From NCBI RefSeq assembly GCF_015751905.1, contig NZ_JADOUF010000001.1, positions 6,510,001 through 6,574,000 of the forward strand: 64,000 bases of DNA, written 5' to 3'. Source of the stretch: Longispora fulva. Its GTDB lineage: Bacteria > Actinomycetota > Actinomycetes > Mycobacteriales > Micromonosporaceae. The notes beneath the pieces were generated by a model that made no database searches, had not been told where the DNA came from, and worked only from the letters and a program-made list of their open reading frames with translations. Made by a program: the position numbers and the translations under genes. This document shows positions 1 to 64,000 of this stretch, piece by piece. How positions within the stretch are numbered: position 1 is the stretch's first letter; the number at the start of each line of letters is the position of its first letter.

Positions 1-707
1 GGGCTCGGGTACGCGCCCAGGTCGAACGGTGGTGTCACGTGTTCCCTGACCACTTCCCGACTGCCGCCGGCGCCGGGGAGCGCCGGCCCGAGCAGCGCCG
101 CGCCCACGGCCGAGACCGCGAGGACAGCCCCGGACGTGAGCAGCCTCGTCCGCCGCCCGGTGCCGGACCGCGCCGGCGGGCGCAGCCGGTGACCGCGCAA
201 CGCGGCCCAGCCGAGCGCGCCGAGGGCGAACACCACCCCGTCGAGGAGCCGTGCGCCCGGTTCCGTCGTACCGAGCAGGATCACCGCACCGAGGACGGCC
301 ACCGGCACCGGAACCGGGGCGGCACTGCGGTCCACCCGCCGGGCCAGCAGGAACCCGGCGAAGCCACAAAGCAGTCCCAGGAGAAGCGGCACGGTCAGCA
401 GCGGACCGTCCGCCACCGGAGGCAGGGTCGTCAGCAGTTGCTTCCAGCCGGACACGGTCGCCGGTACGAGCGCCACGCCGACGAGGGGCACGCCGACCGC
501 GAGGTAGGCGGCGACGGCGGCGAGGGCGGCGAGGGCCACCGACAGCCGGGTGCACAGCCAAGCCACCAGGATGCCGGCCACCAGGGCCACCAGCCCGACG
601 AGGAGGAACCGCCAGCCCTCGAACGTGTTCGCGAATCCGACCAGCGCCAGCCCGCCGAGCACCGTGAGAAAGGCCGCGTCGACGAGGTCCGGCCTCGTTA
701 CCCTCAC
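1..707 (-). CDS. TgpA-like membrane transglutaminase (5' part of gene; truncated by window edge)
   Basis: About 235 N-terminal residues are visible. They form six or seven hydrophobic segments, the first few packed closely (residues ~8-100), matching the membrane half of DUF3488/TgpA-type transglutaminases. The catalytic transglutaminase-like core would lie beyond the window edge. The GTG start (707-705) overlaps the stop of the DUF58 gene in a GTGA arrangement, so the two are translationally coupled. MoxR-DUF58-transglutaminase is a recurrent actinobacterial gene order, which supports the call. Family membership is inferred from topology and context because no catalytic residue can be seen. 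Confidence 0.75.
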   Translation of the reverse strand, partial: MRVTRPDLVDAAFLTVLGGLALVGFANTFEGWRFLLVGLVALVAGILVAWLCTRLSVALAALAAVAAYLAVGVPLVGVALVPATVSGWKQLLTTLPPVADGPLLTVPLLLGLLCGFAGFLLARRVDRSAAPVPVPVAVLGAVILLGTTEPGARLLDGVVFALGALGWAALRGHRLRPPARSGTGRRTRLLTSGAVLAVSAVGAALLGPALPGAGGSREVVREHVTPPFDLGAYPS

Positions 708-1882
708 AGCTCAGCCCTCCGCCCGAGCAGCGGACGCAGGTCGGCCAGCTCGCGCATGGTGAGCACCGAGAGGCTCGTGCCGACCGTGATCCCGGCCGGA
801 GCGGCGGGGTCCACCCGAAGAGCGAGAGTGCGCAGTTCCGGCGGGACCTGGGCGCACGCCCGGCGCACGTCGGCGAACGCCGGCGCCGCGCCGGTCACCA
901 CCAGGGCTGTGGTGGTCTCCGGGGCGATCCGCAGCCCGCGCGCCACCAGCTCTGCGAGCCGGGTGCTGCCGAGTTCGGCCCGGGCGCAGGTGTCGAGCAC
1001 CCGGTGCTCGGTCGCCTCGTGGGCGACGTGCCCGGCGATGAGCACCGTCGTGTCCAGTTCGTCCTGCAGCGCCCGGACCGCGATGGACGCGCCGGCGGAG
1101 ATCGCGATCTCGAAGTGCTCCGGATCCGGGTACGCCGTCGCGTCGCCGTCCACGATCACCAGCAGATGGGTGCGCCTGGTGTCCAGGAACTGGCGGACGA
1201 GGAACCTGCCCCCCGGGACGGCCGACCCGACCTTCGCGGAGGACCGCCAGTGGATGTAGCGCCGGTCGTCCCCGGGCACGTACTCGCGCAGGGTGTGAAA
1301 CGCCAGGTCGCTCATCGAGATGTCGTTGCTGCTGCGGCCCTCCAGGTCCCTGAGCAGGCCCGATCCGAGCGGGGGAAGGGCGATGGTCGTGGGGTGCACG
1401 AACAGCTCCTGGACTCCGGGCCACGCGACGATCCGGCGCAGCAGGCCCAGCGGGTCGCCCCGGACAGTGGTGGCCGGCCCGATCGGAATCACCCCCCGGC
1501 GGGCGGCGACCACCGTGAACCGTTCGGTCCGTTCGGCGCCCCCGGCGAGACCCGGCACGTCGAACCGCTCGATGGCTGGGCCGACGGGCACCTCCAGCGC
1601 CATCGGCAACAGCCGCTGCCGGGCGGTGTTGGCGATCTGAACCGTCGCGGAGGTCCGACCGCCGGCGACCAGTCGGCGGCTCGCCACGTCGACGGACACC
1701 CGCAGTGACGTCCTGCCGACGGCGAACAGGCAGCACAGGGCGAAGGCGAGCAGGCCGAGCGCCGCGGCGTAGTGCAGTTCGATCCAGCCCAGTGCCGCGC
1801 CCGACGCCCAGCCGGCCAGTGAGCCGACGCAGACCAACCAGCCGAGCGGGGTGACGACGGAGAGGACCCTGTGGATGGTCAT
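704..1882 (-). CDS. DUF58 domain protein
   Basis: 392-residue protein with two N-terminal membrane helices (about residues 8-30 and 38-55), a beta-rich stretch, and the DUF58 signature YVPGDDRRYIHW (residues 201-212) followed by a von Willebrand A-like fold. DUF58 proteins are partners of MoxR AAA+ ATPases and are thought to help assemble or mature surface or enzyme complexes. The ATG overlaps the stop of the upstream moxR gene by one base (TGATG), and its own stop overlaps the transglutaminase start, so the three genes form one translational unit. Family call is secure; the substrate is unknown. Confidence 0.88.
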   Translation of the reverse strand: MTIHRVLSVVTPLGWLVCVGSLAGWASGAALGWIELHYAAALGLLAFALCCLFAVGRTSLRVSVDVASRRLVAGGRTSATVQIANTARQRLLPMALEVPVGPAIERFDVPGLAGGAERTERFTVVAARRGVIPIGPATTVRGDPLGLLRRIVAWPGVQELFVHPTTIALPPLGSGLLRDLEGRSSNDISMSDLAFHTLREYVPGDDRRYIHWRSSAKVGSAVPGGRFLVRQFLDTRRTHLLVIVDGDATAYPDPEHFEIAISAGASIAVRALQDELDTTVLIAGHVAHEATEHRVLDTCARAELGSTRLAELVARGLRIAPETTTALVVTGAAPAFADVRRACAQVPPELRTLALRVDPAAPAGITVGTSLSVLTMRELADLRPLLGRRAEL

Positions 1883-2850
1883 CACGCGGCGCGCAGGTCC
1901 GGCGCGGCGACGTCCTGGAAGATCTCGCCGATCACCTGGTCCACCGTGACTCCGTCGAACTGGGCCTCCGAGCCCACGAGGATGCGGTGCCCCAACACCG
2001 GTAGCGCCAGGCAGAGGATGTCGTCGACGGTGACGAACGACCGGCCGTGCGCCACGGCCCACGTCTTGGCGCACCGGACGAGGGCGAGACAACCGCGGGG
2101 GGACACCCCGAGCCGGACCTTCGGGTGCCGGCGGGACGCGTCGGCGATCCGGCTCACGTAGCCCAGCACCTCCGGCCGGACCAGGACGTGGTCGGCCAAC
2201 GCGCTCAACTGGGACACGGCGGTGTCGAGGATCACCGGATCCACCCAGGCGGACCGGTCGCGCACCGCCGATCCCTCCAGCAGTGCGACGGTGGCGTCGT
2301 GGTCCGGGTACCCGATGCTCGTCTTCATCAGGAACCGGTCGAGCTGCGCCTCGGGCAGCCGGTATGTGCCGGCCTGCTCGATCGGGTTCTGGGTGGCGAT
2401 CACCATGAACGGCTTGCCCACCGGGTGCGCCACACCGTCCACGGTCACCTGGCCCTCCTCCATCACCTCCAGCAGCGCGGACTGTGTCTTCGGCGAGGCA
2501 CGGTTGATCTCGTCGGCCAGCACGATCGAGTGGAAGATCGGGCCGGGCACGAACTCGAACTGCTGCTGGCGCTGGTCGTAGATCTGCACGCCGGTCACGT
2601 CCGACGGCAGCAGGTCCGGGGTGAACTGGATCCGGGCGTTGGTGCCTTTCACGGTGTTGGCCAGAGCCTTGGCGAGCGAGGTCTTGCCGGTGCCGGGATA
2701 GTCCTCTAGCAGGAGGTGCCCCTCGGACAGTAGGCACGTCAGGGCGAGACGCACCACGTGGTCCTTGCCCAGGATCGCGGCGTTGATGTTGGCGACCATC
2801 CGGTCGAAGGTCTCGGCGAACCGGGCGGCTTGGTCGGGACTGACGGTCAT
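1882..2850 (-). CDS. MoxR-family AAA+ ATPase
   Basis: 322-residue AAA+ ATPase. Walker A is PGTGKTS (residues 52-58) and Walker B is LADEINRAS (111-119); the usual MoxR sensor region ATQNPIEQAGTY follows. MoxR ATPases act as chaperone-like machines with DUF58/VWA partners, and that partner lies immediately downstream. The ATG at 2850 is preceded by AAAGGAC at good spacing. The upstream giant surface-protein gene ends only 20 bp away, so the two are probably co-transcribed, and that protein is an obvious candidate client. That relationship is inference. Confidence 0.93.
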   Translation of the reverse strand: MTVSPDQAARFAETFDRMVANINAAILGKDHVVRLALTCLLSEGHLLLEDYPGTGKTSLAKALANTVKGTNARIQFTPDLLPSDVTGVQIYDQRQQQFEFVPGPIFHSIVLADEINRASPKTQSALLEVMEEGQVTVDGVAHPVGKPFMVIATQNPIEQAGTYRLPEAQLDRFLMKTSIGYPDHDATVALLEGSAVRDRSAWVDPVILDTAVSQLSALADHVLVRPEVLGYVSRIADASRRHPKVRLGVSPRGCLALVRCAKTWAVAHGRSFVTVDDILCLALPVLGHRILVGSEAQFDGVTVDQVIGEIFQDVAAPDLRAA

Positions 2851-2870
2851 GCGCTGTCCTTTCGGGGGGT

Positions 2871-5800
2871 TTAATACCAGTTCATGGTGCTGCTGACGCC
2901 GCCACAGGTCACGGTGACCCAATGGGTGGGGAAGCCGAACCAGTCCGACGAGTCCCGGCTCTCGTTCGCGCCGTAGGTGTTGGTGACGAAGCCGCCCGAC
3001 CCGTCCTGGCTGGTGAAGGAGCACGACACGTTTCCGCCGAAGTTCGCGGTCTGCACGTGGATGTAGGCGCACGAGGTCGACAGGCACTGGCCCTTGCCGA
3101 CGCACGCCGATCCGCCGCCACCGCCGCACGCCCGCCCCTTGGAGATCGCGACCGTCGGCGGAGGCGGCGGGGTGGCCTGGGACGCCGACTGGCTCAACGT
3201 GGGCCGGCCGCCGTCGGACACCGTGACGGTGATGGTGTCCGTGGCGCTGTAGCCCATGTTGTCGGTGCTCGACCAACTCCAGCCACCCACCCCGGTCGTG
3301 AACGTCTGGTTCTGCCGACTGGTCGACACGTTCACCGTCGCGGGCTTGCCGTTCGGGTCGACGGAGACCGTGAAGTTGACGTCGGTTCCGTTGGCGGACG
3401 TGCTGATGGCCAGGTTGCGCATCGGCCCGTACGTGGTCACGCCGACCGCGACCGGGCTGTCGCACGGGTTGCCGGCACCGGTGCCGCCGTGGCTGCCGTT
3501 GCAGTTCTGCACGTTCAGCGCCACGTTCTGGCCGTTGGGTAGACCGTTCACCGTGCGGGTGACCCCGGACTGGCCGGCGGGGCTGAACGTCCACGAGCCG
3601 CAACTGCCGCCGCTGTAGGTGCAGGTCACCGTCGAGGTGGCGCCGTGGGAGGCCGGCGCGTCGAACCGCAGCGTGGCCTGGCCGTCGGCCCCGGTCGGAC
3701 TGACCGAGACCCCGGTCATCGGCTCCGGGGTCGCCGTGGCCTCCATCTGGGTGCCCGGACTGGGCGCTGACGTGTGGCCCACGGCGTTGGCCGCGGTCAC
3801 GGCATAGGTGTAGATGGTGCCGTCGTTGGTCAGCCCGTCGTCCGGGCACGAGGTGGCCGTGACGGCGGCGCACACGGTCTTCGAGCCACCGCCGTTCCTG
3901 GTCAGCGTGTACGTCGTCGGGGCCGGCCCGTTCGGGTCGTCCGCCGGCCACGACACGGTCACCGCGCGCTGGGACGAGTTGGCCGAGTCCACGGACGTGA
4001 AGGTCGGCGCCTGGGGCTGCGGGGGGACGCCGGCGGACTGGCCGGGTACCGTCGCCGCCGGCCCCGGACCCTGCGAGTTCACGGCGATGACCGTGAACAC
4101 GTACTGCGAGTCGTTCACCAGCCCGGTCGCCGTAGTGCTCGTGCCCGATACCGTCTGGTGCCCGCCACCGGTCCAGGTCACCTCGTACCGCAGAACCGCG
4201 GTGCCGTCGTTGGGCGGGGTGTTCCAGGCCAGGTGCAGGGTTCCGTCCTGCGGGTCGGAGACCGCCAGCGCCGTCACCGCGCCAGGAACGGTGTTCGGCT
4301 GGGCCGGCCCCGACGCCGCGCTCGGCCGACCCCAGCCGACCAGGTTCCGGGCCCGGACCGTGAACGTGTACGTCGTCCCGTTCGTCAAGTCCGTGATCAG
4401 GCATGGCGAGGCAGGGCACGTCCGCGTCCCGCCGGACCAGCTGACCTCGTAGGCGTCGATCGGCGCGCCGTTGTTGGCCGGAGTCGACCACGACAGCTGC
4501 ACGGACCTGCTCAGTACCGTGCGGCCGATGTCCGGCGGGCCGGGTGGGTCGGGCACGCCGAGAACGTGCAGGGTGATCTGCCCGGTGACCCGGCGGTCGG
4601 CCCGGTTCTGATCGGCGACGTCGGACACGACGACGGTGAAGGACATGGTGCCGTGGCTCTGCGCGCCGGGCGTGATCTTCACCGTGGCCCCGCTGACGAC
4701 GGCAGTCGCCGGCATGCCACCCGGCACTTCGCTGACCGCCACCGCGACCACGGCGGGATCGCGCAACTGGGACCGGACGTACGGCACCAGGTTCACCGTC
4801 GCGGTGTCGCCGGCCTTGACCCCGTCCACCGTGATCGGGGTGACGGACGGCGGGGCCGCCGCGACGACCCGGATGGGCAACCGGGCCGGCACGGTGTCGG
4901 CGCCGACGACCCCGATCACCAGTGTCCCGGTGGTGTCCGGCACCGCGGACCCCGCGGCGGTCACGACCAGTGCGTGTTTGCCGGAACCGTCCAGGCTGAC
5001 GCCCGCAGGCGCGGCGTTCTCCCACGAGGCCGTGTACTTCGTCCCGGTCAGCTTCGCAGGATCGGCCACCCACACGTGACACACCGAAGACACGTCAACG
5101 GTGATGGGTTCGCCGCCCTCGATCACGCTGAGCGCGTCCGCGGGGCAGCGCAGGACCGGCGTCTCGGGGCCGACCTGCACCGGGAGGGTCACCACGGCCG
5201 TGCGGCCCTGCGGATCGGTCAGCGACGCGCCGTCGGTGACCTGGAACGTGAGCGCCGCCGGGCCGGTGTAGTCGGCGCGGCCCGTCAGTACCAGTTGATG
5301 GTCGCCCTGGTTGTTGACGGCCACCCCGAAGGCTGGCGAGGCCCAGATCCGGTCGGTCGTGGTCAGCCGCAGGGGCTTGCTGGCCGGATCGAGCACGTAG
5401 TCGGCGATGTCGACGGTGACCGCGCCGTTCTTCGGCACGGTGACCGTCCGTCCGGGTTTGGCGTAGGGGCCGCTGGCCCCGGGCACCGGCACGTGCACCA
5501 GGCCCACCGCGGTCGCACCGCCCTGGTCGCGGACCTCGTAGGCGACGGTGCGCGGCTGGTCGGCCACCGGCACGGTCACCTTGCCGCCAGCGATCCTGGC
5601 TTGCGGGTCGAACACCCGGGTGACCGTGAGGTCGCGCGGATCCCCGTCGGGGTCCCCGCACTGGTGCAGGACGTCCACGGTCACGGTCGTCGCACCGGTG
5701 GCCGGTTCGGCGAAGGTGTCGCGGGTCAGCGGGGGCAGGTCGTAGCCCTTCTGGCTGTGCACGGTCAGGGTGGCCACGGAGGGCTGGCCGATCCCGTCGG

Positions 5801-8800
5801 TGACGGCGTACACCAGCACCAGCGGCCTGCCGGTCAGGTCCGGCGCGGTCAGCTCGACCACGCCGTCCGGGGCGGTGAGGGAGACGCCGTGTGGCAACTC
5901 GGGATTGCGCCTGGCCAGCGGCTCGATGGTCATGGCGTCGTCGGGCGCGCGCAGGTCGTTGGCCAGTACGTCGACCCGCAGGTGCGCTCCGGGTGCTGCC
6001 GTCACCACGTCGTCCACGGCCACCGGTGGCTGCGGGGTGCCCGGGGGCACGACGCCCACCCGGATCATGGCGGTGCCGGACTTGCCGTACCGGTCGGTGA
6101 CCCGGTATCGGAACGTGTCGGTTCCCGAGCTGGTCGGGTACGCCTGGTAGGTCAGCGACGTCGCGTTGCCCGCGAGGATCCGGCCGAGCGCCGGTGCCGA
6201 GTCGAGCCCGGTCACGGACACGGAGTCGCCGTCCGGGTCGACCCCGGTGCTGGGCACGGTGAGGATGACCGTCGCCCCGCCCACGGCTCGGGCCTCCACC
6301 GGTCGCGGCACGGGGGGCCGGTCGGGATTGGCCGCCGTCGGCGGGGGGACGACCGTCACGTGCGCGTGCCCGACGGCGACGTCACCCGCCGGGTCCTGAG
6401 CCACGTAGTCGACGGTCACGGTCAGTGGGGTGGTCACGGTCAGCGGGGCCACGTACCGGACCAGGTTGCCGGTGACGTACGCGGTGCCACCTGCGGGACT
6501 GATCGTCAACTGGCCGGGGCCGGGCGCGCCGGCCACGTTGGCGACGAGCGTGATCGGCGATCCCCCGGAGGTGGTGTCGTTGTCCAACACGGGGATGGTC
6601 ACGGCGTCGCCGGCCCGCACCACGGCGTAGTCGTCCTGCGGTACCGGGGTGTCGGCCGCCGGAGCCGGCAGCTGGGTGACGGTCACCTCACCGGTCACGG
6701 GTCCGGTGACCCCGTCGGTCACGGTGTACCGGATCAGCTGCGGGTTGGGGTTCACGACGGGCGCGAGCGCGTTCACCCGCAACCAGCGTCCGCCGATGAT
6801 GGCCACCTGGACCTGCGCGTCGGCGGCCACCGGCGCGGCGTGCTGCAACACGAGCACTCCGCCCGACGGGTCGAAGTCGTTGGCGAGCACGTCGACGGTG
6901 CTGGGCTGTTGGCTGTGCACGACGGCCGAATCGGGCATCGCCACCGGTGGGGCAGGGGTGGCGGGGGCGGCGACGATGTCGACCCGCACGGTGCTCTTCG
7001 CGAACGGCGCGTTGCCGTACGCGGCCGTGTAGTCCAGGAAGAACGTCCCCGCCCGCGCCGCGGTCACCGTCACGGTGCCGGAGTGCAGGTCCGTGACCAC
7101 GACCGCGCCTGCGGGGGTGGGCAGTTCGCCGGCCAGGGCGAGCTTCGTGGTCGGGTCGGTCGGGTCGGAGCCGGGCACGTCGTTGTCGAGCGGCCGGATC
7201 GTCACGGGCTGACCGACCTGTCCCCTCGCGACATCCGGCAGGGCCGTGGCGGGCAGCGCCGCCGTGGCGGTACTGCTCTGCACCGTCACCGCCACTGTGC
7301 CGTCGACCGGGGTGGCGATCCCGTCGGAGACCTTGTACCCGGGCTTCTGCGGGCCGGCGGCCAGCGGGGCGGTGAAGTCCACCAGGCCGTCGGACGTGGT
7401 GGCGACCGCGCCGGCTTTCGTGCTCGCGGAGACGAGGACCACCGGGTCGCCGTCAGGGTCGCGCCAGTCCGGCAGCACGGGCAGGGTCAACCGCCCGGCG
7501 GCCGGCACGGTCCAGGTCACCGGCCGGTACCCGGTGCGCAGCTCTGGCGGACGGTTCTCCCCGGGGCCGCGGATCGACACGGTGACCGCGGCGCTGGCGT
7601 TGAGATCCCTGCCATCGTCCACCGTGTACTTGAAGTGCACCTCAGTGACCTGCGCCGGTACCGTGATCGCCACGGTCTGCCCGTCCGGGGCGATGGCCAG
7701 CCGGGCGGCCGGATTGTCCGGGGCGGTGACGGAGGAGATCGACAGAATGTTGCCGGCCGGGTCGGAGTCGTTGTCCAGCACGTGCAACAGGGTCGTCCTG
7801 CCGGGGCGGGCGCCCAGGATGTCGTCCACGGCCTTCGGCGGCTTGTCACGGGCGAGCTGCGTGGTGGGGTTGTCCTTCGTCTTGTCGCTCGGCTTCTCGG
7901 CGGGCGGAGGCTTCACCGCGGACCAGTCGTCCACCCGGCGCTGGGTGGACAGGTCCCACACCTCGCCGGTGGCCAGGTCGTTCAGCACGAGGGCGCCCCG
8001 GTTCGCCCGGAACTCCGGTCGGGTGAGCACCCGCAGGTCCGTCAGGTTGCCGGGGGAGGCAGGCCGGCCACCGCACGACTTCACGTAGCCGTTGCGGGTA
8101 CCAGCCCACGCGGCATGCACGCAGTTGTCCAGCAGGGCCGGTTCGGCGGGCACCCCGGCGCCGATGTCGGACAGGGACGTGACCTTGCCGTCGGACAGGT
8201 CGACGGCCAGCAGGGACCGCGAGGTGGAGACCATGACGTTGGAGGCGGCGGGACCGGAGGACTGCAGCACCGCCGCGTGGTCGGGGCCGGTGACCGGCAC
8301 GGTGGGGCCATCGGGCACCACGAGAGTGCCACCTGTCGGGTCCAACACCACAAGACGGGTACCGACGGCCGTCGCCAGCACGGATTGCAGCTTCTGTCCT
8401 AGCGCCGAATACGCCGGTTCGACGAACCCTCCGTCCCGCACCCGGATCGTGGCGACCCGGCCGGCCGCCGAAACGGCAAACACCGTGCCGTCCAAGCCCA
8501 CGGCCAACCCCGCCGAGGCATCGGACCCGCCGTCGCCGACCGTGGCCAACGGAGAACCGGACGGGTCCACGCCGCTGAGGCCCGAGATGCCGCGACCGGG
8601 ATCCACCCGGCTGGCCCATACCTTGCCCGACTTCGGATCCAACACGGCGAGCGTGCCGCCGGCCAGCCGGACCTGCTGACTTTCACTCACGGGCAGACCT
8701 TGATCACCGAGAGTGACTCCTCGGGTCACGTCGACGGGGAACAGCTTGCCCGCCGCCCGGTCCCTGGCCACGACGGCCGACCCGTTCTGGCTGATGTCGA

Positions 8801-9038
8801 GCTGGTAGTTCAGGCGTGCGCCGCCGGGCGGGTAGAACGCGGCGTCCAACGAGCCCGCTGGCTTGTTCAGCCGGCCGAACAGCCCGTCGCGGTCGCTGGT
8901 GACCCAGATGCCGCCGTCGTTCAGTTCGACGTGTCGGACGGGGTAGCCTGTGGCGAACACCGCGTACACGACGAGGACGGCGGCGCAGACCGCCAACGCC
9001 ACCCCCGACGCGAATCCCACCAGGCGTCGCTTGCCCAT
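2871..9038 (-). CDS. Giant membrane-anchored multi-domain Ig/cadherin-like and fibronectin type III protein
   Basis: 2055 residues. A single N-terminal membrane helix (about residues 8-30) is followed by a roughly 340-residue region resembling a beta-propeller. A charged Pro/Lys linker (about 375-405) leads into a long array of Ig-like/cadherin-like (VCBS-type) repeats containing motifs such as DNDSDPAG and VTDG. Around 1500-1900 there are fibronectin type III repeats with typical 'PGPP..' boundaries. The C-terminus is Cys- and Gly-rich with several cysteine pairs, suggesting disulfides outside the cell. The stop of the preceding FHA gene (9041-9039) abuts this ATG directly. The protein is probably exported and displayed on the surface, with its short N-terminus inside. 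Its ligand cannot be told from sequence. Confidence 0.85.
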   Translation of the reverse strand: MGKRRLVGFASGVALAVCAAVLVVYAVFATGYPVRHVELNDGGIWVTSDRDGLFGRLNKPAGSLDAAFYPPGGARLNYQLDISQNGSAVVARDRAAGKLFPVDVTRGVTLGDQGLPVSESQQVRLAGGTLAVLDPKSGKVWASRVDPGRGISGLSGVDPSGSPLATVGDGGSDASAGLAVGLDGTVFAVSAAGRVATIRVRDGGFVEPAYSALGQKLQSVLATAVGTRLVVLDPTGGTLVVPDGPTVPVTGPDHAAVLQSSGPAASNVMVSTSRSLLAVDLSDGKVTSLSDIGAGVPAEPALLDNCVHAAWAGTRNGYVKSCGGRPASPGNLTDLRVLTRPEFRANRGALVLNDLATGEVWDLSTQRRVDDWSAVKPPPAEKPSDKTKDNPTTQLARDKPPKAVDDILGARPGRTTLLHVLDNDSDPAGNILSISSVTAPDNPAARLAIAPDGQTVAITVPAQVTEVHFKYTVDDGRDLNASAAVTVSIRGPGENRPPELRTGYRPVTWTVPAAGRLTLPVLPDWRDPDGDPVVLVSASTKAGAVATTSDGLVDFTAPLAAGPQKPGYKVSDGIATPVDGTVAVTVQSSTATAALPATALPDVARGQVGQPVTIRPLDNDVPGSDPTDPTTKLALAGELPTPAGAVVVTDLHSGTVTVTAARAGTFFLDYTAAYGNAPFAKSTVRVDIVAAPATPAPPVAMPDSAVVHSQQPSTVDVLANDFDPSGGVLVLQHAAPVAADAQVQVAIIGGRWLRVNALAPVVNPNPQLIRYTVTDGVTGPVTGEVTVTQLPAPAADTPVPQDDYAVVRAGDAVTIPVLDNDTTSGGSPITLVANVAGAPGPGQLTISPAGGTAYVTGNLVRYVAPLTVTTPLTVTVDYVAQDPAGDVAVGHAHVTVVPPPTAANPDRPPVPRPVEARAVGGATVILTVPSTGVDPDGDSVSVTGLDSAPALGRILAGNATSLTYQAYPTSSGTDTFRYRVTDRYGKSGTAMIRVGVVPPGTPQPPVAVDDVVTAAPGAHLRVDVLANDLRAPDDAMTIEPLARRNPELPHGVSLTAPDGVVELTAPDLTGRPLVLVYAVTDGIGQPSVATLTVHSQKGYDLPPLTRDTFAEPATGATTVTVDVLHQCGDPDGDPRDLTVTRVFDPQARIAGGKVTVPVADQPRTVAYEVRDQGGATAVGLVHVPVPGASGPYAKPGRTVTVPKNGAVTVDIADYVLDPASKPLRLTTTDRIWASPAFGVAVNNQGDHQLVLTGRADYTGPAALTFQVTDGASLTDPQGRTAVVTLPVQVGPETPVLRCPADALSVIEGGEPITVDVSSVCHVWVADPAKLTGTKYTASWENAAPAGVSLDGSGKHALVVTAAGSAVPDTTGTLVIGVVGADTVPARLPIRVVAAAPPSVTPITVDGVKAGDTATVNLVPYVRSQLRDPAVVAVAVSEVPGGMPATAVVSGATVKITPGAQSHGTMSFTVVVSDVADQNRADRRVTGQITLHVLGVPDPPGPPDIGRTVLSRSVQLSWSTPANNGAPIDAYEVSWSGGTRTCPASPCLITDLTNGTTYTFTVRARNLVGWGRPSAASGPAQPNTVPGAVTALAVSDPQDGTLHLAWNTPPNDGTAVLRYEVTWTGGGHQTVSGTSTTATGLVNDSQYVFTVIAVNSQGPGPAATVPGQSAGVPPQPQAPTFTSVDSANSSQRAVTVSWPADDPNGPAPTTYTLTRNGGGSKTVCAAVTATSCPDDGLTNDGTIYTYAVTAANAVGHTSAPSPGTQMEATATPEPMTGVSVSPTGADGQATLRFDAPASHGATSTVTCTYSGGSCGSWTFSPAGQSGVTRTVNGLPNGQNVALNVQNCNGSHGGTGAGNPCDSPVAVGVTTYGPMRNLAISTSANGTDVNFTVSVDPNGKPATVNVSTSRQNQTFTTGVGGWSWSSTDNMGYSATDTITVTVSDGGRPTLSQSASQATPPPPPTVAISKGRACGGGGGSACVGKGQCLSTSCAYIHVQTANFGGNVSCSFTSQDGSGGFVTNTYGANESRDSSDWFGFPTHWVTVTCGGVSSTMNWY

Positions 9039-9755
9039 CTAGAGCCCCCTACTCGAAGTGGAACCGTCCAACATGGTGAGATCGGCGTGCTCGACCAGCC
9101 GGGCGGCCAGCGCGTACTCGACCAGGCGCGCCCGCCGGTTCACCGCCAACCGACCAGGCTCGCCGTGCAGTCCCCGGATGCCGGCGCGGGCCAGCTTCTG
9201 GCAGACGTTGTCGAGCTTTCGGTTGAACCTGGTCAGCTGCCAGCCGAGCCGGGCGGCGGCCTGGGCGGAGGTCGGGATGCCGCCCGCACCCCGGGTGCCG
9301 CGGCGCAGCATCTGCTCGCACAGGGCGACGATCAGCCGCTTCTGATCGGGGGTGAAGGTCATCCGGCCGATGGTGGTTCTCCCCGCATCGCTGGCGGTCG
9401 GTGCGACCGGTACGAACAGCGGGTCATCCAGCACGATTTCGAACTCGTACGTCGTGCCACCGGCCGTGAACCACACGAACGTGCGGTCGAACACCAGCGG
9501 CAGCCGGGCGCCGGGTGCCAGCCACGCCTGCAACATGCCCTGCTCGTCGGCGACGGTCGCGGTGAGCCGGCTGCCCAGGTTCGTCAGCCACCACAGGGAC
9601 GCCTGGTCGCCGACCTGGAGGAAGTGCCGATGCAGGTACGGATTGTCGTCAATGGTCAGCCGGCCCTCCCGACCGATGACCAGCGGTTCGCCGGCCGACA
9701 CGGGGTGGGACTCGCCGCAGAACTCCACGGTCACCGACGCCGACCTCGCGCTCAC
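9039..9755 (-). CDS. Small FHA-like domain protein with C-terminal helical DNA-binding-like region
   Basis: 238 residues from a GTG that overlaps the kinase stop as GTGA; an in-frame ATG at 9764 is an alternative start. The N-terminal ~100 residues resemble an FHA domain (VIGREGRLTIDDNPYLHRHF). The C-terminal half (from about FTPDQKRLIVALCEQML) looks like a winged-helix or sigma-region-like module (AAARLGWQLTRFNRKLDNVCQKL). The gene sits between the Ser/Thr kinase and the giant surface protein, so it is a plausible phospho-reader for that kinase. The FHA call is moderately sure; the DNA-binding reading of the C-terminus is tentative. Confidence 0.7.
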   Translation of the reverse strand: MSARSASVTVEFCGESHPVSAGEPLVIGREGRLTIDDNPYLHRHFLQVGDQASLWWLTNLGSRLTATVADEQGMLQAWLAPGARLPLVFDRTFVWFTAGGTTYEFEIVLDDPLFVPVAPTASDAGRTTIGRMTFTPDQKRLIVALCEQMLRRGTRGAGGIPTSAQAAARLGWQLTRFNRKLDNVCQKLARAGIRGLHGEPGRLAVNRRARLVEYALAARLVEHADLTMLDGSTSSRGL

Positions 9756-11230
9756 CTGGCACATCCCGCGGCGGACCAGTCGGCACTCGCGTGGCTGCCG
9801 TCGGCACGGACGACCTTGACCTGCACGCAGAGTTCGGTCCCCGCCGGGTCGTCGAGGTCCAGCACGGCCTTCGGCGCGATCCCGGTCCTGGCCCCGTCCG
9901 GGGTGCGCCAGGTGAACGTGTCCGTGGCCTGCGGCGCCGAGTAGGTCCAGCTGAACCGCAGGTGTGCGGGGTCGGACCTTGTCACGGCGACCGTCGGCCG
10001 GCCGGGCGGGGTGTCGTCGCCGGCGCTCTGGCCCGTGCTCTCGTCGAGGACCCGGTGCGGGGCCGCGGTATCCGAGCCGTGCAGTACCACGGCCACCACG
10101 ACGCCGACGGTCGCCAGCACCAGCACGCCGGTACCGGTCAGCCAACGGCCGGGCCAGCGGGCGCGGTCGGTGGCGGGAGCGTCCACGGTCGGCTCCGGCA
10201 CGGGCTTTCGCTGCGTGTGCCCGACCGGCGGCGGGACCGGTAGCGGCCTCACCGAGTCGGGCCGGTCGACCGTTGTGGGGACACCGGGCTCGACACCGGG
10301 CGGCTTCGGCCCCGGTGCGGTCACGACGCGGCGGGTGGTCAGGTCGTGCGCCGGGGTGCGCGGCGTGGTGGGTCCCGGGTCCGGCGTGGCCACCGTCGGA
10401 GCCAGGCGGCTCTCGATCCGGGCCAGCTCGGACTCCAGGACCCTCGCCGACGCCGGCCGGGCCGCCGGCGTCCTGGACATGGTCCGGGCGAGCAGGGCCT
10501 CCAGCGCCGCGGGTACGTCGGGCCGGCCGGTCGCCGGGGCGGAGCCCGTGTGGATCCGTCGTTCCAGCGCCTTCTGCGAGTTGTCCCCACCGGGGATCTC
10601 GAACGGGGACCGGCCGACGAGCAGGTGCCAGAGGGTCGCGCCGAGCGAGTACACGTCTGAGCGGATGCCGCCCCACTCGCCGGCCAGGATCTCGGGTGGC
10701 GACCAGGGCACCGAGACCCCGAAGTCCTCGTAGTCCTCGGACTCGGCGACGGGACCGGCGACGCCGAAGTCGGCGAGCAGGATCTTCTTGAACTCGTCGG
10801 TGAGCAGGTTCGCTGGCTTGATGTCCCGGTGCACGATGCCCACCTGGTGGGTGGCCTGCACGGCGCCGGAGACCGTGATCCCGATCCGGAGCACCTCGGC
10901 CACGGGGATCGGCGGGCCGGACGCCCGCTCAGCCAGGTTCGGACCAGAGCAGAAGGGCATCACGAGGTACGGCTGGCCGTCGGTCGACACCGACTGCTCC
11001 AGTACCTGGATGATGTGCGCGTGGTTGCCGAGCCTGGCCATGGTGCGGGCCTCGGCGATGAACTGGGCCCGTGCCGCCGCGTCCGTACCGGCGTCCTTCG
11101 GCACCTTGATCGCGACCTCGCGGTTCAGGCTGAGCTGCTCGTAGACGTAGACCGTCGCGTAGCCGCCGCCTCCGAGGTCCCGGTCGTAGCGGTAGCCGGG
11201 GATCTGGGGCGGCGACGGCCGGCGGGTCAT
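9752..11230 (-). CDS. Transmembrane serine/threonine protein kinase (PknB-like)
   Basis: 492 residues. The N-terminal kinase domain has a glycine loop (LGGGGYATVY, 19-28), catalytic Lys42 in VAIKVPK, the HRDIKPAN catalytic loop (134-141) and DFG at 154-156, so it should be active. A Pro/Thr-rich juxtamembrane linker (280-360) precedes one membrane helix (about 365-384). The short extracellular tail resembles a fibronectin type III fold rather than PASTA repeats. It is coupled to both neighbours: its ATG overlaps the FHA gene stop (ATGA), and its stop overlaps the next start. With PP2C and two FHA-type proteins encoded beside it, this is a complete write/erase/read phospho-signalling set. Confidence 0.92.
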   Translation of the reverse strand: MTRRPSPPQIPGYRYDRDLGGGGYATVYVYEQLSLNREVAIKVPKDAGTDAAARAQFIAEARTMARLGNHAHIIQVLEQSVSTDGQPYLVMPFCSGPNLAERASGPPIPVAEVLRIGITVSGAVQATHQVGIVHRDIKPANLLTDEFKKILLADFGVAGPVAESEDYEDFGVSVPWSPPEILAGEWGGIRSDVYSLGATLWHLLVGRSPFEIPGGDNSQKALERRIHTGSAPATGRPDVPAALEALLARTMSRTPAARPASARVLESELARIESRLAPTVATPDPGPTTPRTPAHDLTTRRVVTAPGPKPPGVEPGVPTTVDRPDSVRPLPVPPPVGHTQRKPVPEPTVDAPATDRARWPGRWLTGTGVLVLATVGVVVAVVLHGSDTAAPHRVLDESTGQSAGDDTPPGRPTVAVTRSDPAHLRFSWTYSAPQATDTFTWRTPDGARTGIAPKAVLDLDDPAGTELCVQVKVVRADGSHASADWSAAGCAR

Positions 11231-12687
11231 CCGCTCACCTCGTACCGGAAGGACGTGTCGTCGGTCAGGCTCACGACGGAGCCCGGTTCCAGGGCCTCCG
11301 GCCGGTTCGGCGTCAACGCGGTCACGCCCCCACCGGGCGCGGTGACGAGCGTGCCGTTCGTCGAACCGAGGTCCACGACGAGTACCCGCCAGTCCTCCAG
11401 TCGGATCTCCACATGGTTGCGGGAGATGTCGTTGTCGGGGCTCGGCAGCCGGACCAGGTGTGGCCCGCCGGGCCCGTCGGCGGCGTCGGGAGCTCGGCCG
11501 ACGATGACGCCGCGGTCGAGCGGGATGACGTCGTCCTTCGGCAGCCGCAGCACGCCGAGGACCGGTCGGGGCACCCGGGTCGCGGACCGATCGGTGATCG
11601 GATCACGGCAGAGCCGGCAGGTCGCGGCGTCCGGAGGGTTGAGGTGGCCGGCGGCGCACCGGATCGCAGACACCGTCGGTCCGCCGTCAGCGGTCGTGGC
11701 GGCGCGGCGCGGCTTGTACGTCGTCGCGTAGGCGTCCACCGGAACCGTGGGCAGGGACCCAGTGCGTCGGGTGGCGACCGGTGCCGGTCGCGCGGGGGCG
11801 CCCGTCCCGCCGGGCAGCGCCCACGACACGTCCTCGATCAGGCCGGGAACGTGGTCGTACACGTCCGGGGTCAGGGTTTCGGTCGGGAGCTGGGTCGCCT
11901 CGGCGCCGGCGGCCCGTACCGGCGGGTCCGCCTCGGGTGGGGGGCCGAACTCCTCCTCCTCGGTGGCCGGGATCCGGGTCTCGCCGAAGAGACCGTCATA
12001 CGTGCCCTGTTCGGGCTCTGGGGTCGCAGCCAGGCTGATCACCGGTGCCGCCCAGGACTCCGCGATTCCGTGCGGCCGGGGACCCGGGTCGGAGTCGGGC
12101 GTCGGTGGCGGCCCGGTCCACGACGCGGGCACGGGATCCGGCCCCGGCCCCGGCACCGGGTCGACCGGCTCGAACTCGAACTCGGGCACGGGGGCCGGCT
12201 CTGGTTCCTCCGGCGGACACGACAACGACCCGGCGGACGCCGTGCCCCGCAGTTCCACGACGAGGTCGGAGGCCAGCACGACGCCGCCGGTCACGGGCAG
12301 CGGACCGGCGGCCCCCGCACCGGGACCGCGCACCCGGAATCCGGTCAGCGCCTCGTCCACCATGCGGTCGACGAGGTCGGCGATGCCCTCGGTCCGGATC
12401 CGGATCTCGCCACCAGCCACGGTCACCAGGTCCACCCACGCCCCGCCGCGCACGATGACGTGCGCGACGCCGTACGCGTGCCGGACCACGGCGAAACTTC
12501 CCACGGCGTGGTACCCGTTCCGCAGGCTCTCGTCGAGCACCGCGTAACAGTCGCCCCCAGCTCGGATCAGGTCCCACCACCGACCGACCACGGGGTCGTC
12601 GGATTCCACATCTGCCAAGAGCCACAGCTCCGGTCCGGTGACGGCGACCCACGTTCCCGGCGCGTAACGGACATCCGGTCCGCTCAC
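11227..12687 (-). CDS. Zinc-ribbon and FHA domain protein
   Basis: 486 residues from a GTG overlapping the phosphatase stop (GTGA). The N-terminal ~170 residues form an uncharacterised globular domain. A long Pro/Glu/Asp-rich linker follows, then a zinc-ribbon-like segment (CAAGHLNPPDAATCRLC) at about 350-375. The C-terminal FHA domain (about 385-486) carries the phosphothreonine-binding signature (GRAPD, SRNHVEI and GSTNGT). This architecture suits a phospho-dependent adaptor recognised by the adjacent kinase and PP2C. Domain calls are secure; the role is inferred from its neighbours. Confidence 0.88.
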   Translation of the reverse strand: MSGPDVRYAPGTWVAVTGPELWLLADVESDDPVVGRWWDLIRAGGDCYAVLDESLRNGYHAVGSFAVVRHAYGVAHVIVRGGAWVDLVTVAGGEIRIRTEGIADLVDRMVDEALTGFRVRGPGAGAAGPLPVTGGVVLASDLVVELRGTASAGSLSCPPEEPEPAPVPEFEFEPVDPVPGPGPDPVPASWTGPPPTPDSDPGPRPHGIAESWAAPVISLAATPEPEQGTYDGLFGETRIPATEEEEFGPPPEADPPVRAAGAEATQLPTETLTPDVYDHVPGLIEDVSWALPGGTGAPARPAPVATRRTGSLPTVPVDAYATTYKPRRAATTADGGPTVSAIRCAAGHLNPPDAATCRLCRDPITDRSATRVPRPVLGVLRLPKDDVIPLDRGVIVGRAPDAADGPGGPHLVRLPSPDNDISRNHVEIRLEDWRVLVVDLGSTNGTLVTAPGGGVTALTPNRPEALEPGSVVSLTDDTSFRYEVSG

Positions 12688-13466
12688 CGGGTCTCCACGG
12701 CCTGGGACCTCGGCAGGGTGTCCTCGCTGGCAGTGTCGTCGTCGCAGGCCACATGGTCCACGACCACCACGGTCACGTTGTCCCGGCCACCAGCCTCCAC
12801 GGCCAGACGGACGAGCGTGCGCGCCGCCCGTTGCGCGACCGGCTCGGCCCAGAGCACCGCCGCGATCTCCGGATCGCCGAGCTCGGTGGACAGCCCGTCC
12901 GAACAGATCAGGAACCGTTCGCCGGGCGTGGGCGGGAACATCCACAGGTCGGCGTCCGGCGCCGGGTCCATGCCCAACGCCCGGGTGACGACGTTGCGGC
13001 GGGGATGCTCCCGAGCCTCCGCCGCGCTGATCACCCCCGCCGCCACCAGTTCCTCGACCTCGGAGTGGTCGACGGTCATCCGGGACAGGGAGTCCTCGGC
13101 GAACCGGTACACGCGGGAGTCGCCGATGTTGAACACCACCCAGTGTTCGGAGCCGGCGAACCTCAACAGGCACAGACCCGCGACGGTGGTACCCATCCCG
13201 GCACGCTCCGGATGCGCCGCCGCAGAGGCGAGGATCTCCTCGTTGGCGAGTGCCAGCTCGGCACGCACGTCCGCCGGCTTGAGGCCCGGCCGGTCGCCGA
13301 GCCGGCCGAGCCGGGCGACGGCGAGGCGACTGGCCACCTCGCCGGCCGCGTGTCCGCCCATCCCGTCGGCCACGGCGAACATCGTGGCCATCGTCAGGGA
13401 GCTGTCCTCGTTGAGCTCACGGACCCGGCCAGCGTCGCTCGCGGTTCCCGAACGCACGGTCACCAT
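12684..13466 (-). CDS. PP2C-family serine/threonine phosphatase
   Basis: 260 residues covering a full PP2C fold. Metal-binding motifs include NEDS (19-22), ADGMGGH (33-39), GDSRVYR, SDGL and GGRDNVTVV near the C-terminus. The ATG directly follows the stop of the upstream gene (TGA|ATG) and its own stop overlaps the FHA gene start. Bacterial PP2C enzymes of this type reverse phosphorylation by PknB-like kinases, and such a kinase is two genes away in the same transcript. There is no membrane segment, so it should be cytosolic. Confidence 0.93.
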   Translation of the reverse strand: MVTVRSGTASDAGRVRELNEDSSLTMATMFAVADGMGGHAAGEVASRLAVARLGRLGDRPGLKPADVRAELALANEEILASAAAHPERAGMGTTVAGLCLLRFAGSEHWVVFNIGDSRVYRFAEDSLSRMTVDHSEVEELVAAGVISAAEAREHPRRNVVTRALGMDPAPDADLWMFPPTPGERFLICSDGLSTELGDPEIAAVLWAEPVAQRAARTLVRLAVEAGGRDNVTVVVVDHVACDDDTASEDTLPRSQAVETR

Positions 13467-14072
13467 TCAGGACACCGGTCCCAGCAACTCGGAGATCCGC
13501 GACACCACGGACTCCCGGGTGGTGGGCGTCCCCTGGCCCGGGCTGCCCTCCGAGTCCGCGACGAACCAGGCTCCGGCCTCGTCGACCGCCACCCCCAGGC
13601 TGACCGTCCGGCCGTCGCGGGTCGACCGGATCAACACGGCGGACCCGCTGCCGCCGGCCACGCAGGCGTCCACGAACCGGGTCACCGGTGCGAGCAGGGG
13701 CTCCGTCGGGTCAAGGAGTTCCATCGCGAACTGTCCGTACGCGCCGGGCGACAGCGCGACCCGGGCGTCGGGGCCGCTGAACAGGTGGGTCAGGGCCACC
13801 CGGTCCGCGATCCGTCCGGCGACCTCCGTGTGGATGCGCCAACCGGCCAGGCCGGCCGTGATCGCCACCATCCGTGGAGTGGGCACCGCGTCCGTACCGG
13901 TCAGCGTGCACAGCCCCCGTGCGAGCAGCGAGGCGAGCCCCGCCGCGGCCACGGCTTCGGTCTCGGTCGCTCGCGTGAACCGTAGGTGCTCGCGGACCGC
14001 CGTCGCCTGGGCGGGCCCGGCCTGGAGCGCGAACTCGATCTCCGCGAAGGTGAGGACGAGGGAGTCGGTCAT
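13467..14072 (-). CDS. Uncharacterised protein of the WXG100/phosphatase locus
   Basis: 201 residues starting at an ATG preceded by AGAAAGGA. I do not recognise the family. The protein is rich in short hydrophobic stretches without a clear membrane helix, and its C-terminal half alternates beta-like segments (SAVLIRSTRDGRTVSLGVAV). It lies 28 bp after the WXG100-type gene and directly before the phosphatase. That position resembles the EspG-type chaperones encoded beside type VII substrates, but sequence support for that is weak. Confidence 0.6.
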   Translation of the reverse strand: MTDSLVLTFAEIEFALQAGPAQATAVREHLRFTRATETEAVAAAGLASLLARGLCTLTGTDAVPTPRMVAITAGLAGWRIHTEVAGRIADRVALTHLFSGPDARVALSPGAYGQFAMELLDPTEPLLAPVTRFVDACVAGGSGSAVLIRSTRDGRTVSLGVAVDEAGAWFVADSEGSPGQGTPTTRESVVSRISELLGPVS

Positions 14073-14100
14073 GTCGACTGCGATCCTTTCTGGGGCAGAG

Positions 14101-14979
14101 TTAGAAGCCGAGGAAGTGACCAGCGGACTTGAACCCGGACTCCAGCCCGTGGAGCCCCGTCTCGACCGCGCCCACCGCGACATCGCCGATGCTCTTGGCC
14201 GTGTCGATGTAGGCGTGGCCCACCGCCTTCGCGATCCCCGGGTGAACCATCTCGGCGATGTCGTAGCCGAAGTGCACAATTCCGATCCCCACCGCCAACG
14301 GTGGGAACTCGAGCGTGGCCGCCTCTGCGATGTCGAAGGCGATGTCGGCGCCGGCCTTCCATGTCGCCGCGCTGTCGGGGTCCTTGGCCAGGTTGTATCC
14401 GAAATCGAAGCCGTCGATACCCGCGCCGACCACCAGCATCGCCGGGTTCAGCCTCTCGGCTACCCTGGCGGCACCGACGAGTTCGCCGCCCTTCAGCGCG
14501 TCACGCAGCAGGGTCCCGTCCCTCAGCGCGCCGGGCAGCTTCCGCAACGTGTCGATGGCGTTGGGAATGAGGGGCGCGAGGTCAATGCCCCGGGCGGCGA
14601 GCATCAGGCCCTGGGCGACGCCCAGGATCTTCTCGACCAGGTCCTCTGATTCGCCCTCCGCGTGCTCCTCGTTTCGGCCGGCGGCGTGCCTGCCCTCCGC
14701 GGACCCGCCGGAGTCGGCGCTGGCGTCGATCTGCTGGTGGGCGTTGCCGACCAGGACCTTGCCGGCCTCCGCCGTGGCCAGGGCGGCAGTGTGCAGGAGT
14801 CCGGACAGCTGATAGGCCCACTGGCCGCGAAACTGGTCGGCGTCGGGGCCGTCCCAGTGCGAGTGCCCGAGCGCCAGCCCGACCTCCGAGCGGATCGAGT
14901 CCAGCCGCCCCGCCGATGTCCGCATCTGCTGGCCGAGGTTCTCCAACTGGGTCGGATCAGCTCCGATCATCTCACTCAC
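14101..14979 (-). CDS. WXG100-type protein with C-terminal hydrophobic domain
   Basis: 292 residues. The N-terminal ~100 form a helical hairpin with the WXG-like turn HWDGPDADQF (41-50), as in WXG100/LXG-type type VII secretion substrates. A charged Glu/Ser/His linker (~95-115) leads to a C-terminal part with amphipathic and hydrophobic helices containing several Gly/Ala-rich stretches. GTG at 14979 is preceded by GGAGGTG; an in-frame ATG lies at 14970. It is the first gene of the minus-strand locus that continues to the window edge. No EccC/EccB secretion gene is visible here, so any secretion machinery must be encoded elsewhere. Confidence 0.75.
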   Translation of the reverse strand: MSEMIGADPTQLENLGQQMRTSAGRLDSIRSEVGLALGHSHWDGPDADQFRGQWAYQLSGLLHTAALATAEAGKVLVGNAHQQIDASADSGGSAEGRHAAGRNEEHAEGESEDLVEKILGVAQGLMLAARGIDLAPLIPNAIDTLRKLPGALRDGTLLRDALKGGELVGAARVAERLNPAMLVVGAGIDGFDFGYNLAKDPDSAATWKAGADIAFDIAEAATLEFPPLAVGIGIVHFGYDIAEMVHPGIAKAVGHAYIDTAKSIGDVAVGAVETGLHGLESGFKSAGHFLGF

Positions 14980-15649
14980 GACACCTCCACATGGGACTCG
15001 CGTGCATCGCCTGAGTCAACCTCCGGAAGAAGACCACGGGGCTACTGGATCAACAATGGGGCGAACTCCCCATCGCAGGAACGGAACGTTCCGGGGCCAT
15101 TGAGAAAGCGCTTTCCTGTACTGAAGTCAGTAGCGCGAACATATTTTGAAGATCGCTTATCCGCGGGTCGGACACCGCATGGTCGACTGTGGACTGTTCT
15201 GCCGTTCTGGCGACCTGGAAGACGTTAGCAGCAGGGCGTTACGGGACGCCATTCGTCCCTTCGGCTCACCCGGGAGGGCGGTGCGGCCATGCGATCCGCC
15301 GATCATCCAGCATTTGCCGTGCGCCTTGACGGCAGCCCTGGCGAGAGGTATGGCTCGACGCTATTTCATTGTCAGAGAAAGATAAGAATGCGAATCTCGT
15401 TCAGCTCCATTAGTTTGAGCTGAAAATTTCCGTGCAGAAAAATTTGGAAAGGATAGCTGGAAAGGTCGAGGCTCCATGCGCCCCCGAATAATCTGTGCTG
15501 GCACTGATCCGCCAACTCGGCCCGTTCCGGATCGCCGTGTGTCGGGTCGGCTGGCGGCGTGACCACGGATCGGTCCGCCGGCTCAGCTCATGTCGCCGAT
15601 TCGCCCCGGTGATAAGCTTCCGCTCGATCTGAACGCAGGGGGAGCAGTC
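14980..15649. other. Long gene-poor intergenic region with an AT-richer patch
   Basis: About 670 bp between divergent genes. The part around 15110-15480 is clearly richer in A/T than the rest of the window. It contains a small inverted repeat (CAGCTC..GAGCTG, about 15404-15424). Short open frames exist on both strands but none has a convincing ribosome binding site or recognisable product. It must hold the promoter of the WXG100/kinase locus. The composition could reflect a decayed gene or a former insertion; I see no clear remnant. Confidence 0.5.
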
Positions 15650-15850
15650 ATGGCCAGCAAGAACGCGCCCGTGTGTCCCCGCAACGGCGGCCACCGGATC
15701 CGGCTGCTCGGCCCGATCGAGCGGGTCCGGGGCGCGGAGACCACCTACCGGGTCCGTTACGACTGCCCGGCGTGCAACGTGAAGAACGCGGTGACGGTGG
15801 CCGACCCCGACTGGGCGACGAGCGCACCCCGCCCGATCATCGACGCCTGA
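15650..15850 (+). CDS. Small zinc-ribbon-like protein
   Basis: 66 residues from an ATG preceded by GCAGGGGGAG. Cysteines sit at VCPRNGGH near the N-terminus and CPACNVKN near residue 44, a spacing suggestive of a zinc ribbon or knuckle. It is mostly beta-strand-like with no membrane segment. It has no obvious operon partner. A longer reading from 15590 is open, but the Shine-Dalgarno favours 15650. Function unknown. Confidence 0.6.
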   Translation: MASKNAPVCPRNGGHRIRLLGPIERVRGAETTYRVRYDCPACNVKNAVTVADPDWATSAPRPIIDA

Positions 15851-16023
15851 CCGCGAACCCGTCCCCCCGGCCGCGAACCCGCACTGAACGGGACGCGAAC
15901 CCGTGCCCGCCAGCGGCGGAACCGCCCGGTGGGCATGACAAAGCTCGCGATCAGCGGTGAATCCGCCGGAAGGTCACAGAGACCCGACCCGGGTCGGAAC
16001 CCGGGCCGGGCGTCAGGTGATGG

Positions 16024-16209
16024 TCAGAGCCGGGAGAACCGCGGCGACCAGGGGTCGTCGTCCTCGTCGAGGTCGTCGCGTTGCCCCTGTGGCAGCGACC
16101 CCCCGCCGGCAAGCTCGCGTTGAAGCTGGTCGAAGTCCGTCGTGGGGGAGGAATACTTCAACTCCCGGGCCACCTTCGCCTGCTTGGCCTTCGCACGGCC
16201 GCGCCCCAT
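16024..16209 (-). CDS. DUF3073 family protein
   Basis: 61 residues beginning MGRGRAKAKQAKVARELKYS, the highly conserved N-terminal block of the actinobacterial DUF3073 family, followed by an acidic tail (DDLDEDDD). These are small basic/acidic proteins of unknown function that are near-universal in actinobacteria. The conserved MGRGRAKAKQ block fixes the start at 16209 rather than the upstream in-frame codon at 16230. It is divergent from the polyamine-type cluster. Confidence 0.85.
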   Translation of the reverse strand: MGRGRAKAKQAKVARELKYSSPTTDFDQLQRELAGGGSLPQGQRDDLDEDDDPWSPRFSRL

Positions 16210-16343
16210 GGCCGCTCCCCTCGCACACAATCGGGGCGGCCCTCTACAGGCGGGCCCCGAAGACGTCAGGTGTCACTCGTGCGGACCACAGTACAACGCC
16301 CCGGCCACGTGCAGAACTCACCCTGCCGGTCAGTTCGTGCGGG

Positions 16344-16349
16344 TAGACT
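16344..16349 (+). promoter_or_regulatory. Probable -10 box of the aminopropyltransferase cluster
   Basis: TAGACT lies 30 bp before the ATG at 16380 and is followed by an AAAGGAC ribosome binding site at good spacing. It is the best promoter candidate in the 170-bp gap between the divergent DUF3073 gene and this cluster. No clear -35 hexamer is visible. Confidence 0.45.
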
Positions 16350-16379
16350 CCTCCCGCCCGCTGGAACAAAGGACAAAGC

Positions 16380-17552
16380 ATGATCAACGGCGACCTCGCC
16401 GGCCTGCTCACCGCAGTGGCCGAGGCGGTCGGGCTCCAGGAGGGCGAGTCCGGGGTCGAACGGGTGCTCCGCGCGATCCGGGAGCTGGAGCCGGCCTCGA
16501 CGAAGGCCGTGAGCCGGCACGTCGGGCTGCCGCTCCCCGTGATCGCCGCGATCAACAACGAACTGCGCACCCGGGGCGTCGTGACCACCAACCGGCCGAG
16601 CCGGCTGACCGACGCCGGCCGCACCCTGCTGGAGAGCCTGCCGATCGACCTGAGCGCCGCGGCGACGTGCCAGTCCTGCGACGGGCACTCGGTGGAGATC
16701 CCGGCGGACTTCGACCCGGTGCTCGAGCGGCTGGCCCTGATCATGGAGTCGGCGCCGGGCGTGGACCTCACGCTGGACCAGTCGTTCGCCACGGTCGAGA
16801 CGAAGGTGCGCCGGGTCCTCCTGCTCATGAGGTACGGGCTGCTGCCGAGCCGCGCCGCCCTGTGCGTCGGCGACGACGACCTGATGGCCGTGGCCATCGC
16901 GGCCGTGGGGGCGGCGATCGACCGGCCGCTGGTGCAGCGGTTGGCCGTGGTGGACATCTCGCCGGAGATCCTGGAGTACACCCGGAGCTGTCTGGCCGAG
17001 CTGGGCGTGACCGCCGAGCTGGTCGAGCACGACCTGCGCGAGCCGCTGCCCGAACCCCTCCGGAAGGGGTTCGACCTGGCGCTGACAGACCCGCCGTACA
17101 CGACGGAGGGGGCGGGGTTGTTCCTGTCCCGGGCCGTGGAGGCGCTGGTCCCCGGGCCGGGGCGGTCGGTCGTGTTCTCGTTCGGGCCGAAGGGGCCGGC
17201 GAACACGCTCCAGGTCCAGCGGGTGATCACCGAGCTGGGGTTGACGGTGCAGGCGATGCACCGCAACTTCAACGAGTACCTCGGGGCCGGCATCATCGCC
17301 GGCGTCAGCCACCTGCAGTACCTGTCGACGACGGCGGAGACTGCTCCACTCGTCGAGGGCGCGCACGCCGGTCCGCTGTACACGGCCGACCAGCGCAGCG
17401 CGGCCCGGGAGTACGTCTGCAACGGCTGCGCGACCCGGTACGCGGTGGGCAGGGACGCCGAGTGGCCGACCATCGCCGCGCTCAAGGAGGCCGGCTGCGC
17501 GCAGTGCGGCGGCGACAGGTTCCGCCCCCTGCAACTGATTCGGGACAAGTGA
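16380..17552 (+). CDS. bpsA: BpsA-type branched-chain polyamine synthase (aminopropyltransferase)
   Basis: 390 residues. An N-terminal winged-helix-like domain (about 20-85) is followed by CQSC (97-100), then a Rossmann methyltransferase-like core with the family motifs GDDDLMAVA (164-172) and DPPYT (237-241). The C-terminus has a CxxC..CxxC zinc-ribbon-like element (CNGC, CAQC). BpsA enzymes move aminopropyl groups from decarboxylated S-adenosylmethionine onto an internal amine, giving branched polyamines such as N4-bis(aminopropyl)spermidine. The matching AdoMet decarboxylase gene lies downstream in the same cluster (19470). The true acceptor here may differ from spermidine because of the carrier-protein enzymes encoded in between. 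A DNA methylase was considered because of DPPY, but the GDDD motif and context argue for BpsA. Confidence 0.85.
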   Translation: MINGDLAGLLTAVAEAVGLQEGESGVERVLRAIRELEPASTKAVSRHVGLPLPVIAAINNELRTRGVVTTNRPSRLTDAGRTLLESLPIDLSAAATCQSCDGHSVEIPADFDPVLERLALIMESAPGVDLTLDQSFATVETKVRRVLLLMRYGLLPSRAALCVGDDDLMAVAIAAVGAAIDRPLVQRLAVVDISPEILEYTRSCLAELGVTAELVEHDLREPLPEPLRKGFDLALTDPPYTTEGAGLFLSRAVEALVPGPGRSVVFSFGPKGPANTLQVQRVITELGLTVQAMHRNFNEYLGAGIIAGVSHLQYLSTTAETAPLVEGAHAGPLYTADQRSAAREYVCNGCATRYAVGRDAEWPTIAALKEAGCAQCGGDRFRPLQLIRDK

Positions 17553-17557
17553 CTGAC

Positions 17558-18016
17558 ATGGCACACACACTCCGCCAGGCCACGGAGGCCGACCTCGACG
17601 CGCTGGTCGGCTACGAGATCGTGATCGCGCAGGTCTCCTTCGGCGCGGACGCCGTCGTGGACCCCGAGGTGCACCGGGGCAAGCTGAGCAAGGGGCTGAC
17701 CAGGGACGCCGAGGGCATGATCGTCGCGGTCGACGAGGACGACGCCGTGGTCGGCTGGATGTGGCTGGCCGTGAACACGAACTTCCTCACCGAGGACCGC
17801 TACATCAACTTCCGTTCGCTGGCCGTGGACCCCGGTCCCGACAGCGAGGAGGTCGGCGAGGCGCTGCTGGCGTACGGGCTGGACTTCGCCCGGCGCAAGG
17901 AGGCCGGTGAGATCGTCGGCAAGGTGTACATGGGCAACCAGGGCATGCGGGTGCTGTACCGCAAGTTCGACTTCGAGCCGGTACACCTCACGCTCCGCAG
18001 GAAGATCGAACTGTGA
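17558..18016 (+). CDS. GNAT-family N-acyltransferase of the polyamine-type cluster
   Basis: 152 residues with a GNAT fold: N-terminal LRQATEADLDALVGYE, a central beta strand NFRSLAVDP (about 88-96) and the C-terminal NQGMRVLYRKFDFEPVHL, typical of the acyl-CoA acetyltransferase end motif. It starts 5 bp after the aminopropyltransferase stop, and its own stop overlaps the next start (GTGA), so it is translationally coupled. A GNAT between a polyamine enzyme and a carrier-protein loading enzyme could acylate a polyamine nitrogen, using acyl-CoA or the carrier protein as donor. This role is inferred. Confidence 0.8.
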   Translation: MAHTLRQATEADLDALVGYEIVIAQVSFGADAVVDPEVHRGKLSKGLTRDAEGMIVAVDEDDAVVGWMWLAVNTNFLTEDRYINFRSLAVDPGPDSEEVGEALLAYGLDFARRKEAGEIVGKVYMGNQGMRVLYRKFDFEPVHLTLRRKIEL

Positions 18017-19113
18017 AGTGTGTGGTCTGGGATCTCGACGGCACGGTGTGGCCGGGGATCGCGATCGAGGGCGCGGAGGGCACGCTGCCGACCCCGTACC
18101 CGTGGGCGCTGGAGCTGATGGCGGCCCTGGAGGCCAGGGGCGTCGTGAACAGCGTCGCCAGCCGCACCGACCCGACCCTGGCCGCGGCGCTCGCCGCGCA
18201 TCCGGACCTGGTCGACCGGTTCGTCGCGCCGCAGCTGGGCTGGGGCGACAAGAGCGTGGCCATCCGTCGGATCGTGGACACGCTGGGCATCGGGGCGGAC
18301 GCTGTCGCGTTCGTGGACGATAACCCGTTCGAGCGGGCCGAGGTGGCCGCGCTGCTGCCCGAGGTCCTGGTGTTGTCGCCGGAGGAGCTCCGGGGGCGGT
18401 TCGACGAGCTGTTCCCGGAGGCGGTGACGGCGGAAGCGAGATCACGACCTGACCGGTACCGCGAGGAGCAGCGCCGGGTCGCCGCCGAACAGGACTTCGC
18501 CGGTTCCCGGGAGGAGTTCCTCCGCTCGTGCGGCATGGTGCTCACGGTGAGCCCGGCCGGCCCGGTGGACGTGCCGAGGATCGCCGAGCTGGTCGCGCGC
18601 ACCCACCGGTTCAACACCACGGGTGAGCAGTGGTCCGCCGACCAGCTCGCCGCGCTGGTCGACGATCCGGACTGGTTCGTGCCCGTGGTCCGCCTGGCCG
18701 ACCGGTTCGGAGAGTACGGCCAGATCAGCACCGCCCTCGTCCAGCGCGGCGCGTCGTGGCGGATCCGGTTGTTCATGGTGTCCTGCCGGGCGGCCGGCCG
18801 GGAGGTGCCGGTGGCGGTCCTCGGCTGGTTGGTCGACCGGGCCCGCGCGGCCGGCGCGCGGGAACTCCTCGTCGAGATCCGCACGGACCTCGCGAACCTC
18901 GAACTGCGCCTCCTCCTGCGCCGGGTCGGCTTCACGGCCGTCACCCCGCCTGCTGGAGCCGCCCCGCCGACCGGCACCGCTCCGGCGCGGCCCCACGACG
19001 CGGACGAGCCGACCGACGGCGACGGAAACCGGGCCGTGCTGCTCCGCCGGGACCTGACCGAGATGCCGCCCGTCGCGCACCTGACGCTCGAGGAAAAGGG
19101 GTGGTCGGCGTGA
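18013..19113 (+). CDS. FkbH-like HAD-IIIC family protein
   Basis: 366 residues. The N-terminal HAD-IIIC domain opens with VVWDLDGTVWPG (nucleophile Asp7, Asp9), then has a DKSVAIRRI lysine motif and VDDNPFERAEV. The C-terminal half (about 175-350) is the GNAT-like domain typical of FkbH proteins. FkbH enzymes take a glyceryl unit from 1,3-bisphosphoglycerate, dephosphorylate it and load it on a carrier protein for methoxymalonyl or tetronate units. The carrier gene follows with a GTGA overlap, as in those pathways. No polyketide synthase or dehydrogenase (FkbK/FkbI) is present, so the loaded unit likely has another fate. Confidence 0.86.
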   Translation: MKCVVWDLDGTVWPGIAIEGAEGTLPTPYPWALELMAALEARGVVNSVASRTDPTLAAALAAHPDLVDRFVAPQLGWGDKSVAIRRIVDTLGIGADAVAFVDDNPFERAEVAALLPEVLVLSPEELRGRFDELFPEAVTAEARSRPDRYREEQRRVAAEQDFAGSREEFLRSCGMVLTVSPAGPVDVPRIAELVARTHRFNTTGEQWSADQLAALVDDPDWFVPVVRLADRFGEYGQISTALVQRGASWRIRLFMVSCRAAGREVPVAVLGWLVDRARAAGARELLVEIRTDLANLELRLLLRRVGFTAVTPPAGAAPPTGTAPARPHDADEPTDGDGNRAVLLRRDLTEMPPVAHLTLEEKGWSA

Positions 19114-19391
19114 CCGACGACAACCGCGCCGCCGACCTGCCGGACGTCGAGACCGGCATCCGCGCGGCCCTCGCCGAGGTCCTGGACCTGGACCCGGCCC
19201 ACGTCGCAGACCTACCGGCCGACACCGCCCTGTTCGACGGCGGCCTGGGCCTCGGCTCCCTGAACGGCGTGCGCCTCCTGGAACTGGTCAAGGCCAGATT
19301 CGGCGTGGACGTCGCCGCGGACGACTGGGCGCTGGAGTCCCTGCGGTCCATCGGCACGCTGTGCGCCTTCGTCCGGGCTGCTGTCGTATAG
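19110..19391 (+). CDS. Stand-alone acyl carrier protein
   Basis: 93 residues with the four-helix carrier pattern. The phosphopantetheine site is at Ser50 in FDGGLGLGSLNGVRLLE, before the usual LVKARFGV helix. The common DSL triad is replaced by GSL, which may change recognition by the phosphopantetheinyl transferase or the partner enzyme. The GTG overlaps the FkbH-like gene stop by four bases. The carrier presumably holds the unit loaded by that enzyme. No PKS or NRPS genes are nearby. Confidence 0.85.
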   Translation: MTDDNRAADLPDVETGIRAALAEVLDLDPAHVADLPADTALFDGGLGLGSLNGVRLLELVKARFGVDVAADDWALESLRSIGTLCAFVRAAVV

Positions 19392-19469
19392 CACACGGTG
19401 CCCGGTTCAACGGCCTGACCTGCCAGTAGTCGTCTGTACACTGGGCGGAGTCCAGTGAAGGGTTCCCAG

Positions 19470-19847
19470 ATGAGTCAGGCACCGCTGCCGGGTGAAGCCG
19501 GCAAGGCGGACGAGATGTGTTCCTACGCCGTGGACGTGTGGCTGGACGACACAGCTCTGCTCACCGACGAGGCCGGGCTGATGGCCCTGATGCGCGACGC
19601 GGCGGAGGCCGGGCACGCCCAGGTGCTGGGCGAGTCGGTGCACCGGTTCCCGAACGGGGCGGTCACCGGGGTGCTCGTGCTGTCCCAGTCGCACCTGAGC
19701 GTGCACACGTGGCCGGAGTACAACTCGGCGAACTTCGATCTGTTGACCTGCGGCCGGCTCAACGGCGAGCGGATCATCGACCATCTGCGCGCGGCGCTGG
19801 ACATCAGCCGGATCAACATCACCAGGGTGCTGCGGGACGTGCAGTAG
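19470..19847 (+). CDS. speH: S-adenosylmethionine decarboxylase proenzyme
   Basis: 125 residues, the size of class 1B AdoMet decarboxylases. The processing site reads LSQSHLSVHTWPE: Ser74 would become the pyruvoyl group, with His79 and catalytic Cys94 (LLTCG) in place. The residue before the cleavage serine is Gln rather than the usual Glu. The enzyme supplies decarboxylated AdoMet, the aminopropyl donor for the BpsA-type enzyme 3 kb upstream. ATG at 19470 follows AAGGG; an in-frame GTG at 19455 is less likely. It lies 78 bp after the carrier gene, so it may have its own promoter. Confidence 0.88.
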   Translation: MSQAPLPGEAGKADEMCSYAVDVWLDDTALLTDEAGLMALMRDAAEAGHAQVLGESVHRFPNGAVTGVLVLSQSHLSVHTWPEYNSANFDLLTCGRLNGERIIDHLRAALDISRINITRVLRDVQ

Positions 19848-19889
19848 ATCGGCGTGTGACCTTTCGGTCCGCCGACGCGTGTTCTGATC

Positions 19890-20426
19890 ATGATGATGAC
19901 CTACGCCCGGGACGGGACACTGGCCACCAGTTCGATGGAACCGGGGTTCGTCGAGTTCTACGGCGCGAACTTCTCCGACCTCGCGGCCCAGCTCTACGTG
20001 TATCTGGGCGACATGGGCGAGGCGCAGGACGTGGTTCAGGAGGCGTTCTGCCGAGCCTGGGTCCGATGGGGACGCGTCAGCCGGTACGAGGAACCCGTCG
20101 GCTGGGTACGCCGCGTCGCCTGGAACCTCGCCACCAGCCGGATCCGTCGCCTGATCATCGCCCGCCGCTATGCCCGGCTGGACCGCCCGCGCACCGTCGA
20201 CGGCCCGGCCCCCGACCGGGTGGCGCTGATGGCAGCCCTGGCCACGCTGCCGGCCAACCAGCGCAGGGCCGTGGTCCTGCACTACCTGGCGGACATGTCC
20301 GTCGCCCAGATCGCCGACATGTGCGGGGCCCGCGAAGGCACCGTCAAGACCTGGCTGTACCGCGGCCGGGCAGCGCTCGCGACCCAGCTCCGCGACTCCG
20401 AGGAGGCGTCCCCCCATGCCCGATGA
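19890..20426 (+). CDS. SigE-family ECF RNA polymerase sigma factor
   Basis: 178 residues with sigma region 2 (FVEFYGANFSDL through VVQEAFCRAWVRW) and region 4 (LATLPANQRRAVVLHYLADM, then AQIADMCGAREGTVKTWLYRG). It belongs to the SigE-type group common in Micromonosporaceae. Three consecutive in-frame ATGs (19890, 19893, 19896) make the exact start uncertain, and no strong Shine-Dalgarno is visible. Its 3' end overlaps the next gene by 11 bp, which encodes a membrane protein likely to act as its regulator. Confidence 0.87.
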   Translation: MMMTYARDGTLATSSMEPGFVEFYGANFSDLAAQLYVYLGDMGEAQDVVQEAFCRAWVRWGRVSRYEEPVGWVRRVAWNLATSRIRRLIIARRYARLDRPRTVDGPAPDRVALMAALATLPANQRRAVVLHYLADMSVAQIADMCGAREGTVKTWLYRGRAALATQLRDSEEASPHAR

Positions 20427-21108
20427 GTTCCCAGCCCAGGACGACCTGCTGCTCCGCCGGGCCCTGACCCGGGTGCACGACGCCGCCCGGATGGAACTGT
20501 CCCCGCACCGGGTCGGCGCGGTCCGGGCCGCGAGCCGGCGGCGCACGGTCGGCATCGTGGTGGCCGCCGGCGTGGCCCCGCTGGTCCTGGCAGCGACCGC
20601 CGCCGCGGCGTTCACGGTCGGCGGCGGCGACACCGCGGTGAGTCCGGCGTCCGGCGGCGGTGCCGGGTGCGTGACCCAGGCGCCGAGCGGCCCACCGACC
20701 CCGTGGCCGTCGTCGCCCGGATCGACCCACCCGACCCCGTCGCCCACCGGCAGCACGAAGCCGAGCTCGTCGCCGGTCCCGCCGCAGTCGACCCCAGCCC
20801 CGTCGTCCCCGCCGCCCGGCTGGCCGACGCCGTCGCCGCGGAGCCCGGGGGACCGACCGACCCCGAGCCCGGACGGGTGCGACCCGACCGGCACCGCCGA
20901 GCCCCAGCCGAGCCCGACCCGGGCGCCGCAGTCCCCGAAGGGCACCCCTCGCCCGACGGGAGCGCCGAACACGGTGGCACCGCCGTCGCCGGGGCCCTGC
21001 CCGTGGGCGCACCCGATGTGCGCCACCCCGTCCGCGGTGGCCCCGACGCACTCGGGCTTCCCGGCCACCCCGGCCCCGAACTCGCCGACGCCGTCGGCGA
21101 CGCGCTGA
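20416..21108 (+). CDS. Single-pass membrane protein with Pro/Ser/Thr-rich extracellular tail
   Basis: 230 residues. A short cytosolic N-terminus (about 1-45), one membrane helix (about 46-70), and then about 150 residues almost wholly of Pro, Ser, Thr and Gly. It is translationally coupled to the ECF sigma gene. That layout fits a non-canonical anti-sigma factor or sigma-associated membrane partner, but no anti-sigma domain (such as a zinc-binding HxxxCxxC) is present. The low-complexity tail may span the cell wall. Confidence 0.7.
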   Translation: MPDEFPAQDDLLLRRALTRVHDAARMELSPHRVGAVRAASRRRTVGIVVAAGVAPLVLAATAAAAFTVGGGDTAVSPASGGGAGCVTQAPSGPPTPWPSSPGSTHPTPSPTGSTKPSSSPVPPQSTPAPSSPPPGWPTPSPRSPGDRPTPSPDGCDPTGTAEPQPSPTRAPQSPKGTPRPTGAPNTVAPPSPGPCPWAHPMCATPSAVAPTHSGFPATPAPNSPTPSATR

Positions 21109-21163
21109 CCGCGTACCCGGAAATGGGTGTCCCTGACCCGCCCGGGTCAGGGACCCTCGGGGG

Positions 21164-21679
21164 ATGCGTCCCGAACCCGGCCAGGTGCTGCACTTCTCCG
21201 AGGACCCGACGATCACCCGATTCGTGCCGCACGTGGCACCGACAGCGAAACAGCCCGGCGCCTACGTCTGGGCGGTCGGCTTCGACCGCGCCCCGGACTA
21301 CTGGTTCCCCCGGCAGTGCCCGCGCGCGATGGCGTGGGTCGGCCCGGACACCACGGAGGCCGACCGGCGCTGGCTCGGGGCCCCGAGGGTGCACGCCGTC
21401 GAGTTTGCCTGGCTGGCGAGGATCCAGAGCACGACCCTTTTCGGGTACCGCCTCCCGGCGGCCCCCTTCCGTCCACTTTTCGACCATGCCGTCGTCGCCA
21501 CCGAACCGGTCGAGCCGTTGGGTCCCGCCGAGCCGGTCGGTGACCTGCTGGCCGCGCACGCCGACGCCGACATCGAGCTGCGTCTCATGACCCACCTCTG
21601 GGGATTCTGGGACAGGGTGATCGCCAGCACGCTCGAATTCAGCGGAATCCGCCTGGCTAACGCCTCGCCGCGTCGATAG
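21164..21679 (+). CDS. DUF6886 family protein
   Basis: 171 residues with the family hallmarks LHFSEDPTITRFVPH near the N-terminus, followed by YVWAVG and FPRQCPRAMAWVGPDTT. The 'HFSEDPxIxxFxP' opening resembles ADP-ribose or polymorphic-toxin-like folds in distant searches, but the function is unknown. It is a soluble, single-domain protein. It lies 55 bp after the Pro-rich membrane protein and 9 bp before the C45-type hydrolase, so it may share their transcript. Confidence 0.75.
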   Translation: MRPEPGQVLHFSEDPTITRFVPHVAPTAKQPGAYVWAVGFDRAPDYWFPRQCPRAMAWVGPDTTEADRRWLGAPRVHAVEFAWLARIQSTTLFGYRLPAAPFRPLFDHAVVATEPVEPLGPAEPVGDLLAAHADADIELRLMTHLWGFWDRVIASTLEFSGIRLANASPRR

Positions 21680-21688
21680 CCTCGGGGC

Positions 21689-22792
21689 ATGACGCTGCCC
21701 GTGATCGTGGCCGAGGGAACCCCCACCGAGATCGGCGTCAGCTACGGCCGCCAGGCCGCCGAGCTGATCGCCGGCAACTTCGCCGACTACCTGGTGAAGT
21801 TCCGGGTGTCCGGCGGGCACGACCCGGAGACGGTGACCCGCCTCGGCGAGGAGTTCCGCGCGACGACCCGGCGGTACACGCCGCGGATCGCCGCCATGCT
21901 CGACGGCGTCGCGGAGGGCTCGGGCCTGCCGGTCGGCGACATCTACGCCCTCAACGCGCGTACCGAGCTGATGGTCCCGAAGATCACGGAGTGCACCGGG
22001 GTCGCCGTCCTCCCGGAGCACACGTCCTCCGGCCACACGCTCCTCGGCCAGAACTGGGACTGGTACCCGTCGCAGAGCCCCTTCACGCTCGTCCTGGCCA
22101 CCCGTGACGAACGCGGCCACGAGGTGCTGGCCCTCGCGGAGGCCGGCATGCTGGCCAAGGCCGGGCTGAACTCCGCCGGCGTCGGGGTCGGCGTCAACCT
22201 GCTGGCCAGCGACCGGGACGGTGGACCCGGCGGCGTGCCGTACCACGTGCTGATCCGTGCAGTGCTCGACGCGCAGGAGGGCATCTCGGTGTCGCTCGGG
22301 GTGTGTTCACTGCCCCGCAGCGCCTCGATCAACCTGCTGATCGGGGTGGCCGGCGGCACGGCGGTGGACCTGGAGCTGGCCCCGGGCCTGACCGGCCGGC
22401 TGCTCCCGGTCGACGGGCTGCTGACGCACTCGAACCATTTCGTCTCCGGCATCGGGATCCGCGACCGGTTCTACGACCTGGGCGGCGGCTCGTCGCTGTT
22501 CCGGGACTTCCGGCTGCGCCAGGTGCTCGGCGCCGCGGCGGCCGAGCGCCGGGTGGCGGAGAAGGACGTGGCGGAGGCGCTGCAGGACCACCTCGGGTAT
22601 CCGTACGCGATCTGCCGGCACGTCAATCCCGCCGACCCGGAGGAGCTGTGGTCGGTGACCGCGAGTTCCGTGGTGATGGATCTCGACGACCGGCGGATGA
22701 TGGTCACGAGCGGCGCCCCGTGCGCGAATCCATACCAGACGATCGAGCTGCGCGACGTATTCGACAGTGCTCGTCCGATATCTGGCTTCTAG
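21689..22792 (+). CDS. C45-type Ntn hydrolase (acyl-CoA:6-aminopenicillanate acyltransferase-like)
   Basis: 367 residues. The predicted autocatalytic nucleophile is Cys102 in ITECTGVAV, followed by GHTLLGQNWDWYP, the diagnostic block of C45 peptidases. These are Ntn hydrolases that cleave themselves before the Cys and act as amidohydrolases or acyltransferases. Most homologues outside penicillin-producing fungi have unknown substrates, so a beta-lactam role should not be assumed. It sits 9 bp after the DUF6886 gene. Confidence 0.85.
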   Translation: MTLPVIVAEGTPTEIGVSYGRQAAELIAGNFADYLVKFRVSGGHDPETVTRLGEEFRATTRRYTPRIAAMLDGVAEGSGLPVGDIYALNARTELMVPKITECTGVAVLPEHTSSGHTLLGQNWDWYPSQSPFTLVLATRDERGHEVLALAEAGMLAKAGLNSAGVGVGVNLLASDRDGGPGGVPYHVLIRAVLDAQEGISVSLGVCSLPRSASINLLIGVAGGTAVDLELAPGLTGRLLPVDGLLTHSNHFVSGIGIRDRFYDLGGGSSLFRDFRLRQVLGAAAAERRVAEKDVAEALQDHLGYPYAICRHVNPADPEELWSVTASSVVMDLDDRRMMVTSGAPCANPYQTIELRDVFDSARPISGF

Positions 22793-23104
22793 AACCGAAG
22801 TTGTTACCTAACCGTAACTTGTGGGTCCCAGTCGCGGACAGTCACGTGTTCCGGGGTTTTTCCGCAGTGTTTCATCCGGGTTTCGGCGGAATATCCACGC
22901 CGTTGACTACCGAGCGCGAAGCCGGCCGGGCATGACGTTACCCGACAGTGTTACTGGCGGGTAGCTCAGGGGTTGTTCTGTGACGAGGATCGCGGCAGCA
23001 TCACCACCACTGGAGTGGGTGACCCTCATCACCACCACAGGAGACCACACCCCGCGCCCGTCCGTGCCGCCCGCACAGACGGCGGCGCCGCCCGAGGAGG
23101 AAAT
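22793..23104. promoter_or_regulatory. Upstream region of the DUF6230 gene with an operator-like palindrome
   Basis: This 312-bp gap has no convincing gene. TTACTGGCGGGTAG (22951-22964) is an imperfect palindrome preceded by GTTACCCG, and resembles TetR-type operator sites. It lies about 140 bp before the start. The leader between it and the AGGAGG ribosome binding site has repeated CATCACCACC tracts. The regulator is unknown. Confidence 0.35.
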
Positions 23105-23710
23105 GTGAAGGAAACACTGGTCGGTCGTACCCGTTGGCGTAAGTTCGCCATGGTGATGGTCCCCGCCACCGCCGCCGCAGCGGTCATGGTGATGGGTATG
23201 AGCAACGGCGCCATCGCCTCGTCGTTCGCGGTCTCGGGACAGCGGTTCCAGATCTCGGCCGACTCGATGGTCGTCAACGGCTTCGCCCAGTACGGCGACA
23301 TCAAGAAGGAGAGCAACGGGACCCCGCACCCGGTCGCGGTCGCCGCGGCCAAGACCGCCACGGTGCGCGGCATGTGTCAGTCGGTCGTCACCGACACCCA
23401 CAGCCCGCTCGGCTTCATCACGATGACGATCCGGGCCGGCAACGGTGCCAACCCGGTCGAGGCGGAGAACCTCTTCCTGGCGATGGACTCGATGGAGGGC
23501 GACGCCGTCTTCGAGGGCATCGACATCGGCATCGACGCCGGCACCATGGACAAGGGCGCCGGCCCCGGCGCGCCGGGCATGTTCGGCCAGCAGGCGACCA
23601 AGGCCACCCTCCTCGGCGTCAAGCAGCAGGCGTGGGCGACCAACGCCGGCACGTTCAAGCTCACCGGCATGAGCCTCAAGGTCACGCTCGAGAACAAGCC
23701 CTGCTTCTAA
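23105..23710 (+). CDS. DUF6230 family exported protein
   Basis: 201 residues. A basic start (VKETLVGRTRWRK) leads to one hydrophobic helix (about 15-38), then a beta-rich domain of the DUF6230 family ending KVTLENKPCF. GTG at 23105 is 5 bp after AGGAGG; the overlapping ATG one frame off is closed at once. Homologues are sometimes labelled cholesterol esterase without evidence. The next gene encodes the regular partner DUF6114, and the two families co-occur widely in actinobacteria. The protein is probably membrane-tethered or exported. Confidence 0.82.
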   Translation: MKETLVGRTRWRKFAMVMVPATAAAAVMVMGMSNGAIASSFAVSGQRFQISADSMVVNGFAQYGDIKKESNGTPHPVAVAAAKTATVRGMCQSVVTDTHSPLGFITMTIRAGNGANPVEAENLFLAMDSMEGDAVFEGIDIGIDAGTMDKGAGPGAPGMFGQQATKATLLGVKQQAWATNAGTFKLTGMSLKVTLENKPCF

Positions 23711-23721
23711 GTAGCGCGCTG

Positions 23722-23753
23722 ACCGGGGCCCCGGCGAGTACGGCGGCCCCGGT
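23722..23753 (+). other. Stem-loop between the DUF6230 and DUF6114 genes
   Basis: A 9-bp perfect GC-rich stem (ACCGGGGCC with GGCCCCGGT) closes a 14-base loop. It is not followed by a T-run, so it may stabilise or partially attenuate the transcript rather than end it. Confidence 0.4.
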
Positions 23754-23797
23754 TCTGCGATATCCCCCAACGCGTGATGGAAATGCAGGAGGCGCAC

Positions 23798-25549
23798 GTG
23801 TCCACCCTTCCCGGTAGGGCCTGGCAATCGTTCCGCGGCTGGCGGCGCGGCCGTCCGTTCTGGGGCGGCCTGCTGGCGCTGCTCGCCGGGCTCGAGATCA
23901 TCTCGATCCCGTGGACCCAGATCGGGATCATGATCCACGCCGGCATGGGGGCGCTCGGCGGCATGATCATTGGCGGGGTTCTGATGCTCTGCGGTGTACT
24001 GCTCTGGTTCCAGCCCGTGCAGCGCACGTTCTTCAGCATCGTCAGCATCGTCCTGGGCCTCGCGGCCTTCCCGTTCACCAACTTCGGCGGGTTCGTCGTC
24101 GGGACCCTGCTGGCGCTGGTCGGTGGCTCGATGGCGTTCGCGTGGACCCCGGTGGCGCCGGTGGCCCCGGCGGGGGCGGAGTCGCCGGACGGCGAGGAGT
24201 ACCCGACGGCCGTGATCCCGGCGGTCCAGACCGCCGACGACGCGGATCTGCCCGAGGCGGAGTCCGCCGCGGAGCCGGGGCTGGCGGAGCTGGGCCTGGC
24301 CGAGCCGGGTCCCTCCGGCCCGCCGGCGACCGAGCAGCACCCCTCCGGGCCGGCATCGGCTTCCTCCGGGCCGATCGCGGGCGCGCCACGCACGTCCGGG
24401 CCGGTCGTCGCCGAGTGGGCGCCGTCCGGCTCGCTCGCGTCGGATCAGGCGGCTTCGGCACCGGGCCTGACCGCCCAGGCCGGGGCGATTCCGGTGCAGC
24501 CCGGGGTCGTCCAGGCCGGATCAGTCCCGGCCCAGTCCACCTCGGCCCAGAGCCCGGCGGCTTCGGGGCCGGGTGCCGGGGAACCGGACGCCGCACCGGG
24601 CGTCCGGCCCCGCCCCACCCGGCACCGCAAGTCATCAACCACCCCCGACGACGACCCGGCCCCGGCGGATGTCCGCTCGGGAGCCAAGGCCCGCCAGGCG
24701 ATGGGCGTGGCCATCCTCGCCCTGTCGCTCGGGGTCACCGGCGCCATGGCCGGCGGCCTGACCGACCGGGCCGACGCGGCCCCGCCCGGGGCGATCCCGT
24801 GCGCGCCGGGCCAGATCCCGCCCGGCCAGACGGCCAAGCCGCAGACCAGCCCCGCCACCCCGACCAAGCCGGGCCAGCCCACGACGCCGGGCCAGCCCAC
24901 GACGGGCCCGGCACCCACCGCCACCGCGACCAGCCCCACGAAGCCGGCCCCGGGCCCGACCACCGTGGCCCCGGCCCCGGTGTCCAGCCCCACGCCGGAC
25001 AAGCCGTGGTGGTGGCCGTTCGACCTCAAGTCGGAGCCGGACTCGTCCGCGCCCCGCCGGATCGCCGCGGCCCCGGCCGCCCAGCCCTCGCCGACCGCGA
25101 GCCCGCTGTGCCACCGGATGCTCGCCGCGGCCGCCGACCAGGACATGGTCGTCGGCAAGTCCTACATGCGCGCCGCCCGGCAGCAGATGTGGGGCATGCA
25201 CTACGACGGGGTCGTGGACCTGCCGGTCCGGGGCGGCGGCACCATCCGGGTGCTGAAGTTCTCGATGGACAAGGCCCAGTCGACGCCGTTCGAGATGGAC
25301 AGCTACGACGGCGCCACGAAGAAGAGCCTGCGCCAGAACTCCACCCAGCTCACGGTCACCGGGCACGTGGAGTTCTACACCAGCAAGTTCTCCGGCTGGC
25401 TGTTCGGGCTGATCCCGCTCACCTTCACCCCGGACTCCCCGCCGCCGTTGCAGATCTCCGACCCGTTCTTCACGAGTGCGGAGATCGAGCTGGTCTTCCT
25501 GAAGACAGACCGGCTGCAGGCGGACGACCTGCGGTTGAAGTACGTCTGA
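23798..25549 (+). CDS. DUF6114 membrane protein with long Pro/Ala linker and fused C-terminal domain
   Basis: 583 residues from a GTG with AGGAGG 5 bp upstream. The N-terminus has four closely spaced membrane helices (about 20-115), the DUF6114 module. A long Ala/Pro/Ser-rich linker (about 120-300) leads to a fifth helix (about 305-325), another Pro/Thr-rich linker (to ~430), and a C-terminal domain of about 140 residues (from LCHRMLAAAADQDMVVG). That last domain has a beta-rich pattern and may be extracellular. Known DUF6114 proteins are often shorter, so the tail looks like a fusion of a normally separate protein. It is partnered with the DUF6230 gene and ends at a strong terminator. Confidence 0.78.
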   Translation: MSTLPGRAWQSFRGWRRGRPFWGGLLALLAGLEIISIPWTQIGIMIHAGMGALGGMIIGGVLMLCGVLLWFQPVQRTFFSIVSIVLGLAAFPFTNFGGFVVGTLLALVGGSMAFAWTPVAPVAPAGAESPDGEEYPTAVIPAVQTADDADLPEAESAAEPGLAELGLAEPGPSGPPATEQHPSGPASASSGPIAGAPRTSGPVVAEWAPSGSLASDQAASAPGLTAQAGAIPVQPGVVQAGSVPAQSTSAQSPAASGPGAGEPDAAPGVRPRPTRHRKSSTTPDDDPAPADVRSGAKARQAMGVAILALSLGVTGAMAGGLTDRADAAPPGAIPCAPGQIPPGQTAKPQTSPATPTKPGQPTTPGQPTTGPAPTATATSPTKPAPGPTTVAPAPVSSPTPDKPWWWPFDLKSEPDSSAPRRIAAAPAAQPSPTASPLCHRMLAAAADQDMVVGKSYMRAARQQMWGMHYDGVVDLPVRGGGTIRVLKFSMDKAQSTPFEMDSYDGATKKSLRQNSTQLTVTGHVEFYTSKFSGWLFGLIPLTFTPDSPPPLQISDPFFTSAEIELVFLKTDRLQADDLRLKYV

Positions 25550-25555
25550 GCACGA

Positions 25556-25587
25556 GGAAGGGGCCCCCGGTTTCGGGGGCCCCTTCC
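25556..25587. terminator. Rho-independent-type terminator between convergent genes
   Basis: A perfect 14-bp stem (arms GGAAGGGGCCCCCG and CGGGGGCCCCTTCC) with a GTTT loop sits between the convergent DUF6114 and DUF885 genes. It can serve both directions, though no long T-run follows. Confidence 0.85.
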
Positions 25588-25600
25588 GCATGACCAGGAG

Positions 25601-27265
25601 CTAGATCCGCGCCAACGCCGCCCGCAGCGGATCCAACCCGAGCGCCCCCAGGTCCAACGCCGCCCGGTGGAACTCCTTCAGATCGAACGCCGTGCCCTTG
25701 CGCTCCTCGGCGTCGGCCCGGGCCTGCAGCCAGATCCGCTCGCCCACCTTGTACGACGGCGCCTGCCCCGGCCACCCGAGGTACCGGTCCAGCTCGAACC
25801 GGAGGAACTCGTCGGCCATCATGCAGTTCGCGCGGAGGAACTCGTACCCGATCTCCGGGTTCCAGGTCTGGCCGGCGTACTGGTCCCAGCCGACCCCGGC
25901 CGGGATCTCCAGCTCGAGGTGCATGCCGATGTCCACGACCACCCGGGCGGCCCGGAACAGTTGCGCGTCGAGCATGCCGAGCCGGTCGCCGGCGTCGTCG
26001 AGGTAGCCCAGCTCGCCCATGAGGCGCTCGGCGTACAGGGCCCAGCCCTCGCCGTGCCCGGAGCACCAGGAGAGCACCCGCTGCCACCGGTTGAGGACCT
26101 CGCTGCGGACGGCCGTCTGCGCGACCTGGAGGTGGTGTCCCGGTACCCCCTCGTGGAAGACGGTGGTGACCTCCCGCCAGGTGGCGAACGACGTGACGCC
26201 CGCCGGCACGGCCCACCACATCCGGCCGGGACGGGTGAAGTCCTCGCTGGGGCCGGTGTAGTAGATGCCGCCGTCGCTGGTGGGCGCGATCATGCACTCC
26301 ATGTGCCGGACCTGCTCCGGGATGTCGAAGTGCGTGCCGTGCAGGTCCGCGATCGACTTGTCCGCGAGGCCCTGCATCCAGTCGCGGAACTCCTCCTTGG
26401 AGCCGATCCGGCGGGACGGGTCGGCGTCGAGGGCCGCCGCGGCCTGCTCGACGGTGCCGCCGGGCACGATCAGGTCGGCGGTGAGGAGCATGTCGGCGCG
26501 CAGCCGGGCGACCTCCTCGAAGCCCCACGCGTAGGTCTCGTCGAGGTCGACGCGCGCGCCGAGGAAGAAGCGCGAACACAGCTGGTACAGCTCGCGGCCC
26601 ACGGCCTCGCGCTCGCGGCCCAGCGGGGCCAGCTCCTCGCGGAGGAACCGCGCGAAGTCCGCCGTCGCCGCGGTGGCCGCCGCCGCCCCGGCGTCGAGCC
26701 GCTCACGCAGCTCCCCGGTGGCCTCGAGCCGGCCGGCCAGCCCGGGGTAGAAGTTGTCCCCGTCCGGGTCGGTCCAGGCGTCGCACTGCGCGGCGACCTT
26801 CTCCATCTGGGCGCGGGCCCCGGCGAAGCCGTCGCGCGCGTCGTGGAGCAGGGTCTCCTGGTAGCCGGCGAGCGCCGCCGGCACCATGGCCATCCGGGTG
26901 GCGATGTTGCCGACGGCCTCGGCGGTGTCCGTGGGCATCAGGTCGAACGCGCCGCGCACCTCGTGGAGGGGGCTGGCGATGACGTTGATCATCGACCGGT
27001 ACCGGATCTCGTCCATCTCCACCGAGAGCCCGAGCCGCTCGACCATGGCCTCCTGGGCCACCCGCTGGTGCTCGTCGTCGGGGGTGGCGGCGAGGAGCGC
27101 GGCGAGGGTACGGCGGTTGAGCTCCGTGAGGGCGTCCATGCCCGCCGGGCTCAGGTCCGTCATCTTGTCGTCGTAGCCCGCGATGCCCACGCCGGACGCG
27201 CTGAGCGGGTCCAACGGGGCCCACTCGTCGACGTACCGGTTGGCGATGTCATCGATGTTTCCCAT
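25601..27265 (-). CDS. DUF885 family metallopeptidase-like protein
   Basis: 554 residues, the usual size for DUF885. The zinc-binding-type motif HEGVPGHH is at 371-378, matching the HExxPGHH signature. The protein is largely helical with no signal peptide. Family members are predicted M3/M32-like carboxypeptidases, mostly uncharacterised. Its ATG is at 27265, and the next gene upstream ends 45 bp away. It could be cotranscribed with tyrA. Confidence 0.85.
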   Translation of the reverse strand: MGNIDDIANRYVDEWAPLDPLSASGVGIAGYDDKMTDLSPAGMDALTELNRRTLAALLAATPDDEHQRVAQEAMVERLGLSVEMDEIRYRSMINVIASPLHEVRGAFDLMPTDTAEAVGNIATRMAMVPAALAGYQETLLHDARDGFAGARAQMEKVAAQCDAWTDPDGDNFYPGLAGRLEATGELRERLDAGAAAATAATADFARFLREELAPLGREREAVGRELYQLCSRFFLGARVDLDETYAWGFEEVARLRADMLLTADLIVPGGTVEQAAAALDADPSRRIGSKEEFRDWMQGLADKSIADLHGTHFDIPEQVRHMECMIAPTSDGGIYYTGPSEDFTRPGRMWWAVPAGVTSFATWREVTTVFHEGVPGHHLQVAQTAVRSEVLNRWQRVLSWCSGHGEGWALYAERLMGELGYLDDAGDRLGMLDAQLFRAARVVVDIGMHLELEIPAGVGWDQYAGQTWNPEIGYEFLRANCMMADEFLRFELDRYLGWPGQAPSYKVGERIWLQARADAEERKGTAFDLKEFHRAALDLGALGLDPLRAALARI

Positions 27266-27310
27266 GCGCAGAGACCCTACGGCACGTCTCTGACACCTCG
27301 TGCCCGGTTT

Positions 27311-28174
27311 TCAGGTGACCGAGTGCCCCTGCCGTCCGAGTTCGAGCAGTCCCTCGCGGTCGGTGGGGATCTTCCCGGCGGGGGTGGCGCGCAGCGGCCA
27401 CCGCCGGCGCACCTCGTGCCCCTTGCCGAGCCAGTCGATCAGCCCGCCCCGGTCGTCGAGCGCGGCTCTGGCAGCCCCCAGCGCGGCGATCAGCTCGTCG
27501 AGCACGGGCCGGACGGCGGCGGCGTTGCCGGAGCACATGGCCGCCACCAGCGCGGGGGCGGTGGACGCGACCCGGGTGCCGTCCCGGAACGAGCCGGCGG
27601 CCAGCGCCAGCACCCCGGGTTCGGCGGCGGACGCGGCGATGGCGGAGGCGACGAGGTGTGGCACGTGACTGATCCTGGCCACGGCGGCGTCGTGTTCGGC
27701 GCTGGTGGCGGGGATGATCCGGGCCCGCAGGCCGCCGAGGAGGTCGACCATGGTCCGCCAGTCGGCCAGGTCGGTCTCCGGGTCCAGGCACAGCACCCAG
27801 GGCTGGTCGCGGAACAGCAGCGGGTCGGAGGAGCCGAAGCCGGAGTGCTCCTTGCCGGCCATCGGGTGCCCGCCGACGAACCGCCGGCCGGCCATCAGCG
27901 CGGCCACCGGCCCCTTCACGGACGTCACGTCGCTGATCAAGCCCCGGTACCCGTCGAGGTCGGGCAGCAGGTCCGGCAGCGCCGGCAGCGGCACGGCGAG
28001 GAACACGACGTCGGTGTCCCGCACGGCCTCGCGCACCGAGCCGGCCGCCCCGGCGAGCTGGCGGGTGACCGGGTCGGCGTCGTAGCCGGTGACCTGGTGG
28101 CCCGCCGCCGTGAGCGCCCGGAGGAGTGACCCGCCGATGAGGCCGAGCCCGAGTACCGCGATCCGCATCGCCAC
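27311..28174 (-). CDS. tyrA: Prephenate dehydrogenase
   Basis: 287 residues. The N-terminal Rossmann fold has GLGLIGGSL (9-17) and the C-terminal helical dimerisation domain is complete. Family motifs include DVTSVKGP, GGHPMAGKEHSGF and HDAAVARISHVPHL. It oxidises prephenate to 4-hydroxyphenylpyruvate in tyrosine biosynthesis. There is no fused chorismate mutase or ACT domain. The first ATG (28174) and the one two codons later (MRIAV) are both possible. Confidence 0.92.
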   Translation of the reverse strand: MAMRIAVLGLGLIGGSLLRALTAAGHQVTGYDADPVTRQLAGAAGSVREAVRDTDVVFLAVPLPALPDLLPDLDGYRGLISDVTSVKGPVAALMAGRRFVGGHPMAGKEHSGFGSSDPLLFRDQPWVLCLDPETDLADWRTMVDLLGGLRARIIPATSAEHDAAVARISHVPHLVASAIAASAAEPGVLALAAGSFRDGTRVASTAPALVAAMCSGNAAAVRPVLDELIAALGAARAALDDRGGLIDWLGKGHEVRRRWPLRATPAGKIPTDREGLLELGRQGHSVT

Positions 28175-28300
28175 AGCCTAAACCCCACCCCATTTAACCC
28201 ATTTTTTGATTACGAGTGGGAAGTCCCCGGCAGCGGCGGTCCCACCACGGCCGTCCCGCCGGTCCTCTTCCGCGCGGGGCCCCGACCGGCCAGGTTCGGC

Positions 28301-28306
28301 TAGGCT
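28301..28306 (+). promoter_or_regulatory. TAGGCT -10 box, likely leaderless transcript
   Basis: TAGGCT ends about 8-11 bp before the alternative starts GTG 28314 and ATG 28317, so transcription should begin close to the start codon. Confidence 0.55.
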
Positions 28307-28316
28307 CGATGGCGTG

Positions 28317-28628
28317 ATGCCCTATCCCCGGCCGGGCCGGCCGCACTTCCGGGAGCCGCACCCGGTCCGGCTGCCGGCGCTCGCCGCCGGGGCCGGCGCG
28401 GCGGCCGTCTGGTTCCTCCTGTTCGCCTTCGTCTGGGGCGGCGCGGTGGGGTACGCCTGGTTGACCATCCTCGCCGGCGTCGTGGCGGCTCTGGCGGCCG
28501 GTCTGCTGGCGCTGCGGGGGGACAGGGGCGTCGCGGTCGGCATCGCGCTGGTCGCCGGGTTCGCGCTCGCCGCCGCCGGCGTGGTGCTCACCACGTATTG
28601 GGTGCGTGGCGACTGGCTGCTTTGGTAA
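28317..28628 (+). CDS. Small three-helix membrane protein
   Basis: 103 residues with three hydrophobic helices (about residues 20-40, 45-65 and 75-95), the first separated from the N-terminus by a basic PHFREPHP segment. A GTG three bases earlier is an alternative start. It is divergent from tyrA. No family is recognised, though the position upstream of the tadA genes is common in Micromonosporaceae. Confidence 0.65.
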   Translation: MPYPRPGRPHFREPHPVRLPALAAGAGAAAVWFLLFAFVWGGAVGYAWLTILAGVVAALAAGLLALRGDRGVAVGIALVAGFALAAAGVVLTTYWVRGDWLLW

Positions 28629-28707
28629 GCTCACTCAACGTATTGGAATATGCCCAATTTGCAGGCCGAGCTTGACGGGGCTCCCGTGGGTTCGGCACGG
28701 TGGGAAC

Positions 28708-28875
28708 ATGTCGATGAGGCTCGAGCGACTTGAACCCGATCGCCGTCGCCGCCGGTTGCAGCTCCTTGCCGAGCTGGCCGACGTGAAGGCGCTGCGGGAC
28801 AGGATGCAGCCCCGTCGGGTCCGCTCCGAGCGCCTCCGGGAGCTCATTGCACTCCGCCGCCGTTGGGCCACGTAG
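28708..28875 (+). CDS. Possible small Arg-rich protein
   Basis: 55 residues, very rich in Arg and Leu (heptad-like LQLLAELADVKALRDRM). GGTGGGAA precedes the ATG at 28708. It may be a helical DNA- or RNA-binding peptide or a spurious frame. It has no recognised homologue, and the antisense frames here are also open. Low certainty. Confidence 0.35.
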   Translation: MSMRLERLEPDRRRRRLQLLAELADVKALRDRMQPRRVRSERLRELIALRRRWAT

Positions 28876-28954
28876 CCCGAGAGCGCGCGCCGCTTGTTGG
28901 CACGACTGCCGGCCAGGTACGCTCCGGCAAGTTGACGACTTGGCCGGGGGGATC

Positions 28955-29455
28955 GTGTCGCACTTTGCTGTAGCAGTCGTACGGGATGGCTCCGGATGGA
29001 CCGTCTCGGAGCTTGAGCTGCGTGGGGTCAGGGACGTCGAGGACGCCGGCGACCGGCTCCGTGACGCCGCTGACGGTGAGCTCTCGCTCCTGTTCGTCGA
29101 GGCCGAGGACGAGTATCTCGTCGTCGTGCGGATCGACGAGGACAATGACCTGCGCGTCTTCGGCTCCGACGCCGAGTACGCGGAGGAGTCCGCCCTCGGG
29201 GCGGCACTCCTGGGCGACCTGGAGCCCGAGCGGCTCCCGGACCTCGACGACGAGGACGACGAGGACGAGGACGAGCGCCCGGCCTCCGACCCGGACAGCA
29301 ATCCGGTCGGGGACGCCGATCTGCTCGCCGATCTGGGCATCCCCGCGGTGGCGCTGCTCAAGCTGTGCGCCCAGGAGGGCATGCTGCCGTCCGAGGTCAC
29401 GACGAAGATCTGCGAGACGCTCGGCTGCGCGGATGACGTCGAGGAGCTCCGCTAA
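28955..29455 (+). CDS. tRNA adenosine deaminase-associated protein
   Basis: 166 residues starting at GTG 28955 (SHFAVAVVRDGSGWTV). A conserved N-terminal alpha/beta part is followed by a strongly acidic stretch (DDEDDEDEDE at about 105-116) and a C-terminal helical part (LADLGIPAVALLKLCAQEGMLPSE). This family is always found next to tadA in actinobacteria and its role is unknown. Its stop overlaps the tadA start by 23 bp, so they are coupled. Confidence 0.85.
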   Translation: MSHFAVAVVRDGSGWTVSELELRGVRDVEDAGDRLRDAADGELSLLFVEAEDEYLVVVRIDEDNDLRVFGSDAEYAEESALGAALLGDLEPERLPDLDDEDDEDEDERPASDPDSNPVGDADLLADLGIPAVALLKLCAQEGMLPSEVTTKICETLGCADDVEELR

Positions 29456-29897
29456 CGAGGCGTGGGTCCGGCGCGCCCTGGCTGTCGCCGGCACCGCCGA
29501 TCCGCGCGACGTCCCGGTCGGCGCCGTGGTGTACGACGCCGCCGGCCGCGAAATCGCGTCGGGCACCAACACCCGCGAGGCCACCGGCGACCCGACCGGT
29601 CACGCGGAGATCGTCGCCCTGCGCGCGGCGGCCGCGGCCCTCGGCACCTGGCGGCTGGAGGGCTGCACCCTGGTCGTGACGCTGGAGCCGTGCACGATGT
29701 GCGCGGGCGCCCTCGTCCTGGCCCGGATCGCCACCGTCGTCTTCGGCGCGTGGGAGCCCAAGACCGGCGCCGTCGGTTCACTGTGGGACGTCGTCCGCGA
29801 CCAGCGCCTCAACCACCGCCCCGAGGTGTACGGCGGCGTGTGCGAGGAGGAGTGCGCCGCAGCCCTGCGCGACTGGTTCCGCATGAACCACCGCTAG
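29433..29897 (+). CDS. tadA: tRNA-specific adenosine deaminase
   Basis: 154 residues of the cytidine-deaminase fold. Zinc ligands are His57 and catalytic Glu59 in GHAE (56-59) and Cys87/Cys90 in PCTMC (86-90). TadA converts A34 of tRNA-Arg(ACG) to inosine and is essential in most bacteria. The ATG at 29433 lies inside the preceding gene; no better in-frame start with a ribosome binding site exists downstream. Confidence 0.93.
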   Translation: MTSRSSANEAWVRRALAVAGTADPRDVPVGAVVYDAAGREIASGTNTREATGDPTGHAEIVALRAAAAALGTWRLEGCTLVVTLEPCTMCAGALVLARIATVVFGAWEPKTGAVGSLWDVVRDQRLNHRPEVYGGVCEEECAAALRDWFRMNHR

Positions 29898-29959
29898 CGC
29901 CGTTGTCCGTGGCCGGACAAGATAGACGGGTGACTTCGGCGGCCCGAAAGGGAAACTCG

Positions 29960-30781
29960 ATGGATGTCCGGCGGGTTCGGTTCGGTGAGGCGTTGCGGAG
30001 GCTGCGCGAGGAACGGGACCTGACCCTCGAACAGGTCGGTGGCGAGATCGGCTGGTCCTATGTGCGCCTGCACCGCCTGGAGACGGCGGAGACCAGGCCC
30101 AGTGTGGACAGGGTCCGCCCCCTCCTCGACCTGTACGGCATCAGGGAACCCGAGTACGGCAACCTCTTAGACCAGGCGCAGGATCTCTCCGTCGAGGGCT
30201 GGTGGCGGGAACACCGCGGCTCCAAACCGGGCCAGCGGACGTACGCGGAGCTGGAGAGCGGCGTCACGGCCATCAACGCCTACAGTGGAGCGATCGTGCC
30301 GGGCCTGCTCCAGACGGAGGAGTACGCCCGCTACCGGATCCGTTCGGAGCTCGGCGACAGCGACCAGATCGCCACCGACGCCAACCTGGCCGTCCGGATG
30401 GGCCGGCAGAAGGTGATCGGCTCGATCGACTTCGAGGTGATCCTCGACGAGGTCGTGCTGCTCCGCCCGTCCTGCCCGCCGGCGGTGATGGCCGAACAGC
30501 TGCGCCACCTGGCCTCGGCCCTGCCCCGGGTGACGGTACGGGTCCTGCTGCTCAACCGCGTGATCGACGATTTCCTGTTGCCACAGAACACTTTCGCGCT
30601 GTACCGGCTGCCGGGTGGCGACGAGATCGGCCTGATCGACACCATGGCCATCGGGCCGCAGCCAATTGATGCTGACAAGTTGCCCTCTTACCGCCACGCC
30701 TATGATCGGCTGCGAGACGCGGCCCTGAATATCGAGGATTCGCGGGAGTTCATTCTTCAGGCGGCGGAAGCGAAGAGATGA
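29960..30781 (+). CDS. XRE-family regulator with DUF5753 domain
   Basis: 273 residues. An N-terminal helix-turn-helix (FGEALRRLREERDLTLEQVGGEIGWSYVRLHRLE) is joined to a DUF5753 domain (about 95-265), which opens AYSGAIVPGLLQTEEYAR. AAGGGA precedes the ATG. It is paired with a DUF397 gene (ATGA overlap), the standard actinomycete WhiJ/BldB-type regulatory pair, which is often linked to developmental or phage-like functions. It lies next to the left boundary of the integrated element but outside it. Confidence 0.87.
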   Translation: MDVRRVRFGEALRRLREERDLTLEQVGGEIGWSYVRLHRLETAETRPSVDRVRPLLDLYGIREPEYGNLLDQAQDLSVEGWWREHRGSKPGQRTYAELESGVTAINAYSGAIVPGLLQTEEYARYRIRSELGDSDQIATDANLAVRMGRQKVIGSIDFEVILDEVVLLRPSCPPAVMAEQLRHLASALPRVTVRVLLLNRVIDDFLLPQNTFALYRLPGGDEIGLIDTMAIGPQPIDADKLPSYRHAYDRLRDAALNIEDSREFILQAAEAKR

Positions 30782-30969
30782 TGTTCAGCAATTGGCGGAA
30801 GAGCCTCCGGAGCGACGGCGGTGCCAACTGCGTAGAGGTGGGAACGGCCCGGGGTGTCGTCGGGGTGCGCGACACGAAGGAGCGGGGGCGGGGGCCCGTG
30901 TTGGCGTTCGAGGCCGACGCGTGGGTGTGTTTTCTCGCGGCGGCAAAACGCGGCAACTTCGACCGTTAG
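30778..30969 (+). CDS. DUF397 family protein
   Basis: 63 residues with the family pattern WRKSLRSDGGANCVEVG, then VGVRDTKERG and LAFEADAWVCFL. DUF397 proteins are small partners (probably antagonists) of the XRE/DUF5753 regulators encoded just upstream. Coupled by an ATGA overlap. A perfect hairpin follows 35 bp downstream. Confidence 0.87.
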   Translation: MMFSNWRKSLRSDGGANCVEVGTARGVVGVRDTKERGRGPVLAFEADAWVCFLAAAKRGNFDR

Positions 30970-31004
30970 TCGGCTTTTGGAGTAACAACCACATATCGAG
31001 ACAC

Positions 31005-31037
31005 GTAGAGCCGGTACCCAATGGGTACCGGCTCTAC
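31005..31037. terminator. Perfect hairpin next to attL (native tRNA-Ser terminator)
   Basis: A 15-bp perfect stem (core arm AGCCGGTACCC) with an AAT loop. It lies 6 bp outside the left att repeat. Before insertion it would have followed the 3' end of the tRNA-Ser gene, so it is likely both the original tRNA terminator and the terminator of the DUF397 gene. A near-identical hairpin ends the element's integrase gene. Confidence 0.75.
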
Positions 31038-31043
31038 ATTTCA

Positions 31044-31102
31044 TGGCGGTGGCGAGGGGATTTGAACCCCTGGAGGGCTTGCACCCTCACACGCTTTCGA
31101 GG
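31044..31102. repeat. attL, 59-bp duplicate of tRNA-Ser 3' end
   Basis: Identical base for base to 44301-44359. It contains the T arm, variable arm and part of the anticodon stem of tRNA-Ser up to the CGA-flanking TTCGAGG. Identity stops at 31103, where the sequence no longer forms a tRNA. It marks the left junction of the element. Confidence 0.93.
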
Positions 31103-31195
31103 TCTGCCGGTCGCCGTTCACGGATGACCGTGCGCGTTCTGAGCTGCATTGATTCATGATCGCGGACTCAGCTGAATGCCGTTGTACGCCCCTGA

Positions 31196-31215
31196 ATGAG
31201 ACCGCAAATGAGACC
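31196..31215. repeat. Left arm-type direct repeats (candidate integrase arm sites)
   Basis: Two ATGAGACC copies with a 12-bp period (31196 and 31208), 94 bp inside the left att core. The same pair is found 57 bp inside the right att core (44226/44238). In the circular form these would flank the attP core on both sides, as integrase arm sites do. Confidence 0.55.
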
Positions 31216-31218
31216 ACA

Positions 31219-31252
31219 GAGCGGCTGGAACACTCCGGTGTTCCAGCCGCTC
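31219..31252. terminator. Hairpin terminator at left end of the element
   Basis: A 15-bp perfect stem (GAGCGGCTGGAACAC arm) with a TCCG loop, then GTTTTC on the plus strand. It lies between attL and the convergent end of the toxin gene (minus strand) and would shield the element from chromosomal read-through. Confidence 0.7.
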
Positions 31253-31273
31253 GTTTTCGCTTTCCGGGTGCTG

Positions 31274-31612
31274 CTAGGGCAATCCGAGCACGTCTTTCAG
31301 TGCCTGGTCTACTGCGGCCATCTCCGGGCCGGTGAGCCATCCCACGCTCTCGCCAAGCCTGCCGGGGTCGACAGCCCGGGTCTGCTCGACGAGCACCCGC
31401 GTCGTCTTGCCCCGGACTTCGACCTCCGGGCGGAAGTCGGTCTCACGGCTGCTCGTGCTCGTCGGCGCTACGAGCACGGTCGACAGCGACAACAGGTGGT
31501 TGGCTTGCACGATCACGGCGTACCGCGTTCCGTCCTGCTCATGCCCACGCTGATCGCGGGGAGCCTTGATCCGGAATACCTCGCCACGTGAGTAGCCGTA
31601 GTCACCAGTCAC
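31274..31612 (-). CDS. mazF: MazF/PemK-type toxin
   Basis: 112 residues from GTG 31612, overlapping the antitoxin stop by 11 bp. The fold opens YSRGEVFRIKAP with the conserved GTRYAVIVQ strand, and has VLVAPTST and RVLVEQTRAVD, the usual MazF endoribonuclease framework. MazF toxins cut mRNA and are neutralised by the co-encoded antitoxin. On this element the pair likely stabilises inheritance. A longer in-frame reading to 31705 would run through the antitoxin and is rejected. Confidence 0.85.
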   Translation of the reverse strand: MTGDYGYSRGEVFRIKAPRDQRGHEQDGTRYAVIVQANHLLSLSTVLVAPTSTSSRETDFRPEVEVRGKTTRVLVEQTRAVDPGRLGESVGWLTGPEMAAVDQALKDVLGLP

Positions 31613-31832
31613 CCAGGGACTCCATCTCGGCCAGCACTGCGCGAGACTCGGCCCGGTCCGCTTCGTCCGCGGCGACCTGTTCGGCCTGGCGGCGCTGCCG
31701 CTCACGTCGGTGCTGTTGCGCTGCGGCCAGCACGGCGGCGCGAACCGCCGCCGTCTGGTTCAGCCCGTCACTCATCAGCTCCGCAAGCGCCTGATCCAAC
31801 TCGGCGTCACGGCGAATCGAAAAGGTACTCAT
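31602..31832 (-). CDS. Ribbon-helix-helix antitoxin
   Basis: 76 residues. The N-terminal MSTFSIRRDAELDQALAELM is a ribbon-helix-helix opening; the C-terminal half is a charged helix (RRERQRRQAEQVAADEADRAE) that would wrap the toxin. The ATG at 31832 is chosen, and a GTG two codons earlier is possible. A palindrome sits 10 bp upstream and probably serves autoregulation. Confidence 0.8.
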   Translation of the reverse strand: MSTFSIRRDAELDQALAELMSDGLNQTAAVRAAVLAAAQQHRRERQRRQAEQVAADEADRAESRAVLAEMESLGDW

Positions 31833-31841
31833 GACCACAAC

Positions 31842-31862
31842 GGTAGCACTGAATGTGCTACC
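31842..31862. promoter_or_regulatory. Palindromic operator of the toxin-antitoxin pair
   Basis: Perfect 8-bp arms (GGTAGCAC and GTGCTACC) separated by 5 bp, 10 bp upstream of the antitoxin ATG. This placement fits binding by the ribbon-helix-helix antitoxin to repress its own operon. Confidence 0.6.
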
Positions 31863-31881
31863 AAGTGAAGCACAAGTCGAG

Positions 31882-32586
31882 CTACCTCCGCGATTCGGCT
31901 TCCGCGAGCAACGTCACCGCGACGTCCCGCATGGTGGTCACGACAGCCGCAGCCCCTGCGCGACGGAGGTTCGCCACCTTTCGGGGCTTGTTCGCGTATC
32001 CGAGCACCGGCACGCCGGCCGAGATGCCCGCCGCGACGTCGGTCACGGTGTCGCCGACGAGAAGGCACGTCGCCGGATTGGCGCGGAGGGCGGCAGAGGC
32101 ACGGAGCAGCGGCTCCGGGCTCGGCTTCATCCGGTCCGGGTCCGCGTAGGCGCGTCCGACAACCAGGGCGAAGTGCCCGGCGAGTCGGTGTGCCTTCAGG
32201 TAGGCCGTGACAGCGGCTTCAGAGTTGTTGCTGACCACCGCAACCGGCCGTCCGGCCTGGCGAGCCGCAACGATGACTTCACGGCCGTACGGCGTCGGCT
32301 CTGCTGATCGCGCGGCTACCAGCTCGGCGGCACACAGGGCGTCCTCGACGGCGCGGGTCAACCTTGACTGACCCCGGCGGTCGGTCCACCGCAGCACCTC
32401 AAGCGGGTCCGGCTCGTCTTCGATCTCGCCCAGGTCGAGCCGTTCGGAACGCAGCACCTGACGGAGTGCTTCGGCCACCTTGGGTGCAGGGTAGCCGGCG
32501 AAGATGCTGCACACCGGTCCGTCGAAGTCGAGTAGCAGGGGACCGTGTCCGGCCAGCAGCGTGGCGAGATCGGGCGCGTCGGTCAT
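31882..32586 (-). CDS. HAD-superfamily hydrolase of the element
   Basis: 234 residues. The HAD motifs are LLLDFDGPVCSIF (motif I), VVSNNS (II), KPSPEP (Lys, III) and LLVGDTVTDVAAG (IV), with a helical cap between. Likely a phosphatase for a small metabolite. The ATG overlaps the upstream GntR gene stop (ATGA), so the two are coupled. HAD/GntR pairs recur on AICEs, suggesting a role in sensing or clearing a signal metabolite; this is inference. Confidence 0.85.
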   Translation of the reverse strand: MTDAPDLATLLAGHGPLLLDFDGPVCSIFAGYPAPKVAEALRQVLRSERLDLGEIEDEPDPLEVLRWTDRRGQSRLTRAVEDALCAAELVAARSAEPTPYGREVIVAARQAGRPVAVVSNNSEAAVTAYLKAHRLAGHFALVVGRAYADPDRMKPSPEPLLRASAALRANPATCLLVGDTVTDVAAGISAGVPVLGYANKPRKVANLRRAGAAAVVTTMRDVAVTLLAEAESRR

Positions 32587-33449
32587 GCTTCGTACTCGCG
32601 GGTGATCGTGTCCCACACGGAGTCGAACCACTGCGCCGCGCCCTCGACGAACTGTGTGCCGTGAGAGGCACTGTCGTCGCTGACCGTGTAGTGGAACAGC
32701 GGGACATCCTTACCCAGGAGGTCATAGATCGCGGTCGGCTCACCCTTGATCGATACGGTGCGCTCGATGACGGGGTAGAACCCGAACCAGGCTTCCTCGC
32801 CGTTGAGGATGTACATCTTGAACAGCGGCGCGGCGCTGTGCACCCGGACCTCGCACTGTGCGGAACGAACGAGGCCGAGGTCTGACAGCTCCTGTACCTG
32901 GTCGATGATGCTGTCCGCCGCGCGCCGAGTGATGCGGTTGGCGCGCTCGCGGACTGCCGGGTCATCTGACTGCGTCTCGGCACGGGCCGGCAGCGCCATG
33001 GGCACGGTCATGTCCGAGATCATGACCCGGATGGTGATCGACTCCGGGGTAAGGTCGCCGGCCCGGACCTTGTCCAGGGCCTCGGTGATCGCGTCCCGCA
33101 GCGTCTCGCCGGAGAACCCCGCGAAGTCGATCGCCACGTGCGTGCGTTCGAACGCAGCTTCGATGTGCGGGCGCAGCTCGACCGGGCGTTGAGTCTTGGC
33201 GCGGACGTACGCGCCGCTGCCCTGACGGGTGATGACCAGCCGTTCGGCCTTGAGGATGTCGACGGCTCGCCGGGCGGTTTCCCTGGCCACGCCGAAGAAG
33301 TCGGACAGTGCGGGCTGCGAGGGGACCTGGGCGCCCGGGGCCAGCTTCTGGGTGAGGATCGCGGCGCGGAGCCGGTTCGCGATGTCGCGCGAACCCAGTT
33401 TGGGTGCGGTGGGGTCTACATCCCCGAGGTAGTCAAGGTTCTCAGCCAC
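32583..33449 (-). CDS. GntR-family transcriptional regulator of the element
   Basis: 288 residues. The winged helix (SRDIANRLRAAILTQKLAPGAQVPSQPALSDFFGVARETARRAVDIL, about 20-65) is followed by a C-terminal domain not clearly UTRA or FadR. It is transcribed away from the long conjugation/replication operon. Four CTAG-centred sites lie in the divergent region, and one is inside the operon promoter, so this protein probably represses transfer and replication genes, as pSAM2 KorSA does. The pSAM2 comparison is by analogy of position and family. Confidence 0.88.
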   Translation of the reverse strand: MAENLDYLGDVDPTAPKLGSRDIANRLRAAILTQKLAPGAQVPSQPALSDFFGVARETARRAVDILKAERLVITRQGSGAYVRAKTQRPVELRPHIEAAFERTHVAIDFAGFSGETLRDAITEALDKVRAGDLTPESITIRVMISDMTVPMALPARAETQSDDPAVRERANRITRRAADSIIDQVQELSDLGLVRSAQCEVRVHSAAPLFKMYILNGEEAWFGFYPVIERTVSIKGEPTAIYDLLGKDVPLFHYTVSDDSASHGTQFVEGAAQWFDSVWDTITREYEA

Positions 33450-33465
33450 GAGTACAGACTACAGG

Positions 33466-33577
33466 TTGCCTAGCCAAGTTGGAAAAATCTCGGCATGTCT
33501 CTTGACTTCCCTAGGCAACCCGGCCTACCTTCATCTCAACCGGGTTGCCTAGGGAACCTGGGGGACAGGCTAGGCAA
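33466..33577. promoter_or_regulatory. Four operator-like sites for the GntR-type regulator
   Basis: Variants of TTGCCTAGGCAA occur at 33466-33477 (TTGCCTAGCCAA), 33507-33518 (TTCCCTAGGCAA), 33545-33556 (TTGCCTAGGGAA) and 33566-33577 (CAGGCTAGGCAA). All are centred on CTAG. They lie between the GntR gene and the divergent operon, so one repressor could control both directions. Confidence 0.7.
33502..33531 (+). promoter_or_regulatory. Main promoter of the conjugation/replication operon
   Basis: TTGACT (33502-33507) and TACCTT (33526-33531) are separated by 18 bp. The second GntR-type operator (33507-33518) covers the spacer directly after the -35 box, which is a typical repression geometry. 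Confidence 0.65.
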
Positions 33578-33672
33578 GTGGGGTCCGGCGTTTTTGCTGG
33601 TCCTCGCGCCGGTCGGTCGCCGGAGCGATTACGCCACTGCGGGTGGAGTGCGCTCTGAGAACCGTCGCGGCT

Positions 33673-33690
33673 TGCTCTTTGAGAACTCAA
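33673..33690 (+). promoter_or_regulatory. boxA-like antitermination motif in the operon leader
   Basis: TGCTCTTTGAGAACTCAA matches the boxA core TGCTCTTT seen in rRNA leaders, about 140 bp after the promoter and 160 bp before the first hairpin. The leader from 33532 to 33896 has no other good gene. It may let polymerase read through the terminator-like hairpins of this long operon. Confidence 0.45.
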
Positions 33691-33840
33691 CAGGGAAGAC
33701 ATGCAACAGGGGTTGTCACCTCCCTTCGAAGGTGTCCGGGCACGACTGAGGTTCGTGCATCGTTCCTGCTCCCGCCGGTCTGGCGGGGGTGTTGTCAGCC
33801 GCTGCGGAGCTTGGCTTCCCGGCGGTGTCTCGCACGTAAT

Positions 33841-33868
33841 CCGGCAGCACGGTCAACCGTGCTGCCGG
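33841..33868 (+). other. Perfect hairpin before the first small gene of the operon
   Basis: 12-bp perfect stem (CCGGCAGCACGG arm) with a TCAA loop, ending about 29 bp before the ATG at 33897. It has no T-run. It may act as an attenuator or as RNA protection in the leader. Confidence 0.55.
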
Positions 33869-33896
33869 CCATCGCAAGCGGAGAGAGGTTGCCGTT

Positions 33897-34058
33897 ATGG
33901 CTTCGAGCATCGCCGCAGGTCTGCGGCTGACGATCAAGAACAACTCCACCTACCGCCAGTGCGCCGGCTGCAAGCGGCTGACCGCCCTGCCCGGTACCGA
34001 GACGCGTTGCACGTCGTGTCGGCCCCCGGCGGCACGGCAGTACTCCCGCGCCGCGTAG
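33897..34058 (+). CDS. Small zinc-ribbon protein
   Basis: 53 residues with two CxxC pairs (CAGC and CTSC) spaced 16 residues apart, flanked by basic residues; a classic zinc-ribbon pattern. GAGAGAGG precedes the ATG. It is the first gene of the long AICE operon. Function unknown; small zinc ribbons at this position are common in AICEs. Confidence 0.65.
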   Translation: MASSIAAGLRLTIKNNSTYRQCAGCKRLTALPGTETRCTSCRPPAARQYSRAA

Positions 34059-34089
34059 CGCGGCCCACAACTTTCCTGGCCCCACAGGT

Positions 34090-34119
34090 GAGGCCCAGCG
34101 GGTGCAACCGCCGGGCCTC
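34090..34119 (+). other. Hairpin between the first two genes of the operon
   Basis: 12-bp stem with one mismatch (GAGGCCC..GGGCCTC outer arms) and a 6-base loop. It lies between the zinc-ribbon gene and the DUF6284 gene. No T-run. Confidence 0.45.
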
Positions 34120-34161
34120 GATATGGGCCTAACCACACCCTTTACCGAAGGAGCTAGACCC

Positions 34162-34479
34162 ATGAACAGCATCCCACGCAACGGCCTGCGGGTCGTCAGT
34201 GCGGAACCCGCCCCGGCCGACATGGTCGAGGTGTACGTGCTCGACCTCCTGGACGGCCCCACGCTCCAGGAGTTGGACGCGATCGAGGCTGAGTGGCCGC
34301 TGATCGCTGCTGACATCGCTGCCCTCGACGACCTGGCCGAGACGCTGCGGGTCACCGACCGGCAGGTCGTTGTCGACCTGGACAGCCGTCGGGCTCGTCG
34401 CAACCGCCGGCGCATCATCGCGGCCACTCTGACCAGCTCCACCGCCGTGATCTTCCCGGTTCTGCGGGCGGTGGCGTGA
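34162..34479 (+). CDS. DUF6284 family protein
   Basis: 105 residues with the family signature LQELDAIEAEWPLIAADIAALD, then a DLDSRRARRNRRR basic block. A clean AAGGAG lies upstream. DUF6284 proteins are small AICE- and plasmid-encoded proteins of unknown role. Its stop overlaps the next start (TGATG). Confidence 0.8.
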   Translation: MNSIPRNGLRVVSAEPAPADMVEVYVLDLLDGPTLQELDAIEAEWPLIAADIAALDDLAETLRVTDRQVVVDLDSRRARRNRRRIIAATLTSSTAVIFPVLRAVA

Positions 34480-35150
34480 TGGTGCTGAACAAGTGGCGGA
34501 CGTGGACTGACCCGGAGACGTTCACCGTCGGGGTTGCCGAGGGTTGGGCGGATGCGGAGACGGACCCGACGCGCATCGACTGGACGGCCCGGCAGGCAGC
34601 CGCAGCTATCCCCTTCGCCGTCATCGACGGCCGTCCGGTGAACCCGGCCGAGCTGACCGAGGTGCGTTACGGGCGCAACGGTTTGGGCCGTTGGGGCGAG
34701 AACCTGATGGCCGACGCGCTGGTCACCGCAACCACCAGCGACGGCATCCGGTGGTTGCTGCTGATCGAGCGCGGTGACGGGCACGGCTGGGCTGTGCCCG
34801 GCGGGTCCGTCGAGCCGGGCGAGTCCCCGGCCGACGCCTCAGCACGCGAGCTGACCGAGGAGACCGGCCTGGCCGTGCCCGCCGAGCGTTGGCGGGCCGG
34901 AACACCGGTGTACGTGCCAGACCCCCGGGCGAGCGCGGAAGCGTGGGCGGTCACCGTCCCCGCGTCTGCGCACCTCGGAACGGTCGCGGACCTGCCCGTC
35001 GTGGTCGGGGCCGATGACGCCCGCCGCGCGATGTGGGTCCGCGCCGACTCTTACGCCGGCCTGTGCCGGGAGCTGGCCGCCTGGTTCGGTGGCCGCGTCT
35101 TCGCCGCACACGTCGCGATGCTCACCGGGTTCCTGGACGGTGCGGCATGA
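34479..35150 (+). CDS. NUDIX hydrolase of the element
   Basis: 223 residues. The Nudix box is GGSVEPGESPADASARELTEETGL, complete in the Gx5Ex7REuxEExGu pattern. An N-terminal ~75-residue extension with AIPFAVIDGRPVNP precedes it. NUDIX proteins are a hallmark cargo of AICEs (the pSAM2 Pif protein, involved in pock formation/immunity, is one). The substrate cannot be told. Coupled on both sides by overlaps. Confidence 0.88.
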   Translation: MVLNKWRTWTDPETFTVGVAEGWADAETDPTRIDWTARQAAAAIPFAVIDGRPVNPAELTEVRYGRNGLGRWGENLMADALVTATTSDGIRWLLLIERGDGHGWAVPGGSVEPGESPADASARELTEETGLAVPAERWRAGTPVYVPDPRASAEAWAVTVPASAHLGTVADLPVVVGADDARRAMWVRADSYAGLCRELAAWFGGRVFAAHVAMLTGFLDGAA

Positions 35151-35413
35151 ACGACAAGCCGCTGATGTTCCCCGCCCAGCTGTTCGTGCTGGGTGAGGTG
35201 CTGGTACAGCCGCAGGGCGCACAAACGTTCGCCCCCTACCGGCTGGCCTGCACTGACTGTGGGGCGTGGCAGGGCCTCACCCTCACCGTTCGCACCCCCG
35301 ACGCCGTCGAACTCGACGTGTCCTGCGGGTGCGGGAACGCGTGGCAGACCGGCGAGATCAACCCCGCGCAGATCCTGCACCACCTGCGCACCAACGCCGA
35401 CCGGCTGCACTGA
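35147..35413 (+). CDS. Small AICE protein with cysteine motifs
   Basis: 88 residues. Cysteine groups CTDC and CGCG suggest zinc binding in a single beta-rich domain. ATGA overlap with the NUDIX gene and TGATG overlap with the next gene. Not recognised beyond its AICE context. Confidence 0.65.
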   Translation: MNDKPLMFPAQLFVLGEVLVQPQGAQTFAPYRLACTDCGAWQGLTLTVRTPDAVELDVSCGCGNAWQTGEINPAQILHHLRTNADRLH

Positions 35414-35787
35414 TGGGCACCGCGACCCGCTACCGGGCGGCGTTTAACGACCCCGACGCCGTGCGGCACAGCGTGCCGACGTTCCCGTGGAACTCAGCCC
35501 CGGAAGGCCTGGCGACCCGCCGGCAGCTGCGCACCCAGGGGCTGAGGCCCGGTGGGCAGGACATCGCCGGCCAGATCCTGTGGCGCGGTGTCGGCGGAGT
35601 ACGCGCGGCCTACCTCTACCGCGTGGCTCTGGCGCTGCCGAAGCGCACCGCCACCCCGGCGCAGCTGGACGCGATCGCCAAGGCTCTGCGGGCACGGCGG
35701 ACCTGTTCGACCTGCCACACGGTGCGCTCCTACTACATCCCTGGCCGGTACGGCGAGTGCCTGACCTGCGCCGGAAAGGAACAGTGA
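35413..35787 (+). CDS. RRQRL-motif zinc-binding protein
   Basis: 124 residues with TRRQLRTQGLRPGGQ, the motif naming this AICE family, and a C-terminal CSTC..CLTC zinc site. Family members are small AICE/plasmid proteins of unknown function. The next gene begins 2 bp after its stop. Confidence 0.78.
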   Translation: MGTATRYRAAFNDPDAVRHSVPTFPWNSAPEGLATRRQLRTQGLRPGGQDIAGQILWRGVGGVRAAYLYRVALALPKRTATPAQLDAIAKALRARRTCSTCHTVRSYYIPGRYGECLTCAGKEQ

Positions 35788-35789
35788 CC

Positions 35790-35933
35790 ATGAAAAAGCT
35801 TTGGGTCTACCTCGCCGCGGCGTTCGTGGCGTACTTCGTCATCACCAACCCGGCCGGTGCCGCCGACGTGGCCCGCGAGATCGCCTCTGGGCTCGGGCAG
35901 TTCGCCGCTGGCGTCGTCGGAGGTGCCAAGTGA
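35790..35933 (+). CDS. Small single-pass membrane protein
   Basis: 47 residues: MKKLWVYLAAAFVAYFVI is a typical membrane or signal segment, followed by an amphipathic segment ending GVVGGAK. Small peptides of this type accompany spread (Spd) genes. Its stop overlaps the next GTG. Confidence 0.6.
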   Translation: MKKLWVYLAAAFVAYFVITNPAGAADVAREIASGLGQFAAGVVGGAK

Positions 35934-36955
35934 GCGCCCCGACGACCACCCGCGCGAGTTCCTACCCGGTGCCGGTCGACGGCCTGCTGTCGAGGGCACT
36001 GGACCTGGGGATCGATCTGGGGGAGGTGCCGTCGCGTAACCGGCTCATGGCCGAGCTGCACATCGGACCGGCCAAGGCGAACACCATCCGCCAAACACTG
36101 TTGGGCGAGCCGATCGAGTGGGCCCTGGCCAAGGAACTGCTGACCGGCGACGACGCGGCGTTGGTGGAGGCGCGGGCGCACTTCACCGCCGACGCCCTCG
36201 CACGGCTCACCCCACTTGCCGACGACCCCGCCGACACCGAACCGGTGCAGATCGAACCGGACGGACGGCACTTGCACGCCGTGCCCGACGTCGACACCGT
36301 GCCGCCGTCCCTCGTGCCGGACGTCGACAACCCGCCCGACACGGCCGGGGACACGGTGGCGTACCCGGGTACGAGCCCGGACGTCGAGCCGGCCCCGGTG
36401 CCGGTGCATTCCGCGCCGTCTGCGGATGTTGCAGCGTCGTTGGGGCTGGTCACGGGTGCCGCGTACCCGGGTACGAACAACCAGCCCGTCAGCCGGTCCC
36501 CGAAGTTGTCGGGGCGGGTGTGGGCGTACATCGGGGCCCTGCTGGGTGGGTCGGTGTCGATCGCGGCGAACGTCGCGCACTCGTTCGTCCAGCCCCGCCC
36601 GACCGGTGCCGGACCCGACTGGATCCCGTCCCCGGAATGGGCGCCAGAACCCGGGGCGGTTGTGGGGGCGACGTTTTGGCCGGTCGCGTTGTTCGTCGTG
36701 ATCGAGATCCTCGCCCGCGTGCCGTGGCCTGAGGGTGCCCGGTGGGTTGTGGCCCGCGTGTGCGGCCTGCTCCCCGTCGCCCTGGTCGCCGCGGTCGTCT
36801 CGTACCGGCACCTGTCCGGGCTCCTGGGGCACTACGGCGAAGACCCGCTCACCGTCGTCATCGGCCCGTTCGCCGTCGACGGCCTGATGGTCGTCGCGAC
36901 CGGCGCGATCATCGCCCTCGGACGCATCAAGAACACCACCACGAAGGAGAACTAG
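35930..36955 (+). CDS. Spd-like membrane protein (DUF2637-type)
   Basis: 341 residues from GTG 35930. The first ~70 residues look like a helical DNA-binding-like domain (NRLMAELHIGPAKANTIRQTLL). An acidic/Pro-rich linker (about 80-190) is followed by four membrane helices (about 198-220, 243-262, 272-295 and 305-325). Spread proteins move the transferred element within the mycelium. The fusion to a helix-turn-helix-like N-terminus is reminiscent of the KorA/Spd fusion proteins of some AICEs. Confidence 0.7.
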   Translation: MSAPTTTRASSYPVPVDGLLSRALDLGIDLGEVPSRNRLMAELHIGPAKANTIRQTLLGEPIEWALAKELLTGDDAALVEARAHFTADALARLTPLADDPADTEPVQIEPDGRHLHAVPDVDTVPPSLVPDVDNPPDTAGDTVAYPGTSPDVEPAPVPVHSAPSADVAASLGLVTGAAYPGTNNQPVSRSPKLSGRVWAYIGALLGGSVSIAANVAHSFVQPRPTGAGPDWIPSPEWAPEPGAVVGATFWPVALFVVIEILARVPWPEGARWVVARVCGLLPVALVAAVVSYRHLSGLLGHYGEDPLTVVIGPFAVDGLMVVATGAIIALGRIKNTTTKEN

Positions 36956-36958
36956 CCC

Positions 36959-37162
36959 GTGAACACCACCGCTATCACCCAGCTCATCGCCCGCGCGCAG
37001 GCCGACCTGTCCGCCGATCGGCACCCCCAGGCCGTCCTCGAGGACGTCCTCGACGCCCTGGCCGAGATCGCCACCACCCCTGACCCCGATGTCCGCACGG
37101 TCCGTCAGTCCTTCGGCACCGTCGAGGCCGGATCCATCGTCATCGGCCACATCAGCAGGTAA
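36959..37162 (+). CDS. Small AICE protein, unknown
   Basis: 67 residues from a GTG 3 bp after the preceding stop. Helical and acidic (QADLSADRHPQAVLEDVLDALAEIA). Not recognised. Confidence 0.55.
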   Translation: MNTTAITQLIARAQADLSADRHPQAVLEDVLDALAEIATTPDPDVRTVRQSFGTVEAGSIVIGHISR

Positions 37163-37255
37163 CACCGATCGCCCGGCTGGCAGACACACCCCGTTCGAGT
37201 CGGGGGCGGGCACGAACGGCCAAATAGGTGGCCGTCAACGCAAAGGGAGACATCC

Positions 37256-37441
37256 ATGGGCAGCAAGAACGTTGCGCGTACCGGTCACACCGACATCCAG
37301 ATCGGTCACGTCAGCGGCAAGCAGGCCGACCACAAGACCCCGCCCCCGGCGGACGTGAAGGCCACCAACGTTGTCGAGGGCAACGCCAAGGTCGGCGCAC
37401 AGCACGACACGATCACCGGCGGCTTGACCTTCCGCTGGTAG
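37256..37441 (+). CDS. Small AICE protein, unknown
   Basis: 61 residues, Gly/Thr/Lys-rich with the repeated pattern GHTDIQIGHV and a TFRW end; AAGGGAG precedes the ATG. No recognisable domain. It lies just before the hairpin and the translocase gene. Confidence 0.5.
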   Translation: MGSKNVARTGHTDIQIGHVSGKQADHKTPPPADVKATNVVEGNAKVGAQHDTITGGLTFRW

Positions 37442-37456
37442 CAGGCCCGATGTTGT

Positions 37457-37500
37457 CCGGGGCACGGCCTTTTGGCCTGGTAACCGATGCCGTGCCCCGG
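37457..37500 (+). other. Long-loop hairpin upstream of the translocase gene
   Basis: 12-bp perfect stem (CCGGGGCACGGC arm) with a 20-base loop that ends 27 bp before the translocase ATG. It could modulate expression of the translocase or act as a partial terminator. Confidence 0.45.
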
Positions 37501-37527
37501 CCACCCCAACATGGAGGTAGCACCATC

Positions 37528-39690
37528 ATGGCAAGCAACAAGGAACCGTTCGACTTCGACCGTCACGCTGAGGAACTCGGCGTCAACGCCGATGTCCTCG
37601 ACCTCGACGCGGCACGGGCCAACCGCACCCGCCCGACCCCGGATGACGTTTCCGGGACGCACTTCGACGTCGCCCTCGACGACGAGCCCGCGCCGGGCGG
37701 CGCGGCGGTGGCGGTGCCGGTCGTGCCGGGTGGCCGCCGTGACGTGATCCCGTCGGCGCTGCGCGGGTGGGCCAATATCCGCTCGACCGTGCGGCACGCC
37801 GCCGGTCTGGCCGGTCACATCGCCGCGTTCCATGCGGTGCGCACCCCGTGGTACCTGGCGCAGGCCGGGTTCTGGGCGTCAGTCGGTCTGTTCCGGCTGG
37901 CTGGGCGTCAGCTCAAGTGGTGGTGGCTGACCGAACAGCACGACCTGCGCCAAGCCGCGGCCGCGAGCAACGACCCGGACGCGTGGTTGAAGTTGCAGAA
38001 GGAAGGCAAACGCACCCGCCTGTGGCGCTTCTGCGTCCTGGCCGCCGAGGCGATGGGCATCGCGATCGGCGGACCCCTGGCATACGCCCTGGCCCCGGGG
38101 TGGGCGGTGGCGCTGACGGTGGCCGGCGCGGTCGGCTACCTGGCTCATGTCGGTCGACCGGCGGACCGGCCGATCCTGTCGACGGCTGTGGTGGCGGGCA
38201 GGTTCCGGCGGATCAACCCCGACATCGTGCTCCGCGCCTACTACGCCGCCGGCCTGGGGCACCCGGACCGGGCGGGCCAGAAGGTGGACTTCGGTTCGAC
38301 CATGGCCCGCGACACGTCCGGCACCGGCTCGCAGGTGTCCATCGACCTGCCGTACGGCAAGACGTTCGACGACGCGCTCAAAGCCCGCAGTTCGATCGCC
38401 TCGGGGCTGGACGTGTCCATCAACCAGGTGTTCATCACCCGCGACAACACCTCCAACCGGCGACACACCCTGTTCGTCGCCGACCGCGACCCCCTGGCCA
38501 TCCCGGCCGGCCGCTCGCCCCTGCTGGACTGCAAGCCGCGCGACATCTGGACCCCTGCCCCGTTCGGCCTCGACGAGCGCGGCCGCAAGGTCGACCTGTT
38601 CCTGATGTGGATCTCGGTCCTGATCGGGGCGCAGCCTCGCAAGGGCAAGACGTTCGCCGCCCGGCTCCTGGCCCTGTACGCCGCTCTTGACCCGTGGGTG
38701 AAGCTCGTCCTGGTCGACGGGAAGAACTCCCCCGACTGGGACAAGTTCCAGCTCGTCGCGCACCGGGCGGTGTTCGGCACCAACCCCAACACCCGCGACA
38801 ACGACCCGATCACACACCTCCTCGAAGCGTTGCGGGAGGTCAAGAAGCACATCGAGACCGTGAACGAGGTCCTGTCCACGCTGCCTCCGGCCATGTGCCC
38901 GGAAGGCAAGCTGACGCGCGAACTCGCACGGGATCCGCGCTATCCGGACCTGCGGGTATGGCTGCTGATCATGGAAGAGTTCCAGGTCTACTACGAGTTG
39001 GACGACCAGAACGTCAACAAGGAGATCGCCTCCTTGCTGTCGTTCATCATGGCCGTCGGACCGTCCGCCGGGGTCATCATCCTGTCGTCCTCGCAGAAGC
39101 CCTCCGGGGTCGGTGCCGGGGATGTGCAGCGGCTGTTCAACCGCTACCGCGACAACCACGCCGCCCGCTTCGCCCTCAAATGCGGCAACCGCATCGTGTC
39201 CGAAGCCATCCTCGGGGGCGACGCCTACGCCGAAGGGTTCGACGCGTCCTCCCTGCCCACGGGCAAGGAATACCTCGGGGTCGGCTACCTCTACGGCCTG
39301 ACCGACGACACCCCCACGGTGCGGACGTTCCTCGCCGATCACAGCGACGCGGAAAAGATCCTCACCGCCGCCCGCAAGCACCGCGAAGCCGTCGGCACGC
39401 TGTCCGGGCACGCCGCCGGAGAGACCGTGGTCCGCGACGTCCGCGACGTGCTGGCCGACACCCGCAGCGTGTTCGCCGCCGGTGAGGCGGGGCTGCACTG
39501 GCAGACCATCGCCGCCCGCCTGGCCGAGACCATCCCCGAGCACTACGCCGACACCACCGCCGAATCCATCTCGGCACAGCTGCGGGCGCTTCATGTACAG
39601 AGCGTTGACGTCAAGGCCGGCGGGACGGTCCTCAAGGGTGCCCGGTTGGCCGGAATCGTCACCGCGATCGACGCACGCGACGCGGCCTGA
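37528..39690 (+). CDS. TraB-type FtsK/SpoIIIE DNA translocase
   Basis: 720 residues; GGAGGT precedes the ATG. Two or three membrane helices (about 105-125 and 168-207) are followed by the motor domain with Walker A GAQPRKGKT (367-375) and Walker B-like RVWLLIMEEF (476-485). The sensor motif SSSQKPSG follows at about 518. The C-terminal ~100 residues resemble a winged helix, as in the gamma domain that reads repeats in DNA. These translocases move double-stranded AICE DNA to the recipient without relaxase. A cluster of 7-bp repeats directly follows the gene and could be its recognition site. Confidence 0.9.
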   Translation: MASNKEPFDFDRHAEELGVNADVLDLDAARANRTRPTPDDVSGTHFDVALDDEPAPGGAAVAVPVVPGGRRDVIPSALRGWANIRSTVRHAAGLAGHIAAFHAVRTPWYLAQAGFWASVGLFRLAGRQLKWWWLTEQHDLRQAAAASNDPDAWLKLQKEGKRTRLWRFCVLAAEAMGIAIGGPLAYALAPGWAVALTVAGAVGYLAHVGRPADRPILSTAVVAGRFRRINPDIVLRAYYAAGLGHPDRAGQKVDFGSTMARDTSGTGSQVSIDLPYGKTFDDALKARSSIASGLDVSINQVFITRDNTSNRRHTLFVADRDPLAIPAGRSPLLDCKPRDIWTPAPFGLDERGRKVDLFLMWISVLIGAQPRKGKTFAARLLALYAALDPWVKLVLVDGKNSPDWDKFQLVAHRAVFGTNPNTRDNDPITHLLEALREVKKHIETVNEVLSTLPPAMCPEGKLTRELARDPRYPDLRVWLLIMEEFQVYYELDDQNVNKEIASLLSFIMAVGPSAGVIILSSSQKPSGVGAGDVQRLFNRYRDNHAARFALKCGNRIVSEAILGGDAYAEGFDASSLPTGKEYLGVGYLYGLTDDTPTVRTFLADHSDAEKILTAARKHREAVGTLSGHAAGETVVRDVRDVLADTRSVFAAGEAGLHWQTIAARLAETIPEHYADTTAESISAQLRALHVQSVDVKAGGTVLKGARLAGIVTAIDARDAA

Positions 39691-39692
39691 AA

Positions 39693-39783
39693 GGTAGCGG
39701 GGCTCCCGCTACCGGTAGCGCCGACGCTACCCCACCCGCTACCCGCCCCACCTGCGAACGTTTCCGCAGGTAGCGGGTAGCGC
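39693..39783. repeat. GGTAGCG repeat cluster, candidate clt (translocase recognition) site
   Basis: Seven copies of GGTAGCG/CGCTACC in about 90 bp: 39693, 39707, 39714, 39725, 39737, 39769 and 39776 (mixed orientation), plus a small palindrome CCTGCG..CGCAGG (39751-39770). In pSVH1-type elements, TraB recognises 8-bp repeats in the clt locus near its own gene. Placement and copy number fit; specificity is untested. Confidence 0.6.
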
Positions 39784-39826
39784 GGCTGGGGTCCTCATGC
39801 CTGAAACCGGCCCTGAGAGGCTTTCC

Positions 39827-40090
39827 ATGCTCACCCACGCCGCTACCGCTACCACCACCAGCCCCGCGACGGGCATCCTCCTCATGATCGCCGCCGCCGT
39901 CACACTCTGTTACGCCCTGGCGTGCTGGCTCGCGCCGTTCGGCTACCACCGCCGGTGCCGGGGCACCGGCCGGACCGGGCCGAAGCTCCGGCAGCCGTGC
40001 CGCCGCTGCCGGGGCACCGGTCGCCGCCTGCGCATCGGACGGCGCATCGCCAACGGCCTGGCCGACATCCACCGCGACGGCACCCGATGA
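39827..40090 (+). CDS. Small membrane protein with CxxCxGxG-like zinc motif
   Basis: 87 residues from ATG 39827 (GAGAGG precedes it; ATG 39797 is possible). One membrane helix (about 15-40) is followed by CRGTGR and CRRCRGTGR, resembling the DnaJ-type zinc module. Coupled to the next gene by ATGA. Unknown function. Confidence 0.6.
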   Translation: MLTHAATATTTSPATGILLMIAAAVTLCYALACWLAPFGYHRRCRGTGRTGPKLRQPCRRCRGTGRRLRIGRRIANGLADIHRDGTR

Positions 40091-40350
40091 CCCGCAACCG
40101 CGCAGGCTGCCCCGACTGGTGCCGGGGACACGGATGCGCACTCGGCGAACACCGCGCCCACCCCGTCCGTCTCCAACTCCCCAACGGGTCCGCCGTCCTC
40201 ACCCGCGTCGCCGGGCGTGCCACACAGCACGCCGAAGTCCGACTCTCCGTGCGGCTCCCGGCCGACGACACCGCCGCGCAGCACCGACTGCTGGCCCTGC
40301 TGTTCCAGCTCCAGACCCTGACCGCCACTCTCCCGGAGGTCTCGTCGTGA
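40087..40350 (+). CDS. DUF6907 family protein
   Basis: 87 residues with CPDWCRGHGC (about 8-17), the likely metal-binding opening of DUF6907 proteins, then a beta-rich stretch (VRLSVRLPADD). A small AICE-linked family of unknown function. Overlaps its neighbours on both sides. Confidence 0.7.
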   Translation: MTRNRAGCPDWCRGHGCALGEHRAHPVRLQLPNGSAVLTRVAGRATQHAEVRLSVRLPADDTAAQHRLLALLFQLQTLTATLPEVSS

Positions 40351-40670
40351 TCCCTGACCCGCAGGCCGTGGCCGAGCACTCGATGCACGCCATCTTCTCT
40401 GACCCGACGACGTTTCACGAGTTCATCGGCTACCTGATCGAGTCCGCCTGGCACAACGGCTACCAACAAGCCCTGCGCCACGTCGCCGCCCGCCACATAG
40501 AAATCCACGCCGCCCCGGCCCCACTCGCCCCGACGTGGGAAGAACAGGTCGCCGCCCGTATCGCACGGATGGAGTCCTACGCCGCCGAGCACCCGCACGG
40601 TCCCGCGCACGAGGAGACGGCGGAGCAGGTCGCCACCGTTCACCCGATCAAACGAAGGACTGCGGCATGA
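40347..40670 (+). CDS. Small helical AICE protein
   Basis: 107 residues from GTG 40347, mostly alpha-helical (FHEFIGYLIESAWHNGYQQALRHVAARH). No zinc motif or membrane helix. Coupled to the preceding gene (GTGA) and the tiny frame downstream (ATGA). Not recognised. Confidence 0.55.
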   Translation: MIPDPQAVAEHSMHAIFSDPTTFHEFIGYLIESAWHNGYQQALRHVAARHIEIHAAPAPLAPTWEEQVAARIARMESYAAEHPHGPAHEETAEQVATVHPIKRRTAA

Positions 40671-40708
40671 GCGTCGGCCAACTCATCACCCTCACTCAAG
40701 GACGGTGA
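40667..40708 (+). CDS. Possible 13-residue coupling peptide
   Basis: Encodes MSVGQLITLTQGR with overlapping start (ATGA at 40667) and a stop at 40708 that lies over the start region of the DUF3987 gene. It could serve translational coupling; it may be fortuitous. Confidence 0.25.
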   Translation: MSVGQLITLTQGR

Positions 40709-40713
40709 ACCGA

Positions 40714-42306
40714 ATGAACGCAACAGTCCGGTCCCTCCGGCTGGCCGCCGTCGAGGGTGACGGGTGGGAGGTCCCTGTCCCGTTGACTGGCCCGCCGCCG
40801 GCCCCGATGTTCCCCCTCGACGTGTTCCCCGGCTGGGTCGCCGACATGGTCGCCGGGGTGGCCCGCTCCACCCAGACTGACCCCGCGATGGCCGGATCCG
40901 TCGCACTCGCCGTGCTGTCCGCGTGCGCGGGTGGCCGGCTGAAAGTGCAGGTCAAGTCCGATTGGAAAGAGCCCGTCAACGTCTACGTCGCCGTGATCGC
41001 TGACCCCGGGGAGTTGAAGAGCCCGGTGCACGGCGCGATGACCGACCCGCTGAATGAGGCCCAACGCACTCTCGCGGCGCGGGTCGGGCCGTTGGTGGCG
41101 GAGAACGCGGCGTTGAAGGAAATCGCCCTGCGCGCCGCCGAGCACGCGAAGACGATCGCGGCGAAGGCCGGCGGGGACCGGCGGGACGAGCTGACCGCCG
41201 AAGCGGTGGCCGCCTCTACGCACGCCGACGCGATCGTGGTTCCGGGGCTGCCGAAGTTGTTCGTGGACAACGCCACCCCGGAGAAGCTGTCGAGCCTGAT
41301 GGCCGCCAACGGCGGACGGATGGCCATCATCTCCGATGAGGGCGGCATCTTCGACACCCTCGGAGGCCAGTACTCCTCGACCCCGAACCTCGACCCGTAC
41401 CTCAAGGGCCACTCCGGCAGGCCCATGGGCAGCGAACGGGTCACCCGCGAGGGCGAGACCGTCGAGCACCCCGCACTCACGGTGTGCGTGATGGCCCAAC
41501 CGTCGGTGCTGCGCAAGTTCGGCGGCAACGACGACCTCGACGGGCGCGGCCTACCGGCCCGGTTCCTGTTCGCCCTGCCGACGAGCTTCGTCGGGTACCG
41601 CGACATCGACGCGGAATCTGTCGCGGAGGAGGTCGCCACCGCCTACGCCCGGCGGATGCACGACCTGGCCGTCACCCTCGCCGAACGCGACGACACCGCG
41701 ATCGTTGCCCTCACCCCCGACGCCGCGGCGATCCGCCGGGACGCCGCCCTCATCAACGAGGAACAGCTACGCCCCGGAGGCACCCTCAACGAGCTACGCG
41801 GATGGGCGAAGAAGCTGTCGGGCACCACGATGCGCCTGGCCGGACTCCTGCACATCGCCCACCACCCCGCCGACGCCTGGGAACAGCCCATCGACGCCGA
41901 CGTCATGGCAGCCGCCGTGCGACTCGCCGAGTTCTTCGTCGAGCACTACCGCACCGCCCTGCACACCATCACCGCCGACCCCACCGACGGCACCACCGCC
42001 TACGTCCTCGGCGTGCTCATCGACAAGCACATGAACCACTTCACCCGCCGAGAACTCCACCGCCGCGTATCCCGCCAACTCCCCAAGGTCGCCCAGGTCG
42101 TCACCACCCTGGACACCCTCACCCAACTCGGCTGGGTCCGCCACGCCGACAACACCTACGAACTCCACCCCCGCGCGGCAGAACTCCGCCAGGCCGTTGA
42201 CACGTTGACAAACGCCCTCAACAGCAGCATCACCGCAGGTCAGAGCCCGGATTCGACTGTCAACGGGGGCGTTGACACCCCGTTGACAGCGTTGACACCC
42301 AATTAG
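40714..42306 (+). CDS. DUF3987 domain protein, likely replication protein of the element
   Basis: 530 residues from ATG 40714 (AAGGAC at 40698; GTG 40705 would add three residues). The DUF3987 core includes a degenerate P-loop-like VAVIADPGELKSPVH, the acidic strand MAIISDEGG, and AQPSVLRKFGG. The C-terminus (from about 420) has a winged-helix-like part. DUF3987 proteins resemble primase/helicase-associated factors and are typical of AICEs and phage satellites. The 3' end and the next 120 bp carry the iteron-like repeats, so the protein may start replication there. Confidence 0.75.
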   Translation: MNATVRSLRLAAVEGDGWEVPVPLTGPPPAPMFPLDVFPGWVADMVAGVARSTQTDPAMAGSVALAVLSACAGGRLKVQVKSDWKEPVNVYVAVIADPGELKSPVHGAMTDPLNEAQRTLAARVGPLVAENAALKEIALRAAEHAKTIAAKAGGDRRDELTAEAVAASTHADAIVVPGLPKLFVDNATPEKLSSLMAANGGRMAIISDEGGIFDTLGGQYSSTPNLDPYLKGHSGRPMGSERVTREGETVEHPALTVCVMAQPSVLRKFGGNDDLDGRGLPARFLFALPTSFVGYRDIDAESVAEEVATAYARRMHDLAVTLAERDDTAIVALTPDAAAIRRDAALINEEQLRPGGTLNELRGWAKKLSGTTMRLAGLLHIAHHPADAWEQPIDADVMAAAVRLAEFFVEHYRTALHTITADPTDGTTAYVLGVLIDKHMNHFTRRELHRRVSRQLPKVAQVVTTLDTLTQLGWVRHADNTYELHPRAAELRQAVDTLTNALNSSITAGQSPDSTVNGGVDTPLTALTPN

Positions 42307-42428
42307 GCCACCACCGCCCCCGGAACTGTCAACGGCGTCAACGCCGTGTCAACGCCCCCGTTGACACCACAAACCAGCCCGCGACCAGCACAAACACGGC
42401 CCGCCGCGCCGATTGTCAACGTGTCAAC
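42196..42428. repeat. Iteron-like cluster of GTTGAC/GTCAAC, candidate origin of replication
   Basis: 12 copies of the hexamer GTTGAC or its complement, mostly within CGTTGACA: 42196, 42204, 42259, 42271, 42282, 42291, 42328, 42337, 42348, 42360, 42415 and 42423. Half are inside the 3' end of the DUF3987 gene and half after it. Many sit 8-12 bp apart, near one helical turn. This is the typical look of an iteron array bound by a replication initiator. Confidence 0.65.
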
Positions 42429-42484
42429 GGACCTGGGGCACCCGGCAGACAGCGAACCAGCCCGGGAACGCCCGGAACGCAACC

Positions 42485-42564
42485 CTCTCAGATGGCCTGA
42501 GAGCGTTCTGCCCTACCTATGACACCAACCCTGCACAGATCTTGCCTCTGCGGCCATCTGAGAG
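42485..42564. repeat. 13-bp inverted repeat nested with a local palindrome
   Basis: CTCTCAGATGGCC (42485-42497) pairs perfectly with GGCCATCTGAGAG (42552-42564). The left arm also forms a local hairpin (CTCTCA with TGAGAG, 42498-42503). The two pairings exclude each other, as in an attenuator, but this may also be an origin structure. Confidence 0.5.
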
Positions 42565-42580
42565 CCCGCTGAAATCGCCT

Positions 42581-42637
42581 GTGGCTCATACCGCTGCCGA
42601 CGCTCCCCTGCAGAGCGTCGACAGCGGCGTGAGCCAC
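42581..42637. other. Large imperfect dyad between the replication gene and xis
   Basis: 25-base arms (42581-42605 and 42613-42637) with 22 of 25 pairs matching and a 7-base loop. Extrusion would give a long hairpin, possibly an origin or transcription terminator before the excisionase gene. The 387-bp gap from 42307 to 42693 otherwise holds the second half of the iteron array and no gene. Confidence 0.55.
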
Positions 42638-42693
42638 ACCGACGGCCTGAGCGGGCAGGAACACCAACCCAGACACACGGAAGGACATCAGTT

Positions 42694-42912
42694 GTGAGCA
42701 CCGACCACCCCATGGCACTGCCCGCACTGCTGCTCACCGTCGAGGAAGCCGCCGGGCTCCTCCGGATCGGCCGAACCAACGTGTACGCCCTGATCAAGAC
42801 CGGCGAACTCAAGTCCGTCCCCGTCGGCAGGCTCCGCCGCATCCGCCCCGCCGACCTGGAGAACTACGTACGCAACCTCGCCACCGACCTGCCCCCGCTG
42901 CACGCCGCCTGA
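42694..42912 (+). CDS. xis: Excisionase (helix-turn-helix, AlpA/MerR-like)
   Basis: 72 residues from GTG 42694 with AAGGAC upstream. LLTVEEAAGLLRIGRTNVYALIKTGELKSVPVGRLRRI is the HTH_17 excisionase fold. It is encoded 14 bp before the integrase, as in pSAM2-type elements, where Xis plus Int free the element as a circle. Confidence 0.88.
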   Translation: MSTDHPMALPALLLTVEEAAGLLRIGRTNVYALIKTGELKSVPVGRLRRIRPADLENYVRNLATDLPPLHAA

Positions 42913-42926
42913 CAGGAGATCACCGA

Positions 42927-44216
42927 ATGCCTCGCAAGAAACGACCGGAAGGCACCCGCGCGCCGAACAACGCGGCGAGCATCTATCTCGGCAACGATGG
43001 ACGTTGGCATGGTCGAGTGACCATGGGCGTGCTCGACGACGGCAAGCCCGACCGCCGCCACGTCAGCGCGAAGACCGAGACCGAGGTCATCACCAAGGTG
43101 CGCGACCTGGAAAAGGCTCGCGACGCCGGCAATGTGAAGCGCCCCGGCAAGCCGTGGACGCTCGAGAAGTGGTTGGCGCACTGGCTAGACAACATCGCCG
43201 CACCGAACGTCCGTCAGAACACGATCGCCGGCTACCGCGTCGCCGTCCGGGTACACCTCATTCCCGGGCTCGGGAAGCACCGTCTCGACAAGTTGACGGC
43301 CGAGCACATCGAGAAGCTGTACCGGAAGATGCAGGACAACGGCAGCGCCCCGGCGACCGCGCACCAGGTACACCGCACGCTGCGGACCGCACTCAATCAG
43401 GCAGTCCGACGTGGGTACCTGCCCCGAAATCCGGTGCTGCTGGCCACAGCCCCGCAGCTCGATGACGAAGAGATCGAGCCGTACTCGATCGAGGAGGCTC
43501 AGCGGTTGCTCGCGAAGGCCGCAGAGGACCGTAACGGGACCCGGTGGGCGTTCGCGCTGGCGCTCGGGCTGCGGCAGGGTGAGGCGCTGGGGCTCCAGTG
43601 GGATGACGTGGACCTGGACAAGGGGGAGATCCGCATCCGCCGGAGCCGGCTCCGGCCGACGTACGGACATGGGTGCGGAGATACCTGCGGGAAGAAAGCC
43701 GGCTACTGCCCGCAGCGCCACCAGACGAACGCGGACACTGACAAGACGAAGTCACGGGCAGGTCGCCGGAGGGTCGGACTACCGGCCGAACTGGTCCGAC
43801 TGTTGCGGGAGCACAAGACGACACAGGACGAGGAACGCCGGACAGCCTGCCAACTCTGGGAAGAGGGCGGGTGGGTGTTCGCCACTCCCACGGGTCGCCC
43901 GATCAACCCCCGGTACGACTACGACGAGTGGAAACGGCTCCTCGTGGCCGCGGAGCTGCGGGACGGCCGGCTGCACGACGCCCGACACACCGCCGCGACC
44001 GTGCTCCTCCTACTCAACGTCCAACAGCGCGTCGTGCTGGACACGATGGGCTGGTCCACCGATCAGACCGGGCGCTATCAGCACGTCACCGACCCTCTGC
44101 GGAAGATCACGGCCCAGCGGATCGGGAACGCGATGTGGAAGCCGAAGAAGAAGGACAAGAAGGAGAGGAAGACCGACTCTGAGGGTGGGTCTGACGGGGC
44201 CCAGAACGCTGCATAA
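42927..44216 (+). CDS. int: Tyrosine-type site-specific integrase
   Basis: 429 residues. The N-terminal arm-binding domain (about 15-75) is followed by a core-binding SAM-like domain (80-170) and the catalytic domain. Likely catalytic residues: Arg216 (GLRQGE), His350 and Arg353 (LHDARHT) and Tyr384 (GRYQH). A Cys/His-rich insert GHGCGDTCGKKAGYCPQRH (248-266) is seen in many actinobacterial integrases. A basic tail follows. The gene ends 84 bp before the attR core. The arm repeats and a terminator lie between. Confidence 0.93.
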   Translation: MPRKKRPEGTRAPNNAASIYLGNDGRWHGRVTMGVLDDGKPDRRHVSAKTETEVITKVRDLEKARDAGNVKRPGKPWTLEKWLAHWLDNIAAPNVRQNTIAGYRVAVRVHLIPGLGKHRLDKLTAEHIEKLYRKMQDNGSAPATAHQVHRTLRTALNQAVRRGYLPRNPVLLATAPQLDDEEIEPYSIEEAQRLLAKAAEDRNGTRWAFALALGLRQGEALGLQWDDVDLDKGEIRIRRSRLRPTYGHGCGDTCGKKAGYCPQRHQTNADTDKTKSRAGRRRVGLPAELVRLLREHKTTQDEERRTACQLWEEGGWVFATPTGRPINPRYDYDEWKRLLVAAELRDGRLHDARHTAATVLLLLNVQQRVVLDTMGWSTDQTGRYQHVTDPLRKITAQRIGNAMWKPKKKDKKERKTDSEGGSDGAQNAA

Positions 44217-44225
44217 AAGTACTAC

Positions 44226-44287
44226 TGAGACCAGAAATGAGACCAGAGACGCCGAAGCCGGTACCCACTGGGTACCGGCTTCGGCGT
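44226..44287. terminator. Right arm-type repeats and integrase terminator
   Basis: TGAGACC copies at 44226 and 44238 (12-bp period) match the pair at the left end of the element. They are followed by a hairpin (44249-44287, 17-bp core stem with arm GCCGAAGCCGGTACCC) and a T-run at 44287-44291. Its loop-proximal 12 bp equal those of the hairpin outside attL, so insertion preserves a terminator behind the tRNA. Confidence 0.75.
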
Positions 44288-44300
44288 TTTTGCTGCTAGC

Positions 44301-44359
44301 TGGCGGTGGCGAGGGGATTTGAACCCCTGGAGGGCTTGCACCCTCACACGCTTTCGAGG
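44301..44359. repeat. attR, 59-bp repeat within the intact tRNA-Ser gene
   Basis: Identical to 31044-31102. It covers the 3' part of the tRNA from the CCA end to the anticodon stem. Crossover must lie within this identity block. Confidence 0.93.
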
Positions 44360-44390
44360 CGTGCTCCTTAGGCCACTCGGACACGCCACC
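44301..44390 (-). tRNA. serU: tRNA-Ser(CGA)
   Basis: 90-nt class II tRNA with encoded CCA. The acceptor stem GGTGGCG pairs with CGCCACC, the anticodon loop reads CTCGAAA (anticodon CGA), and it has a long variable arm. It is the integration target of the AICE; the element regenerates its 3' part. Its promoter region TGTAGCC (44394-44402) is shared with tRNA-Ser(GGA) at 46034. Confidence 0.95.
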
Positions 44391-44552
44391 GCCAGCAAGG
44401 CTACAGGATGCCCCGGGCCGTTGTCGTGCTGGGTTCCGTGCCCGCTCTGACCAGCGCGGGAAGCCGTTCGGGGCCTGACGCGGTCGGGTCGGGCGGGGTG
44501 ACCGGGATCGCCGGATCCGGCGAGCGGCCCGCCCCGGGGTCGGGTGGCCTGG

Positions 44553-44558
44553 CAGGAT
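44553..44558 (+). promoter_or_regulatory. Likely -10 box of deoD
   Basis: CAGGAT ends 7 bp before the ATG at 44566 and suggests a leaderless transcript. A ribosome binding site is absent. Confidence 0.4.
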
Positions 44559-44565
44559 CATGGGC

Positions 44566-45273
44566 ATGAGTACGCACATCGGAGCGAAGCCGGGCGAGAT
44601 CGCCGAACGGGTCCTGATGCCAGGGGACCCGCTGCGCGCGAAATGGATCGCTGAGACCTACCTCGAGGACGCCAAGTGCTACTCGACGGTGCGCAACATG
44701 TTTGGATTCACCGGAAAGTACAAGGGAATCGATGTTTCCGTCCAGGGTTCCGGGATGGGCATGCCCTCGTGCTCGATCTACGTGCACGAACTGCTCGCCG
44801 AGTACGGCGTGAAGACGATCATGCGGGTGGGTAGCGCCGGCTCGATCCAGGAGGATCTTGGCCTGCGGGACGTGGTCGCGGCCATCGGGGCCACCACGGA
44901 CTCGGCGATGAACCGACAGCGGTTCGACAACTTCGTCGACTACGCGCCGGTCGCCGATTTCGGCCTGCTGCGCACCGCCGTGGACAAGGCCGCCGAGCGT
45001 GGGCTGGCCCTGCGGGTCGGACCGGTCATGGCCGCCGACGCCTTCTACGGCGACCAGCCCGACCTGTACGGCAAGCTCGCCAACTACGGCGTGCTGTGCG
45101 TGGAGATGGAGACGGCGGCGCTGTACACGATCGCCGCGAGGTTCAAGGCCAAGGCGCTGACCCTTCTGACGATCAGCGACCACATCCTCCAGGGCACGGC
45201 GATGCCCGCTGAGGACCGCGAGCGGAGCTTCTCCCAGATGGCCGAACTCGGCCTGGACACGATCATCGCGTGA
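44566..45273 (+). CDS. deoD: Purine nucleoside phosphorylase, DeoD type
   Basis: 235 residues of the hexameric DeoD family. [15 protein letters not shown] (19-33) forms part of the phosphate/ribose site, and [14 protein letters not shown] and [11 protein letters not shown] (ribose-binding Met/Glu) are complete. It cleaves purine nucleosides by phosphorolysis. ATG 44566 gives the family-typical N-terminus, and a start two codons earlier is possible. It lies just outside the element's right end. Confidence 0.94.
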
Positions 45274-45434
45274 TCCTCGGCGACGGCCCCAGGGGCGTCG
45301 CCGAGACTCGACGGCCGCGATCCACCCGGGGTCGTGGCCGTCCTCTGTTCATCGCGTGGGTGGCGTGCCGGGCCGGGCCGGGCCCGCGGGAGACGGGGCT
45401 GGAGAAGGTCGCGGCCCGACCCGACGCGCGACGT

Positions 45435-45464
45435 AGGGCCGGAACCCCGACGGGTTCCGGCCCT
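45435..45464 (+). terminator. deoD-side hairpin terminator
   Basis: 13-bp perfect stem (AGGGCCGGAACCC arm) with a CGAC loop; it belongs to the same sequence family as the hairpin at 45982. It lies between convergent deoD and the DoxX-like gene. Confidence 0.75.
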
Positions 45465-45481
45465 TACACGTGGGGCGGTGC

Positions 45482-45829
45482 TCAGCTGGCGAAGGCGAGG
45501 ACGAGCGAACCGACCGCCGGCGCCATGTAGATCAGCGGGAAGGCGACGTGCCCGTAGGAGCGGGCCCGCAGAACCGTGATCACGGCCCCGCCGAAGTAGA
45601 GCACCAGGCCGATGGCGGCCGCGATCCCGATGACGGGTACGAACAGGCCGACCACCATCCCCAGGCCGCCGGCGACCTTGGCGGTGGCGAGCCAGGTCCA
45701 CCACGACCGGGGCACGCCGTAGGTGGCCAGGGGCTCGACGACGAACGCAGCGCCCCGGAAGATCGAGATGCCGGAGAAGGCGGCCATGGCCGCGCCGAGC
45801 AGGGTGACGATGATGAAGGCGATGGACAT
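45482..45829 (-). CDS. DoxX-like membrane protein
   Basis: 115 residues with four membrane helices (about 3-20, 48-66, 70-88 and 95-113). The pattern ATAKVAGGLGMVVGL..P matches the DoxX-like family (DUF4260/DoxX_2). Function in actinobacteria is unknown. It stands alone between two hairpins. Confidence 0.8.
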   Translation of the reverse strand: MSIAFIIVTLLGAAMAAFSGISIFRGAAFVVEPLATYGVPRSWWTWLATAKVAGGLGMVVGLFVPVIGIAAAIGLVLYFGGAVITVLRARSYGHVAFPLIYMAPAVGSLVLAFAS

Positions 45830-45955
45830 CGGATGGCTCCTCTGGCGGGTGCCGGCGCTGGGGTGCTCCGGTCGGGTTCACTGTGTTGACCCGCGGCGGG
45901 GCGCGGGTGTGACAGGACCGGGCGAGAATTTTTCTGGCGCTGGTGCCGGCGCGGA

Positions 45956-46018
45956 GGAGACCAGAGTTGAGACCGGAAACGACGTAGGGCCGGAACCCAT
46001 CGGGTTCCGGCCCTACGT
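45956..46018. repeat. Third copy of arm-type repeats plus hairpin, beside tRNA-Ser(GGA)
   Basis: GGAGACC (45956) and TGAGACC (45968) with the same 12-bp period are followed by a 17-bp perfect hairpin (45982-46018, loop ATC) and then the 3' end of a tRNA-Ser gene. The order and spacing match the right end of the AICE. This looks like the scar of a lost or decayed related element, or like a shared tRNA-Ser terminator landscape. Confidence 0.45.
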
Positions 46019-46033
46019 TTCGCCTGTACAGGC

Positions 46034-46121
46034 TGGCGGAGGATACGAGATTCGAACTCGTGAGGGCTTTCACCCAACACGCTTTCCAAGCGTGCGCCCT
46101 AGGCCACTAGGCGAATCCTCC
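46034..46121 (-). tRNA. tRNA-Ser(GGA)
   Basis: 88-nt class II tRNA with encoded CCA; acceptor GGAGGAT with ATCCTCC, anticodon loop CTTGGAAAG (GGA), long variable arm. The upstream TGTAGCC box with a CATCC context is the same as that of tRNA-Ser(CGA). Confidence 0.95.
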
Positions 46122-46186
46122 GTGGGAGAGGCTACAGGATGCCCCCCGGCCCGCGCATTCCGGTACCACCCCGGTATGGTTGTCGA

Positions 46187-46276
46187 AGCTCCTCGTGCGG
46201 CGTGTATCTCGTGAACCTCCCCAGGGCCGGAAGGCAGCAAGGATAAGCGGGCTCTGACGGGTGCACGGGGGGCCCT
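46187..46276 (+). ncRNA. ffs: Signal recognition particle RNA (4.5S-type)
   Basis: Contains the diagnostic SRP tip GGGCCGGAAGGCAGCAAGGA with the symmetric loop sequence AGCGGGCTCT, flanked by complementary arms (CTCCTCGTGC and GCACGGGGGG). TATGGT about 7 bp upstream of 46187 is a good -10 box, and TTTTTT follows at 46280. Ends are approximate to a few bases. It lies just after tRNA-Ser(GGA), divergently. Confidence 0.9.
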
Positions 46277-46329
46277 AATTTTTTCCGGGCCCGACGTGGC
46301 CGGCCGGGCCCCGAGCTGCGGCGACGGCC

Positions 46330-46821
46330 CTACGGCACGAGCCGCAGCCATTCCTCGTGGATCCCGTCGAACGGCGACTGCCGCTCGCGTACCGCCCGCA
46401 GCAGCCAGTCCGCCGAGTCCTGCGCGGACTTGACCACCTGCGGCGGGTAGTCGTACTTCACCTGGTGCTCGATGAACTCGTCCTCGTCGAGCAGGTTGAC
46501 CGTGCCGTCCCGCCACCGGGTGACGTCGAGATCCAGGTCGACCATGGTCACCTCCTCGGGGGTGATCACGGGCACAGTGGTGATGTCGCAGTACAGCTCG
46601 GTGCGGGTGGGTTGGGCGTTGAAGCACGCCGTCCACCACGCGTCCCGGGGGAAAAGCATGACAAACTTATACGAAAGCGTCTTCGGAGTCGTGTCCCGCA
46701 GCAGGGTCGCGCCGGCCGGGACCCCCAGCCACGTCCCGTGCTGGTCCGCACCCAGGTAGGTCGCCGGGTGGTTCCAGTGCAGACTGCCGTCGAATTTCGT
46801 GTACCGAACGAAAGTCTCCAT
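46330..46821 (-). CDS. DUF402 family protein
   Basis: 163 residues. Matches the FomD-like DUF402 fold with WHNPATYLG, LYCDITTVPVITPEEVTMVDLDLDV and DEDEFIEHQ; the acidic cluster probably binds a metal. DUF402 proteins include nucleoside phosphatase/cyclase-like enzymes such as FomD; the substrate here is unknown. It is monocistronic. Confidence 0.82.
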   Translation of the reverse strand: METFVRYTKFDGSLHWNHPATYLGADQHGTWLGVPAGATLLRDTTPKTLSYKFVMLFPRDAWWTACFNAQPTRTELYCDITTVPVITPEEVTMVDLDLDVTRWRDGTVNLLDEDEFIEHQVKYDYPPQVVKSAQDSADWLLRAVRERQSPFDGIHEEWLRLVP

Positions 46822-46901
46822 CTGTAGACACTAACCGGAGACCCCGGTCACAGCTGACACATCCCGGGCCGGGGCCGGTCACCTCCCGTTCACCGAAATG
46901 G

Positions 46902-47789
46902 CTAGAACGCGATCGCGCGCGTCCGGTCCAGCTCGGGCACAAAGTGGAGTTTCTCCGGATTGAGCTGGTCGTACATCGCCGTGATCTTCCCGTCGGCGAT
47001 CGCGAACGACATCACCACCGGGTTCTCGCCGTCGTGCGCGAGCACGCCGAGGTCCCCGTTGACGTCGACCAGCTCCGCGTACCCGCCGAGTTTGTGGCCG
47101 CGGCGGGCGAGGCCCAGCATGAACCTGGCCACCCGCAGCGCGCCGGGGATCGGGGTCGAGGCCGCCGGGGCGAGGCCGTTGCTGTCCCCGGTGACGACCA
47201 CGTCCGGGGCGAGGACGGCGAGCAGGCCCTCCAGGTCGCCCTGTTGGACGGCGGCGAAGAAGGCGCCGAGGACACGTTCCTGCTCGGCGCGGTCCGCGGT
47301 GTGCCGGGCCTTGCCCTCCGCGACGGCTTTACGGGCGCGGGAGGCGAGCTGGCGGGCGGTGGCCGGGGTCGTGCCGAGCGTCGCGGCGAGGGTCTCGAAC
47401 GGTACGCCGAACACGTCGTGCAGCACGAAGGCCGCGCGCTGTTCCGGGCTCAGCGTCTCCAGAACGACGAGCAGCGCCATGCTGATGTCCTCGCCGAGGG
47501 TGACGGCTTCGGCCGGGTCGGGCTCGTCCGACGGCCGGCTGACGAGCGGCTCCGGCAGCCACTGGCCGATGTAGGTCTCGCGGCGGACCCGTGCGGAACG
47601 CAACACGTCCAGGCAGATGCGTCCGGTGACCGTGATCAGCCAGCCGCGCAGGTCGATGATGGCCGCCTGGTCCGCGGCCGCGTACCGCAGCCAGGCTTCC
47701 TGGACGGCGTCCTCGGCGTCGGCGCGGGTGCCGAGCAGCCGGTAGGCGACTCCGAACAGGTGCGAGCGGTGCTCCTCGAAAACGTCCAC
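46902..47789 (-). CDS. sigJ: SigJ-type ECF sigma factor with SnoaL-like C-terminus
   Basis: 295 residues from GTG 47789. Region 2 (FEEHRSHLFGVAYRLLGTRADAEDAVQEAWLRY) and region 4 (LETLSPEQRAAFVLHDVFGVPFETLAATLGTTPATARQLASRARKAV) are joined to a C-terminal SnoaL-like domain (about 195-290, ending ELDRTRAIAF). This is ECF41/SigJ architecture, in which the SnoaL domain regulates the sigma factor without a separate anti-sigma factor. It is divergent from ppk2. The gene symbol is a family name only. Confidence 0.87.
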   Translation of the reverse strand: MDVFEEHRSHLFGVAYRLLGTRADAEDAVQEAWLRYAAADQAAIIDLRGWLITVTGRICLDVLRSARVRRETYIGQWLPEPLVSRPSDEPDPAEAVTLGEDISMALLVVLETLSPEQRAAFVLHDVFGVPFETLAATLGTTPATARQLASRARKAVAEGKARHTADRAEQERVLGAFFAAVQQGDLEGLLAVLAPDVVVTGDSNGLAPAASTPIPGALRVARFMLGLARRGHKLGGYAELVDVNGDLGVLAHDGENPVVMSFAIADGKITAMYDQLNPEKLHFVPELDRTRAIAF

Positions 47790-47808
47790 GCGATCACCGT
47801 AACGGGGG

Positions 47809-47814
47809 CAGGAT
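47809..47814 (+). promoter_or_regulatory. Likely -10 box of ppk2
   Basis: CAGGAT ends 6 bp before ATG 47821, suggesting a leaderless transcript. Confidence 0.4.
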
Positions 47815-47820
47815 TGCAGG

Positions 47821-48666
47821 ATGTTGACCAGTGACCTGCTCAGGGCCGGGCCGGGCGTCCGGCTCGCCGACATCGACCCGCGCGGCACGCCGGGGGTCAC
47901 GTCGCGAAAGGACCCGAAACAGTGGTCCCGGGTCGAGGTCTCGCTGATCGGGGCCGAGCTCGCCAGCCACCAGGAGATGCTGTACGCGGACGCGAAGGCC
48001 GGCTCCGACCCCCGCCGGGTGCTCCTGGTCCTGCAGGCCATGGACTGCGGCGGCAAGGACGGCACGGTGAAGAACGTCGTCGGCCAGTTCGACCCGCTCG
48101 GGCTGCGGATCGTCAGCTTCGGCGCGCCGACGAAGGAGGAGTTGGCGCACCCGTTCCTGTGGCGGATCAAGAACGCGCTGCCGCCGGCCGGGTACGTCGG
48201 CGTGTTCAACCGCTCGCACTACGAGGACGTGCTGATCGTCCGGGTGCACGACCTGGTGCCCCGCCGGGTGTGGGCGCGGCGGTACGACACGATCAACCGG
48301 TTCGAGGCCGAGCTGGTCGGCGAGGGCTACACCCTGGTCAAGGTGATGCTGCACATCTCGAAGGAGGAGCAGCGCAAGCGGTTGGCCGACCGGTTGTCGG
48401 ACCCGACGAAGCACTGGAAGTACAACCCGGGGGACATCGACGAACGGGGCTACTGGGACGACTACCAGGAGGCCTACCAGGCGGTGCTGGACCGGTGCTC
48501 GACCGAGGCCGCCCCGTGGTACGTGGTGCCGGCCGACCGGAAGTGGTACCGGAACTACGCGGTGGCCGCGCTGCTGAGAGAGGCGTTCGAGGGGCTCAAC
48601 CTGAAGTACCCTAAAGCAGATTTTGATCTGAAAAATGAGGTCAAACGCCTGGAGGCCAGCATGTGA
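47821..48666 (+). CDS. ppk2: Polyphosphate kinase 2
   Basis: 281 residues. Walker A is AMDCGGKDGTVKN, followed by the family motifs PTKEELAHPFLWRI, NRSHYEDVLIVRVH and DPTKHWKYNPGDI. PPK2 enzymes use polyphosphate to phosphorylate NDPs/NMPs or the reverse. It ends inside a PHO-box-like repeat set and precedes the phosphate transport genes. The role is thus probably in phosphate storage or use. Confidence 0.92.
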   Translation: MLTSDLLRAGPGVRLADIDPRGTPGVTSRKDPKQWSRVEVSLIGAELASHQEMLYADAKAGSDPRRVLLVLQAMDCGGKDGTVKNVVGQFDPLGLRIVSFGAPTKEELAHPFLWRIKNALPPAGYVGVFNRSHYEDVLIVRVHDLVPRRVWARRYDTINRFEAELVGEGYTLVKVMLHISKEEQRKRLADRLSDPTKHWKYNPGDIDERGYWDDYQEAYQAVLDRCSTEAAPWYVVPADRKWYRNYAVAALLREAFEGLNLKYPKADFDLKNEVKRLEASM

Positions 48667-48690
48667 ACGGCGGGTTAACCAGGGTTGAAC
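48658..48690 (-). promoter_or_regulatory. PHO-box-like direct repeats upstream of the pit operon
   Basis: Read on the minus strand: three consecutive 11-bp units, GTTCAACCCTG (48690-48680), GTTAACCCGCC (48679-48669) and GTTCACATGCT (48668-48658). This matches the GTTCACC-type 11-bp repeats bound by PhoP in Streptomyces. TAGGGT at 48702 could be the -10 box of the DUF47 gene. The orientation is opposite to the gene, so activation or repression cannot be told. Confidence 0.65.
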
Positions 48691-48781
48691 CATTGACAAA
48701 GTAGGGTACGCGCCTGTAACCGCCGCCGAGGCAGTGCCTAGCATTCGCCTGGACCTGTCCATACACGCTCATGAGGTTGCC

Positions 48782-49408
48782 GTGCGATTCAAGCTTCGTC
48801 CCAGCGAGGACGCGTTCTACGAGTTCTTCAGTCGGGCCGCGCAGAACCTGGTCAAGGGCGCGGAGATCCTGAGCGAGCTGGGGCTGGCGGAGGTCGACAT
48901 CCCGTCGGTCGCCGAGCGCCTGGTCGACGTCGAGCACGACAGCGACCAGATCACGCACGAGCTGTACAACAAGATCAACTCGACGTTCGTCACGCCGTTC
49001 GACCGGGAGGACATCTACCGGCTCGGCTCGCTGCTGGACGACTGCATGGACCACATCGAGGCCGTCGGCAGCCTGGTCTACCTCTATGGCCTGACCAGCC
49101 TGCCCACCCTGCCCCGGGAGATGCACGACCTCGTCGAGGTCATCAACGAGCAGGCCAGGGTCACCGCCGCAGCCATGCCGGGCCTGAAGGGCATGCGGGG
49201 CCTCAAGGACTACTGGGTCGAGATCAACCGGCTGGAGAACGCCGGCGACCGGGCGTACCGGATGCTGCTCGTCCGACTGTTCTCCGGCGAGTACGACGCC
49301 CTCACCGTGCTGAAGATGAAGGAGGTCGCCGACGAGCTCGAGGCCGCCTGTGACGCCTTCGAGCACGTCGCGAACACCATCGAGACCATCTCGGTCAAGG
49401 AGTCATGA
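48782..49408 (+). CDS. DUF47/PhoU-like protein linked to Pit transport
   Basis: 208 residues, all helical, with the PhoU/DUF47-type pattern FFSRAAQNLVKGAEILSELG, DVEHDSDQITHELYNKINSTFVTPFDREDIYRL and a C-terminal LKMKEVADELEAACDAFEHVANTIE. Members regulate the low-affinity transporter encoded next. The GTG start (48782) gives RFKLRPSEDAFYEFF, matching the family's N-terminus. Coupled to pit (ATGA). Confidence 0.88.
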   Translation: MRFKLRPSEDAFYEFFSRAAQNLVKGAEILSELGLAEVDIPSVAERLVDVEHDSDQITHELYNKINSTFVTPFDREDIYRLGSLLDDCMDHIEAVGSLVYLYGLTSLPTLPREMHDLVEVINEQARVTAAAMPGLKGMRGLKDYWVEINRLENAGDRAYRMLLVRLFSGEYDALTVLKMKEVADELEAACDAFEHVANTIETISVKES

Positions 49409-50394
49409 GCGCCGCGCTCGTCGGCACGATCGCGGTCATCGTGCTGGCCATGGGGTTCAACTACACCAACGGCTTCCACGACGCCGCGAACGCCATCGCC
49501 ACCTCGGTCTCCACCCGCGCGCTGACGCCGCGGATCGCGCTCGGCGTCGCCGCCGTGGGCAACCTCGTCGGATCCTTCCTCGGCGTCAAGGTCGCCGCGA
49601 CGGTGGGCAAGGGCGTCATCGCGCACGCGACGCTGCCCGTCGTGGGCGCCGGCCTGGTCGGCGCGATCACCTGGAACCTCGTCACCTGGTACTTCGGCAT
49701 CCCGTCCTCCTCCTCGCAGGCCCTGATCGGCGGCCTGGTCGGGGCCGCGCTCGCCGGCGGCGTGACCGTCCTGTGGGCCGGCATCTGGGAGAAGATCATC
49801 AAGCCGATGCTCGTCTCCCCGCTGGTCGGCTTCGCGCTCGGCTTCCTCGTGATGCTCGCCGTGTACTGGATCTTCCGGCGCGGCCACCCGGGCAAGCTCA
49901 ACCGCGGCTTCCGGATTGCGCAGACCCTGTCCGCGGCCGGGATGTCGATCGGGCACGGCATGCAGGACGCCGCCAAGACCATGGGCATCGTGGTACTGGC
50001 CCTGGTCGCCGGCGGGTACCACGGCGAGCACGACAAGAACATTCCGCTGTGGGTGTTCTTCCTGACCGCGGCGGTGCTGGCCGCCGGCACGTACTCGGGC
50101 GGCTGGCGGATCATCAAGACCCTCGGCCGCAAGGTCATCGACCTGGGCCCGGCGCAGGGGTTCGCGGCGGAGACGGCGGCGACGACGGTGCTGTTCGTCT
50201 CGGCGCAGTACGGACTGCCGATCTCGACCACGCACACGATCACCTCGGCGATCATGGGCGTGGGCGCGACCAAGCGGCTGTCGGCCGTGCGGTGGGGCGT
50301 GGCGGGCAACATCATCATCGCGTGGGTGTTGACCTTCCCGGCGGCGGCGGCCGTGGCGGCGTTGTCGTACTTCGTATACTCCCGGTTCGCTTAG
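49405..50394 (+). CDS. pit: Low-affinity inorganic phosphate transporter (Pit)
   Basis: 329 residues with ten or so membrane helices. The PiT signatures NYTNGFHDAANAIATSVSTRAL (inverted twin repeat 1) and the C-terminal GLPISTTHTITSAIMGVGATKRL are intact. It uses a proton-coupled metal-phosphate mechanism. ATG at 49405 overlaps the regulator's stop. A terminator hairpin follows. Confidence 0.94.
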   Translation: MSAALVGTIAVIVLAMGFNYTNGFHDAANAIATSVSTRALTPRIALGVAAVGNLVGSFLGVKVAATVGKGVIAHATLPVVGAGLVGAITWNLVTWYFGIPSSSSQALIGGLVGAALAGGVTVLWAGIWEKIIKPMLVSPLVGFALGFLVMLAVYWIFRRGHPGKLNRGFRIAQTLSAAGMSIGHGMQDAAKTMGIVVLALVAGGYHGEHDKNIPLWVFFLTAAVLAAGTYSGGWRIIKTLGRKVIDLGPAQGFAAETAATTVLFVSAQYGLPISTTHTITSAIMGVGATKRLSAVRWGVAGNIIIAWVLTFPAAAAVAALSYFVYSRFA

Positions 50395-50455
50395 GCCGCC
50401 CTGCGGCCCCGGGCGGTGCTGCCGAACGCGGGGCCTGCCGGTCGGTGGACACGGC

Positions 50456-50491
50456 GAAGGCGCGGCATCCCTGGCGGGGTGCCGCGCCTTC
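50456..50491. terminator. Terminator downstream of pit
   Basis: 12-bp perfect stem (GAAGGCGCGGCA arm) with a 12-base loop between the convergent pit and small membrane protein genes. Confidence 0.7.
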
Positions 50492-50499
50492 CGCGTTCG

Positions 50500-50661
50500 T
50501 CACGCCTTGCGGGACCTGCGGCTCTTCGTGAGCGCCAGCCCGGCGCCCACCAGGGCGAGCCCGCCGACCAGGAGCGCGATCTTCTTCCCGCGCCCGCCAC
50601 GGACCGCGCCGTCGGCGACCGTCGGATCCGTCGTCGACTCCCATGCGTCCTGCTTGGCCAT
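50500..50661 (-). CDS. Small single-pass membrane protein
   Basis: 53 residues from ATG 50661. A hydrophilic N-terminus (MAKQDAWESTTDP) is followed by one helix (about 28-46) and a basic end. It may be a small envelope protein. Not recognised. Confidence 0.55.
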   Translation of the reverse strand: MAKQDAWESTTDPTVADGAVRGGRGKKIALLVGGLALVGAGLALTKSRRSRKA

Positions 50662-50727
50662 CTCTGCCCCCTTCGCCACCCGTGACTGTCTCGACCGTAG
50701 CCTAGGCGACAAAAGGTGCATTACGGG

Positions 50728-51387
50728 TCAATATCCGGGCTCGCCGGGCAGGACCATCCGCGCGCCGTCCGGCGTGACCACGGCGCGGGGCACGATCGGG
50801 GTACCGGCGTCCCGGCCCACGGCGGCCCCGAGCACCGCTGCCACGTCCGGCAACCCGGCCAACTCGCGCAGCGTCTCCACCGTCGGCGGCAACATGGCCA
50901 GGTCACCGGCGGCGTGCCGGCGCACCGCCTCCGCCGGGCTCAGCCAGACGACGTGGTCGGCCTCCCCGCCCTCGAAGTACTCCGGGGCCTGGCCCTCGGG
51001 CAGCGCGGCGACGAAGAACCAGGTGTCGTACCGGCGCGGCTCGAATTCCGGGGTGATCCACCGAGCCCAGGGGGCCAGCTCCGTCAACCGCAGCCCGGTC
51101 TCCTCGAACACCTCGCGCACGGCGGTCGCTGCGATGTCGGCGTCCTCCGGCTCGGCGCCCCCACCGGGGAACGCGTGCATCTGGGCCGCGAACTTCATCG
51201 TCGTGGCCCGGCGGAACAGGTACACCTCCGGACCCGTTGGCGTGTCCCGCAGGATCATGACGGTGGCCGCCCGCCGGGGCTCCACAGGGGTTCCCGGGGA
51301 CTCGGCCCAGGCGCGGGCGCGCTCGACGAGCCAGTCGGGAAGGATCCGGGCCGGATCGACGAGCTCACCGTGCGTGGGGTCGGTCAT
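50728..51387 (-). CDS. NUDIX hydrolase
   Basis: 219 residues. The Nudix box AFPGGGAEPEDADIAATAVREVFEETGL has a central insertion typical of the CoA diphosphatase (NUDT7/RNU)-like group. Its start overlaps the upstream acetyltransferase stop (ATGA). The substrate is unassigned; a CoA- or nucleotide-pyrophosphate is likely. Confidence 0.85.
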   Translation of the reverse strand: MTDPTHGELVDPARILPDWLVERARAWAESPGTPVEPRRAATVMILRDTPTGPEVYLFRRATTMKFAAQMHAFPGGGAEPEDADIAATAVREVFEETGLRLTELAPWARWITPEFEPRRYDTWFFVAALPEGQAPEYFEGGEADHVVWLSPAEAVRRHAAGDLAMLPPTVETLRELAGLPDVAAVLGAAVGRDAGTPIVPRAVVTPDGARMVLPGEPGY

Positions 51388-52169
51388 GCCGGTTCTCCCG
51401 CCATCGCGGTACCGACCCGGCGGAAACCCACCTGCTCGTACATCCGGGCCACATCCGGGTCGCCGGCCGACAGGAACACCGTCCGCACCCCGGACGCCAG
51501 CGCGTCGGCCGCCAGGGCCCTGGTCACGGCGGCACCGAGGCCCCTGCGCCGGGCCGAGGGCAGCGTGGCCACCCCGACGATCTCGGTCACGTCGCCCACG
51601 GGCTGGTGCATGCCGGCAGCCAAGGGACCTTCGGGGTCGAACGCGGCGTACACCATCGTGGTGTGCGCCCTGATCCGGGCGCGCAGCGGCTCCAGCGCCG
51701 GCTCCTCGCCGGCGGCGGTGTCCCGCTCGGCCGTGCCCGCCGCGCCGACCATGGTGCCGGGCGCGCCGAAGCCCACGTGCTGCACCCCGCGGATCAGGGC
51801 GAGGTCCGGGTCGTTGGCCGCGATCCGTCGGACCCTGTCGTCCACCGGGTCCGCGCTGAGCTGCTCCAGGACCATCAGCGGATGGGCTGAGACCCGCAGG
51901 CCGGCCTCCTCGGCGGCGGCGCGCATGCTGGGGCTGATCTCGTCCACCCACTCGAACGACTCGGGCAGGCCCAGCTCGCGCTGCCGGTCCCGGACCTTGG
52001 TCACGTCCGCTGCCGTGATCTCGGCGGCGAGCCCCAGGGCGGGCCGGGCGTAGTACGGCCAGCCGCCGTCAACCGTGATGAAAAGGGTGAGTGGGCCATA
52101 AGTCTCGGTTCGCGCCGCTGTCCGGGGGACGGCGTCGAAATACGCCTCGAGCTGGAGAAGATCGGTCAC
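51384..52169 (-). CDS. GNAT-family acetyltransferase
   Basis: 261 residues. The C-terminal GNAT core has VGVATLPSARRRGLGAAVTRALAADAL (acetyl-CoA loop RRRGLGA), preceded by a ~120-residue N-terminal domain beginning TDLLQLEAYFDAVPR. The family is actinobacterial and uncharacterised. Coupled to the NUDIX gene and divergent from the thiolase. Confidence 0.83.
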   Translation of the reverse strand: MTDLLQLEAYFDAVPRTAARTETYGPLTLFITVDGGWPYYARPALGLAAEITAADVTKVRDRQRELGLPESFEWVDEISPSMRAAAEEAGLRVSAHPLMVLEQLSADPVDDRVRRIAANDPDLALIRGVQHVGFGAPGTMVGAAGTAERDTAAGEEPALEPLRARIRAHTTMVYAAFDPEGPLAAGMHQPVGDVTEIVGVATLPSARRRGLGAAVTRALAADALASGVRTVFLSAGDPDVARMYEQVGFRRVGTAMAGEPA

Positions 52170-52179
52170 GCCCCCAGAC

Positions 52180-52185
52180 TAGGCT
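52180..52185 (+). promoter_or_regulatory. TAGGCT -10 box of the thiolase gene, likely leaderless
   Basis: TAGGCT ends 7 bp before GTG 52193; transcription should begin at or near the start codon. Confidence 0.5.
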
Positions 52186-52192
52186 CTGCCTC

Positions 52193-53350
52193 GTGGACGC
52201 CTACCTGATTAACGCCGTGCGTACCCCCTTCGGCAAGCACCGCGGCGGTCTCTCGCACATCCGCACCGACGATCTGGCAGCGTTGCCCCTCGTCGAGCTG
52301 CTCCGCCGGGTGCCCGGCCTGGACCCGGCGAGGATCGACGACGTCATCCTCGGCGACACCAACGGGGCCGGCGAGGACAACCGCAACGTCGCCCGGATGG
52401 CGGCGCTGCTCGCCGGCCTGCCGGTGACCGTGCCCGGGGTGACCGTCAACCGGCTGTGCGCGTCCGGCGGCGAGGCCATCACCCAGGCCGCGCGGGCCAT
52501 CGGCTCCGGCGACGCGGCCGTGATGGTCGCCGGCGGGGTGGAGAGCATGAGCCGCGCGCCGTTCGTGCTGGCCAAGCCGGACAAGCACCTGCCGCCCTCG
52601 ATGGAGCTCCTGCAGACCCAGGTCGGCTGGCGCATGGTCAACCCCGCCTTCCCCGCCACCTGGACCCGGTCGCTCGGGGCCTGCGCGGAGTCCGTGGCCG
52701 CCGAGCTGGGCGTCGGCCGCGCCGAGCAGGACGAGTGGGCGCTGCGCTCGCACACCCTCGCCGCCGAGGCCTGGGACCAGGGCCTGCACGACTACGTGCT
52801 CCCGGTCGGCGACGTGACCCGCGACGAGTCGATCCGCGCGTCCACCCTCGACCAGCTGGGCGCCCTGAAGCCGGCGTTCACCCGGGACGGCACGGTCACC
52901 GCAGGGAACTCCTCCCCGATCAACGACGGTGCCATCGCGGTACTCATGGGCAACCGCGCCGTCGCCGACGAGTTCGGCGGCCCGATGGGCCAGGTCGTGT
53001 CCTCGGCGACCGTGGGCGTCGAGCCCGACCGGTTCTCCGTGGCACCCGTTCCGGCGATCGAGAAGGCGCTGGCCAAGGCCGGGCTCTCGGCCGGCGACAT
53101 CGACGTGTGGGAGATCAACGAGGCGTTCTCCGCGATGGTGCTGTCCTGCCTGACCCTGTTGAAGATCGACCGGGAGAAGGTGAACCCGCACGGCGGGGCG
53201 CTCGCGATCGGGCACCCGCTCGGGGCTTCCGCGCCCCGGGTGATCGTGGACCTGTGCCGGGAGCTTCGCCGGCGGGGCGGGGGCTATGGCGTGGCCGCCG
53301 CGTGCATCGGGGTCGGTCAGGGGACCGCCATGGTGATCAAGGTCGAGTAG
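52193..53350 (+). CDS. Thiolase family protein (acetyl-CoA C-acyltransferase)
   Basis: 385 residues. Catalytic Cys in NRLCASGGEA (about 89), His in GHPLGAS (about 345) and the second Cys in AACIGVGQG (about 376) are all present. Sequence style is nearest to PaaJ/PcaF (beta-ketoadipyl/3-oxoadipyl-CoA thiolases) or FadA-type enzymes. It is monocistronic, so the pathway cannot be fixed from neighbours. Confidence 0.88.
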   Translation: MDAYLINAVRTPFGKHRGGLSHIRTDDLAALPLVELLRRVPGLDPARIDDVILGDTNGAGEDNRNVARMAALLAGLPVTVPGVTVNRLCASGGEAITQAARAIGSGDAAVMVAGGVESMSRAPFVLAKPDKHLPPSMELLQTQVGWRMVNPAFPATWTRSLGACAESVAAELGVGRAEQDEWALRSHTLAAEAWDQGLHDYVLPVGDVTRDESIRASTLDQLGALKPAFTRDGTVTAGNSSPINDGAIAVLMGNRAVADEFGGPMGQVVSSATVGVEPDRFSVAPVPAIEKALAKAGLSAGDIDVWEINEAFSAMVLSCLTLLKIDREKVNPHGGALAIGHPLGASAPRVIVDLCRELRRRGGGYGVAAACIGVGQGTAMVIKVE

Positions 53351-53513
53351 TGGTCGGACGCGCGGCTGCGGGCTGACCGTGGCCGCGCTCCGGCCGCAAG
53401 GGCCTTTGCGATGCCGTCCGGCCCCGGGTCGCCGACGCGTGCCGGGGCAGGTGTCGCCGTAACCGTGTGGTGACGGGGTTGACCTTGAAGCCTGTGCCGC
53501 GCCGTGGGCGCCT

Positions 53514-54029
53514 CTAGCCGGCCGTCACGAACTCCGCTGGCACGTGCTCCGTCAGCCACACGCCGTTCGTGGAACGGTAGAACACGTGGCCGGCCGCAGC
53601 CATCCGTCCGGAGTGGACGGTGAGCACCGCCGGTCGGCCGCGCCGGGCCCCCACCTGCTCGGCCGTGCCGGTGTCCTGGGACAGGTGCACGTGGTGCCGG
53701 TTGCCCTTGAGCAGGCCCTGCTCCAGGATCGGGGCCACGTTGCCGATCGGGGTGCCGTGGTAGAGGACCGTCGGGGGTTCGGCGGGCTCGTAGCCCAGGT
53801 CGACGTCGACGGAGTGGCCCTGGCTGGCCCGGATCCGGCCGTCGACGATCTCGAAGCGCTTCTTGTTGTTCTCGGCGACCACCTGGTCGAGCTGGTCGCG
53901 GGTGAGGCGCAGCGCGGCGAGGAGGTCCTCGACGTCGACCCATCCGGCCGGGTCCAGGGTGAGACCGGCGCGCTCGGGTTGGTGCCGGAGCACCTTCGAC
54001 ATCCGCTTGCTGACTTTCACTACATCCAT
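53514..54029 (-). CDS. kptA: RNA 2'-phosphotransferase
   Basis: 171 residues of the Tpt1/KptA family: KRMSKVLRHQPERAGLTLD, VLYHGTP, HHVHLSQD and the terminal LTEHVPAEFV motif. It removes the 2'-phosphate left by tRNA ligases or similar, forming ADP-ribose 1'',2''-cyclic phosphate. No bacterial tRNA splicing ligase is visible here, so its substrate is open; ADP-ribosylation is a known side activity in the family. Confidence 0.9.
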   Translation of the reverse strand: MDVVKVSKRMSKVLRHQPERAGLTLDPAGWVDVEDLLAALRLTRDQLDQVVAENNKKRFEIVDGRIRASQGHSVDVDLGYEPAEPPTVLYHGTPIGNVAPILEQGLLKGNRHHVHLSQDTGTAEQVGARRGRPAVLTVHSGRMAAAGHVFYRSTNGVWLTEHVPAEFVTAG

Positions 54030-54060
54030 GGCTTCAATGTAGGACCCGGGGCCAACGAGA

Positions 54061-54093
54061 TTCGGCCGCCCAGACAGCGTCCGGACGGCCGAA
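54061..54093. terminator. Hairpin downstream of pstB
   Basis: 8-bp perfect outer stem (TTCGGCCG with CGGCCGAA), lying just after the pstB stop (minus strand). Confidence 0.55.
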
Positions 54094-54105
54094 GTGAGGT
54101 GGGTG

Positions 54106-54882
54106 CTACCCGAACCGACCAGTGATGTAGTCCTCGGTCTTGCGCTCGGTCGGGTTCGTGAAGATCTTCTGCGTGTCGTCGTACTCGACCAGCCGGCCCG
54201 GGTCGCCCGTCTTCTCGATCGAGAAGAACGCCGTCCGGTCCGACACCCGCGCGGCCTGCTGCATGTTGTGGGTGACGATCACGATCGTGTACTTGTCCTT
54301 CAGCTGCGAGATCAGGTCCTCGATCGCGAGCGTGGAGATCGGGTCGAGCGCGGAACACGGCTCGTCCATGAGCACGATCTGCGGCTCGACGGCGATGGTC
54401 CGGGCGATGCACAGCCGCTGCTGCTGACCGCCGGACAGGCCGCCGCCGGGCTTCTTCAGCCGGTCCTTGACCTCGTTCCACAGGTTCGCGCCGCGCAGGG
54501 CCTTCTCAGCGGCGTCCTCCAGGGTGGCCTTGCCGCGCACGCCGTTGAGCCGCAGCCCGGCCACCACGTTATCGAAGATCGACATGGTGGGGAACGGGTT
54601 GGGGCGCTGGAACACCATGCCGATCATGCGGCGGACGGCCGTGACGTCGACGTCGCGGGCGTACACGTCCTGGTGGTCGACCGTCAGGCGGCCCTCGACG
54701 CGCGCGCCCGGCAGTACCTCGTGCATGCGGTTGATCGACCGCAGGAACGTGGACTTTCCGCAGCCGGAGGGCCCGATGAGGGCCGTCACCGACTTGGGCT
54801 CGATCGTCATGCTGACGCTGTCGATCGCCTTGAATGCTCCGTAGTACGCGGTCACGCCGGCCGCTTCGATGCGCTTGGCCAT
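54106..54882 (-). CDS. pstB: Phosphate ABC transporter ATP-binding protein
   Basis: 258 residues. Walker [10 protein letters not shown] (37-45), signature LSGGQQQR, Walker [14 protein letters not shown] and the H-loop ITHN-type [13 protein letters not shown] are intact. Powers high-affinity phosphate uptake with PstSCA. Last gene of the pst operon; 6 bp after pstA. Confidence 0.96.
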
Positions 54883-54888
54883 CTCAGG

Positions 54889-55932
54889 TCACCTCGAGAG
54901 CTTGCTGCGGCGTGCCAGGAGCTTGGCCGCGACGGTCAGGGTCAGAACAATGACGATCAGGGTGAGCGCCGCGGTCCAGGCCCGCCCGGGGGCGAACTTG
55001 GAGGAGTCGGTGGCCTGGTCGTACACGAAGAGCGCCAGCGACGACTGGCTCTCGAACGGGTTGAAGTTGATCGCCTTGCTCGCACCGGCCACCAGCAGCA
55101 CCGGGGCGGTCTCGCCGGCGGCCCGGGCGATCGCCAGCATGACGCCGGTGACGATGCCGGGCGCGGCGGTCGGGAGCACGATCTTGGTGATGGTCTTCCA
55201 CTTCGGGATGCCCAGCGCGTACGAGCCCTCGCGGAGCTCGTTCGGCACCAGGCGCAGCATCTCCTCCGTCGACCGGACCACGGTCGGGAGCATCAGCACC
55301 GCCAGGGCCAGCGAGGCGGCGAAGCCGGAGAGCACCGGGCGGCCGTCGGCGGAGAACATCGGCGTGATCGCCATGACCCAGAAGGCCAGGATGAACAGGC
55401 CGGCCACGATCGACGGGATGCCCGTCATGACGTCCACGAAGAACTGGATGGCCTTGGCGAGCCTGCCCCGGCCGTACTCCACGATGTAGACCGCGCCGAG
55501 GATGCCCAGCGGCACGGCGATCACCACGGAGATGGCCACCTGCTCCAGGGTGCCGATGATCGCGTGGTACGCGCCGCCGTGGGCGTCGCGTGCCGTGATC
55601 AGGTTCATCGACGTGCTGAAGAAGTTGGCGTCCAGGCGTGCGGAGCCCTTGCTCAGCACCGTGATGATGACCGAGACCAGCGGGATGATCGCCAGCAGGA
55701 ACGCGCCGTAGATGAACGACGTGGCGACCCGGCTCCGCGCGGCCCGGGGGCCCTCGACGGCCCGGGTGGCGATGTAGAGGCCGACCACGAACAGGACCGC
55801 GCTGAACAGGGCGGTGAGAACCACGCCGCCCAGGCCCAGGCCGAAGCACAGCGCTGCGGCCACGACCACGGCGGCCGCACCGATGCCTGCCGGTGCGAAC
55901 CGGGGCAACCTGCGTGCGGTGAGTGCGACCAT
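54889..55932 (-). CDS. pstA: Phosphate ABC transporter permease
   Basis: 347 residues with six or more membrane helices and the BPD transmembrane EAA-like region (TEEMLRLVPNELREGSYALGIPKWKTI). Starts at ATG 55932, overlapping the pstC stop (TGATG); a GTG directly before it is an alternative. Confidence 0.94.
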   Translation of the reverse strand: MVALTARRLPRFAPAGIGAAAVVVAAALCFGLGLGGVVLTALFSAVLFVVGLYIATRAVEGPRAARSRVATSFIYGAFLLAIIPLVSVIITVLSKGSARLDANFFSTSMNLITARDAHGGAYHAIIGTLEQVAISVVIAVPLGILGAVYIVEYGRGRLAKAIQFFVDVMTGIPSIVAGLFILAFWVMAITPMFSADGRPVLSGFAASLALAVLMLPTVVRSTEEMLRLVPNELREGSYALGIPKWKTITKIVLPTAAPGIVTGVMLAIARAAGETAPVLLVAGASKAINFNPFESQSSLALFVYDQATDSSKFAPGRAWTAALTLIVIVLTLTVAAKLLARRSKLSR

Positions 55933-56897
55933 CACCGGAACTCCCTCCGCCGGTACACGATGATCCGGGCGGTCATGTTGACGACCAGCGTGATGATGAA
56001 CAGCACCAGACCGGAGGCGATGAGCGCGCCGCGGCCGATCTCGCCGGCCTCACCGAAGCCGTTGGCGATGTTGGCGGCGATCGAGTTGCCGCCGCTCTCG
56101 ATCACGTTGAAAGAGATGACGAAGGTGGCGCCGAGGGTCATCGCCAGCGCGATGGTCTCGCCGAGCGCCCGGCCGAGGCCGAGCAGGACGGCCGCGATGA
56201 TGCCGGGCCGGCCGTAGGGCAGCACCGAGGTGCGGATCATCTCCCACTTGGTGGCGCCGAGGGCGATGGCGGCTTCCTCGTTGGCCTTGGGGGTCTGCAT
56301 GAACACCTCGCGGGACAGCGAGGTGACGATGGGCAGGATCATGATCGCGAGCACGACCGAGCCGAGCAGGATCGACTTGCCGAACGGGCCGTCGCCGCCG
56401 AAGATCGGCAGCCAGCCCAGGTTCTTGTTCAGCCAGGTCGACAGCTCGGTGACCGGACCGACCAGGTACTCCCGGCCCCAGAGACCGAACACGATACTGG
56501 GTACCGCGGCGAGCAGGTCGATCACGAAGCCGAGGGCCGTGGCCACCCGGCGCGGAGCGTAGTGCGACAGGAACAACGCGATCCCCAGGGCGACCGGCAC
56601 GGCGAGCAGCAGCGCGATCGCCGAGCTCAGCACGGTGCCGAAGGCCAGCGCCGCGATACCGAACTTGGGCGTCGGGTCGTTGGGGAACCACTTCGAGTAG
56701 GTGAGGAAGTTTTCACTGTTCGCGTTCAGGGCGGGGATGGCCTTCACGATCAGGAACGTCGCGATGGCCACGATGATCACCAGGACGGTGACGCCCGCGC
56801 CGGTGGTCAGCCACCGGAAGATGGTCTCCGCGCCGAAGCGCCGCCGCCGGGGGAGAAGCTCCCCGGCGACGGGCTCGGTGGTCGTGCTCGGCAGCAT
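55932..56897 (-). CDS. pstC: Phosphate ABC transporter permease
   Basis: 321 residues; the N-terminal helix (about 38-60) is followed by a periplasmic-side loop and further helices. The EAA-like loop EVFMQTPKANEEAAIALGATKWEMIRT is present. ATG overlaps the pstS stop by one base (TAATG). Confidence 0.94.
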   Translation of the reverse strand: MLPSTTTEPVAGELLPRRRRFGAETIFRWLTTGAGVTVLVIIVAIATFLIVKAIPALNANSENFLTYSKWFPNDPTPKFGIAALAFGTVLSSAIALLLAVPVALGIALFLSHYAPRRVATALGFVIDLLAAVPSIVFGLWGREYLVGPVTELSTWLNKNLGWLPIFGGDGPFGKSILLGSVVLAIMILPIVTSLSREVFMQTPKANEEAAIALGATKWEMIRTSVLPYGRPGIIAAVLLGLGRALGETIALAMTLGATFVISFNVIESGGNSIAANIANGFGEAGEIGRGALIASGLVLFIITLVVNMTARIIVYRRREFR

Positions 56898-58000
56898 TAG
56901 GCTGCGATCTTCGCCGCGACCGCTGCGACCTTGGCCCGGACCGACTCGTCCAGCGGGGCGTAACCGAGCTTGGTCAGCACGGCCTGCCCGTCCTTGCTGG
57001 ACGTGTAGGTCAGGAAGCTCTTGATCAGCGGAGCCTTGTCGGTGTTGCCGGCGGTGCAGACGATCTCGTACGTGACGAGGACCAGCGGGTACGCCTTCGC
57101 CTCGGTCGTGTTGTAGTCGATCTTCAGCTTCAGGTCGTCACCGGTGCCGGCGATCTTGGCGCTCGCGACGGTCGCCGCAGCGGCCTCCGGGGTGAGCGCG
57201 ACGGCAGCGCCGGACGCGTTGTAGACCTTGGCGATCTTCAGGCCCGAGGTCTCCGCGAAGGAGAGCTCGACGTAGCCGATGGAGCCGGTCGTCTTGGCCA
57301 CGTCAGCCGCGACGCCGTCGGAACCCTTGGAGCCGACGCCGCCCGGGGCCTTCCACTCCTTGGCCTTGCCGAACGTCCAGGCGTCCTTGGCCGTGTCGGT
57401 CAGGTAACCGGTGAAGTTGTCCGTGGTGCCCGAGCTGTCCGAGCGGTGCACGGCCTGGATCGCGGTCTCCGGGAGCTTGGCGCCCGCGTTGTCCGCGGCG
57501 ATCGCCGGGTCGTTCCACTTGGTGATCTTGCCGCCGAAGATCCCGGCGATGGTGGCCGGCTTCAGGGACAGGTTGTCGACGCCGTCGACCTTGAACACGA
57601 TCGCGATCGGGCCGGTGACCATCGGGAGGTTGACGGCCTTGCCAGTGGCGCAGCGCGCGTCAGCCGGACCCTGCTCGGTGTCCTTGAGAGCCGAGTCCGA
57701 GCCCGCGAAGTCGGCGGTCTTGGCCGTGAAGCCCTGGATGCCGGCGCCGGAGCCGTTGCCGTTGTACTCGATCTTCCCCGCGGGGCAGGCCGTGGTGTAG
57801 TTCTTGATCCACTCGGCCATCGCGTTCTTCTGGGCGGACGAACCCGCCACAGCCAGGGAGCCGGACGCACACTCGATCTTCGCGGGAGCGGCGGAACCGC
57901 TGGCACCCGGAGCCGGGGTGTTGTCCGAACCACATGCCGTCAGCGCTAGCGTCGCCGTCAGGCCTACGCCGGCGATCATGCCGAGCCGCTGGAGCTTCAC
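56897..58000 (-). CDS. pstS: Phosphate-binding lipoprotein
   Basis: 367 residues from GTG 58000 (GAGAGG 9 bp upstream); a TTG five codons earlier is less likely. The signal peptide ends in the lipobox LTAC. Phosphate-contact motifs include AGSSAQ, GSDSALKD and RSDSSGTTDNF. First gene of the pst operon; PHO boxes lie 84 bp upstream of the start. Confidence 0.95.
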   Translation of the reverse strand: MKLQRLGMIAGVGLTATLALTACGSDNTPAPGASGSAAPAKIECASGSLAVAGSSAQKNAMAEWIKNYTTACPAGKIEYNGNGSGAGIQGFTAKTADFAGSDSALKDTEQGPADARCATGKAVNLPMVTGPIAIVFKVDGVDNLSLKPATIAGIFGGKITKWNDPAIAADNAGAKLPETAIQAVHRSDSSGTTDNFTGYLTDTAKDAWTFGKAKEWKAPGGVGSKGSDGVAADVAKTTGSIGYVELSFAETSGLKIAKVYNASGAAVALTPEAAAATVASAKIAGTGDDLKLKIDYNTTEAKAYPLVLVTYEIVCTAGNTDKAPLIKSFLTYTSSKDGQAVLTKLGYAPLDESVRAKVAAVAAKIAA

Positions 58001-58083
58001 TTCGGTACCTCTCAACGCAGGGAGCCGGTCCTACTCACCGGATGCCTGGGACGTTAGGAGCGCCAGGTTGCGGGTTCCCCGAA

Positions 58084-58105
58084 GTCGGGTGAACGAAGAG
58101 TGAAC
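58084..58105 (-). promoter_or_regulatory. PHO box upstream of pstS
   Basis: Two perfect 11-bp direct repeats on the coding strand, GTTCACTCTTC (58105-58095) and GTTCACCCGAC (58094-58084), the canonical PhoP-binding form. TAACGT (58056-58051) could be the -10 box. The gap to the divergent-side gene holds no other signal. Confidence 0.82.
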
Positions 58106-58178
58106 AGGTCTAGCGCTCAGAGTGACGCCGTGCTGTTGGCGAGATGTATGTCACGTTAACGAGGTCGCGAACCGGTGA

Positions 58179-59654
58179 TCAGGAAAACGACGGAAGTGAC
58201 ACCCTGTCCTCCGCTGGCAACGTGCTGACCAGGGACAACGCCTTCGTGTTCACGTCCCACGCGACCAACGGCCGATAGGTCGGGTCACCCAAACGGACGA
58301 GGACGGTGGCGTTGTCGAGCCAGCCGAGAACGACCGGGGCCGATGGAATCGAGGTGTTCAGGATCTGTTGGACGAGCGCTCCGCGGACCTTTCCCGCCAG
58401 GTCCACGACGACCGTCGCGAACTGCGGAGTGCCATAGCCCTTCTTGACGGGTACCCGCATCGAGCCGGCGTTGCAGCCGCGCACGATCAGGTCCCCGCGC
58501 AGCCACGCCGTGCCGTCCCAGTAGCCGATCCACTTCAGGTCGTCGCCGACGGCGATCGCCCGCACCTGGCGGGGCGCGCCGGTGGGCAGCGGGCCGTCCG
58601 CGGGGCCGGCCGGCTCGGCGTCGGTGGCGCTCGCCGGCCAGACGGACACCGTCGGAGCCCTGCCGGCGATGGTGGGGTCGAGCACCACGAGGTCCGGGCC
58701 GGAGCCGACCGCGACGGACTCCACGTCGTAGGCGACCGGGCGGACGGAGACCGTCGCGACGTCGAACACCCGGGACCGCGCGCCGCCGGCGCTGAGCAGC
58801 CGGCCGTCGGGCAGCCAGGTCAGCTGGCCGTGGTAGCCGCCGACCTCGAACCGGCGGACCGTACCGGTCGGCATGTCGGCGATGAAGATGACCCCGCGCT
58901 GGCCGAACGCCGCCCGGGTGCCGTCCGCCGACAGGGAACTGGGCTGCACCCAGCCGGGGATGGAGGGGTCCAGGTCCTGGAGGAGGCGGTACTCGCCGTC
59001 GGCCCCGAGCGCGTACACCCCCTCGCTGTTGCCGACGATCGCCAGCGCCCTGGGCGTCGGCCGGCCGGCCAGCGTCGGCGCGGAGACCGGCGGGGTGAGC
59101 TGCGCGGGCAGCCCGGTCGACCGCCGGGGCAGCCCCGACAGCACGGCCGGCTCCGGCGCGAACTGGACGAGCTTGGGCAGCGAGGTCGGCGGCGGCTCGA
59201 TCGTCGACTCGGGGGCCGGCGTGAGGCTCACCCGGCTGCTGACGGCGAACAGGCCGGCCAACGCCACGGCCCCGCCGCCGATCAGGAACCGGCGACGCCG
59301 GATCGCCCCGGCGCCGGCCCACGCCGCGGCGGCCAGTTCCGCCGGGGGCTGCACGAAGGCCCGGCCGCGCAGGCCGATCTGCACCGTGTCGCCGTCCGGG
59401 GTGATGGTCAGGTGCGCGCCGTGCGGGTCCTCGCGCCACTCCTGGAGGTTCTGTTCCAGCCGGTGGGTGACGAACGGCAGCCGTCGGCCCTCGGCGAGCT
59501 TCCGCCACCGGGTGGCCAGGTCGCCCAGGGCCTCCCGGAGCGCCTGTTCCGTCTGTTGGTCGTGCCCGACGAACGCGGTCGCGGCTTGACGCAGTGGCCC
59601 GGCATAGGTGGAGACGAAATCCACGTACTCCTCAGGCGGCGACCCCTCCAACAT
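58179..59654 (-). CDS. Membrane-anchored beta-propeller-like protein
   Basis: 491 residues. About 125 cytosolic residues come first, then one membrane helix (about 142-162), then a Pro-rich stretch and a ~300-residue region with WD/YWTD-like repeats (WVQPSSLSADGTRAAFG, LTWLPDGRLLSAGG). The build recalls LpqB-type or sigma-regulator proteins with a cytosolic head, but the head is not a recognised anti-sigma domain. It follows mshD in the same orientation but 42 bp away. Confidence 0.65.
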   Translation of the reverse strand: MLEGSPPEEYVDFVSTYAGPLRQAATAFVGHDQQTEQALREALGDLATRWRKLAEGRRLPFVTHRLEQNLQEWREDPHGAHLTITPDGDTVQIGLRGRAFVQPPAELAAAAWAGAGAIRRRRFLIGGGAVALAGLFAVSSRVSLTPAPESTIEPPPTSLPKLVQFAPEPAVLSGLPRRSTGLPAQLTPPVSAPTLAGRPTPRALAIVGNSEGVYALGADGEYRLLQDLDPSIPGWVQPSSLSADGTRAAFGQRGVIFIADMPTGTVRRFEVGGYHGQLTWLPDGRLLSAGGARSRVFDVATVSVRPVAYDVESVAVGSGPDLVVLDPTIAGRAPTVSVWPASATDAEPAGPADGPLPTGAPRQVRAIAVGDDLKWIGYWDGTAWLRGDLIVRGCNAGSMRVPVKKGYGTPQFATVVVDLAGKVRGALVQQILNTSIPSAPVVLGWLDNATVLVRLGDPTYRPLVAWDVNTKALSLVSTLPAEDRVSLPSFS

Positions 59655-59696
59655 GAGGTTGATACTGGCCGCAACCGGGGGGCAGTGGAAGGGACA

Positions 59697-60608
59697 TCAC
59701 GTGTTTGTAATGCGTTGGAAACCGACGTCGACGGTCCAACGTGAGAAGCCCAGTTTTTCGTACAGCTTCACGGCATTCGGGTTGTCCTCGTCCACGTACA
59801 GCATTGTTTGGGATAGACCAAGATCCCTTAAGTGACGCAATCCGGCGAGGGTGACGGCCTTGCCCAGCCCGAGGCCCTGGGCGTCGGGATCCACGCCCAC
59901 GACATAGACCTCTCCGATCGGCTCTTTCCCGTCGGTGTGCACCTTTGTCCAGTGATACGCGAGCAGTTCGCCGCCGCGCTCGGCGAGCAGGAACCCGGCC
60001 GGCGAGAACCACGGCTCGGCCATCCGCAGATCGAGGTCCGCCCGGGTCAGCCTGCCCTGCTCCGGATGGTGCACGAACGCGCGCGCGTTCACCCGCAGCC
60101 ACGCGTCCTCGTCCCGGCCGGGCTCGAAGGCGCGGATCGTCACCCCTTCGGGCAGGATCGGCGCCTCGATGGGCGCGAACAGCGACCTGCGCATCTGCCA
60201 CAGCGACCGGTACCTCGCGAAGCCCAGCCGGATCGCCAGCGCGCTCGCAGACGGGTGGTCCCCGTGCGCCCACAGCTTCAGCCGGCCCCGGGGGTCGGCC
60301 TCCTCGGCGATCGCGACGGCGGTGTCGACCAGTCGGCGGCCGTGCCCGTGCCGGCGGTGCCCCGGGTGCACGACCAGCTCGGCGGCCGGGCCGTCGACGG
60401 GGTCGCCGGTGTCGACGTGCGCGTAGCCGGCCAGCGCCCCGCAGTCGCGGACCATCGCGTGCCAGCCCGGCGCGCCGGACTTGATCTGAAGAACGACATG
60501 CTCGGACAGGGGGTACGCCCCATCGGTGTTGCCGGCGGCGGCTGCCAGTGCCAGCACCTCGTCGACCTGGTCAGGCGTGAGCCGCGCCTCGCGCGTTACG
60601 GAGATCAC
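59697..60608 (-). CDS. mshD: Mycothiol synthase
   Basis: 303 residues made of two GNAT domains; [18 protein letters not shown] and [22 protein letters not shown] are the two acetyl-CoA loops. It acetylates Cys-GlcN-Ins to make mycothiol, the thiol of actinobacteria. Start GTG 60608 overlaps the glnR stop (GTGA), so mshD is downstream of glnR in one transcript. Confidence 0.95.
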
Positions 60609-61318
60609 CGGGCAACGGTAACCGGCTCCGGTGCGATGGCCGGTTCGCGGCTCGACGGCGGGGTGACGAACTTGTAGCCGACCTGGCGGACGGTCCCGAT
60701 CATCGACTCGTACTCGCTGCCCAGCTTGGCGCGCAGCCGACGGACGTGCACGTCGACCGTCCGGGTGCCCCCGAAGTAGTCGTAGCCCCAGACCTCGCGC
60801 AGCAGCTGGTCGCGGGTGAACACCCGGCCCTGGTGCTGGGCGAGGAACTTCAGCAGCTCGAACTCCTTGTAGGTGAGGTCGAGCGGCCGGCCCTTGAGCT
60901 TCGCCGCGTACGTGTCCGGGTCGATCGTCAGCTCGCCGGCCTTGATCAGCCCCTCGCCGGGGGCGACGCCGCCGAGCCGGCCCACGGCGAGCCGCAGCCT
61001 GGCCTCGACCTCGGCCGGGCCGGCGCTGGCCAGCAGCAGGTCGTCGAGGCCCCAGTCGGCGGAGACGGCGATCAGGCCGGCCTCCTCGACCACGGCGAGC
61101 ATCGGGACGCCCAGGCCGGTCGCGTGCAGGAGGCGGCAGGTGGACCGCGCGTCGGCCAGCTCGCGCCGGGCGTCGACGAGCACGACATCGGGGCTCGGAC
61201 CGGACATCAGGGCCCGCACGTCGCGCTCGGCCACCCGGATCGTGTGCGGGAGCAGGTCGAGAGCGGGCAGCACGGGAAGCTGGGCGGTCGTCAGGACCAG
61301 AATCTCCACGTTCGTCAC
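60605..61318 (-). CDS. glnR: GlnR-family OmpR-type nitrogen regulator
   Basis: 237 residues. The N-terminal receiver is atypical ([21 protein letters not shown], without the usual acidic phosphorylation pocket), followed by an OmpR winged helix ([53 protein letters not shown]). This pattern is GlnR, the global nitrogen regulator. CGGAGG abuts GTG 61318, so GTG 61309 (VEILVLTT) is better spaced and may be the real start. Coupled to mshD. Confidence 0.9.
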
Positions 61319-61381
61319 CTCCGGGCGCTATAAAACGCTACCCCGGCTGCAGTGGCGGGCGGATGCAACGAGAATAACAAG

Positions 61382-62293
61382 GTGACCGCCCCTGACATAG
61401 CCTTGAACGAACCGCCCCGGCGTGCCGGACGCCACACGTCGCGGCAGGCCAGGCGCGAGGCGCTGGCCGCCGGCGAGGTGCGCAGGGTCCCGGTGTACAA
61501 GCTCCGGTCCCTCGTGCTGGCCGGGATCGCCGTGCTGCTCACCGGCGTGCTGCTGGCCGGAGCGCGCCAGAACCACTGGGTGTACGCGGGCGTCCTGCTC
61601 GCCGTCCAGCTCCTGTGCGTCGCCACCTGGATCAGGGCGACGAAGCCGGCCGGCTGGCCCCTCGTCGGCGGGGTGGCCCTGCTCGTCGGGGCCCTGGCCG
61701 ACGTGGGCGCGGTGCTGTGGAGGAGCACGTCCCTGGCCCCGGTGGCCTACGCGCTGGCCTCCGGCTTCCTGCTCGCCGTGTTCGGCCAGCTGGCCCGGCG
61801 CGACGGGCGGGGGCGGCTCACCGAGGCGTTCGCGTCCACTCTGGCCCTGAACGTACTGGTCGTGGGCTATCCGATTGCCCTTATTCTTGTCCGACAGGAC
61901 AGCGGTGCCCGAACGCTGGGCGTGTGCCTCCTCGCGGCCGGCGCCGCCGTGGCCGTCGCGCGGATCGTCGACATCGTTCCGGTCGGCCCCCGACTGGCCC
62001 CCGATGTGCCCCGCCCCCTGCTTGGCCTGCTGCTGGGCATCGCCGCCGGTGTCGGGGTCGCGGTGCTGGCCGCCCAGTTGCGCACGGATCTCCCCGTCCT
62101 GCATGCCGTCCTCCTGGGGGTCGTCACCGCCGGCGCGGCGGTGCTCGCGGACCTGGCCGTCGCGTACTTCGAGGCCGACGAAAGTGGCAGTGAGTGGACG
62201 AACTGGCTAGCCTCGGCGCGGGGACCGGTGACGGCTTTCGCCGTGGCCATCCCCGTCGCGTACGTGGCGAGCGTTCTGATCCAAGGGGTCTAA
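61382..62293 (+). CDS. Polytopic membrane protein, unknown
   Basis: 303 residues from GTG 61382. A basic N-terminal ~40 residues (RRAGRHTSRQARREALAAGEVRR) precedes eight or so membrane helices. Divergent from glnR. Not recognised. Its stop is 3 bp before the next start, so the next gene is probably co-transcribed. Confidence 0.75.
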   Translation: MTAPDIALNEPPRRAGRHTSRQARREALAAGEVRRVPVYKLRSLVLAGIAVLLTGVLLAGARQNHWVYAGVLLAVQLLCVATWIRATKPAGWPLVGGVALLVGALADVGAVLWRSTSLAPVAYALASGFLLAVFGQLARRDGRGRLTEAFASTLALNVLVVGYPIALILVRQDSGARTLGVCLLAAGAAVAVARIVDIVPVGPRLAPDVPRPLLGLLLGIAAGVGVAVLAAQLRTDLPVLHAVLLGVVTAGAAVLADLAVAYFEADESGSEWTNWLASARGPVTAFAVAIPVAYVASVLIQGV

Positions 62294-62296
62294 TCC

Positions 62297-63055
62297 GTGA
62301 AGAGTCATCGACCAGGGGAGCGTCGGGCCGTGCCCAAGGCTGCGAAGATCGCGATCATCGTGCTGGTGGTTCTCGGCGTCGTGGTGGTGGCCGCCGACCG
62401 GGTGCTGGCCGTGGTCGCGGAGAACGTGCTGGCCGACAAGGTCGCCGAGCAGCTCAAGAGCCGCGAGATCACCTCGACCGGCAAGCCGGACGCCACGATC
62501 GAGGGCTTCCCGTTCCTCACCCAGGCCGCTGGCGGCGAGTTCCAGGCGGTACAGGTGCACGCCGCCGGGCTGAAGTCCCAGGGCGTGGCGCTCACCGACC
62601 TCACGGTCCGCGCGACCGGGGTGAAGGCCGACGTGCAGGCGCTGGCCTCCGGCAAGGGCGAGGTGACGGCGGCGAAGGTCACCGGCACCGGCACCGTGCC
62701 GTACTCGTCGATCGCCGGCCTCCTCCAGCAGGCCGACCTGACGATCACGGCCGAGAACGGCCAGATCAAGCTGCGTACCCCGTTCCGGGTCGCCGGGCAG
62801 ACCTTCCGGGTCGTGGCGACCGGCACCGTGGCGCTGGACAACGGCCGGGTCCGGCTCACGGTCACCGACTTCCAGGCCGACGGCGGCGGGCTGCCCCCGG
62901 GCGCCCAGCCGCTGCTGCGGGCTCTGGCCACCCGGCTCTCCCAGGACATCGCGCTGCCGACCCTGCCGTACGACCTGAAGCTCGAGCGGATCGAGACCGG
63001 AAACGACGGACTGACCGTGCACGCGAGCGCACTCAACGTGCCATTGTCGGGCTGA
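62297..63055 (+). CDS. DUF2993/LmeA-like exported lipid-binding protein
   Basis: 252 residues. One N-terminal membrane helix or signal anchor (about 16-36) is followed by a beta-rich domain with IEGFPFLTQAAGGEFQAVQVHA, the DUF2993 hallmark. LmeA of mycobacteria binds phospholipid and supports lipomannan elongation. It starts at GTG 62297, 3 bp after the upstream gene. Confidence 0.85.
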   Translation: MKSHRPGERRAVPKAAKIAIIVLVVLGVVVVAADRVLAVVAENVLADKVAEQLKSREITSTGKPDATIEGFPFLTQAAGGEFQAVQVHAAGLKSQGVALTDLTVRATGVKADVQALASGKGEVTAAKVTGTGTVPYSSIAGLLQQADLTITAENGQIKLRTPFRVAGQTFRVVATGTVALDNGRVRLTVTDFQADGGGLPPGAQPLLRALATRLSQDIALPTLPYDLKLERIETGNDGLTVHASALNVPLSG

Positions 63056-63092
63056 GACCCGCCTCACCCTTCAGTTGGTCCGCCGCCCCTGC

Positions 63093-63098
63093 TAAGGT
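63093..63098 (+). promoter_or_regulatory. TAAGGT -10 box of the leader peptide/sulfurtransferase unit
   Basis: TAAGGT ends 8 bp before ATG 63107; the leader peptide is probably read from a leaderless transcript. Confidence 0.5.
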
Positions 63099-63106
63099 CC
63101 CTGACT

Positions 63107-63181
63107 ATGGCTATGCGGCTCACGAAGCGCCGGGCGATCGACTTGTGTCGAGTCGCCGCCGCGCTGTGTCGCCAGGGCTGA
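63107..63181 (+). CDS. Cys-containing leader peptide (Ms5788A-type)
   Basis: 24 residues: MAMRLTKRRAIDLCRVAAAL followed by CRQG, with Cys at 14 and 21. It lies upstream of the sulfurtransferase gene and matches the small 'RAIDLCRVAAALCR' leader peptides seen in front of sulfur genes in actinobacteria. Stalling at Cys codons would couple translation to cysteine supply. The following 166 bp (63182-63347) hold small stems such as GGCC..GGCC (about 63222-63236) and no gene. Confidence 0.75.
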   Translation: MAMRLTKRRAIDLCRVAAALCRQG

Positions 63182-63347
63182 GTAGACCCGTCTCTTCGAC
63201 GCGGCGCCCCCTGAAGCTGTGAGTCCCGGCCAATGTCGGCCTGATCTCCGTTGTTTCTTTGTGTAGCTGAACCCTGTTTTCCGGCGGGGTCCGGTTGTGG
63301 CGTCGCATCCCCACACCATCTTTCTAGTGCACAAAAGGGGCAACTCT

Positions 63348-64000
63348 ATGAGCCGCGACACCGCGCTCGTCTCCGCCGAGTGGGCGGAGCAGAACCTCGA
63401 CCAGTCCGGTCTCGTGTTCGTCGAGGTCGACGAGGACACCGCCGCGTACGCCACCGGGCACATCCCCGGCGCCGTCCGGCTGGACTGGAAGACCGAGCTG
63501 CAGGACCAGGTCCGCCGCGACTTCGTCGACCAGGAGCAGTTCTCCGCGCTGCTGTCCTCCAAGGGCATCGGCAACGACGACACCGTCATCCTGTACGGCG
63601 GCAACAACAACTGGTTCGCCGCGTACGCCTACTGGTACTTCAAGCTCTACGGCCACGGCGACGTCAAGCTCCTCGACGGTGGCCGCAAGAAGTGGGAACT
63701 CGACGGCCGCCCGCTGACCACCGAGGTGGCCGAGCGTTCGGGCAGCGACTACAAGGCCCAGCCGCAGGACCTGTCGATCCGGGCGTTCCGCGACGAGGTC
63801 ATCAACGCGATCGGCGTGGTCAACCTGGTCGACGTCCGCAGCCCCGACGAGTACGCCGGCCGGCTGCTCGCCCCGGCCCACCTGCCGCAGGAGCAGTCGC
63901 AGCGCGCGGGGCACATCCCGACCGCGATCAGCGTCCCGTGGTCGAAGGCCGCGAACGAGGACGGCACCTTCAAGTCCGACGCGGAGCTGCAGGCGCTCTA
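63348..64000 (+). CDS. sseA: Thiosulfate sulfurtransferase, rhodanese type (3' end beyond the window)
   Basis: 218 residues are visible in an open frame that runs off the window. AAAAGGGG precedes the ATG. The first rhodanese domain (about 1-130: LVFVEVDEDTAAYATGHIPGA, then VILYGGNNNWFAAYAYWYFKL) is inactive-like; the second starts with VNLVDVRSPDEYAG. The active-site Cys of the second domain lies outside the window. Moves sulfane sulfur from thiosulfate to a thiol acceptor. Confidence 0.9.
   Translation, partial: MSRDTALVSAEWAEQNLDQSGLVFVEVDEDTAAYATGHIPGAVRLDWKTELQDQVRRDFVDQEQFSALLSSKGIGNDDTVILYGGNNNWFAAYAYWYFKLYGHGDVKLLDGGRKKWELDGRPLTTEVAERSGSDYKAQPQDLSIRAFRDEVINAIGVVNLVDVRSPDEYAGRLLAPAHLPQEQSQRAGHIPTAISVPWSKAANEDGTFKSDAELQAL

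Follow-up and report, generated by a model that had tools for sequence, protein, structure and literature searches.

Which product could need both an aminopropyltransferase of the branched-polyamine type and FkbH-like carrier-protein chemistry? The question is raised by five closely set forward-strand genes at 16380–19847 in a 64,000-nucleotide stretch of Longispora fulva DNA (the window).

A five-gene locus in Longispora fulva

Coordinates and profile searches confirmed the genes listed by a first-pass annotation and their order, bpsA-like, gnat, fkbH-like, acp and speD. The bpsA-like gene (16380–17552) encodes a 390-aa aminopropyltransferase homologue that matches PF01861 (BpsA_C; Pfam E = 9.3e-37) and carries GDDD, DPPYT and a C-terminal CxxC...CxxC ribbon. 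It is followed by gnat (17558–18016), for a 152-aa GNAT-fold N-acyltransferase (PF00583, Pfam E = 4.8e-7), and by the fkbH-like gene (18013–19113), whose 366-aa product joins a HAD-IIIC phosphatase part to an acyltransferase part and scored 192.5 bits with TIGR01686 (cut-off 146.65), covering profile positions 3–320 of 323. A stand-alone carrier protein of 93 aa is encoded by acp (19110–19391; PF00550, PP-binding, Pfam E = 8.2e-8), and speD (19470–19847) encodes a 125-aa pyruvoyl AdoMet decarboxylase homologue (PF02675, AdoMet_dc, Pfam E = 3.4e-26; TIGR03330, SAM_DCase_Bsu, 84.8 bits against a cut-off of 75.65). Both GTGA junction overlaps reported earlier are present in the sequence, at 18013–18016 between gnat and fkbH and at 19110–19113 between fkbH and acp.

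Two downstream genes were rejected as members of the set. An ECF sigma factor gene beyond speD (19890–20426) has matches only at loci L035 and L051, where they do not adjoin the cassette, and a C45 acyltransferase-type gene (21689–22792) has none at the 12 other cassette loci.

The five genes form a conserved cassette

The five-gene set recurs in 12 further genomes, giving 13 cassettes, and is a conserved cassette in scattered actinomycete bacteria. Full-length BpsA of the window type was found in 14 genomes, with speD adjacent in all of them and gnat–fkbH–acp directly downstream of bpsA in 13 (five families). A contig scan with a single window protein as query found one relative (L010), and a search of plasmids yielded a single partial match, from Nonomuraea. 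Pairwise identities among the 13 cassettes range from 27% to 99%, with medians of 41–47% depending on the protein.

BpsA and GNAT are encoded as a single open frame in 5 of the 13 cassettes, and ACP and SpeD in 3; Pfam found both domains in each fusion frame scanned (two BpsA–GNAT and three ACP–SpeD). A phosphopantetheinyl transferase (PPTase) gene, identified by Pfam in two of the five cases, is found no more than about 1.1 kb from speD in 5/13 cassettes. The five proteins diverge in parallel, their pairwise identities correlating with r = 0.79–0.92 across the ten protein pairs (0/2000 permutations for each), a correlation to which common species history can contribute. In the fourteenth genome, L051, only speD–bpsA is present: a search of the genome gave no match to FkbH and the 11.9 kb locus none to the cassette acp, so a BpsA–SpeD pair can exist without the carrier part.

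The first-pass annotation had read the locus as one pathway, a reading that turned on whether homologous clusters separate the FkbH/carrier pair from the BpsA/AdoMet decarboxylase pair. Instead, the five genes stay together in 13 of the 14 genomes, and both kinds of fusion cross the two pairs. That the genes almost certainly serve one joint pathway is our firmest conclusion from these comparisons.

FkbH and the carrier protein point to a probable glyceryl unit

The FkbH motifs DxDxT, ASR, VDD, SCR and DRF occur in 13/13 cassettes; we assume for the HAD motifs and the SCR Cys the roles they have in FkbH, and take the C-terminal section of the FkbH profile to be the acyltransferase part. The carrier protein keeps its attachment Ser and GVDVA in every cassette (13/13). 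In an FkbH tree the cassette proteins group as a single branch with 96% SH-aLRT support, next to the FkbH proteins of methoxymalonyl-type operons. These operons (fkbG-H-I-J-K type), which hold the closest FkbH relatives found, share with the cassette an FkbH and a stand-alone ACP but also have FkbI/FkbK, for which 12/13 cassette loci, the window included, gave no match in a search that was positive in 6/6 operon loci used as control. A PKS homologue was absent near the cassette in 13/13 loci, which likewise sets it apart from a known system in which a FabH-like enzyme joins the unit to a polyketide. Supply of methoxymalonate to a PKS was ruled out on these two counts. With neither a PKS nor, in 12/13, a matching dehydrogenase nearby, the predicted glyceryl unit should stay glyceryl.

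At the remaining locus, L039, there are two distant matches, FkbI-like and FkbK-like (31% and 33%), the latter within a 1018-aa fatty-acid-oxidation-type protein that combines an enoyl-CoA hydratase with a 3-hydroxyacyl-CoA dehydrogenase domain. We count these matches against the pathway proposed below.

NRPS adenylation or condensation domains were found in none of 17 frames longer than 500 aa, of which eight cassette loci supplied 15 and the window 2, a scan that excluded smaller frames and one L033 frame on the strand opposite the cassette, nor in two further window frames. An NRPS partner was rejected as far as these frames go, and the idea of a joint pathway operating without a PKS or NRPS, as first proposed, was supported at these loci. 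An all-against-all comparison of genes in the 13 neighbourhoods, using crude gene calls in which some cassette genes were missed or merged, found no partner common across lineages apart from the PPTase (three loci in this comparison, five after tblastn). That no other lineage-wide neighbour names the acceptor is also counted against the proposal.

The BpsA-like enzyme has a remodelled acceptor side

The nearest solved structure to the BpsA-like protein is Tk-BpsA (5xnc, E = 1.5e-32); an AlphaFold2 model was too poor for use (pLDDT 46.5). With the N4-bis(aminopropyl)spermidine synthases of Thermococcus kodakarensis and Thermus thermophilus it shares the PF01861 family and GDDD, the dcAdoMet (decarboxylated AdoMet) donor motif. 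All 14 cassette-type homologues retain GDDD, DPPYT with the DPP Asp, the FxxY Tyr and the ribbon, whereas 8/8 BpsA-like proteins without the cassette have GDHD.

Differences from known BpsA lie elsewhere. The cassette proteins have DPPYT in place of DPPET, and a four-Cys ribbon (14/14, against 0/2 canonical BpsA) in place of the acidic, aminopropyl-carrying tail; by eye, no such acidic cluster follows the ribbon in any of the 14. Acid is not absent from this part of the window protein, as 7 acidic residues fall within the 60 positions 331–390; the other cassette-type proteins have 2–6 in 60 from residue 331, and the two canonical BpsA proteins have 7 and 8 within about their last 30 residues. 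Two neighbouring acids stand at the start of the linker in L036–L038. Using Tk-BpsA numbering inferred from GDDD at 157–160, with Tyr316 placed by counting in L052, equivalents of Asp225 and Tyr290 are retained, the NWY loop assigned to Tyr316 is missing in 14/14, and Glu259 pairs in the window with Gly272 or Pro270, depending on the alignment, neither being a match. For several relatives the Glu259 equivalence is unsure, since acidic residues occur slightly further along the sequence, by a few positions. The window protein has only part of the acceptor set Asp225/Glu259/Tyr290/Tyr316. The gene neighbours differ too, being GNAT–FkbH–ACP for cassette BpsA and, read by eye, pdaD, speE and speB for the canonical L052.

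The earlier suggestion that this enzyme makes branched polyamines is weakened as far as ordinary ones are concerned: the family and the donor motif are kept, but the acidic tail is gone, as are some of the acceptor-side features described for Tk-BpsA. To judge from these residues, the acceptor of cassette BpsA may differ from spermidine. Against the proposed pathway we count the lack of the acidic tail and Tyr316 loop and, in the window, of a Glu259 match.

AdoMet decarboxylase residues in SpeD

SpeD is the only PF02675 match in its genome (G000) at E up to 0.001. In common with class 1b SpeD AdoMet decarboxylases, the window SpeD matches TIGR03330, and the pyruvoyl Ser and HTWPE are kept in 14/14. 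A His68 equivalent is also present in 14/14. Cassette SpeD differs in being fused with the carrier protein in 3/13 cassettes and in having Tyr for the catalytic Cys83 in 6/14; the other 8, the window included, keep Cys. The Glu before the pyruvoyl Ser is replaced by Gln or Ala in 9/14, among them the window, which has Gln. Both substitutions are counted against the pathway.

Excerpts of a study of SpeD (PMC10407285) describe switches to amino-acid decarboxylases acting on ornithine or arginine, list Gln, Thr, Phe and Tyr as residues characteristic of SpeD-type ornithine decarboxylases, and give a conserved Pro as distinguishing AdoMet decarboxylases from arginine enzymes. Among the ornithine decarboxylase residues might be the Gln that precedes the pyruvoyl Ser in the window protein.

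The GNAT does not have the usual acetyl-CoA loop

The R/QxxGxG/A acetyl-CoA loop motif is missing from the cassette GNATs, the window's among them (0/13), and a degenerate loop is common among GNATs. The best of five AlphaFold2 models reached pLDDT 81.5 (the other four, 35–44), and with it Foldseek matched GNATs without specificity. Its nearest structures are acetyl-CoA-type enzymes, and the 50 listed include the polyamine acetyltransferases DpA, PaiA and SpeG, an observation that we count against a glyceryl-ACP role.

A proposed pathway and its alternatives

From the conserved families, most of whose known catalytic residues are kept, we infer every reaction, acceptor and product of the following scheme. 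SpeD would convert AdoMet to dcAdoMet, and the BpsA-like enzyme would transfer 3-aminopropyl from dcAdoMet to an amine, probably not ordinary spermidine; this half of the scheme is probable. FkbH would load and dephosphorylate 1,3-bisphosphoglycerate on a carrier protein primed beforehand by a PPTase, and the resulting glyceryl-S-ACP is, a little more firmly, a likely intermediate. The GNAT would then take glyceryl from the ACP and attach it in amide linkage to an amine of the BpsA product, freeing the ACP and yielding an N-glyceryl, aminopropyl-substituted amine. For that use of glyceryl-ACP the chances seem about even. We would put no higher the whole proposal, in which both units are joined on an amine, or its wording at family level, that a Cys-ribbon BpsA subfamily aminopropylates an amine to which a fused GNAT adds glyceryl, or another C3 unit related to it, taken from an ACP that is SpeD-fused in some species; either may equally well fail.

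The same joint pathway might run with the GNAT capping or detoxifying the aminopropyl amine with acetyl-CoA, while FkbH, through its acyltransferase part, or the product of a gene located elsewhere hands on the glyceryl-ACP. The acetyl-CoA-type folds nearest the GNAT model suggest as much, as does the nearly complete FkbH match, which takes in the C-terminal acyltransferase part; but the missing acetyl-CoA loop in 13/13, and the failure of rough gene calls to yield any lineage-wide neighbour besides the PPTase, make this a rather unlikely course. Somewhat more doubtful is aminopropylation of an ACP-bound unit, the carrier serving as acceptor scaffold in place of a free amine. ACP–SpeD fusion would put the carrier at the source of dcAdoMet and the partial loss of Tk-BpsA acceptor features would fit, yet BpsA is fused to GNAT and not to ACP, a glyceryl unit offers no amine, and L051 has bpsA and speD without a cassette acp match in 11.9 kb.

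SpeD could itself be a repurposed decarboxylase of ornithine, arginine or another amino acid that makes the amine, with the BpsA-like enzyme using another donor. The published switches and, possibly, the window's Gln before Ser lend this some colour (excerpts of PMC10407285), together with Cys83-to-Tyr and the variable residue before the pyruvoyl Ser. It is nevertheless improbable given HTWPE in 14/14, whose Pro may be the one said to mark AdoMet decarboxylases (same excerpts), GDDD in all cassette BpsA against GDHD without the cassette, and SpeD being the genome's sole AdoMet decarboxylase homologue. Least credible by far is a chance meeting of two unrelated gene pairs: the lone speD–bpsA of L051 speaks for it, but the 13/14 co-occurrence, cross-pair fusions and correlated divergence refute it as far as sequence allows.

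Our preferred reading, glyceryl transfer from ACP to an aminopropylated amine, lends itself to experiment, since five genes in about 3.5 kb can be expressed whole and the product weighed, and every proposed step should change the mass by an exactly predictable amount. Among the papers listed by literature searches on polyamines or aminopropyl transfer together with FkbH, carrier proteins or gene clusters, and by broader searches listed in part, none was recognised as describing such a pathway. A passage of a 2026 review (PMC12979288) calls bpsA restricted to thermophiles, which the cassette-bearing actinomycetes are probably not; relative to that passage, the cassette proteins add to BpsA a second, actinomycete branch whose acceptor side is remodelled. 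If true, the proposal would be, as far as our knowledge and searches reach, the first link of dcAdoMet and polyamine metabolism with phosphopantetheine carrier chemistry, and would represent a new kind of pathway that couples aminopropyl transfer to carrier-protein acyl chemistry.

A conserved five-gene cassette

The five cassette genes run in the same direction on the forward strand: bpsA-like (16380–17552), gnat (17558–18016), fkbH (18013–19113), acp (19110–19391) and speD (19470–19847). The genes and their two GTGA junction overlaps are present as the first-pass annotation had described them, and both Pfam and NCBIfam back the five families. The window sits within a single 8.68 Mb contig of the Longispora fulva genome.

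A BpsA profile built from four cassettes was searched in 354 family, 397 order, 394 class and 296 phylum genomes, sets that overlap and of which the last three are samples. It matched 11/354 family genomes at E ≤ 1e-40 (5 full-length and 6 belonging to a shorter type), 4/397 order and 6/394 class genomes at E ≤ 1e-60 (all full-length), and 6/296 phylum genomes at E ≤ 1e-40 (4 full-length cassette type, 2 canonical BpsA), for a non-redundant total of 14 genomes with full-length cassette-type BpsA. speD adjoins bpsA in all 14, its placement varying among cassettes (downstream, upstream or on the opposite strand), and the order bpsA > gnat > fkbH > acp is kept in 13, from five families; the five genes are a conserved cassette. 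The sole exception, L051 (genome G1149, related to the window at phylum level only), holds a cassette-type two-gene speD–bpsA unit (8897–10422 of that locus) whose genes overlap, followed by an opposite-strand gene in place of gnat–fkbH–acp; the contig stops 1.5 kb past bpsA, and no FkbH match was found in the 490 contigs of G1149. Comparison of crude gene calls around the cassettes gave no further genes common across lineages.

Around the window's cassette, 19890–21108 holds a SigE-type ECF sigma factor gene, which starts 42 bases past speD, and after it an overlapping gene for a proline-rich protein. The sigma factor gene could be cotranscribed with the cassette; none directly adjoins the cassette at the other cassette loci. 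Further downstream lies a C45 family autoproteolytic acyltransferase/hydrolase (NF040521; 21689–22792), with no match at any of the 12 other cassette loci. Upstream, on the other strand, are Ser/Thr kinase, FHA-domain and PP2C phosphatase genes (9752–13466), adjoined by a gene whose 2055-aa product carries Ig-like and fibronectin domains (2871–9038).

Fusions and co-inheritance

The first-pass annotation had proposed one pathway joining polyamine and FkbH–carrier chemistry. Consistent with this, bpsA/speD and fkbH/acp are not kept apart as separate pairs in homologous clusters, gnat–fkbH–acp staying with bpsA in 13/14 loci and gene fusions bridging the divide. BpsA and GNAT form one open frame of 590–659 aa, with a Pro/Ala-rich linker between them, in L035–L039, and ACP and SpeD one of 205–213 aa in L006, L031 and L032; Pfam detected both domains in 3/3 ACP–SpeD frames and in both BpsA–GNAT frames scanned. 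In each of L035–L039, speD has a PPTase gene no more than about 1.1 kb away (identified by Pfam in two of the five). The window has no PPTase gene near the cassette, and the L. fulva genome carries three PPTase-family matches outside it.

Pairwise identities of the five proteins across 13 cassettes were correlated (r 0.79–0.92 across ten protein pairs), and for each pair 0/2000 permutations reached the observed value. Shared species history can account for part of this correlated divergence; the patchy presence of the cassette (5/354 family genomes) suggests that it was transferred as a unit.

Polyamine-type enzymes

The only PF02675 match in the L. fulva genome is the cassette SpeD. Seventeen of 145 sampled family genomes have such a match: four are cassette genomes (G000, the window's own, with G024, G364 and G365), where the single match is the cassette's SpeD, and 13 are not among the listed cassette genomes. 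One study (PMC10407285) assigns processing and catalysis to Ser63, His68 and Cys83, and shows that SpeD can switch to decarboxylating ornithine or arginine. All 14 cassette-type SpeD proteins carry the pyruvoyl Ser and HTWPE, the Ser being preceded by Glu (5), Gln (5) or Ala (4). Cys83 is Tyr in six (L034, L035–L038 and L051), a change unmentioned in the consulted passages of that study. All three ACP-fused SpeDs retain both Glu–Ser and Cys, so the residue change does not track fusion. Another enzyme that may draw on dcAdoMet is encoded far from the cassette, at G000:C1:4745822-4746424 (L044, L045), where a spermidine-synthase domain falls in an open frame of 848 aa.

All 14 cassette-type BpsA proteins retain the GDDD donor motif, the DPP Asp and the FxxY Tyr. 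DPPYT replaces DPPET, a C-terminal CxxC...CxxC ribbon is present, and the NWY loop, which we take to be the site of acceptor-side Tyr316 (Thermococcus kodakarensis numbering), is absent; canonical BpsA of the same phylum (L052, L053), in contrast, has DPPET and NWY and no ribbon. Genes resembling pdaD, speE and speB, judged by eye, neighbour L052. At the position of the acceptor-side Glu259 the window protein has Gly or Pro, depending on alignment, and several relatives have acids a few positions on. Seven acidic residues remain at window BpsA positions 331–390, so the loss of acids affects the clustered tail, not all acids. From these alignments, we read cassette BpsA as having an intact dcAdoMet site and a remodelled acceptor side.

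The shorter proteins (L004, L005, L016–L021; open frames of 479–679 aa) constitute a further BpsA-like family, with GDHD in 8/8, DPPYT and no ribbon; no other cassette genes were found within 15–19 kb flanks at two shorter-type loci (L008, L009).

The best of five GNAT models (pLDDT 81.5; the other four, 35–44) resembles many acetyl-CoA-type GNATs, polyamine acetyltransferases included. The R/QxxGxG/A loop is missing from 13/13 cassette GNATs, which would fit an ACP-bound acyl donor.

FkbH and the carrier-bound unit

A profile of the 13 cassette FkbH proteins matched 93/354 family genomes at E ≤ 1e-25, the five cassette genomes scoring 488–512 bits and the next-best match 353. A quick tree of 45 rows, 13 of them cassette FkbH and 32 other FkbH, placed those from cassettes on a single branch (96% SH-aLRT). 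Among 18 neighbourhoods fetched for non-cassette FkbH genes, three neighbour clusters recurred (in 15/18, 13/18 and 10/18), identified by Pfam at one locus, L106, as 3-hydroxyacyl-CoA dehydrogenase, acyl-CoA dehydrogenase and carrier protein; neighbourhoods with these clusters are of the methoxymalonyl-ACP operon type, in which the corresponding genes are named fkbI, fkbJ and fkbK.

Queries with FkbI and FkbK found matches at 6/6 control loci; of the 13 cassette loci, L039 was the sole one to give any (31% and 33%). Whereas methoxymalonyl-ACP operons have dehydrogenase neighbours, 12/13 cassette loci are without such matches, and the C3 unit on the cassette carrier should therefore remain glyceryl. 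Glyceryl is likewise kept as such in tetronate clusters (PMC7489565) and on loading by NRPS systems (PMC8949500). No PKS match was found in 13/13 cassette loci, with positive controls recovered, and no NRPS domains in 17 large frames scanned.

A proposed pathway

Among the papers listed by literature searches that covered only a minority of subscription journals' papers and no bioRxiv preprints, we recognised none on a cassette-type polyamine/carrier pathway, and a search joining FkbH with polyamine found none. For step order, acceptor and product alike, we infer a pathway in which SpeD would supply dcAdoMet as one donor and FkbH glyceryl-ACP as the other, and the BpsA–GNAT pair would attach the groups of both donors to one amine.
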